59,341 bases of DNA, taken from IMG/VR virus record IMGVR_UViG_3300043429_000266, positions 1 through 59,341 of that record. One strand, written 5' to 3'. The stretch comes from a virus. Position numbers and translations under genes: made by a program. Shown piece by piece: positions 1 through 59,341 of this stretch (positions are counted from its first letter, which is position 1; every line of letters begins with the position of its first letter). The notes beneath the pieces were generated by a model. It was not told where the DNA came from. It saw only the letters and a program-made list of their open reading frames with translations, and did not search any database.

Positions 1-37
1 TGAGGCCTCAATCGGTTACGTCAATCAGGATCGTTAA
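1..37 (+). CDS. DUF3310 protein, C-terminal end (rest at 58814-59251)
   Basis: This is the last eleven codons plus stop of the gene that starts at 58814 at the other end of the window, cut by linearisation. The stop TAA shares its last base with the polymerase start codon (TAATG). Confidence 0.85.
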   Translation, partial: EASIGYVNQDR

Positions 38-127
38 TGCGTACTTTCGTGTTCGACATCGAGACACTCCCCAACTACACTCTAGTGTCCTTCAAGGACA
101 TCGAGTCGAAGGAGTATTTCCGCTTCC
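1..127. repeat. Terminal direct repeat, copy 1 (circular overlap)
   Basis: Bases 1-127 are identical to 59215-59341. An exact 127-base overlap is what a de Bruijn assembler leaves at the ends of a circular contig when it uses a k-mer of 127. I therefore read it as proof of a circular or terminally redundant map of 59,214 bp rather than as a biological terminal repeat. It spans the end of the DUF3310 gene and the start of the DNA polymerase gene. Confidence 0.93.
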
Positions 128-1878
128 GCCGTAACGAGCCGGACGCAGTCGAGCGCCTGAAAGCCTTCCTCAACACTGATGATACGTACATCGGGTTCAA
201 CAGCAACAGCTTTGACAATATCGTGCTGGCGGCCTTCCTAGCGGGTCGCAAGGAGATTGAGATCAAGCGTATCGCTGATGACCTGATTGTGAACCGTGTG
301 TCGCCTTGGAACGCTTACACTAAGCACTCCCTGCTGCGCCCTTCGATTGACACGATCGATTTGATTGAGGTCGCGCCCTCGTTCGTTGGTCTCAAAGCCT
401 ACGGCGCGCGCATGCATATGCCGCTGTTGCAAGACATGCCGATCGCCCACGACGAGTGGATCGAGGACGAGCAGCGCCCTATTGTTGACTCGTACTGCGA
501 CAATGACTTGGACACTACGGAAGAGCTGGTCAACCGGCTTGAGCCTGAGCTGATGCTCCGCATCGCGATGTCTAAGCAGTACGGTGTGGACATGCGTAGC
601 AAGTCTGACGCGCAAATGGCTGAGCAGGCGTACATCACCTCGATGAGCCTGCAACGCCGTGACAACAAGATCCCTAAGACGATCACGTACACGCCGCCCG
701 CCTTCCTGAAGTTTCAAGACCAGCAACTACAGTCCCTGCTGGAGAAAGTCTCACATCATGTCTTCGACATCAACCAAGCAACTGGACACGTCATCCTTCC
801 TGATTTTCTCGGCGGAGACGTTATCAGGTTCGGCAGCGGAACCTACCAGCTCGGTGTCGGCGGTATCCACAGCACTCATGATAAATCGGTGTGTTATGTC
901 GCCGGAGGAGATACTATCTGTGACATTGACGCAGCTAGTTTCTACCCTAGTATCATCCTTGAGTGCGGATTTGTACCAGCAACTCTTGGAAAGCGATTCG
1001 TCGACGAATATCGACAAATCTACGAGCGTCGACTTGAGGCTAAGCGTACTGGTGACAAAGCCACAAACGAAACACTGAAGATCTCGCTCAACGGCACGTT
1101 CGGCAAGCTCGCTAGCAAGTACTCTGTGTTGTACTCGCCTGACCTGATGCTCGCCGTCACGCTCACCGGTCAGTTCACATTGTTGATGCTGATTGAGTGG
1201 CTCGAAATCCTCGGGGCTACCACCCTTAGCGCCAACACTGACGGTATCGCGATCCGCTACGGAAACCAGCTCGAAGCGGGTGTTCAGAAGGTAGTCAAGC
1301 GTTTCAGTGAGGTGTCAAGGTTTGAGTTCGAGTTCACGCCGTACCGTGTACTGGCTATGAAAGACGTCAACAATTATTTTGCTGTCAAACCCGACCGCAA
1401 GCTGAAAACGAAAGGCATTTATGCTCCCCTCTCGCTTAAGAAAAACCCGACTGCGCAAGTTACAGCAGATGCAGTCGGCGCGTGGCTTGCGAACGGAACT
1501 CCGTTTGAGGACACTATTAGGGATGCACCTTTCGTCGATTTTATCAGTGCAAGAAACGTCACTGGCGGCGGCGAACAAAATGGCGTTCCGCTCGGCAAGG
1601 TTGTACGTTGGTATCAGTCCTCGGATGAGAGCCTACCGCCACTCAAGTACATCAAGAACGGCAACAAGGTTCCCAAGACCGAAGGCGCGCGGGCTTGTAT
1701 GACCCTGACCGACAAAACCGTTCACCCTGAAGACCTAGACTACGGATGGTACTACAAGGAGGCAATCAAGATCGCCATCGCAGTTGGGTGTCACGCATAC
1801 CTCACTGACGAACAGCTTAAACTTGTTGCCCCGCCCCCAAAGAAAACTCGAAAGAAGAAAACAGATGTCACAACATGA
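37..1878 (+). CDS. Family B DNA polymerase with 3'-5' exonuclease
   Basis: Replicative DNA polymerase of 613 aa, compact for family B. The exonuclease domain is seen as Exo I FDIET (residues 6-10), Exo II FNSNSFD (54-60) and Exo III YCDND (153-157). Polymerase motif A is DIDAASFYPS (296-305), motif B is KISLNGTFGK (348-357) and motif C is NTDG (400-403). Motif C has Asn where most family B enzymes have the first Asp of DTD; the catalytic second Asp (402) is kept. The C-terminus is Lys-rich. The ATG overlaps the upstream DUF3310 stop by one base. The gene is split by the window ends, with its first 91 bases repeated at 59251-59341. Replication of the phage genome is the expected role, with the primase at 46325 and the Sak4/DUF669 pair downstream. 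Confidence 0.93.
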   Translation: MRTFVFDIETLPNYTLVSFKDIESKEYFRFRRNEPDAVERLKAFLNTDDTYIGFNSNSFDNIVLAAFLAGRKEIEIKRIADDLIVNRVSPWNAYTKHSLLRPSIDTIDLIEVAPSFVGLKAYGARMHMPLLQDMPIAHDEWIEDEQRPIVDSYCDNDLDTTEELVNRLEPELMLRIAMSKQYGVDMRSKSDAQMAEQAYITSMSLQRRDNKIPKTITYTPPAFLKFQDQQLQSLLEKVSHHVFDINQATGHVILPDFLGGDVIRFGSGTYQLGVGGIHSTHDKSVCYVAGGDTICDIDAASFYPSIILECGFVPATLGKRFVDEYRQIYERRLEAKRTGDKATNETLKISLNGTFGKLASKYSVLYSPDLMLAVTLTGQFTLLMLIEWLEILGATTLSANTDGIAIRYGNQLEAGVQKVVKRFSEVSRFEFEFTPYRVLAMKDVNNYFAVKPDRKLKTKGIYAPLSLKKNPTAQVTADAVGAWLANGTPFEDTIRDAPFVDFISARNVTGGGEQNGVPLGKVVRWYQSSDESLPPLKYIKNGNKVPKTEGARACMTLTDKTVHPEDLDYGWYYKEAIKIAIAVGCHAYLTDEQLKLVAPPPKKTRKKKTDVTT

Positions 1879-2197
1879 ACTCGGTAACACTCGCACGGTT
1901 TACGTCGTGCAAGTGGACAACAATAAGGACTTGTCTGACGCCAAAAAGTATGGGGCGTTACGGGCAGTGTTTGCGAACCCTCGCAAGCCTTATGACACAG
2001 ACAGTATGGTCGCCAAGGCGCGCCATATTTTGAAGGATTGGCAAGAGGGCGACTTCTTGTTGATGATTGGAGACCCTGCGCTGTGTGCAATATGCACGGC
2101 GATCGTCTCCGACATGGTTGGTAAAGTAGACCTACTCAGCTGGGATAGGAATACTTTTCAGTACGTACCGCAAGAGTGGTATTTTGACGGGGCGTGA
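1865..2197 (+). CDS. Conserved hypothetical protein
   Basis: A 110-aa protein whose ATG at 1865 lies inside the polymerase 3' end (14-bp overlap). A longer reading from 1784 would run deep into the polymerase gene, so I prefer 1865. I see no known motif; the protein is mixed alpha/beta with a central hydrophobic stretch around FLLMIGDPALCAICTA, too polar on its flanks to call a membrane segment. Its position between the polymerase and the Sak4-like ATPase suggests a replication or recombination accessory role, but that is inference only. Confidence 0.75.
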   Translation: MSQHELGNTRTVYVVQVDNNKDLSDAKKYGALRAVFANPRKPYDTDSMVAKARHILKDWQEGDFLLMIGDPALCAICTAIVSDMVGKVDLLSWDRNTFQYVPQEWYFDGA

Positions 2198-2227
2198 GCC
2201 CTATAACTTAGAAAGTGAGAAAGTAAA

Positions 2228-2968
2228 ATGGCAAATTGGATGGAAAACCTTCGGGTCGGCAAACAAGCCGTCCCACCCCGTGTCTGCATTTATGGCGGCC
2301 ACGGTATCGGCAAGTCAACACTGGCAAGCCAGTTCCCCGCGCCCATCTTCATCAGCACCGAAGACGGCTTGGACTCGCTTGATGTGACCTCGTTCCCCCG
2401 CGCTAAAACGCTGACCGATGTGGTTGACAGCATCAAGACCCTGCTCAAAGAAGACCACGAGTTCAAGACTGTGGTGGTTGACTCGGTGGACTGGTTGATT
2501 GAGCCGCTGATTGTTGAGAGCGTTAACTCTAAGTATGACGACAAGGAACAATCGTTCGGCAAAGGTCAGATGTTCATCGCAGAGGAGTTCCGTGAGATCC
2601 TGCAAGGGCTTGATGCGCTCCGCTTGAAAAAGGGTATGAACGTGGTGCTAATTGCTCACGCCGCCGTGGTCAAATTTGAAGACCCGCGCACCGAGCCGTA
2701 TGACCGCTATCAGCCTAAGCTGCCTAACCGTTGCAACGCATTGTTGCAGGAGTGGGCCGATGTGTTGGCGTTCGCGGCCTTCAAAGTCATCATCAAGAAA
2801 GACGACTCAGGCTTCAACGCTAAGAAGACTCGCGGCACCACCAACGGTGACCGCCTGCTGCACTTTATTGAGACCCCAGCGTATGCGGCTAAAAACCGTT
2901 ACGACTGCCCCGAGGACATCGAGATGACAATCGAGAACCTCGCCAAACTGATCCCTATCGCTCACTAA
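2228..2968 (+). CDS. Sak4-like RecA-fold ATPase (AAA_24 family)
   Basis: P-loop ATPase of 246 aa. Walker A is GGHGIGKST (residues 23-31) and a Walker B-like strand TVVVDSV lies near residue 80, followed by a sensor-like strand VVLIAHA. This layout fits the phage Sak4/AAA_24 single-strand annealing or RecA-like recombinase group. Its next gene is a DUF669 protein, a pairing that is common in phages and supports a joint role in recombination-dependent replication. A leader TATAACT (2203) precedes the gene by about 25 bp. No RecA-type L1/L2 loops can be judged by eye. Confidence 0.85.
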   Translation: MANWMENLRVGKQAVPPRVCIYGGHGIGKSTLASQFPAPIFISTEDGLDSLDVTSFPRAKTLTDVVDSIKTLLKEDHEFKTVVVDSVDWLIEPLIVESVNSKYDDKEQSFGKGQMFIAEEFREILQGLDALRLKKGMNVVLIAHAAVVKFEDPRTEPYDRYQPKLPNRCNALLQEWADVLAFAAFKVIIKKDDSGFNAKKTRGTTNGDRLLHFIETPAYAAKNRYDCPEDIEMTIENLAKLIPIAH

Positions 2969-2997
2969 TCCCCCCGCCATTTCAAAGGAGAAATAAC

Positions 2998-3495
2998 ATG
3001 GCTAAATTTGGTTTTGACACGTCTGAAGTCGACGTTAACGACATCCCTTCCGGTAACTACGACCCCATCCCTGATGGCGAGTACACGCTCGTTGCCTTGG
3101 ACGCCGAAGAGAAAAGCACCGCCTCTGGTGGTGAGATGATCAAGGTTAAGTTCGAAGTCGTCGGCGGCGAACACAACGGTCGCTTTATCTGGCAGAACTT
3201 CAACATCGTCAACAAGAGCGAGATGGCTCAAAAGATCGGTCGTCAACAGCTCGTGGCTTGGGCTACCGCCTGCGGCAAAGCAGACTGCGATGACACCGAC
3301 AAGTTGATCGGCAAGAAGTTCCAAGCCGAGGTGGACACTCAGAAGGGTACCGGCGGTTACAAAGACAGCAACCGTGTGCGCGCATTCTTGTTCGCTGCGG
3401 AAGAAAAGCCCGCTCGCGCCGCTGCAAAGGCCGCCGCCCCCGCAAAGGCCGCCCCCGCTGCCGAAGCTGGTAAAAAAGCCAACCCTTGGGACTAA
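2998..3495 (+). CDS. DUF669 protein, likely ssDNA-binding partner of Sak4
   Basis: Protein of 165 aa. The N-terminal 120 residues form a beta-rich domain with the DUF669 pattern (PDGEYTLVALDAEEK, then a KVKFEVVGG strand and a GRFIWQNFNI strand). The C-terminus is a flexible Ala/Pro/Lys-rich linker ending in NPWD, which resembles the acidic-aromatic tail of single-strand binding proteins. I infer ssDNA binding next to the Sak4-like ATPase; DUF669 itself has no firmly assigned function that I can cite. SD sequence AAAGGAG lies just upstream. Confidence 0.8.
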   Translation: MAKFGFDTSEVDVNDIPSGNYDPIPDGEYTLVALDAEEKSTASGGEMIKVKFEVVGGEHNGRFIWQNFNIVNKSEMAQKIGRQQLVAWATACGKADCDDTDKLIGKKFQAEVDTQKGTGGYKDSNRVRAFLFAAEEKPARAAAKAAAPAKAAPAAEAGKKANPWD

Positions 3496-3504
3496 CCTGA
3501 GTTC

Positions 3505-3556
3505 GACCCCCTGCACTTTCCCTTAAACCGGAGCTACAGACCCTGTGTAGGGGGTC
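3505..3556 (+). other. Long intergenic RNA hairpin
   Basis: GACCCCCTGCAC (3505-3516) pairs with GTGTAGGGGGTC (3545-3556): twelve pairs with one G-U, enclosing a 28-nt loop. It fills the gap between the DUF669 gene and the small membrane protein gene. There is no U-tract after it, so it is less likely a terminator than an mRNA stabiliser, processing site or attenuator. Confidence 0.6.
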
Positions 3557-3567
3557 ACCCTCTAAAC

Positions 3568-3759
3568 ATGAAACATCTCATAGTCCTAACGCTGCTAGTG
3601 TTCGTATGTTATTTCGGTTGGTACTACCTACCGGAAGAAGCTAAGGACATTTTGCGTAAGTGGCGTGGTACGCATCTGTTCAAGGTGCTCATGCTGTTCT
3701 TACTCGTGTGGCTCGCGTTCATTACGCAGGCTACTTTTGGTTCAGGAAAAATCTTCTAA
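3568..3759 (+). CDS. Small two-helix membrane protein
   Basis: A 63-aa protein with two hydrophobic segments, residues 4-19 (IVLTLLVFVCYFGWYY) and 41-55 (VLMLFLLVWLAFITQ), joined by a basic stretch RKWRG. It lies directly before the SPFH lipoprotein gene (10-bp gap), so both products probably act at the inner membrane. No family recognised. Confidence 0.7.
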   Translation: MKHLIVLTLLVFVCYFGWYYLPEEAKDILRKWRGTHLFKVLMLFLLVWLAFITQATFGSGKIF

Positions 3760-3769
3760 GGAAACGAAT

Positions 3770-4573
3770 ATGAAAAAGCTATTGATCATCATAGCAGCTT
3801 TTTGGCTCACAGCGTGTTCTCAAATTGACACGGGTAATATCGGCGTGGAGTCTACTCTCGGGCAGGTCAAAAAAGAGACCATGCCTCCAGGGGTGTACTT
3901 CACGATGTTCAAGCGCGTGACTGAGGTCTCCGCTAAAGAACTGCTGCTCAAGTTTGACGACATGAAGCCGCAGACGTCTGACAAGATCACCCTGTCTGAC
4001 TTGGACGTGGACATCTACATTCAAATTGACCCTAGCAAGGCGGCTGACATCATGACCCGCTGGCCAGGAGACGTGACGTATGAGAAAGGCGAAGACGGCG
4101 CTCGTATCGGTATGAACTACGTTACCCGTCAAGCTCGTGAGAACATCTACAACACAGTCACCAAGTACGGCTCCGCCACGGTTCACACCGAGCGTACCGC
4201 TATCGCGGCTGACGTGGTTAAGCAGTTGCAGGCCGACCTTGATGAGTCCGCCGGCAAAGGTTGGTTCTTTGTTCGCTCGGCTAACGTGCGTAACCTCGTG
4301 ACCGACCCTGCGCTTGAGAAGGCTATCATGGAAGCGGCCAACCGCCAGTTCCAGATCAACGCTAAGCAGAAGGAAGTAGAGCTGGCTAAGGCTGAAGCCG
4401 AACGCATGCGTGTTGAGGCACAAGGCGTGGCTGACGCGATTCGCATCAAAGCCTCGGCGGTGTCTGCTCAAGGCGGGCAGCAGTTTGTTGACCTTGAGGC
4501 CATCAAGAAGTGGGACGGCAAGTTACCGCAGACAATGTCAGGTAACGCCACCCCGTTCATACATGTGAAATAA
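3770..4573 (+). CDS. SPFH/prohibitin-like lipoprotein
   Basis: Protein of 267 aa starting at MKKLLIIIAAFWLTAC: a lipoprotein signal with lipobox LTAC and modified Cys16. The rest matches the SPFH/band-7 (prohibitin, stomatin, HflK/C) plan: a beta-rich domain from about residue 20 (GNIGVESTLGQV, PPGVYFTMF), a central helical part, and a long charged helix with KEVELAKAEAERMRVEAQ around 205-222. Host SPFH proteins form membrane rings that control FtsH-type proteases or membrane domains; a lipidated phage copy may guard or reorganise the inner membrane during infection. A longer in-frame reading upstream exists, but the ATG at 3770 gives a proper signal peptide and follows AAGGAA. Confidence 0.82.
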   Translation: MKKLLIIIAAFWLTACSQIDTGNIGVESTLGQVKKETMPPGVYFTMFKRVTEVSAKELLLKFDDMKPQTSDKITLSDLDVDIYIQIDPSKAADIMTRWPGDVTYEKGEDGARIGMNYVTRQARENIYNTVTKYGSATVHTERTAIAADVVKQLQADLDESAGKGWFFVRSANVRNLVTDPALEKAIMEAANRQFQINAKQKEVELAKAEAERMRVEAQGVADAIRIKASAVSAQGGQQFVDLEAIKKWDGKLPQTMSGNATPFIHVK

Positions 4574-4575
4574 GT

Positions 4576-4854
4576 ATGGCTGTCTCAACTATCGGCAGCA
4601 CTAACGGCCCTTGGAGCGTAAGCAACTCCACAGTAAACGACATCTATGGTGGCCAACGCTTCTACGAAGAGCAAGAGCGCCGCTATCGTGAGGAGATGGA
4701 GCGCCAACGCCATGCAGCAATGCAAAACGCTTACTGCATCAACACTGACACTTACGTCGGTATTTCCGCACAAGAGATACGGCAAGAATCTAAGCCTGTA
4801 AAGGTGAAGCAGCCTGAATATCTCAACAACAAACTGTTATTACTGGAGATCTGA
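4576..4854 (+). CDS. Hypothetical protein
   Basis: A 92-aa protein two bases after the SPFH stop. A low-complexity start (Ser/Thr/Asn rich) is followed by a highly charged helix EEQERRYREEMERQRHAAMQ (residues 31-50), a likely coiled coil. No family recognised. Tight spacing places it in the SPFH transcript. Confidence 0.65.
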   Translation: MAVSTIGSTNGPWSVSNSTVNDIYGGQRFYEEQERRYREEMERQRHAAMQNAYCINTDTYVGISAQEIRQESKPVKVKQPEYLNNKLLLLEI

Positions 4855-4855
4855 A

Positions 4856-5137
4856 ATGAAATTGAAACCCTTTGCCGAAGTCATCGCCCTGTCAAAAGAG
4901 AAGCTGTCAGAAGCCCTCGCCCCCATCCGCGCCCGTAAGGTCAAGAGCCAAGCCGAGCTGGAGATGGCCAAACTCGACGACGAGCTGATTCGTTTGGAAG
5001 CCGAGGTGCATGAGATGTGCGCCAAGGAAGACATCAACTTTCCTAACCTACTGGACAAGCTGGACAAAGCGGCCCTCTTAGAGCGCCGTAAGGTGCAGTA
5101 CGAAAAAGTGCTGGCAGACTTGTTCCCTTCTAAATAA
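4856..5137 (+). CDS. Hypothetical coiled-coil protein
   Basis: A 93-aa, almost wholly helical and charged protein with heptad-like leucines and alanines (residues 15-60). The ATG follows the preceding gene directly with SD GGAG. No family recognised. It closes a three-gene group with the SPFH gene, before a 157-bp structured gap. Confidence 0.65.
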   Translation: MKLKPFAEVIALSKEKLSEALAPIRARKVKSQAELEMAKLDDELIRLEAEVHEMCAKEDINFPNLLDKLDKAALLERRKVQYEKVLADLFPSK

Positions 5138-5143
5138 ACTTGT

Positions 5144-5268
5144 GCACCCCTTCCCAGCTGAGCCCGCCCACTCGGTAAAAGCCTGAATGCCATCGAAACT
5201 CTAGGGGTGCGCCTTCCCGCTAACGGAAGGTTCATGAGTAGGGGACGAATTCAGGAACGGGCAACCCC
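5144..5268 (+). other. Structured non-coding leader before MazG-like gene
   Basis: Within the 157-bp gap 5138-5294, GCACCCC (5144-5150) pairs with GGGGTGC (5204-5210). Inside it CTGAG/CTCGG forms a second stem. Then CCTTCC (5212-5217) pairs with GGAAGG (5225-5230), and GGGG (5241-5244) can pair with CCCC (5265-5268). The 11-mer CTCTAGGGGTG (5200-5210) recurs in the leader at 58046. It is not a tRNA: no T-arm fits. It looks like a folded 5' leader or a small RNA. Confidence 0.45.
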
Positions 5269-5294
5269 GATTTCATAACTAAGAAAGACACAAC

Positions 5295-5744
5295 ATGGCG
5301 ACCAATTTCCGACGCACCGCTGACTGGCTCAAAGCCTGCGGTAAGAACCCTTCGGCGGCCACGGCTTCCCTGCAGATCGGCTGCGACATAGAAGAAACAG
5401 TAGAGTTCTTAGAGCTTCTAGACCTTGATGAGATAGGTGACATACACCTAATGAGAACCGCTATTTACAACCTCAATGTCATAGCGAAAAAGTTGAAAAA
5501 GCTAGAGACTGTCGCTTGTATCTCGGATGAGAACCGCATCGAGGCGCTTGACGCGCTCTGCGACCGCGAGGTTACGGGTAACGGCGTGGCTTACTTGCTC
5601 GGGTTCAACAAAGAAGACGCAGACCTCGAAGTGCTGCGCAGTAATGACGCTAAGCTCGTGGACGGCAAACCAGTCATCCTCGAGGGTGGCAAAATCGGCA
5701 AACCGGCGGGCTGGACACCCCCTAACCTGAAAGGCTTCGCGTAA
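5295..5744 (+). CDS. MazG-like nucleotide pyrophosphohydrolase
   Basis: A 149-aa protein. Metal-binding EExxE is seen at EETVE (residues 33-37), and an ExxD-type helix at EALDALCD near 95-102. The C-terminus LRSNDAKLVDGKPV...GKIGKPAGWTPPNL matches the tail found in phage MazG-like/PRA-PH hydrolases (RSNMSKL...GK...PPDL). Such enzymes hydrolyse (d)NTPs to monophosphates or trim aberrant nucleotides. In this genome it may shape the pool around the modified pyrimidine pathway. The insert between the two metal motifs is longer than usual. Confidence 0.8.
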   Translation: MATNFRRTADWLKACGKNPSAATASLQIGCDIEETVEFLELLDLDEIGDIHLMRTAIYNLNVIAKKLKKLETVACISDENRIEALDALCDREVTGNGVAYLLGFNKEDADLEVLRSNDAKLVDGKPVILEGGKIGKPAGWTPPNLKGFA

Positions 5745-5745
5745 C

Positions 5746-6600
5746 ATGGCAGCAATACCTAAGAGCCCTGAGCAGCAAATCATCGACCGGATGTACGAGT
5801 CGTACGAGGTAGCTGAGCATCAAAGTAACGAGGAGCGCGGCGGTGTCTACCTAGGTAGGCTCGGCGCTTCTAGCATCGGCAATGAGTGCATCCGTAGTAT
5901 CTGGCTCGACTGGCGCGGCTACGCTCGTAAGCGGTTCGGCGGTCGCATGTTGCGGTTGTTCGGCACCGGCCACTTGCAGGAAGATCGCGTTGTAGCAGAT
6001 TTGAAGGCCGCCGGTCTGCAGGTGTTTGAGAAGGACGCAGACGGCAAGCAGTTTGAGTTCTTAGACCCCACCGGTCATCTCATCTGCAAGGTCGACGGCG
6101 TGATTAAAGGTGTGCCCGAGAGCGCCGAAAAGCCGCACAATCTTGAAATCAAGACCCACAACCAGACCAGCTTTAACGCAGTGGTGAAGCACGGTGTTGA
6201 GAAGCACAAGCCGATGCACTATGTGCAGATGCAGGTCGGTATGTGGCTCGGCGGGTTCACCCGTTCGCTCTACGTGTCGCTCTGCAAGAACGACGAGCAA
6301 TATGACGTGCAACGTGTGCGCACTGACCGTAAGGTGCAGAAAGGTATCGAGCAGAAGGTCATCAAGCTGGTAGAAGCCCGCATGCGCCCCGCCGGTATCA
6401 GCGACGACAAGACGAGCTTCACCTGCAAGTTCTGTGACATGGCCGATGTGTGCTACGGCGATGCTGAACCCTTGCGCCACTGCCGGACTTGTGTGAATTG
6501 CGTCCCGACTGAGAACGGCACTTGGACGTGTGAGCTGAAAGGCGAGCATCTTGACATCAACCAACAGCGCGCAGGCTGTACACATTATGAGGTCTTATGA
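5746..6600 (+). CDS. PD-(D/E)XK nuclease, Cas4/RecB-like with Cys cluster
   Basis: A 284-aa nuclease. Core motifs are CKVDGVI (Asp117) and LEIKT (Glu134, Lys136). An N-terminal SIGNEC (Cys48) and a C-terminal CKFCDMADVC plus CRTCVNC...C cluster resemble Cas4/AddB-type iron-sulphur or zinc sites. The expected activity is 5'-3' or end-processing exonuclease in phage recombination alongside the Sak4-like and RuvC-like proteins. It overlaps the next gene by ATGA. The extra Cys-rich end after the usual Cas4 cluster (residues about 245-283, ending GCTHYEVL) is like a small zinc domain found alone in other phages. Confidence 0.82.
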   Translation: MAAIPKSPEQQIIDRMYESYEVAEHQSNEERGGVYLGRLGASSIGNECIRSIWLDWRGYARKRFGGRMLRLFGTGHLQEDRVVADLKAAGLQVFEKDADGKQFEFLDPTGHLICKVDGVIKGVPESAEKPHNLEIKTHNQTSFNAVVKHGVEKHKPMHYVQMQVGMWLGGFTRSLYVSLCKNDEQYDVQRVRTDRKVQKGIEQKVIKLVEARMRPAGISDDKTSFTCKFCDMADVCYGDAEPLRHCRTCVNCVPTENGTWTCELKGEHLDINQQRAGCTHYEVL

Positions 6601-6887
6601 AAACCCCACACAAACATGCTGAACTCATCAAGGCTTGGGCTGATGGGGCAGAGATTCAATTAAAACTGAATGCGGTACAATGGGGGGATTGTGTAGACCC
6701 CTATTGGAACCCTGACCTCGAATACCGCATCAAGCCTGAGCCAAAGCCTGATGTTGTTCGTTGGTGCTGGGCCACTGGCAGGATGGGTGAAAGAGAAGAC
6801 CATTTCGGTGAAAACGGAAGCGCCAATCTTAAAATCACATTCGACGGTGAGACCGGTAAATTAAAATCAGCAGAGGTGCTCCAATGA
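6597..6887 (+). CDS. Conserved small phage protein
   Basis: A 96-aa protein. The first half (HAELIKAWADGAEIQ ... W ... YRIKPEPKP) follows a pattern common in many phage small proteins, in which HAELIKAWADGA leads to a DxxYRIKP motif; no biochemical role is known to me. The second half is unlike that pattern. Coupled to both neighbours by ATGA overlaps. Confidence 0.7.
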   Translation: MKTPHKHAELIKAWADGAEIQLKLNAVQWGDCVDPYWNPDLEYRIKPEPKPDVVRWCWATGRMGEREDHFGENGSANLKITFDGETGKLKSAEVLQ

Positions 6888-7360
6888 TCACTATCGGAAT
6901 TGACCCAGGACTCACAGGCGCTATCGGTGTGCTCAGAAGTGGCGTTTTCGTGGCCGTAGAGGACATGCCGACCGTTGCCAAGGGCTCGGGTAGTGTGAAG
7001 CGCGAAGTTGACCCCGCAGGGCTGTTTTCGCTGCTTCGTTCGCATGTGCCGCCGGTGGACGCAGTCAGCGTTGTGCTTGAGCGCGTGAACGCCATGCCAG
7101 GACAGGGTGTGAGTTCGGTGTTCAGCCTTGGCGACTCGTTCGGTACGGCGCGAGCCGTCATCGCGGCCCTCGGCTGGGAGCTACACTACGTAGCGCCGGT
7201 GACTTGGAAAAAGAGCTTCGGCCTCGCCTCTGACAAGGAGTTGAGCCGCGCCCTCGCAGTCCGAACCTTCCCTACCGCGCCGCTCAACTTGAAAAAACAC
7301 AGCGACCGTGCTGAGTCCCTGCTCATGGCTAGGTGGCTTTACAACACGAGGTTCAAATGA
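6884..7360 (+). CDS. RuvC-like Holliday junction resolvase
   Basis: A 158-aa RNase H-fold nuclease. Acidic residues fit RuvC: Asp7 in IGIDPGLTGAIG, Glu66 in VVLERV, and HSDRAESLL (Asp141, Glu144) near the end. It should resolve four-way or branched DNA before packaging. It follows the Cas4-like nuclease in the same coupled operon and overlaps the next gene by ATGA. Confidence 0.85.
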   Translation: MITIGIDPGLTGAIGVLRSGVFVAVEDMPTVAKGSGSVKREVDPAGLFSLLRSHVPPVDAVSVVLERVNAMPGQGVSSVFSLGDSFGTARAVIAALGWELHYVAPVTWKKSFGLASDKELSRALAVRTFPTAPLNLKKHSDRAESLLMARWLYNTRFK

Positions 7361-7581
7361 AAAAGCTCAAAGAAATGACTGACAAAGACTTTGATGAGGC
7401 GCTCGGCGTAACTGGGGAAATTGAAGCAGATGAGGGTAAAACATGCCCCGTATGCAACAACCCTGACGTGCCAGTCGTGACTACGCGAGTCAAAGGTAAT
7501 GAGGAAGTCGCCTTCGCGACCCGTGAGTACCGCTGTGACTGTTGTGACTGGCGGAGCGCGAGTTGGGAGGAAGAGGTATGA
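7357..7581 (+). CDS. Small zinc-ribbon protein
   Basis: A 74-aa protein starting at the ATG that overlaps the RuvC-like stop. Two Cys pairs, CPVC (residues 29-32) and CDCC (61-64), make a zinc ribbon. An acidic N-terminal helix precedes it. The role is unknown; nucleic-acid or protein binding is possible. Confidence 0.72.
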   Translation: MKKLKEMTDKDFDEALGVTGEIEADEGKTCPVCNNPDVPVVTTRVKGNEEVAFATREYRCDCCDWRSASWEEEV

Positions 7582-7856
7582 GTTTGTCAACTTACGATCA
7601 TGAGAAAGGATGTTTTGTGCTCAAAGACACACGCCCACCGGCCAACGCTTTTGAATGGCGTCGGTACAACGAAGAAGAGGCGGCCCGTAACGGCGGCCTC
7701 AACGTCAAGCAGATGAACATCGAAGCCAGTAAGGGTAAAGGCGTAACGGCCTACCTTGAAAAGCGCCGCGAGACTAAACCCTCACACGGCACCTTCTTCG
7801 GTATGTCTGACAAAGAAGCCTCACCCCGTGCGGTGGGTAAACTGGTTCGTAAATGA
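7578..7856 (+). CDS. Hypothetical protein
   Basis: A 92-aa basic protein, start ATG at 7578 overlapping the previous stop (ATGA). No motif recognised. The middle has EWRRYNEEEAARNGGLNVKQ, likely helical. Part of the same coupled chain. Confidence 0.65.
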   Translation: MSLSTYDHEKGCFVLKDTRPPANAFEWRRYNEEEAARNGGLNVKQMNIEASKGKGVTAYLEKRRETKPSHGTFFGMSDKEASPRAVGKLVRK

Positions 7857-8059
7857 CCAAGCTACCCCGCCTACCTAGTCAAGTGGTCTTGTTAGGCTCA
7901 AAGGGGTACACCCCGAAACAGATGCGCGAATATGCGCTCAAAGCAATTGAAACCTACAAACAGGAGAATCAAAATGAAAAAGTTAGCAATCCTAGCGTTA
8001 TTGTTGAGCATGGTTGGCTGCTCGTCGACGAACAGCACTCAGGAACTAGTCATGGATAA
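7853..8059 (+). CDS. Hypothetical small protein
   Basis: A 68-aa ORF joined to its predecessor by ATGA. Its last 86 bases overlap the lipoprotein gene at 7974 in another frame. The N-terminal half looks like a normal coding sequence; the C-terminal part may only be tolerated because of the overlap. Confidence 0.5.
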   Translation: MTKLPRLPSQVVLLGSKGYTPKQMREYALKAIETYKQENQNEKVSNPSVIVEHGWLLVDEQHSGTSHG

Positions 8060-8213
8060 GCGCCTTCGCCCGATGTCTCGTAATGAGACCATCGTAGCTG
8101 TGCGTGAGTGTGAGACTAACGGGCTGCGCGCGGTGATGATCTACGGTAAGCGTGAAATCAACGGCTACAGCACTGAAGTCGTGATTGAAGTCACCTGCGC
8201 CCCTAAGTGGTGA
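7974..8213 (+). CDS. Small lipoprotein
   Basis: A 79-aa protein starting MKKLAILALLLSMVGC: signal peptide with lipobox SMVGC. The mature part has two more cysteines and no known domain. SD CAGGAG precedes the ATG. Outer- or inner-membrane attachment is expected; the role is unknown, with exclusion or envelope modification possible. Confidence 0.7.
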   Translation: MKKLAILALLLSMVGCSSTNSTQELVMDKRLRPMSRNETIVAVRECETNGLRAVMIYGKREINGYSTEVVIEVTCAPKW

Positions 8214-8217
8214 TAAC

Positions 8218-8628
8218 ATGGGAGTAGCACAACCCCGCCGAGTTAGCATGCAAACTGCTAAGAACCCCGTGGCTCGCGCCTTCGCACAAAAAGGCTTGCG
8301 CTCTGACATGGTTGATCAGAAGATCAAGCTCTACATGACCGAAGACGGAGAGCCCTGCGCGGACTTTTGCGCCGGTATCGGGCTCACCCTTTCGGCTATG
8401 ATCCGAGCAGCCGAGCTAGACCGCAAGGTGGGTAAGAATCACCTACTGACGCGCATAGCTCGGGGTGGGGCTTCGGCTTGTGAGCAGATGGTCAAATCGG
8501 ACTCGTTCGACCGCGACAATCTGGTCTCACTTGACAAGGCGCTTGACGCTATTGTTGACCTAAACATGCGACTCAGCGCCGAGGCGGTTAACCAAGGCTG
8601 GCGCGAAGCCCTCACCGGCAAACTCTAA
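8218..8628 (+). CDS. Hypothetical protein
   Basis: A 136-aa protein, ATG at 8218 just after the lipoprotein stop. An earlier in-frame start at 8185 would lie inside that gene, so it is less likely. The C-terminal half is helical, with an acidic DKALDAIVDLNMRLSAEAV stretch. No family recognised. Confidence 0.65.
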   Translation: MGVAQPRRVSMQTAKNPVARAFAQKGLRSDMVDQKIKLYMTEDGEPCADFCAGIGLTLSAMIRAAELDRKVGKNHLLTRIARGGASACEQMVKSDSFDRDNLVSLDKALDAIVDLNMRLSAEAVNQGWREALTGKL

Positions 8629-8828
8629 TGCCGTGGGGTTATATTCGCAAACTACTAGGCTCAGGGCTCCACTGGGGTAAGACTCAGGAGGAGCTTCAAG
8701 CCGCTATTGCTCAGGCCGAACAGGACGGTATGTCTAAGGCCGCCGAGCATATTCGAATCATCTTGCGGCTACGCAACAAGGTGATGATGGAAAAAGAAAA
8801 CCCCGCACAAGGCGGGGCTGTAAAGTGA
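8628..8828 (+). CDS. Hypothetical small helical protein, last gene of plus block
   Basis: A 66-aa protein whose start shares a base with the preceding stop (TAATG). Mostly helical (EELQAAIAQAEQDGMSKAAE). Its 3' end also encodes the hairpin that ends the opposite-strand block, so the last ten residues may be shaped by that. Confidence 0.6.
   Translation: MPWGYIRKLLGSGLHWGKTQEELQAAIAQAEQDGMSKAAEHIRIILRLRNKVMMEKENPAQGGAVK
8790..8817 (-). terminator. Terminator of the minus-strand late block
   Basis: Read on the minus strand, CCCCGC pairs with GCGGGG (8801-8806 with 8812-8817) and is followed by a T-rich tail TTTTCTTTTT. It lies inside the 3' end of the opposing gene, 32 bp past the last late stop codon. 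Confidence 0.8.
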
Positions 8829-8856
8829 CACCTGCAAAAGTGTAGGTGTTATTTTA
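8828..8856 (+). terminator. Terminator of the plus-strand block
   Basis: ACACCT (8828-8833) pairs with AGGTGT (8844-8849), followed by TATTTTA on the plus strand. With the facing terminator at 8790-8817 it separates the converging transcripts. The stem overlaps the stop codon of the minus-strand gene at 8849. Confidence 0.7.
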
Positions 8857-10774
8857 CTTCTTTTTTGATGTCGGCCTCGATGTCAGCCTCAATGTCGGGG
8901 CCGGATATCGGGGCCGCTTCGCTTTCAAGCTGTACGTCTTTTTCCATGTCCGCCTGAGGAGCCGAGCCCTCGGGTGATGGGAAAATAGCCGTCGCAGTGC
9001 CGGTGGTGCCTGCGCCCTCAACAGCTGAAGCGCGAGCGGCCTTAGGTATTGCGGCTGCAGCTTGTTCGTCAAGCATCTTAACAACTGCGGCAACTTCGTG
9101 CGGGTCTTTTGACATGAGCATGTCGGCCAACTTAGCCGAAGTCTTCTCAGTCATCTGCCCTTTGCGCAGGCCGCTAACCACGGCGTTGGCGAGCGAACTC
9201 TTCCAGCCGCCCGTAATAGCGCCCATCATCGCATCACCAATACCTGAGCCGTCTTCAAGGCTCTCACGCATTTGCATACGCTTACCCGTGGGGCTACCGC
9301 CGAGGATCTTGCTTGACTGGTTGAACAGTTGGGCCTCACGCTCGAGGGCGTTCTTGAACAACTCAAACTGAGCAGGGTTGTCAAACAACGGCTGCAGCTT
9401 GGCTTGCATCTCGGGTGAACCAATCAGGCGTTGAGCAGCGTTAAAGTTGCCCGACGGTTTCATGATCTTGTCATACAAATCACGCGCCACGCCCGTGCGG
9501 AACGCATGCTTCTCCGACTCGCCCATACCCGACACGAGCTTGATGACCTGCTCATGATCCATACGACCGAACTCGTTGATACCCTTGCGCATCGCGTCAG
9601 AGAGTTCAGCTCCACCGGCGTAGATGCCGCGCGCGAGTTCGTAGTCCGGAACGGCTTTGTCAAGGTCTTTCAGGAACTCGTTTTTCTTCTGAGTGTAGAC
9701 GCGACCGAGAGAGGTGGTCTTGCCGGTGATGGCGTCTGTTTGGCCTTCAATCAAAGAGTCCAGACCGCGCTTCACTTGGTCTAACACCTCAACCGTGGGT
9801 TTGCTCAAGTCAAGCTCGCGGCCCTCGGCCTTGAGTAGCTTGTCGGCTTCCTTCAAAGCCTGTTGGAACTGTGGCAGCTCCATGTACTTGAGCACCTTGG
9901 GGTCTGCGACCTCGCCGTACGAGTAGGCTTGTTGGTACGCTGGGCCTGCGAGGGTTTTCATTTCCTCTTGCAGCTTGGTCAAGTCGTCGTAGTAGTCTCC
10001 TGGCTTGAGGGCTTTGACGGTCTGCTGATGGGCGCGCTCACGCGAACCCAGCTTCTGCTCCATCAAGGTTTTCTCAATCTTACGCGCACCTGCGCCGGTG
10101 CGTTGAGCCACCGCTTCAGCTAGGTCGGCCAGCGCGGGGTTGGTGTTAGCAACTACGGACGGTACACCTATCGCTTTGTCTTGAGCCATTTTGGCTTGGA
10201 TTTGAGCAGTGGTGAGTTTGTCTTCAGCCATAGCTTGGGCCATCTTCTCAGCCGCTTTGCGCTCAACAAGAGCGTCAGTGGGGAAGAGACGCTCACGAAG
10301 CCAGCTCGAAGCGCCCTTAGTGCCGCGAACGGCCATCGGCACAGCCAAACCTAGGGTTGTACCCATTACGCCGCCGGTGAACGCGCCTGAGCCACGTTGG
10401 CCTTCTTCAGCCGAGCCTGCGCCGCTGATAGCGCCCGTGGTGCCGCCCGCGCCAGCGAGCTTGGCCCATGCGGGGATACGCGCCGCTGTGCGAGCCATAG
10501 CGCCCGAAACCTGAGCGGCACCAGCGGGGATGGCGGGTGGGTACATCATCATAGCCACGCCAGGAGCTGCGCCACCTGCGAACTCAGCCGTTCCGGTTGT
10601 GATGGGGTATTGTTGTGAGAACTCACCGTACTCGCTGCGGATCTTTTTCAAGTTGTCTTCATAGCTCTCGTTACCGAGCTTAGAGCGGAGCCATGCTTCG
10701 GCTTCGTCCCCCCAGCCCATACCGAGACCTTGACCAAACGCGGCCCGAGCGCCGCCAACTAATGGATCAGCCAT
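8849..10774 (-). CDS. Large internal/ejection protein
   Basis: A 641-aa protein, last of the late block. The N-terminus (ARAAFGQGLGMGWGDEAEAW, then SEYGEFSQQYP) and a Gly/Ala-rich hydrophobic region (residues 65-150) resemble phage internal virion proteins that cross membranes at DNA ejection. The middle is long and helical. I infer a DNA-ejection role from composition and from its place after nozzle and other ejection-type genes; no enzymatic motif is visible. Confidence 0.65.
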   Translation of the reverse strand: MADPLVGGARAAFGQGLGMGWGDEAEAWLRSKLGNESYEDNLKKIRSEYGEFSQQYPITTGTAEFAGGAAPGVAMMMYPPAIPAGAAQVSGAMARTAARIPAWAKLAGAGGTTGAISGAGSAEEGQRGSGAFTGGVMGTTLGLAVPMAVRGTKGASSWLRERLFPTDALVERKAAEKMAQAMAEDKLTTAQIQAKMAQDKAIGVPSVVANTNPALADLAEAVAQRTGAGARKIEKTLMEQKLGSRERAHQQTVKALKPGDYYDDLTKLQEEMKTLAGPAYQQAYSYGEVADPKVLKYMELPQFQQALKEADKLLKAEGRELDLSKPTVEVLDQVKRGLDSLIEGQTDAITGKTTSLGRVYTQKKNEFLKDLDKAVPDYELARGIYAGGAELSDAMRKGINEFGRMDHEQVIKLVSGMGESEKHAFRTGVARDLYDKIMKPSGNFNAAQRLIGSPEMQAKLQPLFDNPAQFELFKNALEREAQLFNQSSKILGGSPTGKRMQMRESLEDGSGIGDAMMGAITGGWKSSLANAVVSGLRKGQMTEKTSAKLADMLMSKDPHEVAAVVKMLDEQAAAAIPKAARASAVEGAGTTGTATAIFPSPEGSAPQADMEKDVQLESEAAPISGPDIEADIEADIKKEVK

Positions 10775-12066
10775 TATTCAAGTCCTTCTGCCGCTGCGGG
10801 CGTTGTGTCACGGTACAGACCTTGGTTGATCTCGTTCAAGCGTTTACGGCTACGCTCTGACACCGACTTGAGCGCGGCGTAACCGTTCTTCATGATCTTG
10901 GCGCGCTCTTCAATGCTCTTAGCGCCCAAGCCCTGAACGTCTTGCAGCGCCTTGCGCTCGTCGTTAGAGATAGCTCCTGGGAACGTCGACTTGAGAGAAG
11001 ACAACGCCGCTTTTTCAAGCGTGTTTTCCAACTCACGAGTGTTGATGACCTTGGGGTCTTTAGAGCCCGTGGTCTCAAGCAATTTACGCTGCGCGATGTC
11101 AGGTAGAGAGGCATCAAACGTGTTGGGGTTCAGCGCGTAAGCCTTCTTCAAGTTCAACATCGCCTGCTCGGTCTGCGCCAGCATGTCTTCAGTGTCGGTC
11201 TTGAGTTTGACCTCAACAGGGCTCAACTTAGCGGCGGCCTTCTTGGCCTCGTCAAACTTCTGTTGATTCAAAGCCAAGTTAGCCTGTGCAACGGACATGT
11301 TGGCGAGGGTGGCGTTGATGGTAGACATCTGCTTCTCGACGTTCATGTCTGCGATCTGACCCACGCGCTTCTGGAACTCAGGGGTTCCTGGCTTCAAGCC
11401 TTCGTCTTGAGCCTGCTTACCTGCTGTGGACTGAGGCTGACCGGACTTGATGTAGTCCTTGAGCAACTCGGCGGAGATCGCGCGCTTGTCTTTCATCTCT
11501 TCGCCGGCAAGGGTGCGCAGCGTAGTGAGGTCGTCCTTTGCACCTTGCATCTTGAGCTTCTGACCTTCGAGTTGGAGCTGCTTTTTGAGCGCGCCCTGAC
11601 CCTTAGTGTACTCACTCATGGTCGCACCGACGTTGCCGAGGGTCTCTGAGAACTGGCCCGTCTTAGTTGGAGCGCCGAAGGCTGAGGCAAGGCGGAAGTA
11701 CATCTCGGCCTTGTCAAGCGGGCTACCCTCAATCGAGCTTTGGATCATCTTCTGAAACGCTTCGGTCTCAGCGTTAGCGCGACCACGTGCGGACTTGAGT
11801 TCAGCGCCGTATGTAGACTCACCCGAGGTATACTTGCTCAACATGTCGAGCAGTTGAGGAGGAACCGAACCCTGCTGTGCGGGGGCAGCGTCAATACTGT
11901 CAACGGCCTGAACGGGCGCGACTTTACTCGCCGCGACCGGAGTGGCCGCTGCGGGAATAGTCTCAACCGGCCCAGCCACTTGCACCGAAGGGTTGCCGTA
12001 GTACTTTGCCAGGAGTTCGTCCACACCACCGATACCGTATTGGCTGGCCAAATCTTGAATTTCCAT
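10774..12066 (-). CDS. Putative internal/ejection protein
   Basis: A 430-aa Ala/Gln/Lys-rich helical protein that overlaps the next gene by one base. The N-terminus ASQYGIGGVDELLAKYYGNP is followed by a Pro/Ala linker and long helices. No catalytic motif seen. Position and composition suggest an ejection protein. Confidence 0.6.
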   Translation of the reverse strand: MEIQDLASQYGIGGVDELLAKYYGNPSVQVAGPVETIPAAATPVAASKVAPVQAVDSIDAAPAQQGSVPPQLLDMLSKYTSGESTYGAELKSARGRANAETEAFQKMIQSSIEGSPLDKAEMYFRLASAFGAPTKTGQFSETLGNVGATMSEYTKGQGALKKQLQLEGQKLKMQGAKDDLTTLRTLAGEEMKDKRAISAELLKDYIKSGQPQSTAGKQAQDEGLKPGTPEFQKRVGQIADMNVEKQMSTINATLANMSVAQANLALNQQKFDEAKKAAAKLSPVEVKLKTDTEDMLAQTEQAMLNLKKAYALNPNTFDASLPDIAQRKLLETTGSKDPKVINTRELENTLEKAALSSLKSTFPGAISNDERKALQDVQGLGAKSIEERAKIMKNGYAALKSVSERSRKRLNEINQGLYRDTTPAAAEGLE

Positions 12067-12075
12067 CGTAGCTCC

Positions 12076-13170
12076 TTAGCCGCCTTGAGACATTTTGTAC
12101 AAACCTGCGCCGGTAGCACCCGCAGAAGCGAGTTGAGACAGCGGAGAGGCGCTGTACGTTGCGCCGGTAGTGGAACCTGCGTTGGTCGTGACTTGAGGCG
12201 TAATAGGGGCCATACCGCGCACCTGAGTAGACAACCAGTCCGCCATCTGACGAGGGTAGAGTTGGGCGTTTTGGTACTGTTGGTAAGCCGCATCTGCTTC
12301 GCGCTGGGCGAGCTGCTGTTGGGCAGAACCGGCGGCCTCAAGAGCAGCTGTGTCCGCAGTGCGCATCTGTTGACCTTGGGCAGCCATATTAGAGAGCTGC
12401 TGCAAAGCGGACTGTTGTCTTGTCAAATCTGACTGTGTCAAAGCTCCAGCCTGCTGACCTGTGCTGAGCAACGCTTGTTGTTGGGTGTTTGTCAAGTTGC
12501 CGGTCGTACTAGCTAGTTGGGCTTGTCGAGCCAAGTCACTTTGAGACGCGCCGAGGGCTTGTGCGTAACCTTGTTGCAACGCTTGACCTTGCTGGCCCAA
12601 GATAGACTCTTGAGTGTCGCGCAGGGCGCGGCTACCGAACTCACCCATACGTGTTCCGCCGAACTGACCCGCCTTGATGAAGGAGTCTGAAACTCCTGGT
12701 AACAAATTCTCAGTCAGGTTACGAGCGCCTAACTGGGCGATCCTGTCCGTCACGTTTTCAGTGTACGGGTTCATGTAACTATTGATGTCGGAAACAGAAC
12801 TCTGACCCGCCGCTGTCAAATAAGGCTGAGCAGCGTTGACACCGCTAGTCGCTATACCTTTGTCAAAATAAGGCTGCGCAGCAGACATACCCCCAGCCGC
12901 CGTGGTGAGGTTTTGAGTACCTGTGGTGGCTGTGTTGTAAGGGTCTTGCCACTTACCTACATTTTGACTGACCTGACGGTAAGCCTCTTCTTGCTGTGGT
13001 TTTAAGCCCGCAGCGAGGGTTCCGGTGTAGGCTTGATAAGGTTGGGCCGCGAGGTTAGACGCAAGCTGAACCTGCGTGTAGATCGCATCTTGCATCCACT
13101 TCGGGGTCTCCGTAGAGGAAGTGGTGTAAGACGTTGCCGTCTGGGGTTTACCTTCAAAGATACCAGCCAT
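12076..13170 (-). CDS. Putative internal virion protein, Gln/Ala-rich
   Basis: A 364-aa protein with very high Gln, Ala and Ser content and long helices (residues 180-310). The region NPYTENVTDRIAQLGARNL...GQFGGTRMGEFGSRAL is the kind found in podovirus structural proteins near the ejection genes. It starts one base inside the preceding gene. Confidence 0.6.
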   Translation of the reverse strand: MAGIFEGKPQTATSYTTSSTETPKWMQDAIYTQVQLASNLAAQPYQAYTGTLAAGLKPQQEEAYRQVSQNVGKWQDPYNTATTGTQNLTTAAGGMSAAQPYFDKGIATSGVNAAQPYLTAAGQSSVSDINSYMNPYTENVTDRIAQLGARNLTENLLPGVSDSFIKAGQFGGTRMGEFGSRALRDTQESILGQQGQALQQGYAQALGASQSDLARQAQLASTTGNLTNTQQQALLSTGQQAGALTQSDLTRQQSALQQLSNMAAQGQQMRTADTAALEAAGSAQQQLAQREADAAYQQYQNAQLYPRQMADWLSTQVRGMAPITPQVTTNAGSTTGATYSASPLSQLASAGATGAGLYKMSQGG

Positions 13171-14999
13171 TATGCGGCCCCTTTCAGATAAGCTAAGGGT
13201 GACTTAGCCGCAGGGCTGAAGCTACCTTTAGCGAGTGTTTTGCCTTTTTGCATACGCAACTTCTTACGCATCTCGTCAAGGCGGCGAGCGCCTTCTTTTG
13301 TGGAGCCATCACCGAGCAGGGCCACGGTCTCAGCGTCCATCACGTATTCGCCATCTGACAACTTAGCGTGGATTGTGTCTGCGCGACCTGAACCGCCGCC
13401 GTGAGCAAGCGCATTCAAAGCACCGCCGCGAGCGCGATGAGTGATATAACCACCGCGCGCAGCTGCCACTTCAGCTTGTTCAGTGCCGACCTGTTTATTG
13501 TACAGACCGCCAGAAACATCGTTCCAGTTGTTGGCCATGAAGGTGCCTAAGTCTTGCCCCTTGGAAGAAGCATCCGCCATCATTTTGTCCCAATCCCAAA
13601 CCACGGTCGGGCGATTGAAATATTCTTTCTGAGCGGGGCTCATGGACTCGATAGCCTGTTGAGCTTCTGGAGGAGGAGTTCCAGCAGCTGCACCGGCTAA
13701 ACCGGCTAACGCGAGACCGCCGTAACCCGTAGCGCTATTCATACCGATGTTGGTGGTGTTAGCGCCGGTCTGTTGAGCCAGAGTTTGCTGCGGCGCGTAC
13801 AGGTCGTTCGCAGCCACGGTTGTAGAAGCTGCGTTCGGGTTGATACCTACGTCTGAAACGGGGGTAGCGTAGGGGTCAGTGAGTGTGTAAACTTCTGAAG
13901 GCGCTTTGATACCCGAACCGGAGTAAGGTTCAGCCGTGGTGCTAGAAGGCGAGCTTGAACCCAGTTCAGTAGAACTGTTAGCCTTCATACCTAAGTTGTT
14001 AGTCACCGTGGCGGAAGGCTTAGCGTTGGCGTTTTGATAACCTTGTATACCACCCGCCATCAAACCGGCTAAAGCACCGCCCTTGAGGGCTGTCTTAGCG
14101 TCAGCGCCTACCGTCAACAGGTTACCTGTGGTCGCGCCACCAGCGCGGATACCGGCGTTGAGCGCGCTGCTACCTGTACCGGCCATACCGCCGATAGCGT
14201 TGCTAGCCATACCGCCCGCAGCACCCATGACCGCACCTTTACCGAACCCTTGTCCGGTGGCCGCGCCGATAGTGCCGCCGATTAGCGAGCTGCCTAACAC
14301 GTTCTGCGCACCTGCTTGCAACCCCATACCGGTAGCGTTGCTAATAGAACCACCTAACGCGCCGCCCGCGCCAGCACCTAAACCGCCGAGGGCAGCGCCC
14401 ATCAAAGCGCCTTTGACACCACCACCACCGAGAGCGCCGATACCAGCGCCGAGGGCGGCAGACATCGCCACACCGAGACCAGGAGCCGCGATAGCGAGAG
14501 CGATAGGGGCGACGGTTTTGATGATCTTAGTCAGACCGCCGCCCTTGAATTCGCGCAGACCCGTGTTAGGGTTGATACCGCCCGAGCCACCCATACGGCG
14601 AAGCATCTCAGCTTCCATAGGGTTGACGTGCGCCAGCATCGTGTCACCGCCGCGACCGTGAGCGGCCATTTGAGCAAGGCCGCCGCGAGCAAACATAGCT
14701 TGCTGTTGTTGACTGGATTGGTCTTTAATACCGTAGAACACGATGAGCAGAGAAGCGATCACGATAGGATCGAACTCGGCGGGAAGGTCGTCTTGATCAA
14801 CAAACCCATCACGAACAGCCGCTGCACGGACGGCGGGGTAGTCTTGCGGACTATCCATCACGTGCTCAAGCACCTGAATGATTTCATCAATCATCTGGGG
14901 GTTGAGGTCCATTTGAGCGACCTCTTGTTTGGCCATCTCGACTGCCTGCTGAACTTGTGGGTTCTGGCTGGCGATTTGCATGATTTGTTGACGATCCAT
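13170..14999 (-). CDS. Gly-rich structural protein, putative ejection/injection protein
   Basis: A 609-aa protein. After an acidic helical N-terminus comes a very long Gly/Ala-rich hydrophobic region (residues about 155-330) that could insert in a membrane. The C-terminus has LSDGEYVMDAETVALLGDGS, a motif I associate with many phage structural proteins. I chose ATG 14999 (AAGGA, 8-nt spacing) over the GTG at 15017, which lies in the previous gene's 3' end. Confidence 0.65.
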   Translation of the reverse strand: MDRQQIMQIASQNPQVQQAVEMAKQEVAQMDLNPQMIDEIIQVLEHVMDSPQDYPAVRAAAVRDGFVDQDDLPAEFDPIVIASLLIVFYGIKDQSSQQQQAMFARGGLAQMAAHGRGGDTMLAHVNPMEAEMLRRMGGSGGINPNTGLREFKGGGLTKIIKTVAPIALAIAAPGLGVAMSAALGAGIGALGGGGVKGALMGAALGGLGAGAGGALGGSISNATGMGLQAGAQNVLGSSLIGGTIGAATGQGFGKGAVMGAAGGMASNAIGGMAGTGSSALNAGIRAGGATTGNLLTVGADAKTALKGGALAGLMAGGIQGYQNANAKPSATVTNNLGMKANSSTELGSSSPSSTTAEPYSGSGIKAPSEVYTLTDPYATPVSDVGINPNAASTTVAANDLYAPQQTLAQQTGANTTNIGMNSATGYGGLALAGLAGAAAGTPPPEAQQAIESMSPAQKEYFNRPTVVWDWDKMMADASSKGQDLGTFMANNWNDVSGGLYNKQVGTEQAEVAAARGGYITHRARGGALNALAHGGGSGRADTIHAKLSDGEYVMDAETVALLGDGSTKEGARRLDEMRKKLRMQKGKTLAKGSFSPAAKSPLAYLKGAA

Positions 15000-15001
15000 C
15001 T

Positions 15002-15442
15002 TTACTTCCTTCGCCACTTGTGTGACTCAAAATTTTCCCTTAAAAACCCATAAACGCAAAGGTCATCATCGATGAATGCCTTGCGCATGACCCCTTCGAG
15101 CTCGAAACCGATGTGTTCGTCAAACCGGCGAGCAGCCGTATTCTTTGAACGCACCAGACCCGTAACCCGTTGTAACTTCAACCGTTCAAACACAAATTCA
15201 AACAGTTCGTTAAACATCTTCACGATCTCCCTAGGCCGAGCCCAGCTCGCCCCAGGAATCGCCGCAGTGTGCATGTCCACCCCGAGCGCGCTAAAGTTTG
15301 ACAACACGATGACAAACACAAAGTTGTCATTCTCATCAACCGCAGACACCGCCCTCGAGAACCCCGTCACACCTTCAATACCCAGTACTTTCTTGGCCCA
15401 TTCCACGGCCTCAAGCTCGCGCTCAAATCCTATGTACCGCAT
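15002..15442 (-). CDS. GNAT-type N-acetyltransferase-like protein
   Basis: A 146-aa protein. The C-terminal half has the GNAT end pattern: RVTGLVRSKNTAARRFDEHIGFELEGVMRKAF (quoted in part: SKNTAARRF ... GFELEGVMR). The acetyl-CoA loop Q/R-x-x-G-x-G/A is not clear, so activity is uncertain. Small GNAT-like genes are often found among phage tail genes. ATG 15442 overlaps the previous stop (TGATG). Confidence 0.65.
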   Translation of the reverse strand: MRYIGFERELEAVEWAKKVLGIEGVTGFSRAVSAVDENDNFVFVIVLSNFSALGVDMHTAAIPGASWARPREIVKMFNELFEFVFERLKLQRVTGLVRSKNTAARRFDEHIGFELEGVMRKAFIDDDLCVYGFLRENFESHKWRRK

Positions 15443-15669
15443 CAGCTCAGGCTCTGGCAGAACCGGTCTGCCCACTCACGCCAATCGTCATACGCATAGG
15501 GTATGGGCGGGTTACGCCCGATTGTCGTGTTGTTGAGGAACTGAACGGCCCAGTCTTGCCAGTGTGCTTCGTCTGACAAACGCCCGAACGCACCATAGGG
15601 GTCGAGGTCCAAAATGACCTGATTGGCCCAGTCGATGAGTTCGAGGTTGGTAGGTAGGGTAACGATCAT
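15442..15669 (-). CDS. Conserved small phage protein
   Basis: A 75-aa acidic protein. It contains LELIDWANQVILDLDPYG and DDWREWADRFC; such W/D-rich small proteins sit beside nozzle genes in other podoviruses. Coupled by ATGA to the nozzle gene. Function unknown. Confidence 0.7.
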   Translation of the reverse strand: MIVTLPTNLELIDWANQVILDLDPYGAFGRLSDEAHWQDWAVQFLNNTTIGRNPPIPYAYDDWREWADRFCQSLS

Positions 15670-17210
15670 CCGAGCACCGTCTTGTCTGTTTTATTGCCGT
15701 CTTCAATGTGACCGATGATTTGACCCATCTGGTAGTTACCGCCGATGCAGTACGACTTGAATTTGACGCGCAGCTCGCGGCGCTGTTCTTTGAGCATAGT
15801 GATTTGCTCATAAGGTTGCGTCACGTTAGAAGGGTCAACAATCGTGAACTCAGAGCTGTAGACCTCAGGGGCGCGAGCGTTAGCGCGGCCCGTCACCTGC
15901 ACGGTCATGTCACCGGACTGCACAAAGTCGGGCTCGATAGACGAAATACGCAGGTAAGAGTTGACACCCTTAGCCGCCATTGATGACAGGTCGCAGGTCT
16001 CAAAGTAAGACTCGATCGGGAAGATGTTCTGACCGTCGATCTCATCTGTACCCTGTTCGTGGATCCAGACTTTGTAGCCGTCACCCGTGAGGCTGTCTCC
16101 TGGTAGGATAGGAGCGGCGTAGGCGTTACAGTAGCTAGCAGCCACACGGCCTGAAGACGGTAGAATGGTGTCGTACCAAGTGTTCTCGCGGATGTTGTAA
16201 ATGACCGCATGAGTACACTCGGTAGCGTCACCGCGAGGGTAAGCCCACCAGATCTCACCGTAGCGAGGGGTGCTGTAGGCGTAAACTTTGCTACGCTGCT
16301 GGGGGTTCAGGCCGTCAAAGAACCAGTTCAGGTTCAACTGGTTAGGTACTTCACGCACCACGCCGTTAAACATGAGGAAGCGGTCAACACCTGCCCAGTA
16401 GAACACGCCGTCATAATCAATCACGCTGTCGGCTGACATAATAGAGGTGTTGGTGGCGATTGTGTCAAAGGCAAACACGGTCGAGCCGCCCGTAAAGGTC
16501 ATACGAATGACAGCATCATACGCCCACAAGACACCGGCAGGGGCTGAGCCTGAACCGGCGCGCAGGGGCAGACCCTTAACGATTTTCTGTCCCCAAGCGC
16601 GAGCGATACCCGAGCCCGAACCTGACAGGTCGGCGGGGTCTCCTGGGATTGACCAACCCACGATACCGGCAGTGCCGTAGTATACGAGGTACGGATGCAG
16701 AACTACGATACCGCCCGTGGCGTTAGCACCGGCAGGTAGGGTGATTTCGGTCAACGCGCCGGTTCCGGTCACGTCTCCGAAGAAAATCTGCCCGCCTTCG
16801 TCATTACAGATACACTGGCCGTTAGGGGCTACGTGGGCAATGATGTTATTGTCGGTAGTAGACGAGTCGTACATGTAGTCAAACATCCACTTGTTCTGGT
16901 CAGAATCGGTGAGTGTTGAAGGTGTACGGTCAGAGATGATTGAGGCGTTCTTGTTGGCGTCGAGCGTGAAACGCTCTAGCTTGGTAGCTGAACCTGAGTG
17001 GCAGTAAACAAGGGTTTGTTGCACGAAGTTGGTAAACCCGCGACAGATCTCACTCAGCGTTTTCACGATTGAGCGGTAGCCGCCAATTTTACGAGGCAGC
17101 CCGCGCTGAAAGCGCACCCACCTACCGTCTACATACTGGTCGCCCTCAAACTTGGTACCATCACGTTTGATACCAGGAAGGGAGCGGAGAATAGAGGTAG
17201 GTGACGCCAT
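15666..17210 (-). CDS. Tail nozzle / packaged-DNA stabilisation-like protein
   Basis: A 514-aa beta-rich protein. The start (LPGIKRDGTKFEGDQYVDGRWVRFQRGLPRKIGGYR) and later VIYNIRENTWYDT resemble P22 gp10/SU10-type nozzle proteins that form a beta-propeller tube below the adaptor. ATG at 17210 overlaps the upstream stop by one base. An extended reading to 17264 has no good start. It likely closes the tail channel and contacts fibres. Confidence 0.75.
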   Translation of the reverse strand: MASPTSILRSLPGIKRDGTKFEGDQYVDGRWVRFQRGLPRKIGGYRSIVKTLSEICRGFTNFVQQTLVYCHSGSATKLERFTLDANKNASIISDRTPSTLTDSDQNKWMFDYMYDSSTTDNNIIAHVAPNGQCICNDEGGQIFFGDVTGTGALTEITLPAGANATGGIVVLHPYLVYYGTAGIVGWSIPGDPADLSGSGSGIARAWGQKIVKGLPLRAGSGSAPAGVLWAYDAVIRMTFTGGSTVFAFDTIATNTSIMSADSVIDYDGVFYWAGVDRFLMFNGVVREVPNQLNLNWFFDGLNPQQRSKVYAYSTPRYGEIWWAYPRGDATECTHAVIYNIRENTWYDTILPSSGRVAASYCNAYAAPILPGDSLTGDGYKVWIHEQGTDEIDGQNIFPIESYFETCDLSSMAAKGVNSYLRISSIEPDFVQSGDMTVQVTGRANARAPEVYSSEFTIVDPSNVTQPYEQITMLKEQRRELRVKFKSYCIGGNYQMGQIIGHIEDGNKTDKTVLG

Positions 17211-18409
17211 TAAAACACCCCGCCATCCACCGTACCGGCAGGCGCTACCCCCAGCGTAGACCATGCTGCGCCGGTGTTAACCGCTGTGAACAGGGCAATA
17301 CCTACAGAGGTGCCGCCGAGGTTGATTCGAGCGCCCGAGGCCGTGGTTGCGCCGGTTCCGCCGTTAGCCACGCTGATTGGCACCGAGACACCGGCAGTGT
17401 CAGCCGGAACCACGTTTGTACCGTTACAGTACAAGATCGCGCTCTGGCCTTGGTCAATGGTGTAGCCGGTGCCGCTCGAGGTCTTGACCGTGAGGGTGTA
17501 AGCGCCGGTGGTGCTGTTGGTGATCCAGTACTGTTGCACCGTAGCGGGAACCACGATATTACGGTTACCAGTCAAAGTGCCAGTCAAGTCGTAAGCGATG
17601 CGGTTCAGCTCAGAGCCAGAAAGCACGTAGTTACCGGTACCACCGACGTTAATCGAGGTGTAGTCGAACGCGAAGACGGCGTCTTTACCATAGCCGATTG
17701 AGTAGTAATTGACGCCGTCAGTCACAATCATGGACGATTCGCCAGGATTGTAGGTCTTAGCAGAAAGGCCGTCAATGGTGACCGAACCTGAAGGGTCTAC
17801 TGAGAGCGCACCCGAGCCTTGGTTGCTCACGTTGATGAACCAACCGTTGCCGAGCAGCGTGGGTGAGGGTAGCTCCAAAGTGCCGCCCGCACCGCCCCAA
17901 ACAAAGAACTCAGAGCGGTCAGCATCACCAGCCGAGTAATCGCTGTTGAAGTCAGTGACCGGCATGTTCTGTGACAATACGCTACCGATGGCGATTAGGC
18001 CGGTGCCCGCTAAGGCCGAAGCATTAGCTGAAGAAGTGGCCGCGCCGTACTGAAACGTGCGCCAAGTGCCCGACTCAGTGGTGTTGTTGGTTAGGTAGAT
18101 TTGCCAGCTCGTACCCGCTTCCATCGCAATCAACTGAACACCGGTCGCCGACTTTACCAACACCTGAGTAGCGCCGTAGTTGTTGAACAGGATCGTCTGA
18201 CCGTTGCCGGCTTTAGCCGCATCGGGTAGGAAGATACTCCAGTCCGCAACCGCCGCTGTGACGTCAATAATACGAGTAGCGAGGTTGGTGTTGGTAGAGG
18301 TTTCCTCTGGCCAGCTGAGCACAACATCTGCCGTCAGGGTGAGCGCGCTGTAGCTGATCTCACTTGGGTAGATGTTAGCGCCACCAAATACGTTGGTGTA
18401 GGTCGTCAT
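17210..18409 (-). CDS. Putative tail fibre or tail-tip protein
   Basis: A 399-aa Ser/Thr/Gly/Asn-rich beta protein with the fibre-like phrase VANGGTGATTASGARINLGG near residue 350, a repeat type common in phage fibres. It sits between the adaptor-like and nozzle-like genes, so it may be a tail-tip or appendage. The receptor-binding role is inferred. Confidence 0.6.
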   Translation of the reverse strand: MTTYTNVFGGANIYPSEISYSALTLTADVVLSWPEETSTNTNLATRIIDVTAAVADWSIFLPDAAKAGNGQTILFNNYGATQVLVKSATGVQLIAMEAGTSWQIYLTNNTTESGTWRTFQYGAATSSANASALAGTGLIAIGSVLSQNMPVTDFNSDYSAGDADRSEFFVWGGAGGTLELPSPTLLGNGWFINVSNQGSGALSVDPSGSVTIDGLSAKTYNPGESSMIVTDGVNYYSIGYGKDAVFAFDYTSINVGGTGNYVLSGSELNRIAYDLTGTLTGNRNIVVPATVQQYWITNSTTGAYTLTVKTSSGTGYTIDQGQSAILYCNGTNVVPADTAGVSVPISVANGGTGATTASGARINLGGTSVGIALFTAVNTGAAWSTLGVAPAGTVDGGVF

Positions 18410-19041
18410 TATGCTTCACTCCGTTGGGCTGTGCGATCCAAAATACGCTTGAGGTCTTCACCGTTCAACGCTTGCGCGGCGCGGTCGTACATCATTTGCC
18501 AAGTCTGGATACGTTCATCGTTCTTGAGGAACGGGGTGGCTTCGAGCAGCGTTGCGTACAACAACACATCAGGTGCGTACTCGGTGAGCCAGTTAGTTTG
18601 GAAGTCTTCACCCAAGAACGGCGGCTGCTCATAGTACACGATTTCAAGCGTACTTGTAGCGTCCGGAGTAGGGGTGATGAGCCAGTGTTGGTAGTCGTAA
18701 TCGGCGTAGAACTGGGGAGTGCCGGTGGAGGCCTCATCAGGCCAGTAAGAACGGCAGTACTCGTAAGAGCGGGCGAAAATGGGCTGATTATTGACCGACA
18801 CACTCACCGTGTCGCGCCAGCGGTCGGGTTTCATGTATACAGCCACGCCGACTTGCAAAGGCGTAGTCACGGCGGTAATAAAGCCCGTGATCTTCAGCTC
18901 ACGAGCGATGCGCCGCTCACCTAGGGTAACTAGGCGCGGCAGCTGTTCGTAGACGATCTGATCGCTCTCGGCGGTGAACCCGCGCTCAAGGTAACGACGA
19001 ACGTCTTCGAGCAGCGATGAATAGGTCATTACGTAGCTCAT
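18409..19041 (-). CDS. SU10-type adaptor / head-to-tail connector
   Basis: A 210-aa protein: TYSSLLEDVRRYLERGF..., LVTLGERRIARELKI, then strands and YYEQPPFLG, LTEYAPDVLLYATLLEA and a C-terminal helix. This order matches the podovirus adaptor (tail tubular A/gp4-like) family that joins portal to nozzle. I chose ATG 19041 because GGAG lies 6 nt upstream. It is the second adaptor-like protein in the genome (the other at 28986). Confidence 0.75.
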   Translation of the reverse strand: MSYVMTYSSLLEDVRRYLERGFTAESDQIVYEQLPRLVTLGERRIARELKITGFITAVTTPLQVGVAVYMKPDRWRDTVSVSVNNQPIFARSYEYCRSYWPDEASTGTPQFYADYDYQHWLITPTPDATSTLEIVYYEQPPFLGEDFQTNWLTEYAPDVLLYATLLEATPFLKNDERIQTWQMMYDRAAQALNGEDLKRILDRTAQRSEA

Positions 19042-19121
19042 CAATACTCCAAGATTGTAAGTAGCTGATTCAGCCAACGCTGGTGGAAATTATAGGTGGT
19101 AAACATGAATGAAGGCAAATT

Positions 19122-19730
19122 TTACGCCGCGCAGACTGAACATACGTTCAATGCTTCATTCGTGTGTTTGATGCGGTCATCAAGGCCGATTGTGCCGCCG
19201 TTGATTTTCTTTGTCAAAGCTGCCCAGTTCGCATCATCGGCCAACGGGTTGCACCCGTGCGTAGACCAGAACCAACCGGCGGTCAGAGCGGCGTACTTTG
19301 GAGTTGCAACCAAATCAGGGTTAGCAACAAAATCAACACCCAATGCCTCGCCAGCGTGGAAATAGTTAGCATGACCAGTAAGTTGGATGCAACCACGACC
19401 ACGAAAACGATAGCCATCACCAGATGCCTCATCACGGTTACCCATTCGAGAAGCGTAGACCATATTAGCGATCTTTTTAGGATTTCCAGCATACTGGTTT
19501 GCGACCTCTAGAGTGGGGAATCGTTTGGGCCAGAGCTTCATCAGCGTGGTGGCGCGGTAGTTCAGGTTCTCCTCGAGGATGCGGAAGTTGCCGCACTCGT
19601 GACCACACTGACCTATGAAGGACGCCTGCTGGCGCAGGGACTTGATGTGGAAGCGGTCAAAAGTCTCATTCAAAGCGTCGACCCACTGCGGGCCGATGTG
19701 CAACTTGGCTAATTGTTCAACGGTTACCAC
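19122..19730 (-). CDS. GH19-type endolysin
   Basis: A 202-aa lysozyme/chitinase-fold enzyme. Catalytic Glu45 is in GQCGHECGNF, followed by EENLNYRA (53-60) and the long RFRGRGCIQLTGHANY signature (residues about 108-123). It should cut cell-wall glycan strands. There is no signal peptide, so export by holin is expected. It overlaps Rz by 14 bp and completes the lysis cassette. Confidence 0.9.
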   Translation of the reverse strand: MVTVEQLAKLHIGPQWVDALNETFDRFHIKSLRQQASFIGQCGHECGNFRILEENLNYRATTLMKLWPKRFPTLEVANQYAGNPKKIANMVYASRMGNRDEASGDGYRFRGRGCIQLTGHANYFHAGEALGVDFVANPDLVATPKYAALTAGWFWSTHGCNPLADDANWAALTKKINGGTIGLDDRIKHTNEALNVCSVCAA

Positions 19731-20142
19731 TGAGGGTCTCCTTTACTTGGTTGTACCGGTCGATGCAGGAGTTGAGCTCGATGATGGCTCGGTCACCTTC
19801 GGCGACGAGGCGGATAAGGTCTTCAACAGTCTGTCCGTCAAGTTCGGCTCGCGCTTGTGCATTGTTGCCGGCAGCGGAGGCACATCCACTCGCGGGGGTG
19901 AGGGGGACGTACAGCCTTGGGCGGCTAGCAATAACGGCAGACAGCTTAGCTTCAAAATCTTGCTTAACAGCTTCATCTTTGACATCCTGTTCATCCTTCT
20001 TTTTGTTCATCTCGGTGTTCAGACGGGCTATCTCCAGCGCGTCCTCGGTCTCCTTTTGCACATAACCGGCATGGTGGCCGTAGAAATATGCAGAAACCGC
20101 GACAGCTATAGCCCCCAGAATCATCCAAGGGTTCGGCATCAT
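19717..20142 (-). CDS. Rz: Rz-like inner-membrane spanin
   Basis: A 141-aa protein with one N-terminal membrane segment (MILGAIAVAVSAYFYG, residues 7-22) and a long coiled-coil periplasmic part, the i-spanin plan. The lipoprotein Rz1 is nested in another frame. It follows the holin candidate and precedes the endolysin. Confidence 0.8.
   Translation of the reverse strand: MMPNPWMILGAIAVAVSAYFYGHHAGYVQKETEDALEIARLNTEMNKKKDEQDVKDEAVKQDFEAKLSAVIASRPRLYVPLTPASGCASAAGNNAQARAELDGQTVEDLIRLVAEGDRAIIELNSCIDRYNQVKETLSGNR
19743..19976 (-). CDS. Rz1: Rz1-like outer-membrane lipoprotein spanin (nested)
   Basis: A 77-aa lipoprotein wholly inside the Rz gene in another frame. Start MKLLSKILKLSCLPLLLAAQGC gives a signal peptide with lipobox AAQGC (quoted in part), and the mature chain starts SPSPPRVDVPPLP, the Pro-rich feature of Rz1. 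ATG 19976 has AGGA at 8 nt. Two ATGs 9 and 18 bases upstream are in frame but poorly placed. Confidence 0.78.
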   Translation of the reverse strand: MKLLSKILKLSCLPLLLAAQGCTSPSPPRVDVPPLPATMHKREPNLTDRLLKTLSASSPKVTEPSSSSTPASTGTTK

Positions 20143-20639
20143 ACTCCCTCCAGTCGTGCGGCTGCTCGTTCACGGGCGATGTCCTCCACGGCGGGGTCTA
20201 CGTAATTAGCAGGGGTTGAGGGTGGCGGGGGCGCGCGCCACTCTTCGTCCAGCTCAGGGTTCTTGAACCCATTGAAGTTAAAGTCAAACATGCCCGACTG
20301 AACCGTAGGCGCGGGGCTAACACTAGGCGCTACGGTTTGGGGCTGTGGGGGTTGCACCTGTGAGGTTGCGATGCGCTCTGAAATGGCCTGAACACCCTTC
20401 TTCGACATCACGCCGCCGATACCCCCTACGATCAACAACACGATGTCGTTGAGCATCTTAGCAAAGGCTTGATCCATCGGGGCCATGCTCTTGAGCGGCT
20501 GCGTAACGTAAGCGAGACTGTACAGCATAAACATCACGATTCCGGCAAGGATGATCGTAACGATGATGACTACGACGGCCCAGACGCGGACCTCGATCTC
20601 TTCAGCGGTCAGCCGATGCGGCGGGTATTGGTGCTTCAA
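20139..20639 (-). CDS. Holin-like membrane protein
   Basis: A 166-aa protein with hydrophobic segments at about 20-46 and 66-78 and a Pro/Gln-rich cytoplasmic tail. It sits just before Rz/Rz1 and the endolysin, so a holin or antiholin role is likely. The start is TTG at 20639 with GGAGAAG upstream. Tail length is unusual for a holin, so this is not certain. Confidence 0.6.
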   Translation of the reverse strand: MKHQYPPHRLTAEEIEVRVWAVVVIIVTIILAGIVMFMLYSLAYVTQPLKSMAPMDQAFAKMLNDIVLLIVGGIGGVMSKKGVQAISERIATSQVQPPQPQTVAPSVSPAPTVQSGMFDFNFNGFKNPELDEEWRAPPPPSTPANYVDPAVEDIARERAAARLEGV

Positions 20640-20817
20640 TTTTCTTCTCCATTACGGGGGCTACTAGGTAATCGGGGCAGTCTTGCGTGAACTGGCAGTC
20701 GGGCCGCTGGCATCGCTTTTGCGCCCAGTTGGCGGGGTCTTGACAGTAGTAACGGAACCGCTCCTCGCAGGCCGTCAAACTAGTCAGGATCAATAGGATC
20801 GCGGCGAGTTTTTTCAC
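20602..20817 (-). CDS. Small Cys-rich lipoprotein
   Basis: A 71-aa lipoprotein: signal KKLAAILLILTSLTAC with lipobox LTAC, then CEERFRYYCQDPANW and four further Cys. Similar short lipoproteins occur in lysis regions of other environmental phages. Start is GTG (20817). Function unknown. Confidence 0.7.
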   Translation of the reverse strand: MKKLAAILLILTSLTACEERFRYYCQDPANWAQKRCQRPDCQFTQDCPDYLVAPVMEKKIEAPIPAASADR

Positions 20818-20962
20818 GTTTCTTTTCCTTCTCTTCTAAACGGACGACCAGCGCCTTCACTTCTTTGAGTTGCTTGTTTGTGTGCAGGGAGACCATAGAC
20901 AACGCCATGATGCAGAATATCAGCAGCGTGACGATTGCAACCCAAAACCAAAATTCCTTCAT
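20780..20962 (-). CDS. Small membrane protein
   Basis: A 60-aa protein starting MKEFWFWVAIVTLLIFCIMAL: one membrane helix (residues 5-24) and a highly charged tail EEKEKKREKTRR. ATG 20962 overlaps the previous stop (ATGA), so I prefer it to a longer reading starting at 21064. It may be a holin partner or a small spanin-like protein. Confidence 0.65.
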   Translation of the reverse strand: MKEFWFWVAIVTLLIFCIMALSMVSLHTNKQLKEVKALVVRLEEKEKKREKTRRDPIDPD

Positions 20963-21690
20963 AGAGTGAAATACATTCCAATCATTTGCAGCAGCCCCAT
21001 TGCTGTTGCTACTACGTAGGTTATCTTGGCCACCAGAATTTCTTTGCGGTGTTCTTGTCGCCATCGGTTGTCCCGTTCTCTCTTTGCTTTGAGTTCCCGA
21101 GCAACCTCTTGCTCTTCTAAAATCTCATCGTACTTGGACAAAAACTCTTTGTACATTGACCCTAACCCTAGAGACTCCGGCGTTCCGTAGATCATGGACT
21201 GCTTCAGCTGGGTTGACAGTTGATCCATTTGCCACTGAATCTCTATGCGGTCAATCGCACTATCGGCAACTTTGTCGGTGGTCAAGGCCAGCTCGTCTAG
21301 TTCTCGGCAGTGTGCTTTGAGATGCCTCATGGCTTCAAAGTAGATCTTCAAGTTTTCACAAATTTCATGCACCGCGCGCGCCTGAAACTCCTCATAACTC
21401 AGCTCTGGTTCGGGCTCCTGTTTTGTCTTTTTCGCAGCGGGCTTTTGGGCTTCTGCGGGCTGCTGAACGACAACACTTGCAGCAGGTTTCTGAGGCGCGC
21501 CAAATAAAGATTTGACCCAACCCCAGATACCGGTGACTTCTTTGAAGATCGCTTTTGCGTCGGCGACCCCACCTTCGACTTGCTTTTTGAATTTACCGAT
21601 TTCAGCCTTCCCCTCGGATAGCATCTGGCAGCCAGCGCGTATAGCGCCGACTGCACTTTGTGCCATGAGGAGAAGACTGATCGGATCCAC
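20959..21690 (-). CDS. Conserved virion-region protein with C-terminal membrane helix
   Basis: A 243-aa protein. N-terminal hydrophobic DPISLLLMAQSAVGAIRAGCQML, a Pro/Ala/Lys linker (residues 75-95), a long charged helical region and a last membrane helix ITYVVATAMGLLQMIGMYF (225-243). Start is GTG at 21690, directly after the previous stop. No function known to me. Confidence 0.65.
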   Translation of the reverse strand: MDPISLLLMAQSAVGAIRAGCQMLSEGKAEIGKFKKQVEGGVADAKAIFKEVTGIWGWVKSLFGAPQKPAASVVVQQPAEAQKPAAKKTKQEPEPELSYEEFQARAVHEICENLKIYFEAMRHLKAHCRELDELALTTDKVADSAIDRIEIQWQMDQLSTQLKQSMIYGTPESLGLGSMYKEFLSKYDEILEEQEVARELKAKRERDNRWRQEHRKEILVAKITYVVATAMGLLQMIGMYFTL

Positions 21691-21692
21691 AT

Positions 21693-21899
21693 TTAGAGGC
21701 CGATCAGCTTCTTGAAGAACTCAGCCGCCGCTCCAGGCCCGAGCAGGACAGCTGCAAGCACCGCATAAATGAGGTATTGCATCTTGTCCATACGCTCCGC
21801 ACCTTTGTCTAGGCGGTCACTGATGGTCTCGTAACGTTGAGCACACACGGCTTCGTGAGTGTCCAAACGGGCTGCGGTTACTGAGATGGTGTCGGTCAT
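21693..21899 (-). CDS. Small membrane protein, holin candidate
   Basis: A 68-aa protein: charged helix (residues 1-38) then one hydrophobic segment YLIYAVLAAVLLGPGAAAEFF. Such one-helix proteins with a coiled-coil front are seen near phage lysis genes. It shares one base with the preceding stop (TAATG). Confidence 0.6.
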   Translation of the reverse strand: MTDTISVTAARLDTHEAVCAQRYETISDRLDKGAERMDKMQYLIYAVLAAVLLGPGAAAEFFKKLIGL

Positions 21900-22102
21900 T
21901 ACTCACCCGTTTTGGCTAAAGATTGTTTCAACATGCCGACAAAAGCGTCACGTGCTACGGAGAACTGGTCGGCTTGCATCTGCAGGCCGCCGAGCTTGGA
22001 GTTCAAGTCGTTGATCTGAGCCACAAAGGCTTTTTGCTGGTCAGTGAAGGTCGTAAAGTCATGCTCAACGCCGTCGATGGAGATTGTTTTCAGTTCGTTC
22101 AT
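21899..22102 (-). CDS. DUF6447-like small phage protein
   Basis: A 67-aa protein. ISIDGVEHDFTTFTDQQKAFVAQINDL is a pattern I link to a short family in cyanophage and freshwater phage tail regions (DUF6447, recalled not searched). Helical second half. Coupled to both neighbours. Confidence 0.6.
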   Translation of the reverse strand: MNELKTISIDGVEHDFTTFTDQQKAFVAQINDLNSKLGGLQMQADQFSVARDAFVGMLKQSLAKTGE

Positions 22103-22359
22103 GCTTGGCGCTCCGCAGCTTGCGCAACCACTTGAGCTTCGTAAGCGGCAACGACTTCAGGTGTCCACGCAGTATTGGCGATTGCAGCCACGTTTGCAGG
22201 TTGACCTGATAGGTCTTGGCCAGGAGTCAAAGAAGTGCGGTGGTAGGTTTGAGCGATTTGCTCATCATCGCGCAGAATGCGTGTTGCTTCACGGTACAAG
22301 ATAACACCGTTCTCGGTGACTGTGATTTGGTCAATGACTTTTGTTTCTGAGAGCGCCAT
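22099..22359 (-). CDS. Conserved small phage protein of fibre region
   Basis: An 86-aa protein: VIDQITVTENGVILYREATRI, then Gly/Pro turn and a helical end AWTPEVVAAYEAQVVAQ. This plan recurs after fibre genes in environmental phages; it may be a fibre-assembly factor. Function unknown. Confidence 0.6.
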   Translation of the reverse strand: MALSETKVIDQITVTENGVILYREATRILRDDEQIAQTYHRTSLTPGQDLSGQPANVAAIANTAWTPEVVAAYEAQVVAQAAERQA

Positions 22360-22370
22360 AATGTTGTCCT

Positions 22371-22928
22371 TTATGCTGTGATGTAAGTTAAACCGAATGT
22401 GATTGTTGCGGCTGTGTCCATAGCAACCGCGCCGTTAATACCTGCTGTTCCAGGTGAAATATACCCAACCACAATTTGAGACGCGTTGCTTGGAAAATAA
22501 ACACAAAGAACGCTACCTGCGGTAATTGTCAATGTTGCGGCATCAGCTAAAGAAATCCACTCTTGCGTACCGTCATTCGGAGTAACAAACGGAATCCCAG
22601 CAACGCGCATATTTCCTGTGCCAGTGTGCGCTACCCACGTCAACCAAATTACAAGCGTTACAACGTTACCGACTTTTGTGTATTTACCAAACTGGGTTGT
22701 GTACGTACCGACACCCGCCGTTGTCGTGCCGACAATCGTTGGAGTAAAACTCCCTTCCTCATAATCATCTAGTGTGTTTGCGTTAGATGATGCCGAAATA
22801 GCGGCGGGGAATGTAATACCAGCGCCGGACGCTGCCGGAGTTGCGCCGCCCACACCGATAGTTGAGGCGGAAATCAACGTACCTGCGTTGGTTGTAACGC
22901 CGTTTGTTCCATCAATTACGACTGACAT
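22371..22928 (-). CDS. Tail fibre head/receptor-tip protein
   Basis: A 185-aa beta-rich protein. The stretch TLDDYEEGSFTPTI...YTTQFGKYTKVGN is the entry to a small fibre-tip domain found in many phages. It shares one base with the S74 fibre gene upstream (22928). Likely part of the host-range set. Confidence 0.65.
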   Translation of the reverse strand: MSVVIDGTNGVTTNAGTLISASTIGVGGATPAASGAGITFPAAISASSNANTLDDYEEGSFTPTIVGTTTAGVGTYTTQFGKYTKVGNVVTLVIWLTWVAHTGTGNMRVAGIPFVTPNDGTQEWISLADAATLTITAGSVLCVYFPSNASQIVVGYISPGTAGINGAVAMDTAATITFGLTYITA

Positions 22929-24139
22929 TATTTAGCCTCCAACGCAGTGATGCGCTCAGTGAGTGTTGTGATTAGGGCTTGTTGTTCTTGGATGGCTGCT
23001 GTCAGCGTAGCGACCAAGAAACTGGTGTCGATGCCTTGATAAACAGGGTTGCCGCTATCATCAACAGCGTCTTTTTCACCTGTTACACAGTCAGGCACTA
23101 CTTCAGCCAGTTCGTGAGCGATGAATCCTTGCCCGTTTGAACCGTCAGCTTTCCATTTGTATGTGCAAGGCTTGAGCTGCTGAACCACAGACAAAGCTGC
23201 TGTCATTGGCTGCACATTTTCTTTCAGTCTGTAATCAGATGATGTTGCATAACTAACAGTACTCGCGCCGTTTTGTGTAATGTTACCGATTGCGGAACTT
23301 GTTGTTCTAAATTGAGCAAATACAGAACCAATAGAACCATAGGTTGTTTTAAACACAATACCGTTTTGCGTCAGTCCGTCAAACGTAACTCCAACTTTTT
23401 CTCCGTTAATTTGACTTGTAGCCCCAACCAGCAAGTTACCGCTGGTGTCAAGGCGCATCTTTTCAACAGGTGTTCCTAGCGCATCAACAGTAAACGTAAG
23501 TGCGTTACTGTTCTTGGCAGTGGAACCCATTTCGATTCCCCACGAGTTACCGTAGCCGTTCAAGAAGTAACCGCAACTAGCAGAACTACCTGCGTTCTGG
23601 TTGCGAACAAGAATACTTTGCACTACTGAGTTTGCGTCATCTGAACGAGCAACTTTTGCGGAATACGGCTGTGTGGTTGTTCCCAACAACAAGTTACCGC
23701 TGGAGTCGATACGGGCGCGCTCTACAAGACCTAACGCCGCGTTTGTTGTGCTGAGTTGTAAATAGCCAGAAATGTCTGCACCAGTGCCGTTTTCTTTGCG
23801 ACCTGCCACCGCACCAAAGATCGTCTCACTTGTGCCGGTGTATGAACCCCCAAAAGAAAGCTGACCGCCTAAGTTAGCCGCCATTGAATCTGTTGTGTAC
23901 AGATACGCAGTACCACGGGAGGCAGTTACTGCGTTTGCTGCGGCAATGGTGACACGGGCTGTACCTGGAGTCGCACCAAAACCAACTTTCTGAGTGTTGT
24001 CCACATAAACAGCATTCGTAGCCGTGCCACCACTTGTAGTGGTTTGCAGAATCAAAACGCCGTCATTGCCGCCTGTCTCTTTGAGGCCAGCAGACCCGCT
24101 GCTTGCGCCGTTGTCGCTGAGGATGATTGTCGATGCCAT
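22928..24139 (-). CDS. Tail fibre with S74 intramolecular chaperone (2)
   Basis: A 403-aa fibre protein. The C-terminal 110 residues form an S74 chaperone domain: SSDYRLKENVQPM (Ser and Lys of the self-cleavage site), CTYKWKADG, GFIAHELAEVVPD, then a coiled coil. This domain trimerises the fibre and then cuts itself off. Repeated DSSGNLLLGTT/DTSGNLLVGAT turns mark the shaft. It follows a related fibre gene directly. Confidence 0.85.
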   Translation of the reverse strand: MASTIILSDNGASSGSAGLKETGGNDGVLILQTTTSGGTATNAVYVDNTQKVGFGATPGTARVTIAAANAVTASRGTAYLYTTDSMAANLGGQLSFGGSYTGTSETIFGAVAGRKENGTGADISGYLQLSTTNAALGLVERARIDSSGNLLLGTTTQPYSAKVARSDDANSVVQSILVRNQNAGSSASCGYFLNGYGNSWGIEMGSTAKNSNALTFTVDALGTPVEKMRLDTSGNLLVGATSQINGEKVGVTFDGLTQNGIVFKTTYGSIGSVFAQFRTTSSAIGNITQNGASTVSYATSSDYRLKENVQPMTAALSVVQQLKPCTYKWKADGSNGQGFIAHELAEVVPDCVTGEKDAVDDSGNPVYQGIDTSFLVATLTAAIQEQQALITTLTERITALEAK

Positions 24140-25395
24140 TATGCGGCTCCCTTCAATGTTGCAATGTCAGCCTTGGCTGCGTCGAGTTCGGCTTTGAGTT
24201 CTTGGATGGCTTTTGTCAAGATGGCAACCACAGATCGGTCGCTGTAGTTTCGGAACTTGTCCTCATCCAAGGTGTCAATGCCGGGGGAAGCCTCTGGAAC
24301 CACCGCCGCAACCTCTTGCGCGATAAAGCCCAACTCTTCATACCCTTCGTTGTAGAACGGAGTTTCTTCGTCCCAACGATAGTATGTTGGTGCGAGTTGA
24401 GCAACTAACTCTAAAGCGTTTTCAATTCCGCGAGTTTTGGTCTTGTAACGACCGTCAGATGCAGAAATAACGCCGCTAGAGTTGGTTGACAACGTGCCAG
24501 CGCCGTAAGCATTGAACGCAACAGTTCCATTGCTATAAACAGTTAGACGATCCAGTAATGCTGTTCCAGTTCCTTTTGTTTGAAGCACCAAGTCTCCAGC
24601 ACCTGTGCCTCCTGATGATTGATATGCGGCTTTAATTCGTGCAAAGCGTTGGCCATTACTTGTAATAGACCAACCAATACCATAATCATTTGAACTAGAA
24701 CCGTCAGCGGTAACGCACTCAAAGCAATCACCGCCAGATTGGTAAGATTGAAGTTTTCCAGCGGAGCCTGTGACCGTTGTGATGCCTACAAGCGCAGCTC
24801 CGCCATCGGATTGCAGCACTAGGTCTTTATACGCAACACCTTGCTCAACAACCTGAATTTTGTAGTAGCTATTGCCCCATCGCTCAACAATGAAATCCAT
24901 AGTGTTGGATGAGTCGCTTGAAGACAAAATAAACGGATAGCCCGTTGTGGTTGCTTTGGCGGTTGAGTCTTTAACGTACAGGCGATAGCTGGTGGACGAT
25001 GAAATACCAATACCCACGTTACCAGTGGACTGTATTGCTAAAGCAGGTGTTGTGTAAGTAGTGCCGCCGTTAGCGGTTGAAGGCGTAAACTCGATCCCCG
25101 CCACGTTCAAGTTGTTGGCGATCTGCCAATTTTTACCTGCGCTTGTGCCCTGCATACGCAACACAGAGTTGCTGTTGGTTGTTACATCACCAATGGTGAT
25201 GCCGTTGCTAGAGCCTTTGGCAAATGTGGCTAGGCCACTGTAAGAAGAAGCTCCTGCAAAAGTCACAGATTGATCTGAGCCAAGCGTAAGTGCAGTAGTA
25301 GGCGAAGCGCCTGTCTGAAAGACGAGTGTGCCTGTAGTGTTTGAGGTGACTACAAAACCAGTTGTAGTTGTGGTTGATGCGCTAATCGTGCTCAT
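24139..25395 (-). CDS. Tail fibre with S74 intramolecular chaperone (1)
   Basis: A 418-aa fibre protein with the same C-terminal S74 layout: SASDGRYKTKTRGIEN, YYRWDEETP, LGFIAQEVAAVVPEA, then a coiled coil. The cleavage-site phrase is DGRYK rather than DYRLK, so self-cleavage may be altered. The ATG/TAA junction with the second fibre overlaps by one base. Confidence 0.85.
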   Translation of the reverse strand: MSTISASTTTTTGFVVTSNTTGTLVFQTGASPTTALTLGSDQSVTFAGASSYSGLATFAKGSSNGITIGDVTTNSNSVLRMQGTSAGKNWQIANNLNVAGIEFTPSTANGGTTYTTPALAIQSTGNVGIGISSSTSYRLYVKDSTAKATTTGYPFILSSSDSSNTMDFIVERWGNSYYKIQVVEQGVAYKDLVLQSDGGAALVGITTVTGSAGKLQSYQSGGDCFECVTADGSSSNDYGIGWSITSNGQRFARIKAAYQSSGGTGAGDLVLQTKGTGTALLDRLTVYSNGTVAFNAYGAGTLSTNSSGVISASDGRYKTKTRGIENALELVAQLAPTYYRWDEETPFYNEGYEELGFIAQEVAAVVPEASPGIDTLDEDKFRNYSDRSVVAILTKAIQELKAELDAAKADIATLKGAA

Positions 25396-25405
25396 GCTTT
25401 ATTCC

Positions 25406-26026
25406 TTAGATGACGACCCAGCGTTGGCCAGATGTGATTGTGACGGTTGCGCCTGAATCAACAGTGATGGGGCCGACGGACAAGGCGTTGCTTCCGGCGG
25501 GTAGGGTGTAGTTGGCGGTGACTTCTGTTTTGTTGACAATCATCACCCCGTTAGCGCCGCTGTTACCTGCACCAGCTCCAGCAGACAACTGAAACTCAGT
25601 ACCGTCGTAGATGATTGTGACTGCCGCACCGGCGAGGATGTCATCAGCGCCTAACGCCACAGCGCCGTTCTTGGTGATAGCTTTAGCGCCGAGACCGCCG
25701 ATGTTGATCGTAACGGGGCCGGTGTTTGAGTTCGCCGCCACAAAGCGGAAAGACATACCGGTGATGTAAGCTGCGAACGTGGGGGTGGCCGTAGCGGTGA
25801 TTGTGTTTGTACCGCTCACCGAGGTCAACCACACGGCTGAGCCAGTTTGGTCAACGAAGTTACTCGCAGCGAGGACTTTAACAGTACCGCTGGCGTTCTT
25901 GATGAACAGCTTTTCGTCTGCGATGTTGACCGCCAACTCACCGTTCACGAGGTTACCCGCCGAGGGTGTGTTACCTGCTGTGGATGAGTGGTACGTCTGG
26001 ATTGGTGTGTAGCCGCTTTGTGCCAT
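25406..26026 (-). CDS. Fibre/collar protein with NGELAVN module
   Basis: A 206-aa beta-rich protein. The N-terminal PSAGNLVNGELAVNIADEKLFIKNASG is a short module frequent at the start of environmental phage fibres. An Ala/Gly-rich hinge (residues 145-155) leads to a C-terminal tip TSGQRWVVI. A candidate late-promoter core lies 22 bases upstream of the ATG. Confidence 0.65.
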   Translation of the reverse strand: MAQSGYTPIQTYHSSTAGNTPSAGNLVNGELAVNIADEKLFIKNASGTVKVLAASNFVDQTGSAVWLTSVSGTNTITATATPTFAAYITGMSFRFVAANSNTGPVTINIGGLGAKAITKNGAVALGADDILAGAAVTIIYDGTEFQLSAGAGAGNSGANGVMIVNKTEVTANYTLPAGSNALSVGPITVDSGATVTITSGQRWVVI

Positions 26027-26047
26027 GTTCTTACCTCAAATTTAACG

Positions 26048-26056
26048 AAATTTTAT
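26048..26056 (-). promoter_or_regulatory. ATAAAATTT core inside an inverted repeat
   Basis: Minus-strand ATAAAATTT lies within AACGAA-TATAAAAT-TTCGTT (26044-26063), a short inverted repeat upstream of the fibre gene at 25406. It is one of the recurring TAAAATT sites; a role as promoter is inferred. Confidence 0.4.
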
Positions 26057-26107
26057 ATTCGTTGGTTAGTTTTTCCACGTTTCCGCATGAATGAACCGTA
26101 TTCATCG

Positions 26108-28674
26108 TCAGAACGTGCCACCGTTGATGCCGCCCCAAGCGGGTGCGCTCGTTCCGGCAGAAGTCAAGACTTGCCCCGCAGTACCGTTAGCAATGAAGCT
26201 CGTAGCGCCCGCGCCGGTCTGGTAAGGGATCTGGCTGGCGATACCGCCCGCGAGGTTAGTCGCGGTTCCGGTAGTTACCGTGCTCGGGGCCGCGTTAGTC
26301 CAGTAAGGGCCGCTCGAGTTGTACTGCAGCAGGTTGCCGTTAGCTAAGGTTCCCGAGTTGATGTAAACATCATGTAGTTCACTAATCTCGTAACCGTTCT
26401 GCGTGTGTACGTAGATTGAACCAGCACCGCCTGAACCGCCTTTAACCACGTAACCCACCATCACCAAATGCTGCGGCGCTACGGGTTTTGTAGCTGTCCA
26501 AGCGCCTGGAGTGGTGGGTGAGAGGTAAATGATTTGACCGTCAGTGAAGCCGTTAGTGTTCAAACCGTTTACGGTGCCTTGAGTGGTCACAAACCCGCTC
26601 GAGTTGTTAGCAATAGACTCGGTTACAACGCCGATGATCGCCGCCGAGTCTGCATCCGAGTCCGCTTGCGCTAGGGCTACGGTCAAACGCTGGCCCTGTG
26701 AGCCGCTACAGTAAACCACTTGACCGTCAGTCAGCGTGGAGCCGGTGTTGTTGTAAACGTAAATGACGGTCTCTTGACCGACCTGCAAGTTCACATTCCC
26801 ACCCGCCATACCCACCTGAGGGCCGCCGTTAGTTGTGTCCCATTGAAAACGACCGACGGTGGGAGTTGTGGTGGCTGCCGTGTTGAGCTGAACGTAATCT
26901 GTACCGACCGCAGTCAAACCCGTAGCCGAGCCGCCGGTGATAGCCACTGCGTTGGCGTTCTGGGTGGACATCGTACCCAAGCCTGACACCTGAGTGTTGG
27001 CGATAGCGATGTCCGTTTCAGCCATTGCCGTGAGCTGGCCCTGTGCGTTCACAGTGGCGGTCAGGGTCTTGCTAGCAGCGCCGTAACTCGCAGCAGTCAC
27101 CGCCGTGTTGGCGATTGAGATAGTGCCGCTGGAGGTGATAGGGCCGCCGGTGAGCCCCGTACCCGTGGCAACCGAAGTCACAGTGCCCGAGTACGCATCA
27201 CTAGAGCTGATTGTGAAGTTAGGGTACGTACCTGTGATGGTGGTTGTACCACCTTGAGTCAAGGTGACGACTTGATCAGGTGCGGTGTTAGTGATTGTCA
27301 CCGATGCCGAACCGTCAAAACTCGTACCGCTCAAACCGCTACCGATTGTCAACGCATTCGCGACTTTACCTGCGGTGGTCGCTGAGGTGGCCGAAGTGGC
27401 GGTTGCGGCGTTGCCGCTGATGTCGATAGCCCAAGTGCCCGAGGCACCCGTTCCGGTTGCGGAAGGCGCGCCTACGTCAGCGTAGTCGAGTACGACAGCA
27501 CCGACTTCACCGTTAACCGAGACCACGGAGTTGCTTTGGTCAATCTTTTGCCACTCAGCGCCGTTAAAGATCGCCCAGTCGCCGACTTGCCAGTCTGTAA
27601 TACCGTTCAGGTTAGTAGTACCGGCTACGCTCACGGTGTAGTAGTTACCGTTGGTACCTACGCTTGAAGTGAGAGTCGGATTGTTAGTGCTCGCGTTCCA
27701 GTTACCTTTATACTCAAGGCCGCCGGTAAAGCTGGTCGAGGTAATAGAGGTGATGACACCTTTACCGTTCACGGTAATGATTGGGATCGCGGTCAGCGAG
27801 CCGTAAGTACCCGCAACGGCTGCCGTGTCGGGCAGGTCAGCGTTCACCATCGCACGGAACAACGGGTCGGCGTTACCGCCTGAAGTCGGGCCGGCAAAGA
27901 ACGTGTTAGCCGCTTGAGGCGTGACGACGAGCGCCGAACCCCAAGTATACTCACCCGTCCCGTTAGAAATGAGCACCTGACCGTCCTCACCCACGGGGCC
28001 GACGTACAAGCCGTCAGCGCCGCACCAGATGATAGCGCCAGCGTCAGGAACCAAACTACGGGCCGTGCCGCCGTTGCTCAAGCCGAGAATGTTGTCAACT
28101 TCGTCATCACTTGACAAGTCTACGGCAGGGTGCTTGTGATCAGCGCGAGAGACAGCCTCTGAGGTGCCTGCGCTGCCGCTTTGGAAGCCCGCCTCTGGGG
28201 TTGTGTCAGCGAGGTCCACCGCCAGCGTGACGTTGGCATTTAGCGTACCGCCGCCGGTCAAGCCTGCGCCGGCAATGACTTGGCGAGTCTCAGGCACGTA
28301 ACCTGACACTTCGACGGGGATAGAAGTAGCGGCAGTGACACGGCCCGTAGAGTCTACAGTCAACACAGGTACGCTTGTCGCAGTACCGTAAACACCGGCG
28401 GTCACGCCCGTGTCTGAGAGCAGGGAGCCGTTCACACCCTTTGAGGCGATGCTCAGTGTGACGTTAGAAGCCAGCTGGCCACCGCCCGACATACCCGTAC
28501 CGGCAATGACTTGACGGGTTGTAGGTACACCGGCCACGCTGAGCAGGTCACCCACGCGAATTTGGTAGTTGTTGCCTTGGTAGACAATCATCATCAAACT
28601 GTCTTCCGACGCTACGGGCGCGGTGGGCAGTTGGGTGACGCGCAGGGGGATTAGGTTGCTAGGTACTTGTGCCA
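26108..28674 (-). CDS. Large tail fibre / receptor-binding protein
   Basis: An 855-aa protein rich in Gly, Thr, Ser, Val and Asn. Two similar ~80-residue repeats start with TRQVIAGTGMSGGGQL and TRQVIAGAGLTGGGTL. Around residue 350 lies YKGNWNASTNNP...WQVGDWAIFNGAEW, which looks like a carbohydrate-binding module. ATG 28674 is used; the only earlier start is a TTG overlapping the upstream stop. Main adsorption fibre is the likely role. Confidence 0.75.
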
Positions 28675-28680
28675 TGCTGC

Positions 28681-28989
28681 TCAATCAATGATGTAGAGGA
28701 ACCGCTGACCATCTTCAGAGATGATAAAGTCGGTACCGTCTTGTGTGATGACGCCGGTAGGTTCAGTGTTGATCGGGGTGTCTGGTCGTGTGAACGGCAG
28801 CACGATTTGATCCTCACGGCGGGGGGCAAGGCGGTACGGGTCGTAGTCGTCCAAGTCCTCTTTACATACCTTGAGCCCAGGAGAGTTTGGGTCTGAAAAG
28901 AGTTCCGCCAAGCGCATTTTGCGCGAGCAACGACCACAGATGCCGATTCCGTACGTAGGTTCGCCAGTGGGGTCGATGTAGATGCTCAT
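28681..28989 (-). CDS. Small conserved structural-region protein with CxxC
   Basis: A 102-aa protein. CGRCSRKMRLAELFSDPNSPGLKVC has a CxxC plus a later Cys, a likely zinc site, followed by DLDDYDPYRLAPRRED. Proteins of this type sit beside the adaptor gene in several phages. Overlaps it by ATGA. Function unknown. Confidence 0.65.
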   Translation of the reverse strand: MSIYIDPTGEPTYGIGICGRCSRKMRLAELFSDPNSPGLKVCKEDLDDYDPYRLAPRREDQIVLPFTRPDTPINTEPTGVITQDGTDFIISEDGQRFLYIID

Positions 28990-29966
28990 TTAGTGTAGCA
29001 CCCGATACCAGGATTGATGTAGATGGGGGAGCCGTCGTTGTCGCCGTCCCACGCGCGCTGAACCGACATTTGAGCTTTTTGCTCAAGCATGGGGATCAGG
29101 TTGATGTCAACAGCGGGGGTCTCAGCGGCGACCTTGGCAGCGAGGCCGTCCACAATCGCAGTCAACCAGCGTTGAGGAATCTCGACGTCTTGACGCAGGT
29201 TCTCAGTGTCCATGATATGGCGGTGACGCCACACGATGAGTTGAGCCTGCTCAGCGGCAATAAACGGCGCAGGCCAGATATGCATAACCGGTTGCGGGAT
29301 GTCGCGTTGGAACCAGAAACTGTTGGGGCGTCCTGGGAACACCTTATTGCTCTGATTCACATACGTGTCACGGTTCAACACGCCGAATGGGATTTCCTGC
29401 GGCATGTTGCCGAGGGTGACCGCAGTGGCGTTAATCGTGGCCGTAGACGTGATACGGAAGAAGTTGTAGGCGAGGGCCGCCGAGATGTCTGTCCACGTGA
29501 TTTCGCCAGCCGAAGCAATGGTTTCAGAGCCACCTACGGTAGTCCAGCTGATGCCGTCAGTTGAGACTTGAAAGGTCAACGGCACTGAGGCCGCAGACCA
29601 CTTCACACCCACGGTGGTGACTACGGTTTGGTCTTCAAAACCCACGGTGTAGTTTGTACCGGTGAAAGTGACAGTACCCTCAAGCAGCTGCAACACACGG
29701 TAGTTAGCGTTCAGAACCTCGACAGTGCCGACGGGAAGCTCAACAATAGGTTGGTTCTCGTAGAAAGGCAGGATCAGCTTATCAATACACCAGCTCGGGG
29801 TCTTGACGTTAGCAAGGTCTGAAAGGAAAAGAGACAACGACTCGAGCGCATATTGCTGCATCTCGCCGCTGATTGCCTGAGCAGGCAGGCGACAACGCCT
29901 GAAGGCATGATCTACTACCTTCAGGGCGTTAAAAGTTGCTACGCTCACGTTGCCGGAAAAGGCCAT
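28986..29966 (-). CDS. P22 gp4-like adaptor with inserted beta-sandwich domain
   Basis: A 326-aa protein. N- and C-terminal parts match an adaptor/head-completion fold: AFRRCRLPAQAISGEMQQYA, LSLFLSDLANV, then WRHRHIMDTENLRQDVEIPQ (quoted in part) and WLTAIVDGLAAKVA. Between residues about 95 and 200 sits a discoidin-like beta domain with VSTDGISWTTVGG and FFRITSTATINA. An insert like this could bind capsid or sugar. It would join portal to tail along with the second adaptor at 18409. Confidence 0.7.
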   Translation of the reverse strand: MAFSGNVSVATFNALKVVDHAFRRCRLPAQAISGEMQQYALESLSLFLSDLANVKTPSWCIDKLILPFYENQPIVELPVGTVEVLNANYRVLQLLEGTVTFTGTNYTVGFEDQTVVTTVGVKWSAASVPLTFQVSTDGISWTTVGGSETIASAGEITWTDISAALAYNFFRITSTATINATAVTLGNMPQEIPFGVLNRDTYVNQSNKVFPGRPNSFWFQRDIPQPVMHIWPAPFIAAEQAQLIVWRHRHIMDTENLRQDVEIPQRWLTAIVDGLAAKVAAETPAVDINLIPMLEQKAQMSVQRAWDGDNDGSPIYINPGIGCYTK

Positions 29967-30024
29967 ACTAACTCCGAGAGGGGTGGTCAGATGGCCGCCG
30001 ATACAGCGCGCCCTACAATGACAG

Positions 30025-30033
30025 AAATTTTAG
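30025..30033 (-). promoter_or_regulatory. Candidate late-promoter core CTAAAATTT
   Basis: Minus-strand CTAAAATTT preceded by TTGAA, in the 82-bp gap upstream of the adaptor gene and just after a short hairpin GCGTTAATTCACGC. One of the set of TAAAATT sites found ahead of late gene groups. Confidence 0.45.
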
Positions 30034-30048
30034 TTCAAGAAGCGTGAA

Positions 30049-30426
30049 TTAACGCTTTTTGCCCACCATACCGCCGCATTTCATTGCGATCATCGGCTCA
30101 CGGGAAGCCACAGGCACTGCGCGACGAGCAGGGGAGCGAACCACGGCCTCTTCCATCACCGCTTGGCGTTCCATACTAGGGGTCTGCACCGGCCCGCGCT
30201 TAGGTGTGACTTTGCCGCCCTTGGCGAGCTTGGTCAGGGGTTCGCCTTTGTGCAGGGCTTTTTCATGCTTGTGCACAGCGGCGGACACCATCTGTTTGTC
30301 TTGCTTCATGTCGCTAGCAACAGCACCGCCCTTGGCGTAACCTTTACCAGCCATGCCGCCTTTGCACAGACCCACGGTCTTGCCTGCGGAGCTGAAATTG
30401 AAGTCTTTAACTTTACCGACTGTCAT
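30049..30426 (-). CDS. Basic Gly/Lys-rich structural-region protein
   Basis: A 125-aa protein, strongly basic, with CKGGMAGKGYAKGGAV and CGGMVGKKR, a KGG-rich style seen in environmental phage head proteins. No domain recognised. DNA or capsid binding is possible. It ends in a hairpin region ahead of the adaptor gene. Confidence 0.6.
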   Translation of the reverse strand: MTVGKVKDFNFSSAGKTVGLCKGGMAGKGYAKGGAVASDMKQDKQMVSAAVHKHEKALHKGEPLTKLAKGGKVTPKRGPVQTPSMERQAVMEEAVVRSPARRAVPVASREPMIAMKCGGMVGKKR

Positions 30427-30437
30427 AGTTGTGCTCC

Positions 30438-30848
30438 TTAGGCGCTTGCGTATGTTTTGATGAATTCGAGGATGAGCGTGTAGCGGTCGCCGGAGGTCGC
30501 ACCCACGGTGGTGAACGCTACGTCACCGGTCTTGCCGGTGCCAGCGTTGTTGCTGATGCCGCCGAAGTCGTTGTAGCTTGCGGTGTACATGACGTTCTGA
30601 GGAACGGTCTCGCAGACCACATCGGTGTCGGCTTCCCACAAAATGGTAACACCCATACCGTCAGTCTGAGCCCAGATCTTGTTCAGCTTTACGCCGTTGC
30701 AGGCGAGGTTAAATGAGTTACGTGCCAGAGTGGACACGTCAACTTTGGTGACAGCGGCTTCGCCGGTGCCATCAGATACGTTTGTGAATTTGGCAATGTA
30801 AAGACGTTCGCCGTCCAAAATTACTTGCGTGCTTACTGCGTCAGCCAT
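30438..30848 (-). CDS. Conserved head-region protein
   Basis: A 136-aa beta-rich protein: DGERLYIAKFTNVSDGTGEAAV and CETVPQNVMYTASYNDFGGISN (quoted in parts). Such proteins lie between capsid and adaptor genes in many environmental podoviruses, so a head or neck role is likely; function is not established. Confidence 0.65.
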   Translation of the reverse strand: MADAVSTQVILDGERLYIAKFTNVSDGTGEAAVTKVDVSTLARNSFNLACNGVKLNKIWAQTDGMGVTILWEADTDVVCETVPQNVMYTASYNDFGGISNNAGTGKTGDVAFTTVGATSGDRYTLILEFIKTYASA

Positions 30849-30864
30849 GACAGGCTCCTATTGA

Positions 30865-30894
30865 AACGGGCAGGGACTAGCCCCGCCACCCGTT
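30865..30894 (-). terminator. Hairpin between two head genes
   Basis: Minus strand AACGGG pairs with CCCGTT with an inner GGG/CCC, followed by only a short TTCAAT tail. It may be a weak terminator or an mRNA-processing site in the 63-bp gap. Confidence 0.45.
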
Positions 30895-30911
30895 AATGAA
30901 AACCGCCAGTA

Positions 30912-31307
30912 TTAGGCAGCGACAGCGCCGTTCAAAGCGGTGATAGCCCAACCAGCAGCGGTATAAACCAAAGAGGCAGACTCGCCCACGCCGGTGAAGG
31001 TAATGGTGCTGAAGCCGATCTTAGTGGTTGGGGTCAACACAGCAGAGCCGCCGTCAACCACGTGCACGATGGTCTTCATTTGACCGAGGGTGCCGTTAGC
31101 CAGCGTCAAAGCCTGCGCAGAGCCAGTGCTTGTCAAACTGGTCAACATGTCTGTGACGTTCACAGCGCCTGCGCCAGAAAGGGCTTGGTTGCTAGCGAAC
31201 ACATCGCCTGTCAAATTACCTGTGACGTTACCGACGGTGTTGCCGGTAACAGTGCCGATGAAGCCATTCAGTGATTGCACTGGGCCGGAAAATGTAGTTT
31301 GTCCCAT
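30912..31307 (-). CDS. Putative capsid decoration protein
   Basis: A 131-aa protein. N-terminal VTGNTVGNVTGNLTGDVF forms a Gly/Asn/Thr repeat, and the C-terminal half is a small beta domain (LGQMKTIVHVVDGGSAVLTP). It follows the capsid gene, which fits a head decoration or fibre protein. ATG 31307 has GAGGAG 9 bases upstream. Confidence 0.6.
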   Translation of the reverse strand: MGQTTFSGPVQSLNGFIGTVTGNTVGNVTGNLTGDVFASNQALSGAGAVNVTDMLTSLTSTGSAQALTLANGTLGQMKTIVHVVDGGSAVLTPTTKIGFSTITFTGVGESASLVYTAAGWAITALNGAVAA

Positions 31308-31401
31308 TTGGGCTCTCCTCACATGCGAGTTAATAAAGATACGTTTGTCTGCATGTCGTCAGCGCGGGGTTAGTTCGCCGTCGAACGTATCAGGGATACC
31401 C

Positions 31402-31437
31402 CTGAGAAAAACCCCCGCCAGTTGCCCAGCAGGGGTT
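31402..31437 (-). terminator. Rho-independent terminator after the major capsid gene
   Basis: On the minus strand AACCCCTGC pairs with GCGGGGGTT (nine pairs, one wobble) around a 10-nt loop, then TTTTTCTC. It lies 12 bp after the capsid stop. This would uncouple capsid mRNA level from the genes downstream. Confidence 0.85.
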
Positions 31438-31448
31438 CTTCAAGGTGA

Positions 31449-32363
31449 TTAGATACCAGCGGTACCGTACACACCACGTGGGTCAGTCCAACCCACCACA
31501 TAACGCTCAGTTGCCTTGTAGCGCATGGAGTCAGTCTCGAAGTCACCTTCCATAGACTTCTCCAAGCCACGACGCATCAACAGCTTCAAACCGTCTGGAG
31601 CATCGGTCTGCACCCACCAAGCGGTGGTAGAAGTGATACGAGACAAGTTAGCTTGGCCGTCAGCCAGCAAGCCCATGGACTTAACTGGGTTGATGTCGTT
31701 GTCAGCAGTGCCAGCACGTAGCACAGACTTCAACAAGACTTCAGCTTGGAACACGTTAGAAGGGCCAGAGACGATCTTCTTAGGTGTCAAACGGATACGC
31801 TTACCGTTGTTGTCAACAGCGTTGCGGATCTGGATGAGCATCTGCTCCAATGAAGTTTGCGACAATGCAGCAGCAGTAGTGAGCTGGTTGCTGAAAGTGC
31901 CGTTCACGATTGGGTGGCTGTTGCTAACCAAAGCCACGCCGTCACCGCCAGTGTAAGAACCGTTAAAGGCGCGGTTCAAGATGTTGGCTGCGAGGGTTTC
32001 CTTAGTCTCAATCAAAGATTGAGCCAAGTGCTTGGCGTAGGTCTGACCGATACGGATATGGTCGCCGTCTTCCACCAACACTTTTGTCAAAGCGAAGGCG
32101 AGGCCATACACTTTGTACAAGTAGCGTTGCAAGAACAACACACCACCGGATTGGTAAGTCACAGCCATACCGTCTGGCAACTCAGGAGCTGCACCGAAAC
32201 CGTACAAGACGGGTTCTTCGTGGTAGTTACGTGGGATACCTTTTTGTTCACGGAAGACCATCTTCCATTCGTCGGCACGTTGGTCATAAACGCCGTCAAA
32301 GACTTCGTTCATGATTGGTTCGACTACGGAGCGGAAGTCCGTACTGCGCATAGGGGTTGCCAT
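31449..32363 (-). CDS. Major capsid protein
   Basis: A 304-aa protein following the scaffold and the head protein at 32377. It contains FRSVVEPIMNEVFDGVYDQ, QRYLYKVYGLAFALTKVLVED, AKHLAQSLIETKETLAANILNRAF and LLMRRGLEKSMEGDFETD (quoted in parts), a pattern typical of HK97-fold/Mu-type capsids. No protease or delta domain is attached. The dedicated terminator after it fits very high expression. Confidence 0.8.
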   Translation of the reverse strand: MATPMRSTDFRSVVEPIMNEVFDGVYDQRADEWKMVFREQKGIPRNYHEEPVLYGFGAAPELPDGMAVTYQSGGVLFLQRYLYKVYGLAFALTKVLVEDGDHIRIGQTYAKHLAQSLIETKETLAANILNRAFNGSYTGGDGVALVSNSHPIVNGTFSNQLTTAAALSQTSLEQMLIQIRNAVDNNGKRIRLTPKKIVSGPSNVFQAEVLLKSVLRAGTADNDINPVKSMGLLADGQANLSRITSTTAWWVQTDAPDGLKLLMRRGLEKSMEGDFETDSMRYKATERYVVGWTDPRGVYGTAGI

Positions 32364-32376
32364 TGTCTAACCCTCC

Positions 32377-32976
32377 TTAGATTGAGTTAACCGCAGCTTT
32401 GTATGCGTGTTCGTTGATACGAACGGTCACAACAGCATAAGCATCGGTGATTGAGTCATTGATTTCATAGCCAAAGCCGGTGATCTGGAACTGGCCAGAA
32501 GTCGACTGAATAGCTGTGAGCTGGGTGCTGGACAAACCAGTACGTGTGCTGCCGCCAGGAGAGGCCACAGTCCAATCGCACTCTTCGCCAACCGCAGTTT
32601 GCATAGTAGTCACGCCAGGAGTACCTGGATTGGTGTATTGCACTTCAAACAGCGTTTCAGGATCATCATAGACCCAAGCGGTGATGTTCGTAGCAGTTGT
32701 ACCAGTTGGCCAGAAAGGCGAAATGGTAGGCTTGCCCGATGCGTCATCGTATTGGCAGCCGGCAAAAATGCCGAGCAGAGTGACGCCGTCAACGGTGCCT
32801 GAACGAGTACCGTCAGAGGTGCCCAATTCAATAACGCCAGCGTCAGTGAGCTTCACGGGGTCGCCCGAGAAGATGTTTGCAGCATAACCGGTTGCAACGG
32901 TATAGGCTTTCGCGCGGATCTGACCACTGTTGTGGAAAGAAGCACGGAAGCCGAAAGGTGCGCTAGTCGAAGACAT
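32377..32976 (-). CDS. Conserved head protein (capsid-associated)
   Basis: A 199-aa beta-rich protein: STSAPFGFRASFHNSGQIRA, GYAANIFSGDPVKL, TLLGIFAGCQY and ETLFEVQ. I recall this start (SAPFGLRP..H.SG..R) from many environmental podoviruses, placed just before the capsid gene. It may be a decoration or minor head protein. Confidence 0.7.
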   Translation of the reverse strand: MSSTSAPFGFRASFHNSGQIRAKAYTVATGYAANIFSGDPVKLTDAGVIELGTSDGTRSGTVDGVTLLGIFAGCQYDDASGKPTISPFWPTGTTATNITAWVYDDPETLFEVQYTNPGTPGVTTMQTAVGEECDWTVASPGGSTRTGLSSTQLTAIQSTSGQFQITGFGYEINDSITDAYAVVTVRINEHAYKAAVNSI

Positions 32977-33016
32977 TAGCTCAGCTCCTTAAGGTTGGTT
33001 GAATTAAAAAATTGCG

Positions 33017-33547
33017 TCAAGACAGCTCAAACTGAGCGTCTCGCTTTTGTCCAATTTCCATATTACCGTCGCCCATGGTGATCTTCGACTTAGATGCGCG
33101 AGCTTGTTGTTCCATGAACTCAGCCGTGTCAGTGAGTTTTTCTTCCTCACGCAACGGTGCGTCATGGTGCGCCTCTTTCATGTACTTCTCGTACAATGAC
33201 ATCGGCAACTTAAAAGCCAGCATCTCATTAACTCCAACGAAGCCATTCCAGTCACCGGTTTTAATGGTTGCGTATTCCCAGCCAGGAACGTCTTCTGGCT
33301 TGATGGGCTGGTAGCCCAAGCGGATGCGCATCTGGATAGAGTCGCGGGGGTTAGTCGTTGTCAGCCAGCACGTGTGCCAGCCAGCGATTTTCGGTAAATC
33401 AGGCAATGAAGACTGAAAAAACTGTTGACGGAACATTTCAACTCGCTCATCATCGGACAACTCGCGGTTTTCAGTTTTCGTGCGATCTTCCATCTCACGG
33501 ACTGTGCGGTTATCACCAGCGGATTTCTTTAAGCGTTCGTCGGACAT
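33017..33547 (-). CDS. Conserved head-region protein
   Basis: A 176-aa charged protein between scaffold and capsid-associated genes. The middle, GWHTCWLTTTNPRDSIQMRI (residues about 57-76), leads to GYQPIKPEDVPGWEYATIK. Found in this place in other environmental phages, but function is unknown. A candidate promoter core lies 27 bases upstream. Confidence 0.65.
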   Translation of the reverse strand: MSDERLKKSAGDNRTVREMEDRTKTENRELSDDERVEMFRQQFFQSSLPDLPKIAGWHTCWLTTTNPRDSIQMRIRLGYQPIKPEDVPGWEYATIKTGDWNGFVGVNEMLAFKLPMSLYEKYMKEAHHDAPLREEEKLTDTAEFMEQQARASKSKITMGDGNMEIGQKRDAQFELS

Positions 33548-33573
33548 TACTCGCTCCTTTCAGCGATTGATTT

Positions 33574-33582
33574 AAATTTTAG
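33574..33582 (-). promoter_or_regulatory. Candidate late-promoter core CTAAAATTT
   Basis: Minus-strand CTAAAATTT just after an 11-bp near-perfect inverted repeat (GCATGAATTGC / GCAATTCACGC) that follows the scaffold stop. It lies upstream of the capsid group. The hairpin may end scaffold transcripts and the TAAAATT core restart them; both roles are inferred. Confidence 0.45.
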
Positions 33583-33605
33583 GCGTGAATTGCAGAAAAG
33601 GCAAT

Positions 33606-34595
33606 TCATGCGCGGTTTGTGCGGTCGTATTCAGCGTAACGCTTGACGTACTTCATGCGCAGGACGGGGTCGTCCCACACACCAGCTTCAATCAACGCCT
33701 GCTTACGCTCAGGGCTCACATAAACCTCTTTGCGGGTAGAAGTGGGGGCGTGTTCACGGCCTGAGCCGATACCAGGACCACCGCGCGCAACGCGCTCTTC
33801 TTTTTGCTCAGCCTTGGCTTCGGGCTTTGAAAAACGTTCGGGCAGGCGACGAGCAGCGCGGGCGCGCAACTCATTCCAGTACTCTTCGCTCTTCGGGTCG
33901 TAGCCGTCACGCACTAGGCCTTGGTCAATAGCGAGCACGATGGCGGAGTCTTCGTTACGGCCTTGGGGGTCGTACCATTTGTTCTCGTCCAAAAACTCAC
34001 GTGCATGCAACATGACACGGTCGTCCATGCCGCCTTCTTGCGCTGAGGGCTTGGCTTGTGCGGCCTGCTGCTTAGCAAAGGTGAGTTGGTTAGCCTTAGC
34101 CATAGCCTCGTCACGGTACTTCAGGGCTTGCGCCACGTCAGCGCCGTTGCCGGCCTCGACCGCCTTGGCGATGACCCGCTCGGCCATCTCGGCTTCGTTC
34201 TTGGCAGCGGCGATTTGTTGGTCAAAGCTGTTCAAGTCGGCCTGATAGGTGCGCTGTTCAATAGTGCTGAACCGGCGCTCAAGGTCATCATTGCGCTTGC
34301 GCAGGAACTCCAGCTCCACCTTGTCACGGGTGATGGCCTTCTCGCGGCGTTCTTTACGCTCGAGCTTCTCTAGGCGGCGGCGCTCACGAATGGCTTCGCG
34401 TTCGTCGTCGCTGGCGTCTTTTTCTTCGTCAGCAGCTTTGGTGCTGCGTTCGTCGTCTTCGTCGGGGTCTTCCTCGGCGGCTTGAGCTGCCTTGGCGTCT
34501 TCCTCGGCCTTTTTGACCGCAGGATCCTCCTCAACGATCACGATCTCTTGGTCTCGCTCCAAGTTTTCGTCGTCTTCTTTCAATACTTCAGCCAT
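33606..34595 (-). CDS. Scaffolding protein
   Basis: A 329-aa protein, very acidic and Glu/Asp/Lys-rich in the first 70 residues, coiled-coil in the middle (ERRRLEKLERKERREKAI) and with a C-terminal basic tail (LRMKYVKRYAEYDRTNRA). Position between portal and capsid, size and composition fit an internal capsid scaffold. No protease motif seen. Confidence 0.75.
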   Translation of the reverse strand: MAEVLKEDDENLERDQEIVIVEEDPAVKKAEEDAKAAQAAEEDPDEDDERSTKAADEEKDASDDEREAIRERRRLEKLERKERREKAITRDKVELEFLRKRNDDLERRFSTIEQRTYQADLNSFDQQIAAAKNEAEMAERVIAKAVEAGNGADVAQALKYRDEAMAKANQLTFAKQQAAQAKPSAQEGGMDDRVMLHAREFLDENKWYDPQGRNEDSAIVLAIDQGLVRDGYDPKSEEYWNELRARAARRLPERFSKPEAKAEQKEERVARGGPGIGSGREHAPTSTRKEVYVSPERKQALIEAGVWDDPVLRMKYVKRYAEYDRTNRA

Positions 34596-34610
34596 TGCTC
34601 ATCTCCTTTA

Positions 34611-35018
34611 TCAGATGAATGCTCGGATAGCCAACGGGTCGCCTTCGACTTTGCCGATGATATCCAAATCGTTAAAAATCACGAACAGCGCGGATTCGCC
34701 GTTCTCCAGTGGGACCTCCCAGCGGTCACCGCCGTACTTAGGGACGCGAACGTAGTCGCCTGGATGAGCCCATGAGCCTTCGGGCCAAGGTTCCAAGTTG
34801 TTACGGTTGCGGTAAGCAACGGGGCCGTGCTGAATCACTTTGGCCACTTGTGTGTTCCACTTCTCGGTATCACGCGACCCAGTGTCGATGATGATGCCTG
34901 AGGCGGTGGTTTGCTTTGGTGTGCGGATCTGTACCAGAACACGGCTACCGAAGGGCTGCACACCAGCATTTACTGCTGGAAAAGCCGCTTCCATGGCGTT
35001 CTCATAGGTCTTTGTCAC
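34611..35018 (-). CDS. GroES-like co-chaperonin
   Basis: A 135-aa protein. From residue 23 it reads PFGSRVLVQIRTPKQTTASG (quoted in part), GIIIDTG, VAKVIQHGP, then PGDYVRVPKYGGDRWEVP and FVIFNDLDIIGKV. This is the Cpn10/GroES order of strands; the mobile loop is replaced by TPKQTTASGIII. The N-terminus carries an extra ~20 residues. It probably works with host GroEL to fold capsid. I chose GTG 35018 (AGGAGA with 6-nt spacing) over upstream ATGs at 35033/35045. Confidence 0.8.
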   Translation of the reverse strand: MTKTYENAMEAAFPAVNAGVQPFGSRVLVQIRTPKQTTASGIIIDTGSRDTEKWNTQVAKVIQHGPVAYRNRNNLEPWPEGSWAHPGDYVRVPKYGGDRWEVPLENGESALFVIFNDLDIIGKVEGDPLAIRAFI

Positions 35019-35199
35019 TATTTCTCTCCTCATCGAGAATTGCAAGAAGTACGTTGATGGCGGCCTCGTAACCAGCTACGACACCGACGCGATACCCGTA
35101 CTCAAAGGCATCGCGATTTTGGGGACGCGTGAGAGACTCAAGCGCGAATTCTTGTTGCTTAACTTTGAGGGTGTTAAGCAGCTGAGCTTCTATGCTCAT
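35002..35199 (-). CDS. Small conserved protein
   Basis: A 65-aa helical protein, IEAQLLNTLKVKQQEFALES and EYGYRVGVVAGYEAAINVLL. It overlaps both neighbours. Common layout between portal and scaffold in environmental podoviruses; function unknown. Confidence 0.65.
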   Translation of the reverse strand: MSIEAQLLNTLKVKQQEFALESLTRPQNRDAFEYGYRVGVVAGYEAAINVLLAILDEERNSDKDL

Positions 35200-35330
35200 G
35201 CAGGCGTTTTCTTCTCAGAAGGGGCTGCGGGGGTGGTTTGTCCGGTAACGGGCTTACCAGCGGCCATGCGGTGGTGCTGCTTGACAGCAGCGTTGTCCAT
35301 AGGCACTTGATTGGTGTTTGGTTTTGGCAT
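35196..35330 (-). CDS. Very small protein after portal
   Basis: A 44-aa ORF with clear coding character: starts MPKPNTNQVPMDNAAVKQHH, then MAAGKPVTGQTTPAAP. ATGA overlap with the next gene and SD AAGGAG upstream (TAAGGAGCAAT) support it. Likely a short basic structural or assembly protein. Confidence 0.6.
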   Translation of the reverse strand: MPKPNTNQVPMDNAAVKQHHRMAAGKPVTGQTTPAAPSEKKTPA

Positions 35331-35341
35331 TTTATTGCTCC

Positions 35342-37840
35342 TTAGGGGTTGGGGTTGATACCTGTGCCGGTGCTGACGGCGATTTTGTCACCCGTGGCGA
35401 TCTCCGCAGCAGCTAGGCGCATGGCGGTTTCGTTGTCGGCGTTGTTCATAGCCATACGGGCCTTGACCTCGATGGCGGTGCGTTGGTCTTCGGAGCTTTG
35501 ACGCAGCTGTTCGCGGGCGTCTTCGGCCTGCAGACGGGCCGCATCCAGTTGAACTTTCTGTTGATCCGCTTGACCGGCCAGTTGCAGCTTGGCTTTGTCC
35601 ACTTCGAGCTTGGCAGCGTCGAGTTGTGCGCGTTGAGCCAGTGCTTGACCCTGAACCTGAGCGTTGAGCTGTGCGATTTGCATGCTGCTGTCAGGCGGCA
35701 TTGGTGGTTGGGGCTTGAATTGTTGAGCTTGCTGTTCAATTTGCGCCATTTCACCAGCAAATTCACCCAGCTGCTTCTCAATTTCGGCTTGAACCTGCAA
35801 AATTACCTGCACTTGTGCTTCGGCTTCCTCAGGAATCAGCTCTTTGCGCTGGGCTTGGTCTACGGCCTCATGCGCTTCGGCAAGATAGTAGTTCAAGATG
35901 TGGTCGCGCAGGTGAGTCGCCATCGGGTACAGGAAAGTTTTGATGATCGCAGGGTTCTGGCCGAACAAAGGCGACTTCAGGAAGGCCAAATGGGTCTTCA
36001 AATGCGCGATGTGCTCCTGACGGGGCAAAACGTACACGGGGCGACCCATTGCGGCGGCCACGTTCTCGCTTACGGGGTCAATGTCCTCGCTGCCGACCTT
36101 GGGTTGCAGCACATCATCGTCGCTGATCTTCAGGTTGCGCAGGAACATCTCCTCCACTTTACGTTGGTCGTAAAGCTGAGGCACAACGGCGGAGCGTTGC
36201 ATGATGGCCTGAACCTGAGCAAAGCGTTGAGTCTCGCTGAAGATGGCGGGATCGCTCACGGGAACGATGTCCATCGGGCCGTCAAAGTCCGCAGGGCTGA
36301 TTTCCAATCCGGCAGACTGCGCCTGAATGTCTTCCTCGGTCAAATAGGCCGAGTTGATGCGGTGCAGAATCTTGAACGAACGCGACATCGAGTTGTGGAG
36401 TCGCGAGTGGATGCTCGAGAACACAACCATACCTTGCTCGATGAGCGCCATGGTAGTACCCACGGGCTGATTAGCGTTGGCGTCACTGAGCTTCTCAAAA
36501 GAAGTCTGGATGACACCCTTGCCGGCGTCCACAACAAAGCCGAGGAGCTGGAACAGCGTGGGCGAGGGGCCAGGAAAGGGGATCGGCATCGCCAGTTTGC
36601 GGATGTCATCAATCAGCGCGCCGCCTTCAATCTCGGAGACTTCGGTAGGTTGGACGTTGATGGTCTGACCGTTGGGGCCGCCTTTCAGCTTGAGCATCGT
36701 AGGCACGTTTTGAATGTGCGCCGAGTCCAGCAGGGCACGGAGCGCGCCGGTAGCGGCACCTGACAACCCGCCGATGAGGTGGGTCAGGCCGATGGGGTAC
36801 GCGCCACGCCAAGGCACAAAACCGAACTCAACAATCCAGTCTAGCTCGTTCTTCCACTCGTCGGCTTCTTCCCAGTTGCGGTACAGCGCGAGGGCTTGTG
36901 AGCTGGACTTGTCAACGCTGATGATGTAAGGCTCGGGGCCGTCACCGAAGTCAAGATGCGTGTAGATCTCAAACACGGTACGCAGACCGTCTTCATTGTA
37001 CGCAGTGTCCTTGCGGCCTTCAATCTTGTCGTTAGCTTGAGAGGCTTTGCTGAACTCAGGGGTGTCAGGCGCGCCAAGGTTGACGTCGATGTAGAGACCG
37101 GCCTTAACACGGCGCTTGTACTCGTACTCAGTGATGTACTGAACGTGGGTCTTGCGCTCGGCGGAGTAGAAGTTGGTAGCCGCAAACGGCAGGTAGATGT
37201 CATCAATGGCGATGAACTCAGCCGTAGGACGGCGGTGCTGCGCGCTCCACATGTACTTCATGTACTGTGCGCCGCCCAAAGGCAGTTGCGTGCTCAGCTG
37301 CTCCAGCTCACCACGGAACTCAGGCATCTGCTCAGTGGTCTGCCAGTTCATGAACTCGGCTTTACGCTCGGCGCGCTCTACCTTCTCTTTTTCCTTCTCA
37401 CCGAGGATCTTGCTCTTGACAGGACCAGACGGTGGAAAGAGTTCCTTCATGACTCGGGCGGAAAAGTCTACGCAGGCTTCAACCAGCATTGGGTGAACGA
37501 CTTTGTTGGCACCCGTGAATTGCGCTCCACCAGGAGCATCATCACCGAGGCCGGTGCGGCGCAGCCCTTCCTCGTACAACTTGTCGCGCTTTTCACGCGC
37601 TTCCTTGTCCTTGCTGATCTTGTCGAGCAGGTCAGAGACGTAAGACTTCAGCTCGGCTTGGTCTACCTCGTCAACGATGTTGGCGAAGTGAGCGGCCTTT
37701 TCTTTGTTGTCGTCCTCGCCACCGGTGCGGATGATCGCGCCACCGTCTTCGGTGTCTTCAACGTCAGAGGGTTCCTCGTCGTAGCCGACGGTTTCGCCCT
37801 GCTTAGGCATTGTCAAGTCATCGTTCCGTTGTTCAGGCAT
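35342..37840 (-). CDS. Portal protein
   Basis: An 832-aa portal, the large podovirus type. Acidic N-terminal lead, then LLDKISKDKEAREKRDKLYEEGLRR, wing/stem-like regions and a long C-terminal Gln/Ala coiled barrel (AQIEQQAQQFKPQPP ... QLDAAKLEVDKAKLQL). It forms the dodecameric DNA gate at one capsid vertex. ATG 37840 follows GAGGAA; a start at 37861 lacks an SD. Its start overlaps the ART-like gene by 8 bp. A TAAAATTT core lies 34 bases upstream. Confidence 0.85.
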   Translation of the reverse strand: MPEQRNDDLTMPKQGETVGYDEEPSDVEDTEDGGAIIRTGGEDDNKEKAAHFANIVDEVDQAELKSYVSDLLDKISKDKEAREKRDKLYEEGLRRTGLGDDAPGGAQFTGANKVVHPMLVEACVDFSARVMKELFPPSGPVKSKILGEKEKEKVERAERKAEFMNWQTTEQMPEFRGELEQLSTQLPLGGAQYMKYMWSAQHRRPTAEFIAIDDIYLPFAATNFYSAERKTHVQYITEYEYKRRVKAGLYIDVNLGAPDTPEFSKASQANDKIEGRKDTAYNEDGLRTVFEIYTHLDFGDGPEPYIISVDKSSSQALALYRNWEEADEWKNELDWIVEFGFVPWRGAYPIGLTHLIGGLSGAATGALRALLDSAHIQNVPTMLKLKGGPNGQTINVQPTEVSEIEGGALIDDIRKLAMPIPFPGPSPTLFQLLGFVVDAGKGVIQTSFEKLSDANANQPVGTTMALIEQGMVVFSSIHSRLHNSMSRSFKILHRINSAYLTEEDIQAQSAGLEISPADFDGPMDIVPVSDPAIFSETQRFAQVQAIMQRSAVVPQLYDQRKVEEMFLRNLKISDDDVLQPKVGSEDIDPVSENVAAAMGRPVYVLPRQEHIAHLKTHLAFLKSPLFGQNPAIIKTFLYPMATHLRDHILNYYLAEAHEAVDQAQRKELIPEEAEAQVQVILQVQAEIEKQLGEFAGEMAQIEQQAQQFKPQPPMPPDSSMQIAQLNAQVQGQALAQRAQLDAAKLEVDKAKLQLAGQADQQKVQLDAARLQAEDAREQLRQSSEDQRTAIEVKARMAMNNADNETAMRLAAAEIATGDKIAVSTGTGINPNP

Positions 37841-39455
37841 GTAGTTCCTCGCGTAGCGCATTCACCAGACTGGAAATTTTAGCTGGATTGTATTCAACCA
37901 GTCCGCCTTCAGCGTAACCTGATTCTGGTTCTGGCGTTTCATGCTGGCCGGACATGACGTTCCCGATGATGTAGTCGACCTCAAGCGGGCTGAACTCGGC
38001 AGCGGGTAGCGGGGGCTCGACTAGGCCGCCCTCAGCCTTTTTGACTTTAGGTTCTTTCAAAGTAGGAACCTCTCCGGATATACCGTAACGCACGGCTGAC
38101 GGATCTTTTATCAACAGGTTGTGCGATATCAAATCATCTTTGCTGATGTCAAGACCGTAAAGGCGGGACAGCTCGTCAGTGGAACCGGCTCCCGAGTCAA
38201 GGATGTTCTTAACCAAAATGCTCTTAACTTCTGGGTCTCGCAGAGCATCTCTGAAGTCATCTCTGAGGGTGTAGTTACCGCTCTGAGAAATTCGACCTGT
38301 TTGTGGGAAGTACTTGTCCCAACGCAACCCGCCCGCATCAAGTACGAGGCTCGGCTTCTCAACCAACTCAAGAGGAACCATGACTGAGTTAGGGGTCATA
38401 GAGTAAGAAGCTGCTGTCAGAGGGTTTGAAGCCGCCCAAGCATTAGAACGGCGCATGTTCTTTTGGTCGGACAACGCACCGGAAGGGCGCTCAGCAGCCA
38501 CCAAAGATTTAATCTCAGACATCGGCTCGCGAGAGTTGAGGTATTGCTTGGTGAGTTCGTCAAAGTCTTTGGGAGAGCCTTCACCCCCTTTAACCATCGC
38601 AGCCATACCTCGGTAGAAGCGAGTCGGGAGTTCTTTGTCGTCCTCCAACCAATGCTTGCCTTCCGCTTTGAGAGCCCTCAGCTTCAAAATCTGGTCACGA
38701 GCTTCCTCTAACGCAGTCTTGATGAGGCCGCCTTTACCGTAGGCATTGACCTCACCGCCCTCGGCAAACTGCTTACCTAGGCGGTCTTTAACCCCTTCGG
38801 TGTCGTAAATTGAGAACCAGCGACCGCCGTCTTGCCCAGGATACTCCACACCTTTGTAACCAGACTTGAGAACCGCATCGGGTATCATACTTTGGGGTAA
38901 GCCGCGCAGAGTCTGGTAAACCTGCTCACCCGTGACTTCGCCTTCAGGCAACGGGTTGCGACCGCGCATTTTACGTAAAGCATCAAATGCTTCAGGCGGG
39001 TAGGTGGCTTCTAGTTGAATGTATTTGTCCGCAGGTACTGCAGTTTCGTAAACCACAGGAGCCTCGCTACCTTGCTTCATAGCCCATTTGGAAGGGTACG
39101 CAGGATCGGTGGACACGTTCAAACCCTTACCCATGATGCTACGCTCAGATGCTTTTGAAACATCGTAAGCGCCTTCAACGGGTCGACGCGCGCCGTGAAA
39201 TGCTTTAAGCAGTCGGTTGAGCGCGCCAGCCTCTGCGTCGGTAGAGAGGCCTCCAGCAACCAAGCCTACGCCCAGTTTCCGCATCACACCGCCGTAAGGC
39301 ACAGCCATCAACCCAACGTCCACTAAATCTTGCGGAGCCAGCGCTTTCGCTACCTCAGCAGGAAAGTTGGCAGAGGCAATGCGGTCGTTGTGAGCCTCAG
39401 GACGGCGACCCGCCGAGCGGTAGCCTACGTAGGGTTGGTTGTCTTTGTCAGCCAT
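37833..39455 (-). CDS. Virion-region protein with two ADP-ribosyltransferase-like domains
   Basis: A 540-aa protein between terL and portal genes. Residues about 85-220 read like a polyvalent-protein ART domain: AFHGAR, GLNVSTDPAYPSKWAM, VVYETAVPADKYIQLEA, then KSGYKGVEYPG and FSIYD. Residues about 278-500 look like a second ART: RFYRGM, AWAASNPLTAASYSM, VPLELVEKPSLVLDAGG. Place and size suggest a capsid-loaded effector injected with DNA. The assignment is by eye; the catalytic Glu is not certain in either copy. It might instead be a structural remnant. Confidence 0.6.
   Translation of the reverse strand: MADKDNQPYVGYRSAGRRPEAHNDRIASANFPAEVAKALAPQDLVDVGLMAVPYGGVMRKLGVGLVAGGLSTDAEAGALNRLLKAFHGARRPVEGAYDVSKASERSIMGKGLNVSTDPAYPSKWAMKQGSEAPVVYETAVPADKYIQLEATYPPEAFDALRKMRGRNPLPEGEVTGEQVYQTLRGLPQSMIPDAVLKSGYKGVEYPGQDGGRWFSIYDTEGVKDRLGKQFAEGGEVNAYGKGGLIKTALEEARDQILKLRALKAEGKHWLEDDKELPTRFYRGMAAMVKGGEGSPKDFDELTKQYLNSREPMSEIKSLVAAERPSGALSDQKNMRRSNAWAASNPLTAASYSMTPNSVMVPLELVEKPSLVLDAGGLRWDKYFPQTGRISQSGNYTLRDDFRDALRDPEVKSILVKNILDSGAGSTDELSRLYGLDISKDDLISHNLLIKDPSAVRYGISGEVPTLKEPKVKKAEGGLVEPPLPAAEFSPLEVDYIIGNVMSGQHETPEPESGYAEGGLVEYNPAKISSLVNALREELHA
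37874..37882 (-). promoter_or_regulatory. Candidate late-promoter core CTAAAATTT ahead of portal
   Basis: Minus-strand CTAAAATTT preceded two bases earlier by TTGAATACAATCC, which resembles the upstream early element. It lies inside the 3' end of the ART-like gene, 34 bp before the portal ATG. Confidence 0.45.
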
Positions 39456-39461
39456 ATCGGT

Positions 39462-39740
39462 TTACCACTTGGTCTTGTTTGCCCAATAGGCCGCGCTGCT
39501 CGGGCCTTTGGCGATGTTCTTTGCGTGACGGGCTTTGAACGAGTCACGCTTGTCGGTCATGGTTGAGGACTCACCGGCCTTAGGCTTGCCTGCCGTCTTA
39601 GCCCCTTGCTCACCGAAGCGAATGATCTTCTCTTTGCCGTCGTAGCATGCCTTCACGATGTGCGACTTCTCAGGATGGCTCGGAGTGCGTTGGGGCTTGT
39701 TGCAGGCCATATCGGCCTTGCTCACGGGCTTGGTGCTCAT
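39462..39740 (-). CDS. Conserved small basic phage protein
   Basis: A 92-aa protein: HIVKACYDGKEKIIRFGEQG, then SFKARHAKNIAKGPSSAAYW (quoted in parts). I recall this KIIRFGEQG...SFKARHxKNIAKG...AAYWA pattern from many environmental phages next to terminase or portal genes. Function unknown; a packaged basic protein is possible. Confidence 0.7.
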   Translation of the reverse strand: MSTKPVSKADMACNKPQRTPSHPEKSHIVKACYDGKEKIIRFGEQGAKTAGKPKAGESSTMTDKRDSFKARHAKNIAKGPSSAAYWANKTKW

Positions 39741-39910
39741 TTGGACTTCCTTGCGGCGCGCATGTTGTCAACGAGGTTGGGGTACGGGCGACCGGCCTTC
39801 TCAGCTGCGGCCTTAGCGGAGCCCTTGGCGCTCGGGCTCAGGGTCTTGGAGCTGCCCAATGAGGCAGGGCGCTTCTTGTCCCAGACGGGCTTGGCGGGTT
39901 TAGCAGGCAT
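39737..39910 (-). CDS. Conserved very small basic protein
   Basis: A 57-aa protein: MPAKPAKPVWDKKRPASLGS, LSPSAKGSAKAAAEKAGRPY, then PNLVDNMRAARKSK. Such AGRPYPNLVDN-ending proteins recur near terL in other phages. ATGA overlap downstream; its start overlaps the homing endonuclease end by 11 bp. Confidence 0.68.
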   Translation of the reverse strand: MPAKPAKPVWDKKRPASLGSSKTLSPSAKGSAKAAAEKAGRPYPNLVDNMRAARKSK

Positions 39911-40421
39911 AGGTTTTACCCTTCTTTGCTTTTGAAATGTTGGCGCACCACTCGGCGCTACGAGGAACGGCCTTAACGGTGGCGCGTATCTTCTGCTTTT
40001 GCTCTTCGCTCATCGTCTTACCCTTGCGAGCCTCGGACAACTTACGCTTGTGTTCTTCAGTGAACGTGCGGCCTTTCTGGGCAGCAGACACTCGCTGTTT
40101 GGTTTCTGCGGTATGAGCGTAGCCGTTAGTGCCGTCACCACCTGCGGTCAAGTTGTAACCGGCGGGAGCCATAGTGTCGTAAGCGGCTATCGCTTTGACC
40201 TCAAGGTCTTTGACGTAATCGAACGTAGACGTGACCAACACTTCCTTCTTGAAGTTGTCAAATCCGTATTTGCGTATCGCTGAATGTAAAACACAACGAG
40301 AGCCGTTGCGCGCAGACTGAACGTGCTCTTGCCAACGCTTGTGGGTGTTTTTGGCGATACCGATATACACCCGTCCAGAGGGCGAGGTGAGCCGGTAAAG
40401 GTGAGCTGTGTCAGGCTGCAT
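39900..40421 (-). CDS. GIY-YIG homing endonuclease with NUMOD3 repeats
   Basis: A 173-aa enzyme starting at 40421. The nuclease domain opens LYRLTSPSGRVYIGIAKNTHKRWQEH (GIY-YIG as LYRL...VYIGIA, catalytic Arg in KRW), with Glu in DLEVKAI. Three NUMOD3-type DNA-binding repeats follow: ETKQRVSAAQKGRT, EEHKRKLSEARKGKT, EEQKQKIRATVKA. It lies free-standing directly behind terL, overlapping it by 11 bp, with no sign of an intron. Likely a mobile gene that spreads at the terL locus. Confidence 0.88.
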   Translation of the reverse strand: MQPDTAHLYRLTSPSGRVYIGIAKNTHKRWQEHVQSARNGSRCVLHSAIRKYGFDNFKKEVLVTSTFDYVKDLEVKAIAAYDTMAPAGYNLTAGGDGTNGYAHTAETKQRVSAAQKGRTFTEEHKRKLSEARKGKTMSEEQKQKIRATVKAVPRSAEWCANISKAKKGKTYAC

Positions 40422-41982
40422 ACGGGTTGATTCGTTCTTTCTTTGGTCGGTACTCAGCGTCGATGTCTTTAGCCTTCGGAAGCTCAAACCAGCCCTCATT
40501 CTTCAAGAAGATGATGACTTGAGTCAGAGTGTCAACGTAGTCGTCATGCTCTGCCACAGGGAACTTGGTCAACTGCTTTACGAAGGGTTGAGCCCAGCTC
40601 ACAAAATGGCCAGGATTCTTGGCTGACTCGGGGATCCAAATCAATCCGAGTTCCAAGGTCGGGGCCGCCTGATGAGCGCGGGCAATCTTGTCTGCGTTTC
40701 CAGGATTGTACCCCACCGCTGGCACATTCGCCAAGCGCAAGTCCTGCAGCAATGATTGACCGCTGGCTTTTGCTTCAACGAGGACACGGTCGGGGCGGCG
40801 GGCCTTAGACCATGCATGCTTCTTGTCCACGCCGCCGTACTCGCTCGCCCACTCGCTGATAGCGCGCTTGCGTAGCTCGGGATAGCTCAGGTGTTCGTCC
40901 CATGCGTCGAGCAGCATCAGGTTCCGCTTACCCTTGTGCGTGAATACGCCATAGGCCGTGAATGCTGTGGGGTCGTTCTGGGTCTTCTCGCTGAAGGCGC
41001 AGTCGTAGGACTGGATGACGTACTCAAACTGCGGCAGGCCGTTGGCGACCGGCCACAGGCCGAAGCACTTGGTGTTCAGGATACCACCCTCGGTCGGCGT
41101 GGGGTCTTGTTGCAGCTGGCCGCTTGAGCCGTAAGCGCCTAGGAGCTGCTTCAGCTTGGTGATCTCCTCCGGCCCGAAGCGTTCAGGGCAGATGAGTTCG
41201 CCCACGACCTTGCGCGGGTCGTAGGTGCCCATGCTGGTCTTGCGGGTCACGCCGTCCCACTCAGCAGGGATGCAGATGTGCTCCCATCCGCCGATGTCGT
41301 GCAGGATGTGCCCGCTCACGTCTTTCTCGTGTAGGCGCTGCATGACCGTCACCATCGCATCGGTCTTGGGATTGTTCAAACGGGTTGACCATACCATGTC
41401 AAACCACTCAAGGTCGGACTCACGCACTGCGTCTGACTGCGCGGCCTGAGCGCCATGCGGGTCGTCAAGGATGAGGCGCGAGCCGCCTTCACCCGTGGCC
41501 GTACCACCCACTGACGTGGCGAGCCGGTAGCCCGTCTTGTCGTTCTCAAAGCGTTGCTTGGCGTTCTGGTCACCAGCGAAGGCAAACATGTGTCCCCAAC
41601 GCTCTTGATACCACGGGGACTGAATGAGTCGTCGGGTCTTCAAGTTGTCGCGGGTGCTTAGGACGCCGGAGTACGAGGCACACAGGAACTTCTCCTCCGG
41701 CTTCGCTATCCACTCCCACGCAGGCCACATCACCGATACGATTGTCGACTTTGAGTGCCGTGGCGGGATGTTGATGAGCAGACGGGTTATCTCCCCCGCG
41801 CTCACGGCCTCAAGGTGCTCGCAGATCTGCTCAATGTGCCAGCTACCGATGAACGGGATTCCTGGCTCAACCACGTGCCAGCTTTGCTTGACGAACTCGT
41901 ACAGACTAGCGCCAGCCCTGCGGCGGAGCTGCTCCTTCTCGATCATCTCGAGCATGACTACGGGGCTGAGGGGTGCGTTCAT
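40411..41982 (-). CDS. terL: Terminase large subunit
   Basis: A 523-aa packaging motor. Walker A-like INIPPRHSKST (residues about 69-79), Walker B RLILDDPH, nuclease domain QSYDCAFSE and DDYVDTLTQ near the C-terminus. It cuts and translocates DNA into proheads through the portal. It starts four bases inside the PGDWI-type gene (ATGA). Confidence 0.93.
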   Translation of the reverse strand: MNAPLSPVVMLEMIEKEQLRRRAGASLYEFVKQSWHVVEPGIPFIGSWHIEQICEHLEAVSAGEITRLLINIPPRHSKSTIVSVMWPAWEWIAKPEEKFLCASYSGVLSTRDNLKTRRLIQSPWYQERWGHMFAFAGDQNAKQRFENDKTGYRLATSVGGTATGEGGSRLILDDPHGAQAAQSDAVRESDLEWFDMVWSTRLNNPKTDAMVTVMQRLHEKDVSGHILHDIGGWEHICIPAEWDGVTRKTSMGTYDPRKVVGELICPERFGPEEITKLKQLLGAYGSSGQLQQDPTPTEGGILNTKCFGLWPVANGLPQFEYVIQSYDCAFSEKTQNDPTAFTAYGVFTHKGKRNLMLLDAWDEHLSYPELRKRAISEWASEYGGVDKKHAWSKARRPDRVLVEAKASGQSLLQDLRLANVPAVGYNPGNADKIARAHQAAPTLELGLIWIPESAKNPGHFVSWAQPFVKQLTKFPVAEHDDYVDTLTQVIIFLKNEGWFELPKAKDIDAEYRPKKERINPYAA

Positions 41983-42314
41983 GCGGGCTCGTAGGTTTGT
42001 TCAAAGATGTCAGGCTTGCAGGGGTAACGCTCGCCCTTCACGCCGGTAATGATCCAGTCTCCTGGACACACGATGTGGCCGCCCTCAAGCGTGTCGATCC
42101 AACCATGGTTGTGCATGACGTTCCCGCACTGTTCGCAAACCCGCTCACCGGCGTAGGCTTTGTCAGGGCGGCGGAAGTAGCGCACCACACTACCTTCTTT
42201 TGGGAACGGGTCACCGGCTTCGTTCACGAATGTGAGAGGGCCGTCTTCAGGATGATCGCCGTTCTTGAACCATTGCGTGGCCTCGACGACCACAGGTTTC
42301 TTGCGGAACTTCAT
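41979..42314 (-). CDS. Conserved phage protein (PGDWIITGVKGE type)
   Basis: A 111-aa protein beginning KFRKKPVVVEATQWFKNGDH and ending CPGDWIITGVKGERYPCKPD plus IFEQTYEPA. This is one of the most widespread small phage proteins. A CEQCGNVMHNH motif in the middle is a likely zinc site. Function unknown. Confidence 0.8.
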   Translation of the reverse strand: MKFRKKPVVVEATQWFKNGDHPEDGPLTFVNEAGDPFPKEGSVVRYFRRPDKAYAGERVCEQCGNVMHNHGWIDTLEGGHIVCPGDWIITGVKGERYPCKPDIFEQTYEPA

Positions 42315-42324
42315 ACGTAACTCC

Positions 42325-42567
42325 TCATTGAAACATCTTACTCTTCATGTCCGGCGGCAGGCGCGGAGTGGCCTTACCCCCGCTCACGCCCTCAAGCGCG
42401 ATGCGTGCGAGGACTGCGGTCTGAGCAGCCTCAAGCGTGGTGTAGCGTACCTTGGTGGTGTCTACCTTGTAGGTGTCATCGGCGGTGCTGTGCCGTATCT
42501 CATCCTGCACCGAGCCGTCATCACCCTCAAGGAGCCAGAGCCCCATCTTACGGTTAAGCCACTTCAT
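42325..42567 (-). CDS. Hypothetical protein
   Basis: An 80-aa protein: KWLNRKMGLWLLEGDDGSVQ, then a Thr/Val-rich part. No family recognised. Overlaps the next gene by 14 bases. Confidence 0.6.
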   Translation of the reverse strand: MKWLNRKMGLWLLEGDDGSVQDEIRHSTADDTYKVDTTKVRYTTLEAAQTAVLARIALEGVSGGKATPRLPPDMKSKMFQ

Positions 42568-42778
42568 GTTTTCTCCTTGTGCGGATTGAGGCCGCAGCAG
42601 TTAAGATGCCTAGTCCCTCGATACCGGCCTGCTCACACTTCAAAGCACACGCCTCATTCTCCTCATCGAGCAGCATCTGAGCGAACGCGATCAGCTTGTG
42701 GATTGGCACCTGAGTGCCTGACGTACCCATGATGCCGGAGTACACCGCCGCTCGGCGAATCTGTTCTTGGTCGATCAT
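42554..42778 (-). CDS. Hypothetical protein
   Basis: A 74-aa protein, helical, with HKLIAFAQMLLDEENEACAL, a phrase seen in short phage accessory proteins. ATGA overlap upstream. Function unknown. Confidence 0.6.
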   Translation of the reverse strand: MIDQEQIRRAAVYSGIMGTSGTQVPIHKLIAFAQMLLDEENEACALKCEQAGIEGLGILTAAASIRTRRKHEVA

Positions 42779-43110
42779 GCTTCACCTCGTGCTCGGATTT
42801 GATCGCGGAGGTCAATGCAAGCCGCCCATGCCGCTTGAAATGACGGGGTTGGCTCAAACGCCCCGTAAACATCAGCGTGCTTCTTGCACATCTCAGCACA
42901 CGCCTCACGCTCGGCCAACCGTCCCGCTTCAATTCCCTCTTGGTACGACATAAAGCTGCTCGGGTCAATGTTCATCAGCGTGTGGGCTGCTACCAACTCT
43001 ATCAACTTCTGAACCTCAAGCGTTAAGCACTCAACAACCTCACCACCCACAAAGCGCGAGCCAGTAGGAATGCCCGCCTTCTTGGCCAGCTCAATCATGT
43101 CTTGCGTCAT
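42775..43110 (-). CDS. Hypothetical protein
   Basis: A 111-aa helical protein with GIEAGRLAEREACAEMCKKH, a style common among phage accessory proteins (AEREACAxxxE). ATGA overlap with terS. Function unknown. Confidence 0.62.
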   Translation of the reverse strand: MTQDMIELAKKAGIPTGSRFVGGEVVECLTLEVQKLIELVAAHTLMNIDPSSFMSYQEGIEAGRLAEREACAEMCKKHADVYGAFEPTPSFQAAWAACIDLRDQIRARGEA

Positions 43111-43709
43111 TTCGCCTCTCCCGCCTTGCTCATCAGCTTCTGCATCTGCGCCAGCTCATCGTCACTGAGCCCCTTCAGGTTGACGGCAGCCATCTGAATC
43201 GGGCCACCATCAGCGCCGGTGTGTTCCTGCGTCACCTTGTCGCCGTACACCTTGGGCAGCATCTTACTCAGAACCCACTTCTTGGTGTCGATCTGCAACC
43301 GGCGTAGCGCCACCACGTCAGGGCTCAGGGTGACCAGCGCCTTCTCCAGCAGGGGCTCACCGGCCACGTCATACATCAGGTTGCCAGTGGCGTCACGCTT
43401 GTGCACCATGACCACTTCATGGGTGCGGTGCGCGAGTTCGTTGATTTCCTCGGCGAGCAGGGCGTACCCCCTCGCGCGCGCATGCGTGTACTGCTCCTTG
43501 AGGGAGGGGTCTCTCTCCACCCAGCCCAGGAACGTACTAGCCGAGGGCGCACCCCGCACGGCCTCGCATGCTTGGTACAGCGACAGCCCGCGCTCAAGCT
43601 CGGAGCACACCAGAGCCGACAGAGACTCCTTTGTGGCCTGAGGCACAATTGTGCGGGTCTTTTTGACAGCGGGCTTGACAGCCAGCTTCGTTTTTGTTTC
43701 TTTGGTCAT
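43107..43709 (-). CDS. terS: Terminase small subunit
   Basis: A 200-aa protein. N-terminal HTH region ALVCSELERGLSLYQACEAV and SASTFLGWVERDPSLKEQYT (recognition helix), then a helix-rich core RRLQIDTKKWVLSKMLPKVY and GDKVTQEHTG. It recognises the packaging site for terL. It has no clear SD: GTGTAAAATTCTCAGC lies before the ATG. The iteron region starts 37 bp upstream. Confidence 0.85.
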   Translation of the reverse strand: MTKETKTKLAVKPAVKKTRTIVPQATKESLSALVCSELERGLSLYQACEAVRGAPSASTFLGWVERDPSLKEQYTHARARGYALLAEEINELAHRTHEVVMVHKRDATGNLMYDVAGEPLLEKALVTLSPDVVALRRLQIDTKKWVLSKMLPKVYGDKVTQEHTGADGGPIQMAAVNLKGLSDDELAQMQKLMSKAGEAK

Positions 43710-43714
43710 GCTGA

Positions 43715-43723
43715 GAATTTTAC
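43715..43723 (-). promoter_or_regulatory. Candidate late-promoter core GTAAAATTC ahead of terS
   Basis: Minus-strand GTAAAATTC, 5 bases before the terS start codon. If it were a -10 box the message would start at or inside the first codons, so it may instead mark a leaderless start or be a chance match. It is still one of the recurring TAAAATT sites. Confidence 0.35.
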
Positions 43724-43745
43724 ACCTGTTTTTGAATTCTTGAGG

Positions 43746-44004
43746 TTAATCGTTCGGCTCTTCGAGAGGGGTAACCGAACGAACGATTAAAACCTAATAA
43801 CCGTGAGGGTTCTGAAGGGGGTTGAAAAGTGACCGAACGATTAACCGAACGATTACCCGTTTGAACCATTCAGATCGACTACGGAGAGAGGCTGAAGCGC
43901 CCTCTCCTCCGTCCATCGAATCGTTTTTGGGTATGGCAAAAAGCCAATCGTTCGTTCGGCCTGATCGTTCGAACCATTACCCGAACCATTACCCACACGA
44001 TTAA
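43746..44004. repeat. Iteron region, about ten 12-bp CCGAACGATTA-type repeats
   Basis: Non-coding 299-bp gap between terS and the gene at 44009. Copies of CCGAACGATTAA or close variants occur at 43746-43757 (inverted), 43775-43790 (with an extra GAAC), 43833-43844 and 43845-43856 (tandem), 43946-43959 (inverted), 43963-43971 (partial), and 43969-43980, 43981-43992 and 43993-44004 (tandem, period exactly 12, CATTAC variant). A strong hairpin sits between them. Replication origin iterons or a multi-site operator are the best readings. Confidence 0.75.
43881..43912. other. Strong hairpin in the iteron region
   Basis: ACGGAGAGAGG pairs with CCTCTCCTCCGT with one bulged base, around CTGAAGCGC. 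No T-tract follows on either strand. It may mark an origin or a packaging recognition structure. Confidence 0.6.
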
Positions 44005-44008
44005 AACT

Positions 44009-44212
44009 TTAGTGGCCACCCCCTAAGCCTGACTGACTGGTTTTCATCTTTTCAAAGCTCTCCACCAGTTGACGCAACTGGCTCAAGGTGTACTCCCCCT
44101 CAGGCAACCAGACCCATGGTTCAGGGTTGGGGTCACGTTGGTGCTTCTGAGCACGAGAGATGGCCTCGAATGCCTCATCTTCATCTGTGGGTGGCAAGGG
44201 TGTATTGTTCAT
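44009..44212 (-). CDS. Hypothetical small protein
   Basis: A 67-aa protein: acidic DEDEAFEAISRAQKHQRDPN, then WVWLPEGEYTLSQLRQLVES. No family recognised. It is the last gene before the iterons. Confidence 0.6.
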   Translation of the reverse strand: MNNTPLPPTDEDEAFEAISRAQKHQRDPNPEPWVWLPEGEYTLSQLRQLVESFEKMKTSQSGLGGGH

Positions 44213-44214
44213 GT

Positions 44215-44490
44215 TCAGGCTCCTGGCAGGTCATGCGCTTCAATTGCATCGGCGCGGCCTTTTTCGTATTCTTCTTTGAGTCGACCGGCAAACACAGTCG
44301 CGACCCAATCTACAAAGATCTGAGCTGATTCTTCGGCCTCGCCGGTGAAGCACATCTTTGAGCCGTTAAAGTCAAACCCCCCGACCTGCTTCCCCTCTCG
44401 GTTGTTAAAGCTGAGAAGGTAGTTGGGCTTAGGTGCTGTTATGCCCACATTGCCGGTGTGGCTAATGATGTTGTCGTCGTATTCTTTCAT
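44215..44490 (-). CDS. Hypothetical protein
   Basis: A 91-aa protein with a beta start (ITAPKPNYLLSFNNREGKQV, GGFDFNGSKMCFTGEAEESA) and a helical end. No family recognised. Confidence 0.6.
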   Translation of the reverse strand: MKEYDDNIISHTGNVGITAPKPNYLLSFNNREGKQVGGFDFNGSKMCFTGEAEESAQIFVDWVATVFAGRLKEEYEKGRADAIEAHDLPGA

Positions 44491-44491
44491 T

Positions 44492-44653
44492 TCATTTTCT
44501 CCTAGTTAAAGCTGCGCGGTCAAGGTTGCGGATTGTTTGTTCAAGCTGCCGGATGCGCGCTTCCAGCTCGCTTATCTGAGTCGCTTGGGCTTTGATTATT
44601 GCCTCCGGACTGCGGTGCGGAACCGTGAGGCCGATGGGTTTCCTGTTGTTCAT
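44492..44653 (-). CDS. Small coiled-coil protein
   Basis: A 53-aa protein: NNRKPIGLTVPHRSPEAIIK, then a heptad coiled coil ATQISELEARIRQLEQTIRN. It overlaps the end of the next ORF (44541) in another frame; its regular Leu/Ile spacing makes it the more convincing of the two in that stretch. SD AAGGTG is upstream. Confidence 0.6.
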   Translation of the reverse strand: MNNRKPIGLTVPHRSPEAIIKAQATQISELEARIRQLEQTIRNLDRAALTRRK

Positions 44654-44750
44654 GTTTCACCTTCTTACCCCAGATGAGGTCGTAGTTGGAGCTGAAGCTC
44701 TCGTAGTTGGTAGGACGGCGTCCGTCGCCTTTGCCGGCTTCACGTGCCAT
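44541..44750 (-). CDS. Small conserved phage protein (AREAGKGDGRRPTNY type)
   Basis: A 69-aa ORF. The first 30 residues AREAGKGDGRRPTNYESFSS then NYDLIWGKK follow a pattern known from short phage proteins. The last 38 residues are low complexity and share DNA with the coiled-coil gene at 44492, so the second half may be under weak selection. Confidence 0.55.
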   Translation of the reverse strand: MAREAGKGDGRRPTNYESFSSNYDLIWGKKVKHEQQETHRPHGSAPQSGGNNQSPSDSDKRAGSAHPAA

Positions 44751-44994
44751 TGTTCATCTCCTTGAGTTTATCTTGAATAGCTTCCAAACTGGACGCCGCA
44801 ATTCTGTGAAATCCGATAGGTGTTTCCGGATACCAATGCAGCACCCAGACGCTGTCTTCGGCTACGGCTTTTGTGTATTCCTCTTGGGAAATGAAGTCGC
44901 GAAAATCGTAGAACTCTTCAACAGCCTCATAAACGTCACGGTGCTCGTTGTGGCTCAAGTGTAAACCGCACTTGTGTTCGGGTAACCAGTTCAT
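44740..44994 (-). CDS. Hypothetical protein
   Basis: An 84-aa protein, ATG 44994 overlapping the previous stop (ATGA). EHKCGLHLSHNEHRDVYEAV, ending WVLHWYPETPIGFHRIAASS. The last part resembles short phage proteins that end in W-P-x-TP-x-G-F. Function unknown. Confidence 0.62.
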   Translation of the reverse strand: MNWLPEHKCGLHLSHNEHRDVYEAVEEFYDFRDFISQEEYTKAVAEDSVWVLHWYPETPIGFHRIAASSLEAIQDKLKEMNNGT

Positions 44995-45275
44995 TTTTGC
45001 TTCTCCTTGAGGGCTTTGATTTGATCGTCCCAGCGTAGCGAGGTCTTGCCGCCCCATGCCTCTAACTTTTGGGCTAGGAAGTTTGCGTTGCCTTTGAACA
45101 ACCGCGCGTTCATAGCCATAGCGGCTACGACCTCCATGTCCGCCGCCCGAGCGTGAGCCTGACGTGCGTTGTGCTCAACCCCGCCTAGCGCAGAGTTGAT
45201 AATGCTGCGCATCATCTCTGGGTCTTGGCTCCGTTGGGCAACTTCCCGCAGGAACTTGATGTCGTCTTCGGTCAT
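44991..45275 (-). CDS. Hypothetical helical protein
   Basis: A 94-aa, helical protein: DDIKFLREVAQRSQDPEMMR and later NARLFKGNANFLAQKLEAWG. ATGA overlaps on both sides. No family recognised. Confidence 0.6.
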   Translation of the reverse strand: MTEDDIKFLREVAQRSQDPEMMRSIINSALGGVEHNARQAHARAADMEVVAAMAMNARLFKGNANFLAQKLEAWGGKTSLRWDDQIKALKEKQK

Positions 45276-45472
45276 TTCGGCTCCCGTGGTAACTTAGGCA
45301 GCGGTGCCCAGTGTGTGTAGAATGTCTCTTTGCCTTGGTACGTGCCGTACATAGCCACCCCGCCTTGGCCTAGCAGCTGAACCTTAGCCCCACGGGGGCA
45401 GGTGCTGATGGGCTGCCAGAAGTAGTTATGGTCTACCGCCGCCGCTCCTGTGCTGTCAAGCTGGGTGGTCAT
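45272..45472 (-). CDS. DUF551-like small protein
   Basis: A 66-aa protein: FWQPISTCPRGAKVQLLGQG and THWAPLPKLP, the start and end pattern of DUF551-type phage proteins (W-PI-T-P...HW-PLP). Function unknown; a small beta fold is expected. Confidence 0.72.
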   Translation of the reverse strand: MTTQLDSTGAAAVDHNYFWQPISTCPRGAKVQLLGQGGVAMYGTYQGKETFYTHWAPLPKLPREPK

Positions 45473-45594
45473 TTCTCGCTCCTAGCTGCCGCAAAAATAG
45501 TGTGGCCGCAACGGGCGCAGCACCACCAGTAGTCCTTCGGGTTGCGGTACTTGATGCCGAACAGGGTCGGCTCGTAACGATGTTTGCAGGTCAT
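45469..45594 (-). CDS. Very small zinc-finger protein
   Basis: A 41-aa ORF: MTCKHRYEPTLFGIKYRNPK, then DYWWCCARCGHTIFAAARSE. Cys3/His5 with CARC forms a possible zinc site. It overlaps the DUF551 start (ATGA) and is preceded closely by the membrane protein gene, which supports it as real. Confidence 0.6.
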   Translation of the reverse strand: MTCKHRYEPTLFGIKYRNPKDYWWCCARCGHTIFAAARSEK

Positions 45595-45597
45595 GTC

Positions 45598-45774
45598 TTA
45601 CTCCTTGTTTATTCCGTATATCCATCGCTCTGGCGGGTAGGCGCATCCACCTAAGAACGCTGCAGCAAGCACCCACCAACCCGAGTAACCAAGTTCGAAC
45701 ACGGCGTAGCCGATGCCACCGAAGATCATACCTTCCCACAGGATGATGTAGATCAGGTACGTGATCTCTCTCAT
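45598..45774 (-). CDS. Small membrane protein
   Basis: A 58-aa protein: REITYLIYIILWEGMIFGGI and YAVFELGYSGWWVLAAAFLG give two hydrophobic segments. ATGA overlap with the gene at 45771. A longer ORF in another frame here (45482-45802) is Arg-rich noise. Confidence 0.6.
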   Translation of the reverse strand: MREITYLIYIILWEGMIFGGIGYAVFELGYSGWWVLAAAFLGGCAYPPERWIYGINKE

Positions 45775-46328
45775 GCGTTCTTCTCCTTGAGATACGCTTC
45801 AATTGCTCTGCTATACCGCTCTATTCCACCAGAACTATCGCCATTAGATGACCTCCAAAGTTCAAGCATCTTTGTGGAATCTAACCCAACCCATGTGCGT
45901 TGTTGTGGTGTGGTGTTCAGCATGGCAATCACAAAATCCACTGCCGCCTGCTCATTTGGGCCAAGTAATTTTTCCTCGCGCTTGAATCTCTCCATGAAAT
46001 ACATTGCGCGGTGCGCCGTCATATTCGCCACAGGCTCACCCTGCTCTTGCTTGGCTCCAGATTCGCAAACGCATACACCACGCCATTCACCAGTCTGGTC
46101 GTGAACATCACCAGTGCCATCGCAGTATTCACATCGCTGCTCTTGCTTGGGTAACTGCGACTTCATCTTGCGAATCCAATCTTGGATGGGCCGCTCTTCA
46201 CGGCATTGGTCAAAGTGCTGTTGCGCCAGCCAGTCTAGTGTTTGTTCCGGTGTCATTTGTTCAAGTCTACGGCTACCGTCAGTCACGCCGGTTGCCACTT
46301 GCTTTTGTTGTTCTTGCCAGTTACTCAT
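45771..46328 (-). CDS. Zinc-finger protein with accessory helical domain
   Basis: A 185-aa protein. CEYCDGTGDVHDQTGEWRGV then CVC forms a DnaJ-like zinc motif (residues about 67-90). The C-terminal part is helical: WVGLDSTKMLELWRSSNGDS, YSRAIEAYLKEKNA. ATGA overlap with the primase gene. Probably an accessory protein; function unknown. Confidence 0.65.
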   Translation of the reverse strand: MSNWQEQQKQVATGVTDGSRRLEQMTPEQTLDWLAQQHFDQCREERPIQDWIRKMKSQLPKQEQRCEYCDGTGDVHDQTGEWRGVCVCESGAKQEQGEPVANMTAHRAMYFMERFKREEKLLGPNEQAAVDFVIAMLNTTPQQRTWVGLDSTKMLELWRSSNGDSSGGIERYSRAIEAYLKEKNA

Positions 46329-48454
46329 ACCCCGAACCTACCTTTCTCAATTGCATTGACCACGTCCTCGTCGACGCGAACATAGTGATTAGCGCGCCCC
46401 TTGGGGCTCTCAAGCTCAACCCGTACGATTGAGCCGTCGTTGATCATCGAGGTCATGGCGCGCTCCTTGCGGTCTTGGCTCGCCTTGACCCCGCCCTTAG
46501 CCACCGGCATGCGTTCGTAGTGTGAGCGCGAGTGGCCAGGATCCTTGCGGATCAGCTCCAGCAACTCATCACACATCGCGTTCCAGCTGTCCTGTTCGCG
46601 GGCCTCCTTGCGGTCTTCCTTGAGCTGGGCACGTTCGCCCTGCTTGAGCGGGCGGGCTACCGAGTGACTGAACCAGACGTCCTTGTCAAACCCGAGCACA
46701 TCTTTGTGGCGCTCCTTGTTAGTGACGAGGTCAAAGGTCAACTCACTGAACGCAGTAGGGAAGCGCACCTTAGCCACCTTGAGCACACGGGGTGCGTCTT
46801 CGCTGTCGCCGTCCTTGAAGACGGTGTACACACCCTGCGCATCACCCGTCCAAGCTGACGCACCGCGAGGTGAGAGCGAGTCGGTTTCCATCATCCCGTT
46901 GATCTTGGCAGCATGAGCCACGATGATGATCGGGAAGGCGGCAAACGCTTGCTTGATGTAGGCCATAGCGCGACCCACCTCAGCGTTGTCGTTCTCATTC
47001 TCAAGGTCAAACACGGCGTTGGCAGTGTCAAACACGACGAGCGGAAGAGCAGGGAACACGCCCCCGTCTGCGGTCTCGTTGTCAACCACCCAGTGGCGGT
47101 ACTCCTCAGCGACTTCGGCCACGACCTTCGGGTCTAGGCGGTGAGCGGGGATAACCCGAACACGGTCTTCAAAGTCGTGCGTACTCATTCCGGTGTAACC
47201 CCAAGAGTACAACGAGTAGATGACGCGCTGAACCTGCACCACGGACTCGGTAATGATGATGACGTTGCGGCGCACCTTGGGCATCAGGGGGTAGTCACTG
47301 GGGCACAGGTGAGCAGTAGCTAAGGCCATCGGCACAATCAGCGTGGTCTTACCCACACCAGGAGCGCCAGCAACCACGTTCACGCCGGTGCTCATGTAGT
47401 CGTCGTAGATGTATTCAAACATCGTGACCGTTGACGCGCCGCTCTCCTTAGCGTTACCCAGCGACAGCGGGTGCTTTTCTTTGGGCTCGGTTGAAGCTGC
47501 AGTTGTGGTCTTGTTGTTCCCCTTCCAACCGTTGTCAATCGCCATACGGAAGATTGAGCGGTAGGTGATTGAGTGCGGGGCGCTAATGTCGCGTTCCCAC
47601 TTACGGCGTTGAGCTGAGGCATCAAACTTGTCAGAGCGCGCGGCCCACTCAGTCCAAACTTTGTAGCCGTTCTCGCCGTAAGGCTTGAGCACCATACCCA
47701 CGTTGACCCACGTTGTGTAGTCATCAAAGTCAACGTGTTCAAGCGCCGAGCGGAGATCATCAAACGTCTGCGCAGTAGCCACCGGTACACCGCCGCGCTC
47801 AGTCAGGGAGTAGTCAACCGGCGCGCGAGCCTTGCTAGCAATGAGGCGGGGCAGGGGTGAAGGTTGAGCAGGGGTGGACTTACTCAGCGGTGAGCGCCCA
47901 GCTTCCCATTGGTAGATACCTGACGGGCCAGAGGTGGGTGCGACGCAGATGTAACCGTGGTGCTTCAAGTCAAGCCCCGCGCCTAGAGTTCCTGGATAGC
48001 TCAGGGTTGAGTCTGCGCTGAACAACCTATGCTCACCGCCACCTTGCGTTACCGCAGTGCAGTCAGAGTGCAACACGCCGTGCTCAGCCTCAAGCGCGCG
48101 GAGCGACTCGTCACCGCCGTTCTGCGGGTCAATGTCCAGCGCCAGCAGTCCTGAGGTTGACAACTCGATGCCGATACCAGCGTCAGGGTCAGTGGCCCAC
48201 CAGTCACGGATGGTTGCCTCATCGGTCGTAGCGTCATGATGACCGTGAGGTACGAGGTCTGATTGAGGATGCTTACCCGCCTTGTGGCCCTTCTCGTGGT
48301 TAGGGCGGCCACAGCGACATTGACCGTGGTCATCTACCGACCAAACGGGCAACACGTTCCAGCCGAGCTTTGCGTAGGCGAGGGCGTAGTCGAGTGGGGT
48401 TGGGCCTTTGCTCACTGAGACGTCCCACATGTGATTCTTATTCTTCGTCGCCAC
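46325..48454 (-). CDS. Prim-pol / PriCT / RepA-like helicase fusion
   Basis: A 709-aa replication protein. Residues 21-200 form a prim-pol domain: YAKLGWNVLPVW, a Cys-His zinc-type stretch CRCGRPNHEKGHKAGKHP, then LLALDIDPQNG (Asp107, Asp109) and GGGEHRLF. Residues about 228-305 are a PriCT-2 helical domain (WVNVGMVLKPYG ... YRSIFRMAIDNGW). A RepA-like AAA ATPase follows, with GAPGVGKTT, FDTANAVFDL and IIVAHAAK. It should both prime and unwind DNA. GTG start 48454 has GGAGG upstream and overlaps the previous gene by 17 bp. Confidence 0.88.
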   Translation of the reverse strand: MATKNKNHMWDVSVSKGPTPLDYALAYAKLGWNVLPVWSVDDHGQCRCGRPNHEKGHKAGKHPQSDLVPHGHHDATTDEATIRDWWATDPDAGIGIELSTSGLLALDIDPQNGGDESLRALEAEHGVLHSDCTAVTQGGGEHRLFSADSTLSYPGTLGAGLDLKHHGYICVAPTSGPSGIYQWEAGRSPLSKSTPAQPSPLPRLIASKARAPVDYSLTERGGVPVATAQTFDDLRSALEHVDFDDYTTWVNVGMVLKPYGENGYKVWTEWAARSDKFDASAQRRKWERDISAPHSITYRSIFRMAIDNGWKGNNKTTTAASTEPKEKHPLSLGNAKESGASTVTMFEYIYDDYMSTGVNVVAGAPGVGKTTLIVPMALATAHLCPSDYPLMPKVRRNVIIITESVVQVQRVIYSLYSWGYTGMSTHDFEDRVRVIPAHRLDPKVVAEVAEEYRHWVVDNETADGGVFPALPLVVFDTANAVFDLENENDNAEVGRAMAYIKQAFAAFPIIIVAHAAKINGMMETDSLSPRGASAWTGDAQGVYTVFKDGDSEDAPRVLKVAKVRFPTAFSELTFDLVTNKERHKDVLGFDKDVWFSHSVARPLKQGERAQLKEDRKEAREQDSWNAMCDELLELIRKDPGHSRSHYERMPVAKGGVKASQDRKERAMTSMINDGSIVRVELESPKGRANHYVRVDEDVVNAIEKGRFGV

Positions 48455-48743
48455 CGTCTGCCTCCTCTACCGCCGCATTTTTGTCTTGATAAGGCCGCAC
48501 GGGGAAGAGCGCGCACGTGATGACCGTGCACACTTTGATCTCTTCACGCTGGTAGCCACAGCACTGCAAGCACTTGACTCGGATGGCTGTGCTGCGGGTG
48601 ATTTGCCCTAGCAATGCGCGCTGAGTGGCCAGCTTGTGTTTGTCGGGAACGCTTTGTTCGACGTAAGCGTCGATCTTCTTGCGGTCATCGTTTTGCACCG
48701 CCCGTTCGGGCTTGATGCGGTTCTTACGTAGCAGGTTTGTCAT
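48438..48743 (-). CDS. Conserved phage zinc-motif protein
   Basis: A 101-aa protein. KCLQCCGYQREEIKVCTVITC then ALFPVRPYQ is a widespread C-x2-C...C-x4-C phage motif (quoted in part). The N-terminal helix is basic. Placed between helicase and primase; it may bind DNA. Function not known. Confidence 0.72.
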   Translation of the reverse strand: MTNLLRKNRIKPERAVQNDDRKKIDAYVEQSVPDKHKLATQRALLGQITRSTAIRVKCLQCCGYQREEIKVCTVITCALFPVRPYQDKNAAVEEADGGDEE

Positions 48744-48745
48744 TT

Positions 48746-50302
48746 TTATTCCTGTGGTTGTTGAAAGTGTTCCGCCGTGACGTTCCAGTACTTACCTGAC
48801 TTGCGGGCGGTGAGGTAAAGCGGCATGCGTGAGCCACGCACTTGCCATTGGAGCGTTCCGGCGAGGGCTGGCAAGTTTACTGCCAGTTTGCGGTTTTTGA
48901 AAAACAAGTGGTCGCCCGCCTTGGGGTTCTCGGTATTCACGAACAGGGTAGCATCGATGCGCGCGCCCTCAGGAGTCGTACATGCGTATTGAACCATGAG
49001 CACGGGCCGGTTAGGGTCTCGGCGGGTCTTTATGGGTACTGCGCTCACCCCGTGAACCTCAACGGTCAGAGTAGCGCCGTCCTTAGCCTGCTCACCGGTC
49101 ATGGGGTCAAGCGGGATCATCGAACGGACTCCTGGCAGCACCTTACGCTTAGATTTGCGCTCTGCCGGAGCAGCCATGATAGGGTCGCCGGCAACGCCGT
49201 TCTTCTCACGGACGTAAGTCTCAAGCATGTCAACACCGCCAAGGCGTTGTAGGTTGCCCACGAAGTCCAACAGCAGGCAGTTCTTCTTTGACTCGTGCAG
49301 GCGGGTTCCGCGCCCCATGATTTGTACCCACAGGTTTGAGCTGACCGTGGGGCGCAGGCAGACGATACAGTCCAGCGCGGGGAAGTCAAAGCCCGTGGTA
49401 ATTGTGTCAACCGAGCACAGGAAGTGAATCTCACCGCTCTTGAACCGGCGGAGCGTGTCATCACGGTCACGCTTGTGCATAGCGCCGGTCAGTATCGCCG
49501 TGGGTCGGCCCGTGACGCGACCGATTGTAGCCGCAGCGCGCATAGCCCCGTTCACGGTCGGGCAGTACACCGCGCCGTGTTTGCGGTTACGGGCGAAGGT
49601 GAGCAGTGACTTAGCTACACCCTCAAGCCACTGCGCGTCTTGCAGGTCGTTGACTTCTTCCATGGCGAAGTCATCATTCACCGTGACGTCATCTAGCTCA
49701 AGCTGCAGCTCAGTCTCAACGCCGACCAGCGGGGCGAGGTATCCATCCTCAACCGCTTGAGGCACAGTGTAAGTGTAAGCGAGGTGATTGAACCAGAACC
49801 GCTCAGGGTCATCACCGTAGATGAGGCCGTTGTCAGTGCGCCAAGGGGTTGCGGTCATCGCTAGGCGAGCAGCGTCAGGGTAACGGGTGAAGATGCGCCC
49901 GTACATGCCGACCTCACCGGTCTGGTGCGGAACGCGATGAGCCTCGTCAACCGTGATGAGGTCTGGGGTAGGTAGCTCGCCTCGCAGCGCGGGGTTGATG
50001 ATTGACTGAATCGTGGCGAACACAACCGGCGCATCAAAGTCAGCGCGATTCAGCCCTGAGCAGACGATACCGGCTTGCCGGCCCGTGTGACGGTAGTACG
50101 TCTCGGCGTTCTGCTTGACCAGCTCTTGAACGTGAGTCAGAACCCACGTGCGTTTCTCTTGATGAAATAAGTTGTACGCTGTGTCAGCAATGATGAGCGA
50201 CTTACCCGTACCGGTGGCGAGCTGAAGCACAGGGTGCTTGCCGTGTTTGATACTCAGCAACGCCGCATTACACGCATCACCTTGGTAATATCTGAGTTCC
50301 AT
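48746..50302 (-). CDS. SF2 DEAH-box DNA helicase
   Basis: A 518-aa helicase, first gene of the minus block. Motif I is ATGTGKS (residues 29-35), motif II DEAH near 118, motif III MTATPWR. The C-terminal helicase half has VYCPTVNGAM, TITTGFDFP and motif VI QIMGRGTRLHE. A last domain of about 120 residues is unlike the core. Such UvsW/Res-type helicases remodel branched DNA or start replication. GGAG lies 7 nt before the ATG in a leader shared with plus-strand genes. Confidence 0.9.
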   Translation of the reverse strand: MELRYYQGDACNAALLSIKHGKHPVLQLATGTGKSLIIADTAYNLFHQEKRTWVLTHVQELVKQNAETYYRHTGRQAGIVCSGLNRADFDAPVVFATIQSIINPALRGELPTPDLITVDEAHRVPHQTGEVGMYGRIFTRYPDAARLAMTATPWRTDNGLIYGDDPERFWFNHLAYTYTVPQAVEDGYLAPLVGVETELQLELDDVTVNDDFAMEEVNDLQDAQWLEGVAKSLLTFARNRKHGAVYCPTVNGAMRAAATIGRVTGRPTAILTGAMHKRDRDDTLRRFKSGEIHFLCSVDTITTGFDFPALDCIVCLRPTVSSNLWVQIMGRGTRLHESKKNCLLLDFVGNLQRLGGVDMLETYVREKNGVAGDPIMAAPAERKSKRKVLPGVRSMIPLDPMTGEQAKDGATLTVEVHGVSAVPIKTRRDPNRPVLMVQYACTTPEGARIDATLFVNTENPKAGDHLFFKNRKLAVNLPALAGTLQWQVRGSRMPLYLTARKSGKYWNVTAEHFQQPQE

Positions 50303-50426
50303 TCATGCTCCGAGTTATTGAGTTATAGGGTGTTGGCCGTTAGTTCCTCATTTCCACCTTTCGGTGCGCTGTCTCACAGCTCCTCATTTAACACGGCAGC
50401 CTCGGTATGCCGGCACCAACCCGTTT

Positions 50427-50470
50427 ATTTTAGGCAACTTTTTGTGTGGTGGTGATTGTTTTTTCAAATC
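50427..50470 (-). promoter_or_regulatory. Early promoter-type element, minus copy
   Basis: Minus-strand GATTTGAAAAAACAATC (50454-50470), 20 bp, then CTAAAAT (50427-50433). The pair matches the plus-strand copy at 57946-57990 with 16 of 17 bases in the first part and the same 7-mer in the second. It should drive helicase and primase. Confidence 0.6.
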
Positions 50471-50529
50471 ACGTTCAGGAAGTTGGTTCAAAAATACAAT
50501 GGAAATATTTTGGCGAGGGGGTTGTTTTG

Positions 50530-50554
50530 TTGAATTTTTTGAGGCAAAATTCAA
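50530..50554 (+). promoter_or_regulatory. Perfect 9-bp inverted repeat, putative operator
   Basis: TTGAATTTT and AAAATTCAA flank TTGAGGC. The right arm matches the TTGAGGC(T)AAAATTCAA block at 57978-57994. It lies 54 bp before the first plus-block ATG; no T-tract makes a terminator unlikely, so an operator or promoter part is more likely. Confidence 0.5.
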
Positions 50555-50607
50555 TACGTTGGTTCAGCAATGAATGAACAATGAATAACTTAATAACTGG
50601 AGTAACT

Positions 50608-51162
50608 ATGAAAACCATCAACGTCAAATCCGCCACCACCCGTGAACTGGTTGAGTTCTACAACGCTCATTCAGGTTGCGACCCGATCAAGAAGTTCAGC
50701 GATCGCCGCAACGCTGAAAAGAGAGTTGAGAAGCTCATGGCGGAGCGTCAGTTCAAAGCCCCCTCACCCCTCGTTGACAATCAACACTGCCCAGTGTGCA
50801 ACAGCGCTGATTTGTACTTCGGCAAACTGGTCAGAGAACAACTGGTTGACGAAGAACACATCGTCACCTGCCGCTCATGCGGTTACACTGTTGACTGGCG
50901 CAAGAGCAAGAACGCCAAGCCGGTCACCAAGGTCGGCCCCCGCCCCGCTATGAAGCAGTCTTTGAAGCTAGACCGCCGCATCCTGCACATTGAGACCGGC
51001 ACCGTCTACGCTAACGCATGTCAAGTCTGGAAAGCCGCGCTCGTTACCAGCTCACAAGGTGACCGCCTGTCGGCTACGCTCTACGGCGCTGCTAAGCGCG
51101 GCGAGTTCCCGACCCTCAGCGTGAACGGTCACACGTTCGAGTTGGCAGTGAAGGGAGAGTAA
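50608..51162 (+). CDS. Zinc-ribbon protein, first gene of plus block
   Basis: A 184-aa protein. N-terminal TRELVEFYNAHSGCDPIKKF then SDRRNAEKRVEKL is a helical pattern known from DUF3489-like and phage proteins. A zinc ribbon CPVC (61-64)...CRSC follows, then a basic C-terminal part with KLDRRILHIETGTVY that resembles a NUMOD1-type DNA-binding module. Early regulator or DNA-binding role likely. ATG 50608 fits the shared GGAG leader; an earlier in-frame ATG at 50581 lacks it. Confidence 0.68.
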   Translation: MKTINVKSATTRELVEFYNAHSGCDPIKKFSDRRNAEKRVEKLMAERQFKAPSPLVDNQHCPVCNSADLYFGKLVREQLVDEEHIVTCRSCGYTVDWRKSKNAKPVTKVGPRPAMKQSLKLDRRILHIETGTVYANACQVWKAALVTSSQGDRLSATLYGAAKRGEFPTLSVNGHTFELAVKGE

Positions 51163-51163
51163 C

Positions 51164-51427
51164 ATGAGCTACGACACTAACCCTTACGTATTGATGTGCC
51201 GCAGCAAGTATCTACACCTGAACGACCCACGTTGCTACAACGGCGCGTACTTTGATGCGGAAATGATGTGGGGTGGCTGGCAGGTGCTTGACCGCCTGTC
51301 CGATACCGAGACCGCAGCGCGTAAGCTGAAGTTCTGGCGCGAGCTGAACGACTACGCTGTGAGCCAGCGAGGTGAAGACTCTCGCCGTGAGTTCAAGATT
51401 GTTGAGCAGGAAGAGGTGGCAGCATGA
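51164..51427 (+). CDS. Hypothetical protein
   Basis: An 87-aa protein with many aromatics: YDTNPYVLMCRSKYLHLNDP, YNGAYFDAEMMWGGWQVLDR. The C-terminus is helical and charged. No family recognised. Starts one base after the previous stop. Confidence 0.6.
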   Translation: MSYDTNPYVLMCRSKYLHLNDPRCYNGAYFDAEMMWGGWQVLDRLSDTETAARKLKFWRELNDYAVSQRGEDSRREFKIVEQEEVAA

Positions 51428-51534
51428 GTAACTGGCCCTTCCCCCCGCTCACCGGCCCCGTGCCTTGGACTAACAAACAGAAGAGCGACTACGCTCGTCA
51501 GCAACGCGAACAGCAAGAGGAGTCACCGTTATGA
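51424..51534 (+). CDS. Very small Pro/Gln-rich protein
   Basis: A 36-aa ORF, MSNWPFPPLTGPVPWTNKQK then a Gln/Glu-rich end, tied to both neighbours by ATGA overlaps, which is the main support for it being translated. Function unknown. Confidence 0.5.
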   Translation: MSNWPFPPLTGPVPWTNKQKSDYARQQREQQEESPL

Positions 51535-52247
51535 GTAAGCAAACCCGAGTCCGCTGGACTGCTGAAGAGCGCACGTTGATCGTGCAACGCATGGTTCAAC
51601 TGTTGAACAAATCCGGTAGAAATTATTCAAAAGCCGGTTTGGCATTATGTGCTCAAGAAGTGCTCCCTGCTAATCGCCGCCGTAAGATCTTCACCCCTAA
51701 AGAACTCAAAGACATGAACGCCAAGGCTCACGCCTTAGCAGCTGAAGCAATCAAGCCGATGATCCGTGAGGCTGAGGCCGCCGTGGTTGAGCATGCGGTC
51801 ATTCCGCAGCGTGACGAGCTGACAACCCTGCTTGAGTCGTTGATTGACAAGATCGCTGATAAGGTGGCCGAGCGCCTCGCAGCGCAGCTCCAAGTGCACG
51901 TCAACACAACGACCACAACACATAGCGAGCACCGCCCGCGCCACAACCCTGAGCCACCTTGCAACGCTCCCCGTGAGCCTAAGGTCGGTGTGCTCATCTT
52001 GGGTATGCAACCTCATCAGGGTAACATCCTCAAGCAGGAGTTCCCGATGCTTGACATCACCTGTTACGACTCTGACGAGGCCCGCACCAAGCAGGTCATC
52101 ATGCGCAAGCACACCATCGGTATGACTCGCTTCCTGAGCCATCAAGTTGAAGACCGCTACCGCAAGTGCCCTCGCTATCACCGCCACAGCGCCGGTACAT
52201 CCGAGCTGAAGACCCTGTTGAAACAAATCGCCGAAGGAACCGTATGA
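51531..52247 (+). CDS. Putative regulator: HTH-like N-terminus and DUF2325-like C-terminus
   Basis: A 238-aa protein. The first 30 residues (VRWTAEERTLIVQRMVQLL) look like a Myb/HTH-type start. A helical and low-complexity linker (Thr and His rich, near 130-140) follows. The last 90 residues, KVGVLILGMQPHQGNILKQE then HTIGMTRFLSHQVEDRYRKC, resemble DUF2325-like alpha/beta domains. An early regulator is a fair guess. Confidence 0.55.
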   Translation: MSKQTRVRWTAEERTLIVQRMVQLLNKSGRNYSKAGLALCAQEVLPANRRRKIFTPKELKDMNAKAHALAAEAIKPMIREAEAAVVEHAVIPQRDELTTLLESLIDKIADKVAERLAAQLQVHVNTTTTTHSEHRPRHNPEPPCNAPREPKVGVLILGMQPHQGNILKQEFPMLDITCYDSDEARTKQVIMRKHTIGMTRFLSHQVEDRYRKCPRYHRHSAGTSELKTLLKQIAEGTV

Positions 52248-52546
52248 CTACCGACCACATTGAGGCCCGAGGCCGCACTATGTACTGCACCCGCTGTGAG
52301 TGCGCGAACGAAGTGAACATGCCTGCCAAAATAGATGAGATCATTTATCAGATGGACAGTTTCCGTGATGCGCACAAAGACTGCAAGCCCCGAGCTATCG
52401 AGGCTCAGATGTCTGAGTACATCAAGGGGTTTGACGCTGGTTGCGAGCACCTGATGCGTGAGATAGAATTATTCATGAAGTCTAAGCCGCTTCCTCCTTC
52501 AAATATTGCCGAACTAGTGGCGCATTTACGCAAAGGTCTCAAATGA
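52244..52546 (+). CDS. Hypothetical protein with CxxC motif
   Basis: A 100-aa protein, ATG 52244 overlapping the previous stop. MYCTRCECANEVNMPAKIDE with HKDC could form a zinc site. The rest is helical. No family recognised. ATGA overlap with the PLP enzyme gene. Confidence 0.6.
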   Translation: MTTDHIEARGRTMYCTRCECANEVNMPAKIDEIIYQMDSFRDAHKDCKPRAIEAQMSEYIKGFDAGCEHLMREIELFMKSKPLPPSNIAELVAHLRKGLK

Positions 52547-53505
52547 CACAATCAATTTTCCCCGTCCTCGCACTTGACCGCGCTCAGGTGCAGTGGGAGC
52601 AACACCTAGGCGAACTCACCCCATGGGAAAACCGTGACGGTGTCTGGTTCAAGCGTGAGGACTACTTCGCGCCGCTCGGCTACGGCGGCCCTAACGGGTC
52701 TAAGATGCGCCAGCTCATCTGGTACATGAACCGTTACCGTGAGGGTAAGACTCACGTGCTGACCGGCGCGAGCATTCAGAGCCCCCAGCTCAGTATGTCC
52801 GCCATCGTCGGTGCGCACTTCGGCCTCAAGTGCCGTCAGGTCGTCTACAGCAAGCCACATACGGTGCTGACGCATGAGAACCCGAGTATCTCAGCCGGTT
52901 TCGGCGCTGTGTTTGAGTACGTGAACGGGCCGTACAACCCCATCATCCAACGGCGCGTGGTTGACCTGACTCAGCCCACCTCGTTGGTGGTTGAGTACGG
53001 TATCACGGTACCGCATAAGACGCGCCCCGCTGAGGATGTGTTGAAGTTTCATGAGGTCGGCGCTAACCAGATTCGCAACCTGCCCGCCGAGGTGAAGACA
53101 CTGATCGTACCTGCCGGCTCATGCAACTCGCTTTGCAGCATGTTGTTGGGTCTCAGCCGAGACTCCAAGAACCTAAACCGCCTGCGCATCGTGGGTATCG
53201 GCCCCGACAAGCGTAAGTGGGTGCGTGAGCGTATGGTGATTATGGGGGTTGACATTGACCGCCTGCCGTTCGTTACCGAGTACCACAGCCTGCACGATAC
53301 CGGCTTCAGCAAGTACAGCGACAAGTTCAAAGGTGAGAACCATTCCGGTATCAATTTTCACCCCACGTATGAGGCCAAAATTTGGCGTTACCTGCGTGAG
53401 TCGGCCTCGCTTTACGCTGATGACAAGACTGGGTTCTGGATCGTCGGTAGCGCGCCCAACCCCGCAATCGTTAAGCCGTTCTACACTAACCAAGGAGCCG
53501 CCTGA
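52543..53505 (+). CDS. Fold-type II PLP-dependent enzyme (ACC deaminase/D-Cys desulfhydrase-like)
   Basis: A 320-aa enzyme. VWFKREDYF (34-42) and GGPNGSKMRQL (48-58) match the KR[ED]D...GGNKxRKLE signature of the ACC deaminase/D-cysteine desulfhydrase group, with Lys54 as the PLP lysine. PAGSCNSLCSML (near 191) is the phosphate-binding loop. ASIQSPQLSMSAIVGAHFGL fits the second fold element. It sits in the same coupled operon as the AADT-, kinase- and TS-like genes, so I infer it edits an amino acid moiety tied to the modified base or its precursor. Free-substrate deaminase or racemase activity cannot be ruled out. Confidence 0.75.
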   Translation: MTQSIFPVLALDRAQVQWEQHLGELTPWENRDGVWFKREDYFAPLGYGGPNGSKMRQLIWYMNRYREGKTHVLTGASIQSPQLSMSAIVGAHFGLKCRQVVYSKPHTVLTHENPSISAGFGAVFEYVNGPYNPIIQRRVVDLTQPTSLVVEYGITVPHKTRPAEDVLKFHEVGANQIRNLPAEVKTLIVPAGSCNSLCSMLLGLSRDSKNLNRLRIVGIGPDKRKWVRERMVIMGVDIDRLPFVTEYHSLHDTGFSKYSDKFKGENHSGINFHPTYEAKIWRYLRESASLYADDKTGFWIVGSAPNPAIVKPFYTNQGAA

Positions 53506-53807
53506 TGTTTAACCGCATTTACACAATCATCAAGCGCCGAGTCAAGCGCAAGCTGACCGTTGCTATCTACAAGAAACCTAAGATCGTGCGCGCCTCAACG
53601 CTTGAGCGCGCCCAGCATTACGTTGACAACCACGGCTGCCCAACCACCCGCTGCTTCCCTCGCACCACTGACGATGCGTTCCGCCACTTGGGTGACGGCA
53701 TGGAGACGTTCTTCCCCCCTGAGCAACGCTGGCAAGACAAAGTGATGTTTGCCGTTGGCGTTTGCTGCTGGATCGCCCTTGGCATTTTTTACTGGAGATA
53801 CCTATGA
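53505..53807 (+). CDS. Small protein with C-terminal membrane helix
   Basis: A 100-aa protein with a very basic N-terminus (IIKRRVKRKLTVAIYKKPK) and a single membrane segment at the end (VMFAVGVCCWIALGIFYW). TGATG overlap with the PLP gene, SD AAGGAG. Function unknown. Confidence 0.62.
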   Translation: MFNRIYTIIKRRVKRKLTVAIYKKPKIVRASTLERAQHYVDNHGCPTTRCFPRTTDDAFRHLGDGMETFFPPEQRWQDKVMFAVGVCCWIALGIFYWRYL

Positions 53808-54016
53808 ACAAATTCTTTAAAGACGTGGCTAACCTGCTCCACTGGCTCTTCCCCTTCATCTGCACTTGCGCGTTTGCTTACGTTTTCGGCGCGTTCATCG
53901 AGTGGTCACGCGACCCCGCTGACTGGACTTGGCAGGCTCGTTTCTGCACCGTGATCTTCGGCGTGTCGCTCGGGTTTGCGGTTGACCGCCGCCTTGAGAT
54001 GGCTGTGAGGGACTGA
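53804..54016 (+). CDS. Small membrane protein
   Basis: A 70-aa protein with two membrane segments (LLHWLFPFICTCAFAYVFGA and ARFCTVIFGVSLGFAV). ATG 53804 overlaps the previous stop (ATGA). Function unknown. Confidence 0.62.
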   Translation: MNKFFKDVANLLHWLFPFICTCAFAYVFGAFIEWSRDPADWTWQARFCTVIFGVSLGFAVDRRLEMAVRD

Positions 54017-54019
54017 GCA

Positions 54020-54142
54020 ATGGAATGGCTTGATAAAACAGTTACCGTCGGTGATCTTCTGTCGATCGCCCTTGGTTGGTTCCTATTCGACTTGATCGTA
54101 ATAGGTCACAAAATATACAAGAACGCGAAAAGTAGGATGTAA
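54020..54142 (+). CDS. Very small membrane protein
   Basis: A 40-aa ORF: MEWLDKTVTVGDLLSIALGW then FLFDLIVIGHKIYKNAKS. One membrane segment and a basic end. Close spacing (3 bp) to the preceding gene supports it. Confidence 0.55.
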   Translation: MEWLDKTVTVGDLLSIALGWFLFDLIVIGHKIYKNAKSRM

Positions 54143-54144
54143 GC

Positions 54145-54252
54145 ATGTTAGAAAACGTAACCCTGATGGTGCTGTTGATGGTGCTCGGCGCAAGCCTCAC
54201 AGTCGCAGTGCTCATCGGTTTTATTTACTGGATGGAGATGCAGAATGATTGA
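54145..54252 (+). CDS. Very small membrane protein
   Basis: A 35-aa ORF, almost all one membrane helix: LMVLLMVLGASLTVAVLIGF. Starts two bases after the previous stop and overlaps the next gene by 8 bp. Confidence 0.55.
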   Translation: MLENVTLMVLLMVLGASLTVAVLIGFIYWMEMQND

Positions 54253-55249
54253 CTACCGTTTCAAGGAGTACAGAGAAGAATACTTCTCCGCGCTTTACAA
54301 GATGAACCTAGAGTACGGGGTCATGCCTGGACTCGTGTACCTCTACATGCCCGCTCTGGCTAAGGCCAACGGCTGGGGTGCTGATGAGAAACTCTGGTTC
54401 GCGTTCCTGAACGGCCTGACGCAGAACCCTATCACCTCGCTGCGCATGTTCCAACGCTTGTCTGAGTGCCCGCCCGCCGGAGCCCCTCTCAAGGGCTTTG
54501 AGGAGTGGTTCAACGCGAACTGGGAGACCCTGCAGTTTGACACTGACCGCCGATATCAGAAGAAAGACACCTTGGTAGCTATAAAGGCTTACGCCAAAGC
54601 GGTTGAACACTTCGGCTCGCAAGAAGCCATGCTGCGTAAAGACACCCCGTATTGTGATTTATGGTCTAGGGTGCGCGGTATGTATAGTAGTTTCGGACGC
54701 TTGTCTGCGTTCAGCTACCTCGAGTACGTGAACATCATGGGTTTCGGCAACGACTGCGATGACTTGATCTTCAGCGACAAGTCGGGCAGCAAGTCACACC
54801 GCAACGGTATGTTGTTCCTCATCGGCAAAGACGACTTGGTGTGGGACAAACGCCTTGACAACGGTCAAGACGGCAACTACAATAACTTCAAGATGATGTG
54901 TGGCTTTTTAGCCGCCTCAGCTGATGTTCATATTGAGAAGTTCAAAGCCCTGAACCCTGAAGTGCCTAACGTGGGTCGGTTCACCTTTGAGTCTAACCTT
55001 TGTACGTTCAAGAATCACTTCTTCGGTCGTCGCTATCCAGGAGTCTACGCCGACATGGCGCAAGACCGTATTGAGTGGGCCGACGAGCGCGGCCTTCAAG
55101 AGCACACTCAAGTGTTCAAGGGTATGCGCGAGGCGCTCCTGCCTGAGTGGTTGCGTCGTGAGTGTTCGCCGGCAAAGTTCAATGTCAAGTCGGCAGCCTC
55201 ATTGTTCCCTGAAACGGGTGCCCCTTATCGTGCGGAGTACTTCCTATGA
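54245..55249 (+). CDS. Amino acid:DNA transferase-like (AADT) protein
   Basis: A 334-aa protein. It carries DEKLWFAFLNGLTQNP (48-62), SSFGRLSAFSYLEYV (148-162), SGSKSHRNGM (180-189), GKDDLVW and FTFESNLCTFKNHF...RRYPGVYAD (247-270). I recall this order from the AADT (formerly aG/PT-PPlase clade 2) family, whose members attach amino acids to phosphorylated 5-hydroxymethyl-uracil in phage DNA. The neighbouring kinase and TS-like genes support this. The call rests on memory of the family, not on a search. Confidence 0.6.
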   Translation: MIDYRFKEYREEYFSALYKMNLEYGVMPGLVYLYMPALAKANGWGADEKLWFAFLNGLTQNPITSLRMFQRLSECPPAGAPLKGFEEWFNANWETLQFDTDRRYQKKDTLVAIKAYAKAVEHFGSQEAMLRKDTPYCDLWSRVRGMYSSFGRLSAFSYLEYVNIMGFGNDCDDLIFSDKSGSKSHRNGMLFLIGKDDLVWDKRLDNGQDGNYNNFKMMCGFLAASADVHIEKFKALNPEVPNVGRFTFESNLCTFKNHFFGRRYPGVYADMAQDRIEWADERGLQEHTQVFKGMREALLPEWLRRECSPAKFNVKSAASLFPETGAPYRAEYFL

Positions 55250-55440
55250 GAAACCGAACAATGACCGAACGCTCACGTCAAGTGGCGATCAAGCGCCTGA
55301 GCCGCTACCCTCTCGGCGGCGACAACCTCGGCTGGCACAAACACTACGCCGAGGTTCACAACAAGACGCAGACCTTTGACTCTGCTCATCTCGCGATGTG
55401 GTATTTGCTGCTACATCTCGCACTTGGGGAACAACAATGA
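55246..55440 (+). CDS. Hypothetical small protein in hypermodification operon
   Basis: A 64-aa protein: MTERSRQVAIKRLSRYPLGG then HKHYAEVHNKTQTFDSAHLA. ATGA overlaps with both the AADT-like and kinase genes. No family recognised. Confidence 0.58.
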   Translation: MRNRTMTERSRQVAIKRLSRYPLGGDNLGWHKHYAEVHNKTQTFDSAHLAMWYLLLHLALGEQQ

Positions 55441-56018
55441 CAAATCAAATCGTCAACATTCGCGGCTGCAACGGCTCGGGCAAGACTACAATCGTGCGCC
55501 GGTTCCTTGACAAGCTGCCGACTCAGGCGCTGGGCGGTAAGCCGAGCAAGCCCGCCGGTTATCGCGTCGACGCAACATCATGGGGTATCATGCTGCCCGT
55601 GTTCATCGTGGGTTCTTATGAGAACACCTGCGGCGGCACTGACGGAATCAGCACTCAAGAGGAGATCGCCGAACGCACCACGAAGGCGCACGGTCACGGC
55701 CATGTGCTTGTTGAGGGGCTGCTGATGAGCAAGTCCAGCGCGGGCGGTCACGTAGCTCCTATCCTCAAAGACCACGGCGCTATCTTCGGGTTCCTCGATA
55801 CACCTTGGCAAATGTGCCTTGACAGGGTTCTTTTGCGCCGTCAGGCTGCGGGTAATATCAAACCCTTTGACCCTGAGAAGACCATGCGCTCCGCCTACGA
55901 ACAATGTCACCGCTCGGCTGAGTTGTTGACTCAAGCCGGTGGGTATGATGTCCGCTGGATCGACCACCTGAACGCCGTCGGAACCGTCGTGCAATATTTG
56001 AAAGATGCTGAAGTATGA
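55437..56018 (+). CDS. P-loop kinase, candidate 5-hmdU DNA kinase
   Basis: A 193-aa P-loop kinase: IRGCNGSGKTTIVRRFL with Walker A GCNGSGKT (10-17), a strand VLVEGLLMS near 100, a strand GAIFGFLDTPW, and a LID-like LLRRQAAG with conserved Arg pair. Together with the following helical-domain protein it matches the 5-hydroxymethyl-dU DNA kinase module of thymidine-hypermodifying phages. A plain nucleotide kinase is the alternative. Confidence 0.68.
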   Translation: MTNQIVNIRGCNGSGKTTIVRRFLDKLPTQALGGKPSKPAGYRVDATSWGIMLPVFIVGSYENTCGGTDGISTQEEIAERTTKAHGHGHVLVEGLLMSKSSAGGHVAPILKDHGAIFGFLDTPWQMCLDRVLLRRQAAGNIKPFDPEKTMRSAYEQCHRSAELLTQAGGYDVRWIDHLNAVGTVVQYLKDAEV

Positions 56019-56932
56019 TTGATGTCTGCCCGTACAAGCGCCCTGACGAGCGCACCGTGACCTCTCTTGAGGGGTTGCTGTACTTCGTCTGGGAGCGTGA
56101 GGCTATCCGAGTCGCCAAAGAGGGCGGCTGGCAGGTTAATGCGCTCACCAATGACCCTGTGCTCAAGAAGTACAAGTTCACCAATATTCGCCGCCGTGAC
56201 GATCGTGTCTCTCAGTGGATCATTGAGCACTTGATCAAGCCTAACGCTGACCATGAAGATTTGTGGTTTACGTTGCTCATCGCTCGTATCATCAACTGGC
56301 CCCCGACCTTGCAGGCGTTACTGCACGAGAAAGTGATCCCGTGTGCGCCTGAAGACTTTGATGCTGAGTTGTTCTCAGTGACGATTGAGGCGCTCAAGGC
56401 TAATGGCACTAAAGTGTACTCAGGTGCTTACATGGTCTACCCGACCAAGATGGACGTGGGGGGTAACAAGTCTTCCGCTATTGCTAAGCACATCTTAGGC
56501 GGGGTGATTGAGCGCGCTGAAGACATCTGGTCTTCTCTCAACCACCCTGATTCTGATCCTTCGGTTGAACGGTTCGTAGAGTCTCTTTCTAAGTGCTTCG
56601 GCCTGAGCACCTTTATGGCCGGTCAAGTGGCTGCTGATTTGACTTATGGCGACATTGAGTTTGAAGACATTTACAGTTACGCCCCCATCGGCCCAGGAAG
56701 CTCTCGCGGCTTGAACTACTTGAAGGGCCGCCGCCCGTTTGCGAGCTGGGGTCAAGGTGACTTCAACAACGCGCTCATCGAGATTCATCACGAAATTGAA
56801 GAGCATCTTGACATCAAAGACATGACGCTACATGATGTGCAAAATGTTATGTGCGAATTCAGCAAGTATTGCCGCTGTGTCCTGAATGAGGGCGTCCCTA
56901 AAACTATCTACAAACCCGAGGAGTTGTTCTAA
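56015..56932 (+). CDS. 5-hmdU DNA kinase helical-domain / aG/PT-PPlase-like protein
   Basis: A 305-aa helical protein. DPVLKKYKFTNIRRRDDRVS (47-66) then QWI, and FMAGQVAADLTYG with IGPGSSRGLNYL (about 205-240), are the two most typical blocks of the family found next to 5-hmdU DNA kinases (HMUDK_hel, once called alpha-glutamyl/putrescinyl thymine pyrophosphorylase). Its fold is related to helix-hairpin-helix DNA glycosylases, so it probably flips and holds the target base. Overlaps the kinase by ATGA. Confidence 0.7.
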   Translation: MIDVCPYKRPDERTVTSLEGLLYFVWEREAIRVAKEGGWQVNALTNDPVLKKYKFTNIRRRDDRVSQWIIEHLIKPNADHEDLWFTLLIARIINWPPTLQALLHEKVIPCAPEDFDAELFSVTIEALKANGTKVYSGAYMVYPTKMDVGGNKSSAIAKHILGGVIERAEDIWSSLNHPDSDPSVERFVESLSKCFGLSTFMAGQVAADLTYGDIEFEDIYSYAPIGPGSSRGLNYLKGRRPFASWGQGDFNNALIEIHHEIEEHLDIKDMTLHDVQNVMCEFSKYCRCVLNEGVPKTIYKPEELF

Positions 56933-57928
56933 ATGGAAATCAACGTACGTAACGTCAATCACGCATTCAGTGATATTTTCTGGAAGCTGAAGGTGATGAA
57001 CCTGAAGCCCGAGCAGACCCGTAACGGCCCTGCTTACGTCATAAACGAGCCGGTCATCACTACCTACCGCTACCCGCAGGAACGCGTATTGTTCCACAAG
57101 GGGCGCGATGCGAACCCGATCTTCCACCTGATGGAGTCGATCTGGATGCTTGCGGGCCGCCGTGATGTGAGTTTCTTGCAGCACTTCAACAGCACTATTG
57201 GTCAGTTCAGCGATGACGGCAAAGTGTTCAACGCTGCGTACGGCTACCGCTGGCGTAGGCATTTTGGCTTTGACCAGCTCGAGGAAACCATCAAGCTCCT
57301 ACGTAAAGACCCGTCAACCCGTCAGGCGGTCATCCAGATGTGGGATCAAGACGACTTGAACAAGCGCACAAAAGACAAGGCGTGTAACACCCAAGTCGTA
57401 TTTGACACTCGCGGGGGTCGCTTGAACATGACCGTGTTCAATCGCTCTAACGACATCTGGTGGGGTGCCTACGGCGCTAACGCTGTGCACTTCAGCTTCC
57501 TGCAAGAGTTCGTCGCCAGCGCGCTCAACATGCACTGCGGTCAGTACCGTCAGGTGAGCAACAACCTGCACTTGTACGTTGATTTGTATGATGCCGCCAA
57601 GTACATTGAAAACCCGCCTACGGTTGAGGACTACGATTTGTACTCACAGGCGGCGGTCGGCCCGCTCCCGATCATGCTCAACGGCGACTACAAATCATTC
57701 CTGCTGGATTGTGAGAAGTTCTGCTGCGATCCGTTTGACCAGTCCGCACAGTACAAGAACCCGTTCTTCACCCACGTGGCTCAACCGATGGCTATGGTCA
57801 GCCGTGTGCGCAAGGTTCGCGCCGGTGACGGAATGGGCTTCGCCGCCAAGATCCGCGCTCAAGACTGGAAGCGCGCGGTGGTTAATTGGATCCACAAGCG
57901 CGAATTGCTTAGGGCCGAGAAAGAGTAA
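56933..57928 (+). CDS. Thymidylate synthase homologue, candidate dUMP hydroxymethylase
   Basis: A 331-aa TS-superfamily protein. Nucleophile Cys151 lies in KACNTQVVF (not PPCH as in normal ThyA). NRSNDIWWGAYGANAVHFS (170-188) gives the RS-x-D block and an Asn (183) at the base-selecting position, which points to dUMP, not dCMP. AAYGYRWR (101-108) and the HLYVDLY block are kept. I infer 5-hydroxymethyl-dUMP synthesis, since the kinase and AADT-like genes lie upstream; normal dTMP synthesis is the alternative. Starts right after the previous stop. Confidence 0.75.
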   Translation: MEINVRNVNHAFSDIFWKLKVMNLKPEQTRNGPAYVINEPVITTYRYPQERVLFHKGRDANPIFHLMESIWMLAGRRDVSFLQHFNSTIGQFSDDGKVFNAAYGYRWRRHFGFDQLEETIKLLRKDPSTRQAVIQMWDQDDLNKRTKDKACNTQVVFDTRGGRLNMTVFNRSNDIWWGAYGANAVHFSFLQEFVASALNMHCGQYRQVSNNLHLYVDLYDAAKYIENPPTVEDYDLYSQAAVGPLPIMLNGDYKSFLLDCEKFCCDPFDQSAQYKNPFFTHVAQPMAMVSRVRKVRAGDGMGFAAKIRAQDWKRAVVNWIHKRELLRAEKE

Positions 57929-57945
57929 ATCATGAATACCGGCGC

Positions 57946-57994
57946 GATTTGAAAATACAATCGTGGCGGTATAAAAATTGAGGCTAAAATTCAA
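57946..57994 (+). promoter_or_regulatory. Promoter-type element before second plus-strand unit
   Basis: GATTTGAAAATACAATC (57946-57962), 21 bp, CTAAAAT (57984-57990), in TTGAGGCTAAAATTCAA (57978-57994). It also reads as a sigma70-like pair TTGAAA (57949) and TATAAA (57970) with 15 bp between. The same two elements occur on the minus strand at 50427-50470. Confidence 0.6.
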
Positions 57995-58019
57995 CTCATG
58001 CTGACGGACAAGTAGGTTT

Positions 58020-58170
58020 GAAGCCAGTAGCGAACACGAGTAACCTCTAGGGGTGAAGGGCCAGTAGCGAAGACGAAGTAAACTGAATCTCCTGAATGCA
58101 TGTCGGGCAGACGTAAAGGCTGACGCCTCGGAAAGACGAGGGCTTATAACTGAATAACTGGAGTAACTTG
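58020..58170 (+). ncRNA. Structured leader with tandem GCCAGTAGCGAA repeats
   Basis: Non-coding stretch after the promoter. GCCAGTAGCGAA occurs at 58023-58034 and 58060-58071 (37-bp period), each followed by ACGAG/GACGAAG and TAA. GCCTCG-GAAAGA-CGAGG-GC forms a hairpin near 58125-58143. CTCTAGGGGTG (58046-58056) and CCTGAATGC (58091) also occur in the 5138-5294 leader. It may be a regulatory leader or a small RNA; I cannot assign it to a known family. Confidence 0.4.
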
Positions 58171-58296
58171 ATGAAATTTGACACCTCTGAACTTTTGAAG
58201 ATTTTGGCGCACTTGTCCCTTGAGGGCGAGACGTTTGAGATTTGCCGCGCGGCGCTCAAACTTCAAGTCGCCCTGCAAGCTACTCAGCGCGGTTGA
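58171..58296 (+). CDS. Very small helical protein
   Basis: A 41-aa ORF: MKFDTSELLKILAHLSLEGE then TFEICRAALKLQVALQATQR. A good AATAACTGGAG leader precedes the ATG, identical in form to that of two other genes, which supports translation. Function unknown. Confidence 0.6.
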   Translation: MKFDTSELLKILAHLSLEGETFEICRAALKLQVALQATQRG

Positions 58297-58325
58297 TCGT
58301 ATAACTTGATAACTGGAGTAACTTG

Positions 58326-58814
58326 ATGAAAAACACCCTTGAATTTATTATGGCCGGCAGTGAGGTCAAGCGGTATCACACCGTCACCACCCTGCGTGAA
58401 GAAACCGTCGGTCATCATTCACACGGCGTGGCGATGTTGTGTATGGTTTTAACCGACTACCAAGCCAGCTCTCAGCTGCTTGAGTCAGCGTTGATGCATG
58501 ACCTCGCTGAAGCCGTCACCGGTGACATTCCTTCCCCCGCTAAGCGTGAGTACGGTATCGGTGACCAAGTTTCCGCCCTCGAGTTCAGACTCCTACGTGA
58601 TGCGGGCCTGCCGGTTTACACCCTGAACCAAACTGAAGAGCGTATCCTCAAGCTCGCTGACATCGCACAAGGTGCGTTGTTCTGCCTGCGTGAGATCAGC
58701 ATGGGTAACTCTAAAATGCGTATCGTTCTAGATCGCTACATGGCTTACGCTGACAGCATGGTTCTGGTCGGGCGTGAGCGCGAATTGTTTGACACTATTA
58801 AGGAGAAAATGTGA
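58326..58814 (+). CDS. HD-domain nucleotide phosphohydrolase (YfbR-like)
   Basis: A 162-aa protein. Metal ligands are seen as VGHHSHGVAM (His31/His33), LMHDLAEAVTGD (His58, Asp59, Asp67) and a later Asp in LKLADIAQ. This is the HD-domain 5'-deoxynucleotidase plan. In a phage with a modified pyrimidine it might remove competing dNMP. ATG 58326 fits the shared leader. Confidence 0.8.
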   Translation: MKNTLEFIMAGSEVKRYHTVTTLREETVGHHSHGVAMLCMVLTDYQASSQLLESALMHDLAEAVTGDIPSPAKREYGIGDQVSALEFRLLRDAGLPVYTLNQTEERILKLADIAQGALFCLREISMGNSKMRIVLDRYMAYADSMVLVGRERELFDTIKEKM

Positions 58815-59251
58815 TGACAGCGAACAGTATGCAAATCGGCGGCAACCACTACCGCTCTGGTATCCAGCACTGGGACTTGATGGACGACTACAATGTCGGC
58901 TACCTTGAGGCCGCCGCTACAAAGTACGTCACCCGCTGGCGCAACAAAGACGGCGTCAAAGACTTGCAGAAGGCTTTACACTTCGTCAAGAAGCTCGCCG
59001 AGAAGCGTCAAGACGCGCCTCAAGTTGAGATCTCTGAGCGTATCCCTCAGGTGCCCCGTCAGGCTATCAACAAGTTTCTCGAGGCCAATCAGCTCACCGG
59101 CGACGATGCCGACATCATTAGCCATCTGCTCACTTGGCAGAGCACTGCGACGTTGCACCTTGTTGCGGGCCGAATTCAGCAGCTCATCAACGGCGCTACG
59201 CCTGATGACGGCGCTGAGGCCTCAATCGGTTACGTCAATCAGGATCGTTAA
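58814..59251 (+). CDS. DUF3310 (SaV-like) nucleotide-pathway protein
   Basis: A 145-aa protein. QHWDLMDDYNVGYLEAAATK then YVTRWRNKDGVKDLQKALHF is the DUF3310 signature. A helical C-terminal part (residues 70-135) is extra. Often found near phage nucleotide genes, once called SaV-like. ATG 58814 overlaps the HD stop (TGATG); AGGAG is upstream. It continues at 1-37. Confidence 0.8.
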   Translation: MTANSMQIGGNHYRSGIQHWDLMDDYNVGYLEAAATKYVTRWRNKDGVKDLQKALHFVKKLAEKRQDAPQVEISERIPQVPRQAINKFLEANQLTGDDADIISHLLTWQSTATLHLVAGRIQQLINGATPDDGAEASIGYVNQDR

Positions 59252-59341
59252 TGCGTACTTTCGTGTTCGACATCGAGACACTCCCCAACTACACTCTAGT
59301 GTCCTTCAAGGACATCGAGTCGAAGGAGTATTTCCGCTTCC
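59215..59341. repeat. Terminal direct repeat, copy 2 (circular overlap)
   Basis: Identical to bases 1-127; see copy 1. Joining the ends gives an uninterrupted DUF3310 stop/polymerase start junction. Confidence 0.93.
59251..59341 (+). CDS. DNA polymerase, duplicated 5' end
   Basis: First 30 codons of the family B polymerase, repeated because of the circular overlap; the full gene is at 37-1878. Confidence 0.9.
   Translation, partial: MRTFVFDIETLPNYTLVSFKDIESKEYFRF

Follow-up and report, generated by a model that had tools for sequence, protein, structure and literature searches.

What becomes of thymidine in the DNA of an uncultivated phage that encodes an amino-acid-transfer pathway with no radical SAM enzyme? 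This question is raised by an operon of the window, i.e., the whole stretch of 59,341 nt analyzed here. To judge by its predicted proteins, this phage carries genes that would replace part of its DNA thymidine with an amino-acid-derived base, and this base is most likely one that Salmonella phage ViI is known to make. The pathway itself has precedents; what is new is the hybrid operon found in this phage lineage.

A complete genome with a coupled operon

The window is bounded by a direct repeat of 127 bp, which shows that the genome, circular or circularly permuted, is complete at 59,214 bp (Table 1). Its initial labeling as a podovirus is supported by the portal and terminase proteins, which resemble those of HTVC023P-type podoviruses and of Roseobacter and Caulobacter phages. 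The portal is 52% identical to that of Caulobacter phage KcrB and 31% to that of HTVC023P. A megablast of positions 50500-59341 against phages, aimed at a close cultured relative of the operon at the DNA level, returned no match.

The five ORFs of the preliminary description lie where it had placed them, on the + strand between 52543 and 57928. These coupled genes encode, in order, a PLP enzyme, an amino acid:DNA transferase (AADT), a P-loop kinase (KIN), HMUDK_hel (HEL), and a TS-like pyrimidine hydroxymethylase. The PLP gene shares one base with the next ORF, the first of two small ORFs that separate it from the AADT gene; KIN and HEL overlap by ATGA, and HEL and the TS-like gene abut. The operon extends beyond these genes to an HD 5'-deoxynucleotidase, a DUF3310 protein, and then, past the circular junction, to the DNA polymerase gene.

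Table 1. Features of the operon and of the genome ends
Feature	Position	Strand	Evidence
Terminal direct repeat	1..127	.	identical to 59215-59341
Family A DNA polymerase, directly following the DUF3310 gene once the circle is closed	37..1878	+	phrog_1252 1.9e-163
PLP-dependent enzyme, fold type II (ACC deaminase / D-cysteine desulfhydrase superfamily)	52543..53505	+	phrog_3650 4.5e-80; PF00291 weak, 1.3e-4
Small ORF, 100 aa, coupled to PLP	53505..53807	+	base common with PLP stop; kept in nearest relatives only (L005, L006)
Small hydrophobic ORF, ATG near 53804	53762..54016	+	kept in L005, L006, L007, L021
AADT, ViI branch	54245..55249	+	PF18724 E=2.9e-18
P-loop kinase, 'type 1' allele	about 55440..56018	+	phrog_800 2.5e-17; Walker A GCNGSGKTT
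HMUDK_hel (aG/PT-PPlase clade 1), partner of 5-hmdU DNA kinase	56015..56932	+	PF18723 6.8e-39
TS-like dUMP hydroxymethylase (predicted)	56933..57928	+	phrog_5131 3.4e-103; PF00303 5.8e-22
HD-domain YfbR-like 5'-deoxynucleotidase	58323..58814	+	PF12917 6.8e-13
DUF3310 protein, homologue of M6 gp61	58811..59251	+	PF11753 5.6e-6; M6 gp61 37%, 5.6e-24

The preliminary description had staked its claim on two family assignments, and both hold: the gene at 54245 matches the AADT family PF18724 (66.9 bits, above the curated cut-off of 26.2) and the gene at 56015 matches the HMUDK_hel family PF18723 (134 bits, above the cut-off of 25). The TS homologue that it listed is recovered as well, by PF00303. 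These matches support a pathway of thymidine hypermodification in which the enzymes have the roles first assigned, and we regard such a pathway, including an amino-acid-transfer step, as nearly certain. The P-loop kinase, proposed from its sequence to be the 5-hmdU DNA kinase subunit, matches PF18748 weakly (0.02; 14.8 bits, below the cut-off of 27); both elements of a 5-hmdU DNA kinase are found here, namely the HMUDK_hel partner and a P-loop kinase with its Walker A motif.

An operon assembled from two branches

The operon is a mosaic: its AADT and PLP enzyme group with their ViI counterparts (the ViI branch), and its kinase, HMUDK_hel, TS, HD, and DUF3310 genes, together with their order, are M6/PaMx11-like. 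Indeed, an AADT profile matched ViI at 8.5e-101 and did not match M6, PaMx11, or PhiW-14; the M6 AADT gave no BLASTP match to the AADT of this phage; and the ViI-branch split is supported at 100/100 in the AADT tree. A D..GSxSxRNG loop is common to this AADT and that of ViI and absent from M6/PaMx11. Searching solved structures by sequence with AADT, HEL, and the kinase gave nothing useful, and the AADT was identified among them by fold search only. Its AlphaFold (AF2) model (pLDDT 94.6) was matched by Foldseek with a probability of 1.00, among solved folds, only to 8z2m/8z2n, i.e., PaMx11 gp46, a 5-phosphomethyl-dU glycinyltransferase, the likeness being at fold level only (TM 0.51-0.62, E 0.006-0.013). 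In the genome contigs searched, an AADT at 35-39% identity was found only in two actinobacterial MAG contigs, which does not inform on the host.

The PLP enzyme is a homologue of ViI Vi01_182. Using hhalign, it aligned with the ViI/phiA8-29 enzymes over 310 columns (Prob 100, E 9.6e-68), whereas only 85 C-terminal columns aligned with the M6 PLP enzyme. Its Schiff-base lysine is predicted to be K54, within NGSKMRQ, and NGSK is invariant across 31 relatives. The AF2 model (pLDDT 91), whose top Foldseek match is the D-cysteine desulfhydrase 4d9e (E 1.8e-12), is of fold type II, and its lysine is conserved; both count in favor of the hypermodification pathway.

The other genes point to M6 and PaMx11 (Pseudomonas phages, Mesyanzhinovviridae). 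The order AADT..KIN-HEL-(..)-TS-HD-..-DNA polymerase is common to these phages and to ours, and our kinase, HEL, TS, HD, and DUF3310 proteins are closest to theirs, so that the KIN-HEL-TS-HD-DUF3310-pol backbone is of their type by both synteny and homology. The kinase is 31% identical to that of PaMx11 and 26% to M6 gp54; HMUDK_hel is 32% identical to M6 gp55 (5.6e-41); and the HD gene occupies the operon position of M6 gp59 and PaMx11 gp52. The TS-like enzyme groups with the M6/PaMx11 TS (SH-aLRT 98), with ViI outside. It keeps a catalytic Cys within KACNTQ and the uracil-side Asn (GAYGAN), both aligned in M6, PaMx11, and ViI, and its best PDB match is the CMP 5-hydroxymethylase 5b6d (2.3e-23), thymidylate synthases following at about 1e-12.

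ViI (Vi01, Ackermannviridae) has the same five families (TS-like, P-loop kinase, HMUDK_hel, AADT, and PLP), but there they lie dispersed across the 157 kb of a myovirus genome, whereas here they form one compact operon whose kinase, HEL, and TS belong to the M6 branch. Moreover, Vi01_196, a ViI P-loop protein annotated as a guanylate kinase, has no tblastn match in the whole window, which counts against a ViI-type product; it is reportedly among the five proteins with which the in vitro reconstitution was done, and whether it is a defining part of the ViI-type pathway is uncertain. Compared with M6, which has a radical SAM enzyme and another PLP enzyme, and with PaMx11, which has an FAD enzyme and an acetyltransferase, our phage has the ViI-type AADT and PLP enzyme, with PLP upstream of AADT, and virion genes of podovirus type rather than siphovirus type. 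In Glutamicibacter phage Montesquieu, AADT and PLP are adjacent and of the same broad branch, with HMUDK_hel and TS-like genes too; however, identity is 30-35%, the AADT-PLP order is reversed, and extra kinase-like genes are present. HTVC023P-type pelagiphage podoviruses have a related portal protein, and in the part of the source available some of their clades carry TS, aG/PT-PPlase1, and a 5'-deoxynucleotidase near polA, AADT plus PLP not being reported there (PMC9599517). None of seven sequenced relatives (HTVC023P, HTVC027P, 023Pt_psg01, KcrB, CRP-901, DSL-LC04, and ctpbd312) gave a match to AADT, HMUDK_hel, or PLP.

From hydroxymethyluracil to a candidate base

We consider it likely that this phage performs a post-replicative hypermodification with M6/PaMx11-type activation and ViI-type decoration, yielding 5-(2-aminoethoxy)methyl-dU (5-NeOmdU) or a close relative. 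The chemistry of the steps and the amino acid are here borrowed from the homologues. The TS-like enzyme would make 5-hydroxymethyl-dUMP from dUMP, the HD nucleotidase would at the same time drain the normal dTMP pool and lower the competing dTMP/dTTP, and 5-hmdU would thus enter DNA. The P-loop kinase with HMUDK_hel would then turn chosen 5-hmdU residues into 5-phosphomethyl-dU, whose phosphate the AADT would probably exchange for serine, the side-chain oxygen being the most likely point of attachment. The PLP enzyme, which we propose as a putative decarboxylase of the appended amino acid, would finally produce 5-NeOmdU or a close relative. Such a positively charged base would guard the DNA against host restriction enzymes.

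The preliminary description had taken the lack of a radical SAM gene as unusual and as a sign that the base may be new. The lack itself stands: no radical SAM match, no tblastn match to the M6 enzyme, and no plausible gene with a CxxxCxxC motif were found in the genome and, because this genome is complete (127-bp terminal repeat), the gene is truly missing. The reading given to it does not stand, and a new base by default was rejected, since ViI lacks a radical SAM match too, as does Aeromonas phage phiA8-29, and both have AADT, PLP, and HMUDK_hel. The radical SAM enzyme is a trait of the M6 branch, whose phages make an aminoethyl group linked by a C-C bond. On the other hand, the DNA of ViI holds the ether base 5-NeOmdU, which in ViI-like DNA takes the place of about 40% of T (PMC6449724, PMC11721090). 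This base is an ether of ethanolamine, i.e., of decarboxylated serine, and hence requires no C-C bond-forming radical step. The product is most likely 5-NeOmdU or a close ether-amine, and we lean towards 5-NeOmdU itself.

The same pathway could give a new base in another way, if the AADT takes an amino acid other than serine. A different amino acid is conceivable because this AADT is only 27% identical to that of ViI, which itself sits on a long branch (3.85); the ViI branch of the tree also includes Mycobacterium and Glutamicibacter phages, whose bases are not known, and the amino acid varies among published AADTs. However, the PLP partner aligns with that of ViI over nearly its full length (E 1e-67), suggesting the same type of substrate, and ViI-type AADT and PLP are found together across Ackermannviridae; we find a non-serine donor rather unlikely. 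The M6 base, 5-aminoethyl-dU (5-NedU), made through an unrecognized C-C bond-forming enzyme, would fit the M6-like operon order, kinase, HMUDK_hel, and TS, but it was rejected as highly improbable, the radical SAM enzyme being absent and the AADT and PLP enzyme being of the wrong branch.

The remaining alternatives concern single enzymes. The nearest solved folds of the PLP enzyme are those of D-cysteine desulfhydrase and ACC deaminase, whose reactions are eliminations or ring openings, so the enzyme might perform beta-elimination rather than decarboxylation, removing the mark or using a free metabolite. From an O-linked serine, such a reaction would give back 5-hmdU and make the pathway futile, and the phage of its ViI homologue has a decarboxylated product in its DNA; we judge this reading improbable. 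Finally, the TS-like gene, which keeps the catalytic Cys and the PF00303 match, could be an ordinary thymidylate synthase beside a degenerate or inactive remnant. This is hardly credible, given that among solved enzymes it comes closest to a pyrimidine 5-hydroxymethylase, that it groups with the M6/PaMx11 enzymes, and that catalytic motifs and gene order are kept in about 70 contigs.

Spread of the cassette among uncultivated phages

The cassette is kept in about 70 uncultivated contigs. AADT-KIN-HEL-TS occurs in this order in 73 of the 80 AADT contigs, and the PLP gene precedes them, again in order, in 52. By eye, the ORFs inserted between PLP and AADT in L022, L065, L117, and L125 include no obvious tailoring enzyme. 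The PLP gene has been lost in one clade, that of L054/L070. The kinase exists as two alleles, about 50% identical, which have been swapped repeatedly between otherwise near-identical operons. Both observations outrank the original claim in interest. In a bolder reading, the AADT would add an amino acid new to DNA and so produce a new base, the PLP-less sister clade would keep an un-decarboxylated amino-acid thymidine, and the exchange of kinase alleles would switch the thymidines that are marked; we hold this combination to be unlikely.

In conclusion, a complete hypermodification set is widespread among uncultivated podovirus-like phages, and the module that activates thymidine and the one that decorates it are mixed between phage lineages that lie far apart. 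Natural experiments on the choice of target sequence and on the role of the base charge are provided by the swaps of kinase alleles and by the clade that lost its PLP gene.

Operon content and genome completeness

All five operon genes of the preliminary description were found in place, most neighbours overlapping or abutting, and its proposed families held in Pfam, both above cut-off for AADT (PF18724, 66.9 bits against 26.2) and HMUDK_hel (PF18723, 134 bits against 25). The TS-like gene falls in the thymidylate synthase superfamily (PF00303; phrog_5131 in PHROGs, 3.4e-103), the P-loop kinase matches phrog_800 (PF18748 only weakly), and the PLP enzyme matches phrog_3650 (4.5e-80; PF00291 weak). 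An HD 5'-deoxynucleotidase gene and a DUF3310 gene are further members of the unit, with DNA polymerase A next in line once the contig ends are joined. Among solved enzymes, the TS-like protein scores better with CMP 5-hydroxymethylase (2.3e-23) than with thymidylate synthases (~1e-12); it retains the Cys and the Asn, and this Asn goes with a uracil substrate.

Bases 1-127 recur without change at 59215-59341, which makes the contig a complete genome of 59,214 bp, circular or permuted. Within the limits of search sensitivity, genes not found can thus be taken as truly absent. The lack of a radical SAM enzyme noted earlier was borne out: a search in which M6 gp53 itself scored only 1.1e-6 gave no match in the complete genome nor in any of the 26 long relatives, and the sole CxxxCxxC frame in the window lies antisense to terminase. 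By tblastn, the M6 radical SAM enzyme, the PaMx11 FAD enzyme and acetyltransferase, and the ViI P-loop protein Vi01_196 had no match in the window.

Features in the window
Feature	Position	Strand	Remarks
SPFH/Band 7 domain protein	3665-4573		PF01145 2.5e-13; early gene region
GIY-YIG/NUMOD3 homing-endonuclease-like gene	39900-40499	-	adjoins large terminase gene
Sf6-type small terminase	43107-43709	-	separate from kinase
Zn-ribbon protein	50581-51162		weak Lar/HNH-like matches; gene recurs directly upstream of operon in most relatives
P-loop kinase	55440-56018	+	

Mosaic origin of the modules and the predicted base

In tblastn against phages, AADT and PLP matched Ackermannviridae (ViI-like) and not M6-like phages, AADT also matching Mycobacterium cluster-B and Glutamicibacter phages, while HMUDK_hel and the kinase matched M6-, PaMx11- and Ab18-like phages and PhiW-14; the best phage matches of TS were M6/PaMx11-like too, and direct sequence comparison agreed. 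The AADT tree separates the window, its relatives, ViI, phiA8-29, Lolalove and Montesquieu from M6, PaMx11, Bhz59, Simon and PhiW-14 (support 100/100). The AADT block GSKSHRNGM, singled out earlier, is the D..GSxSxRNG segment common to the window/ViI group and absent from the M6/PaMx11 sequences. Profile comparison of PLP gave E 9.6e-68 over 310 columns with ViI, against 85 columns only and 56% probability with M6. In the TS tree the window groups with M6/PaMx11 (98), ViI lying outside, and its operon genes follow the same order as in M6 and PaMx11. Gene trees, profiles, tblastn and operon order thus show that this lineage joins an M6-type activation module (kinase, HMUDK_hel, TS) to a ViI-type decoration module (AADT, PLP). 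In the cultured Mycobacterium phage Lolalove (1765-2826), as in cluster-B mycobacteriophages, a ViI-branch AADT lies beside a kinase-like gene; HMUDK_hel and PLP had no match in such phages.

At probability 1.00, the AADT model (pLDDT 94.6, built with 31 sequences) resembles 8z2m/8z2n, which is PaMx11 gp46, a 5-phosphomethyl-dU glycinyltransferase; the remaining structure matches listed have probability <=0.20. Because E is modest (0.006-0.013) and TM 0.5-0.6, this resemblance is a fold-level tie between two deep branches; it also points to 5-phosphomethyl-dU as substrate, the expected product of a 5-hmdU DNA kinase. The PLP model (pLDDT 91.1) has fold type II, with D-cysteine desulfhydrase and ACC deaminase nearest, and N51-G52-S53-K54 are invariant in 31 relatives.

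M6 DNA carries 5-(2-aminoethyl)-dU and ViI DNA 5-(2-aminoethoxy)methyl-dU, or 5-NeOmdU (PMC6449724), which replaces ~40% of T in ViI-like phages (PMC11721090). In ViI the side chain is an ethanolamine ether, i.e., a decarboxylated O-linked serine. Making it reportedly takes an amino acid transferase plus a decarboxylase, and no C-C bond has to be formed; in M6, by contrast, the side chain is C-C bonded, and it is there that the radical SAM enzyme acts. These pathway assignments are those of Lee et al. (2018, 2021). As the window carries the ViI gene complement, 5-NeOmdU is the default prediction for its base. The identity of the amino acid is the weakest link, since the window and ViI AADTs share 27% identity and ViI sits on a long branch.

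Distribution and loss of PLP

Searches of IMG/VR yielded close relatives of AADT on 80 contigs and relatives of PLP at 80 loci. AADT, kinase, HMUDK_hel and TS occur in order in 73/80 AADT contigs, with PLP upstream as well in 52/80, several of the others ending at a contig boundary. Six loci lacking PLP upstream of AADT (L044, L046, L052, L054, L070 and L082) group together in a single clade (99), which lies within a set of PLP-bearing phages. Aligned to the sister locus L059, the PLP-bearing 1.5-kb segment is replaced by ~0.65 kb. PLP had no match anywhere in PLP-less contigs of 60.8 and 57.5 kb, whose completeness is not proven because they lack end repeats. The base of this clade is predicted to keep the carboxylate, as an un-decarboxylated amino-acid thymidine.

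This kind of pathway is already known, and Lee et al. reportedly pointed out that these genes vary combinatorially in viral metagenomes. The novelty, so far as the literature consulted shows, lies in this particular mosaic and the lineage that carries it, in the clade that lost PLP, and in the exchange of kinase alleles. AADT, HMUDK_hel and PLP were absent from seven sequenced phages (cultured or assembled) of the window's virion lineage. For HTVC023P-type podoviruses, TS and aG/PT-PPlase1 and a relationship to M6 have been noted, the parts of that article consulted making no mention of AADT and PLP (PMC9599517).

Exchange of kinase alleles

The kinase occurs as type 1 (GCNGSGKTT) and type 2 (GTFGSGKTT), ~50% identical. 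The two alleles are swapped between operons otherwise 84-97% identical: L017 and L019 share 97% (PLP), 84% (AADT), 50% (kinase), 91% (HMUDK_hel) and 94% (TS), and L009 and L011 share 93, 87, 49, 91 and 90%, respectively. Kinase type requires at least 10 changes on the TS+HMUDK_hel tree, against a mean of 18.7 (minimum 15) for shuffled labels; it is thus partly inherited and often exchanged. PHROGs (phrog_800) and several GenBank entries give the 5-hmdU kinase family the label 'terminase small subunit'; this looks like a misannotation, since the window has its own Sf6-type small terminase. The kinase has been argued to set the TG/TC context of modification (PMC6449724), and exchange of its alleles may shift which thymidines get marked.
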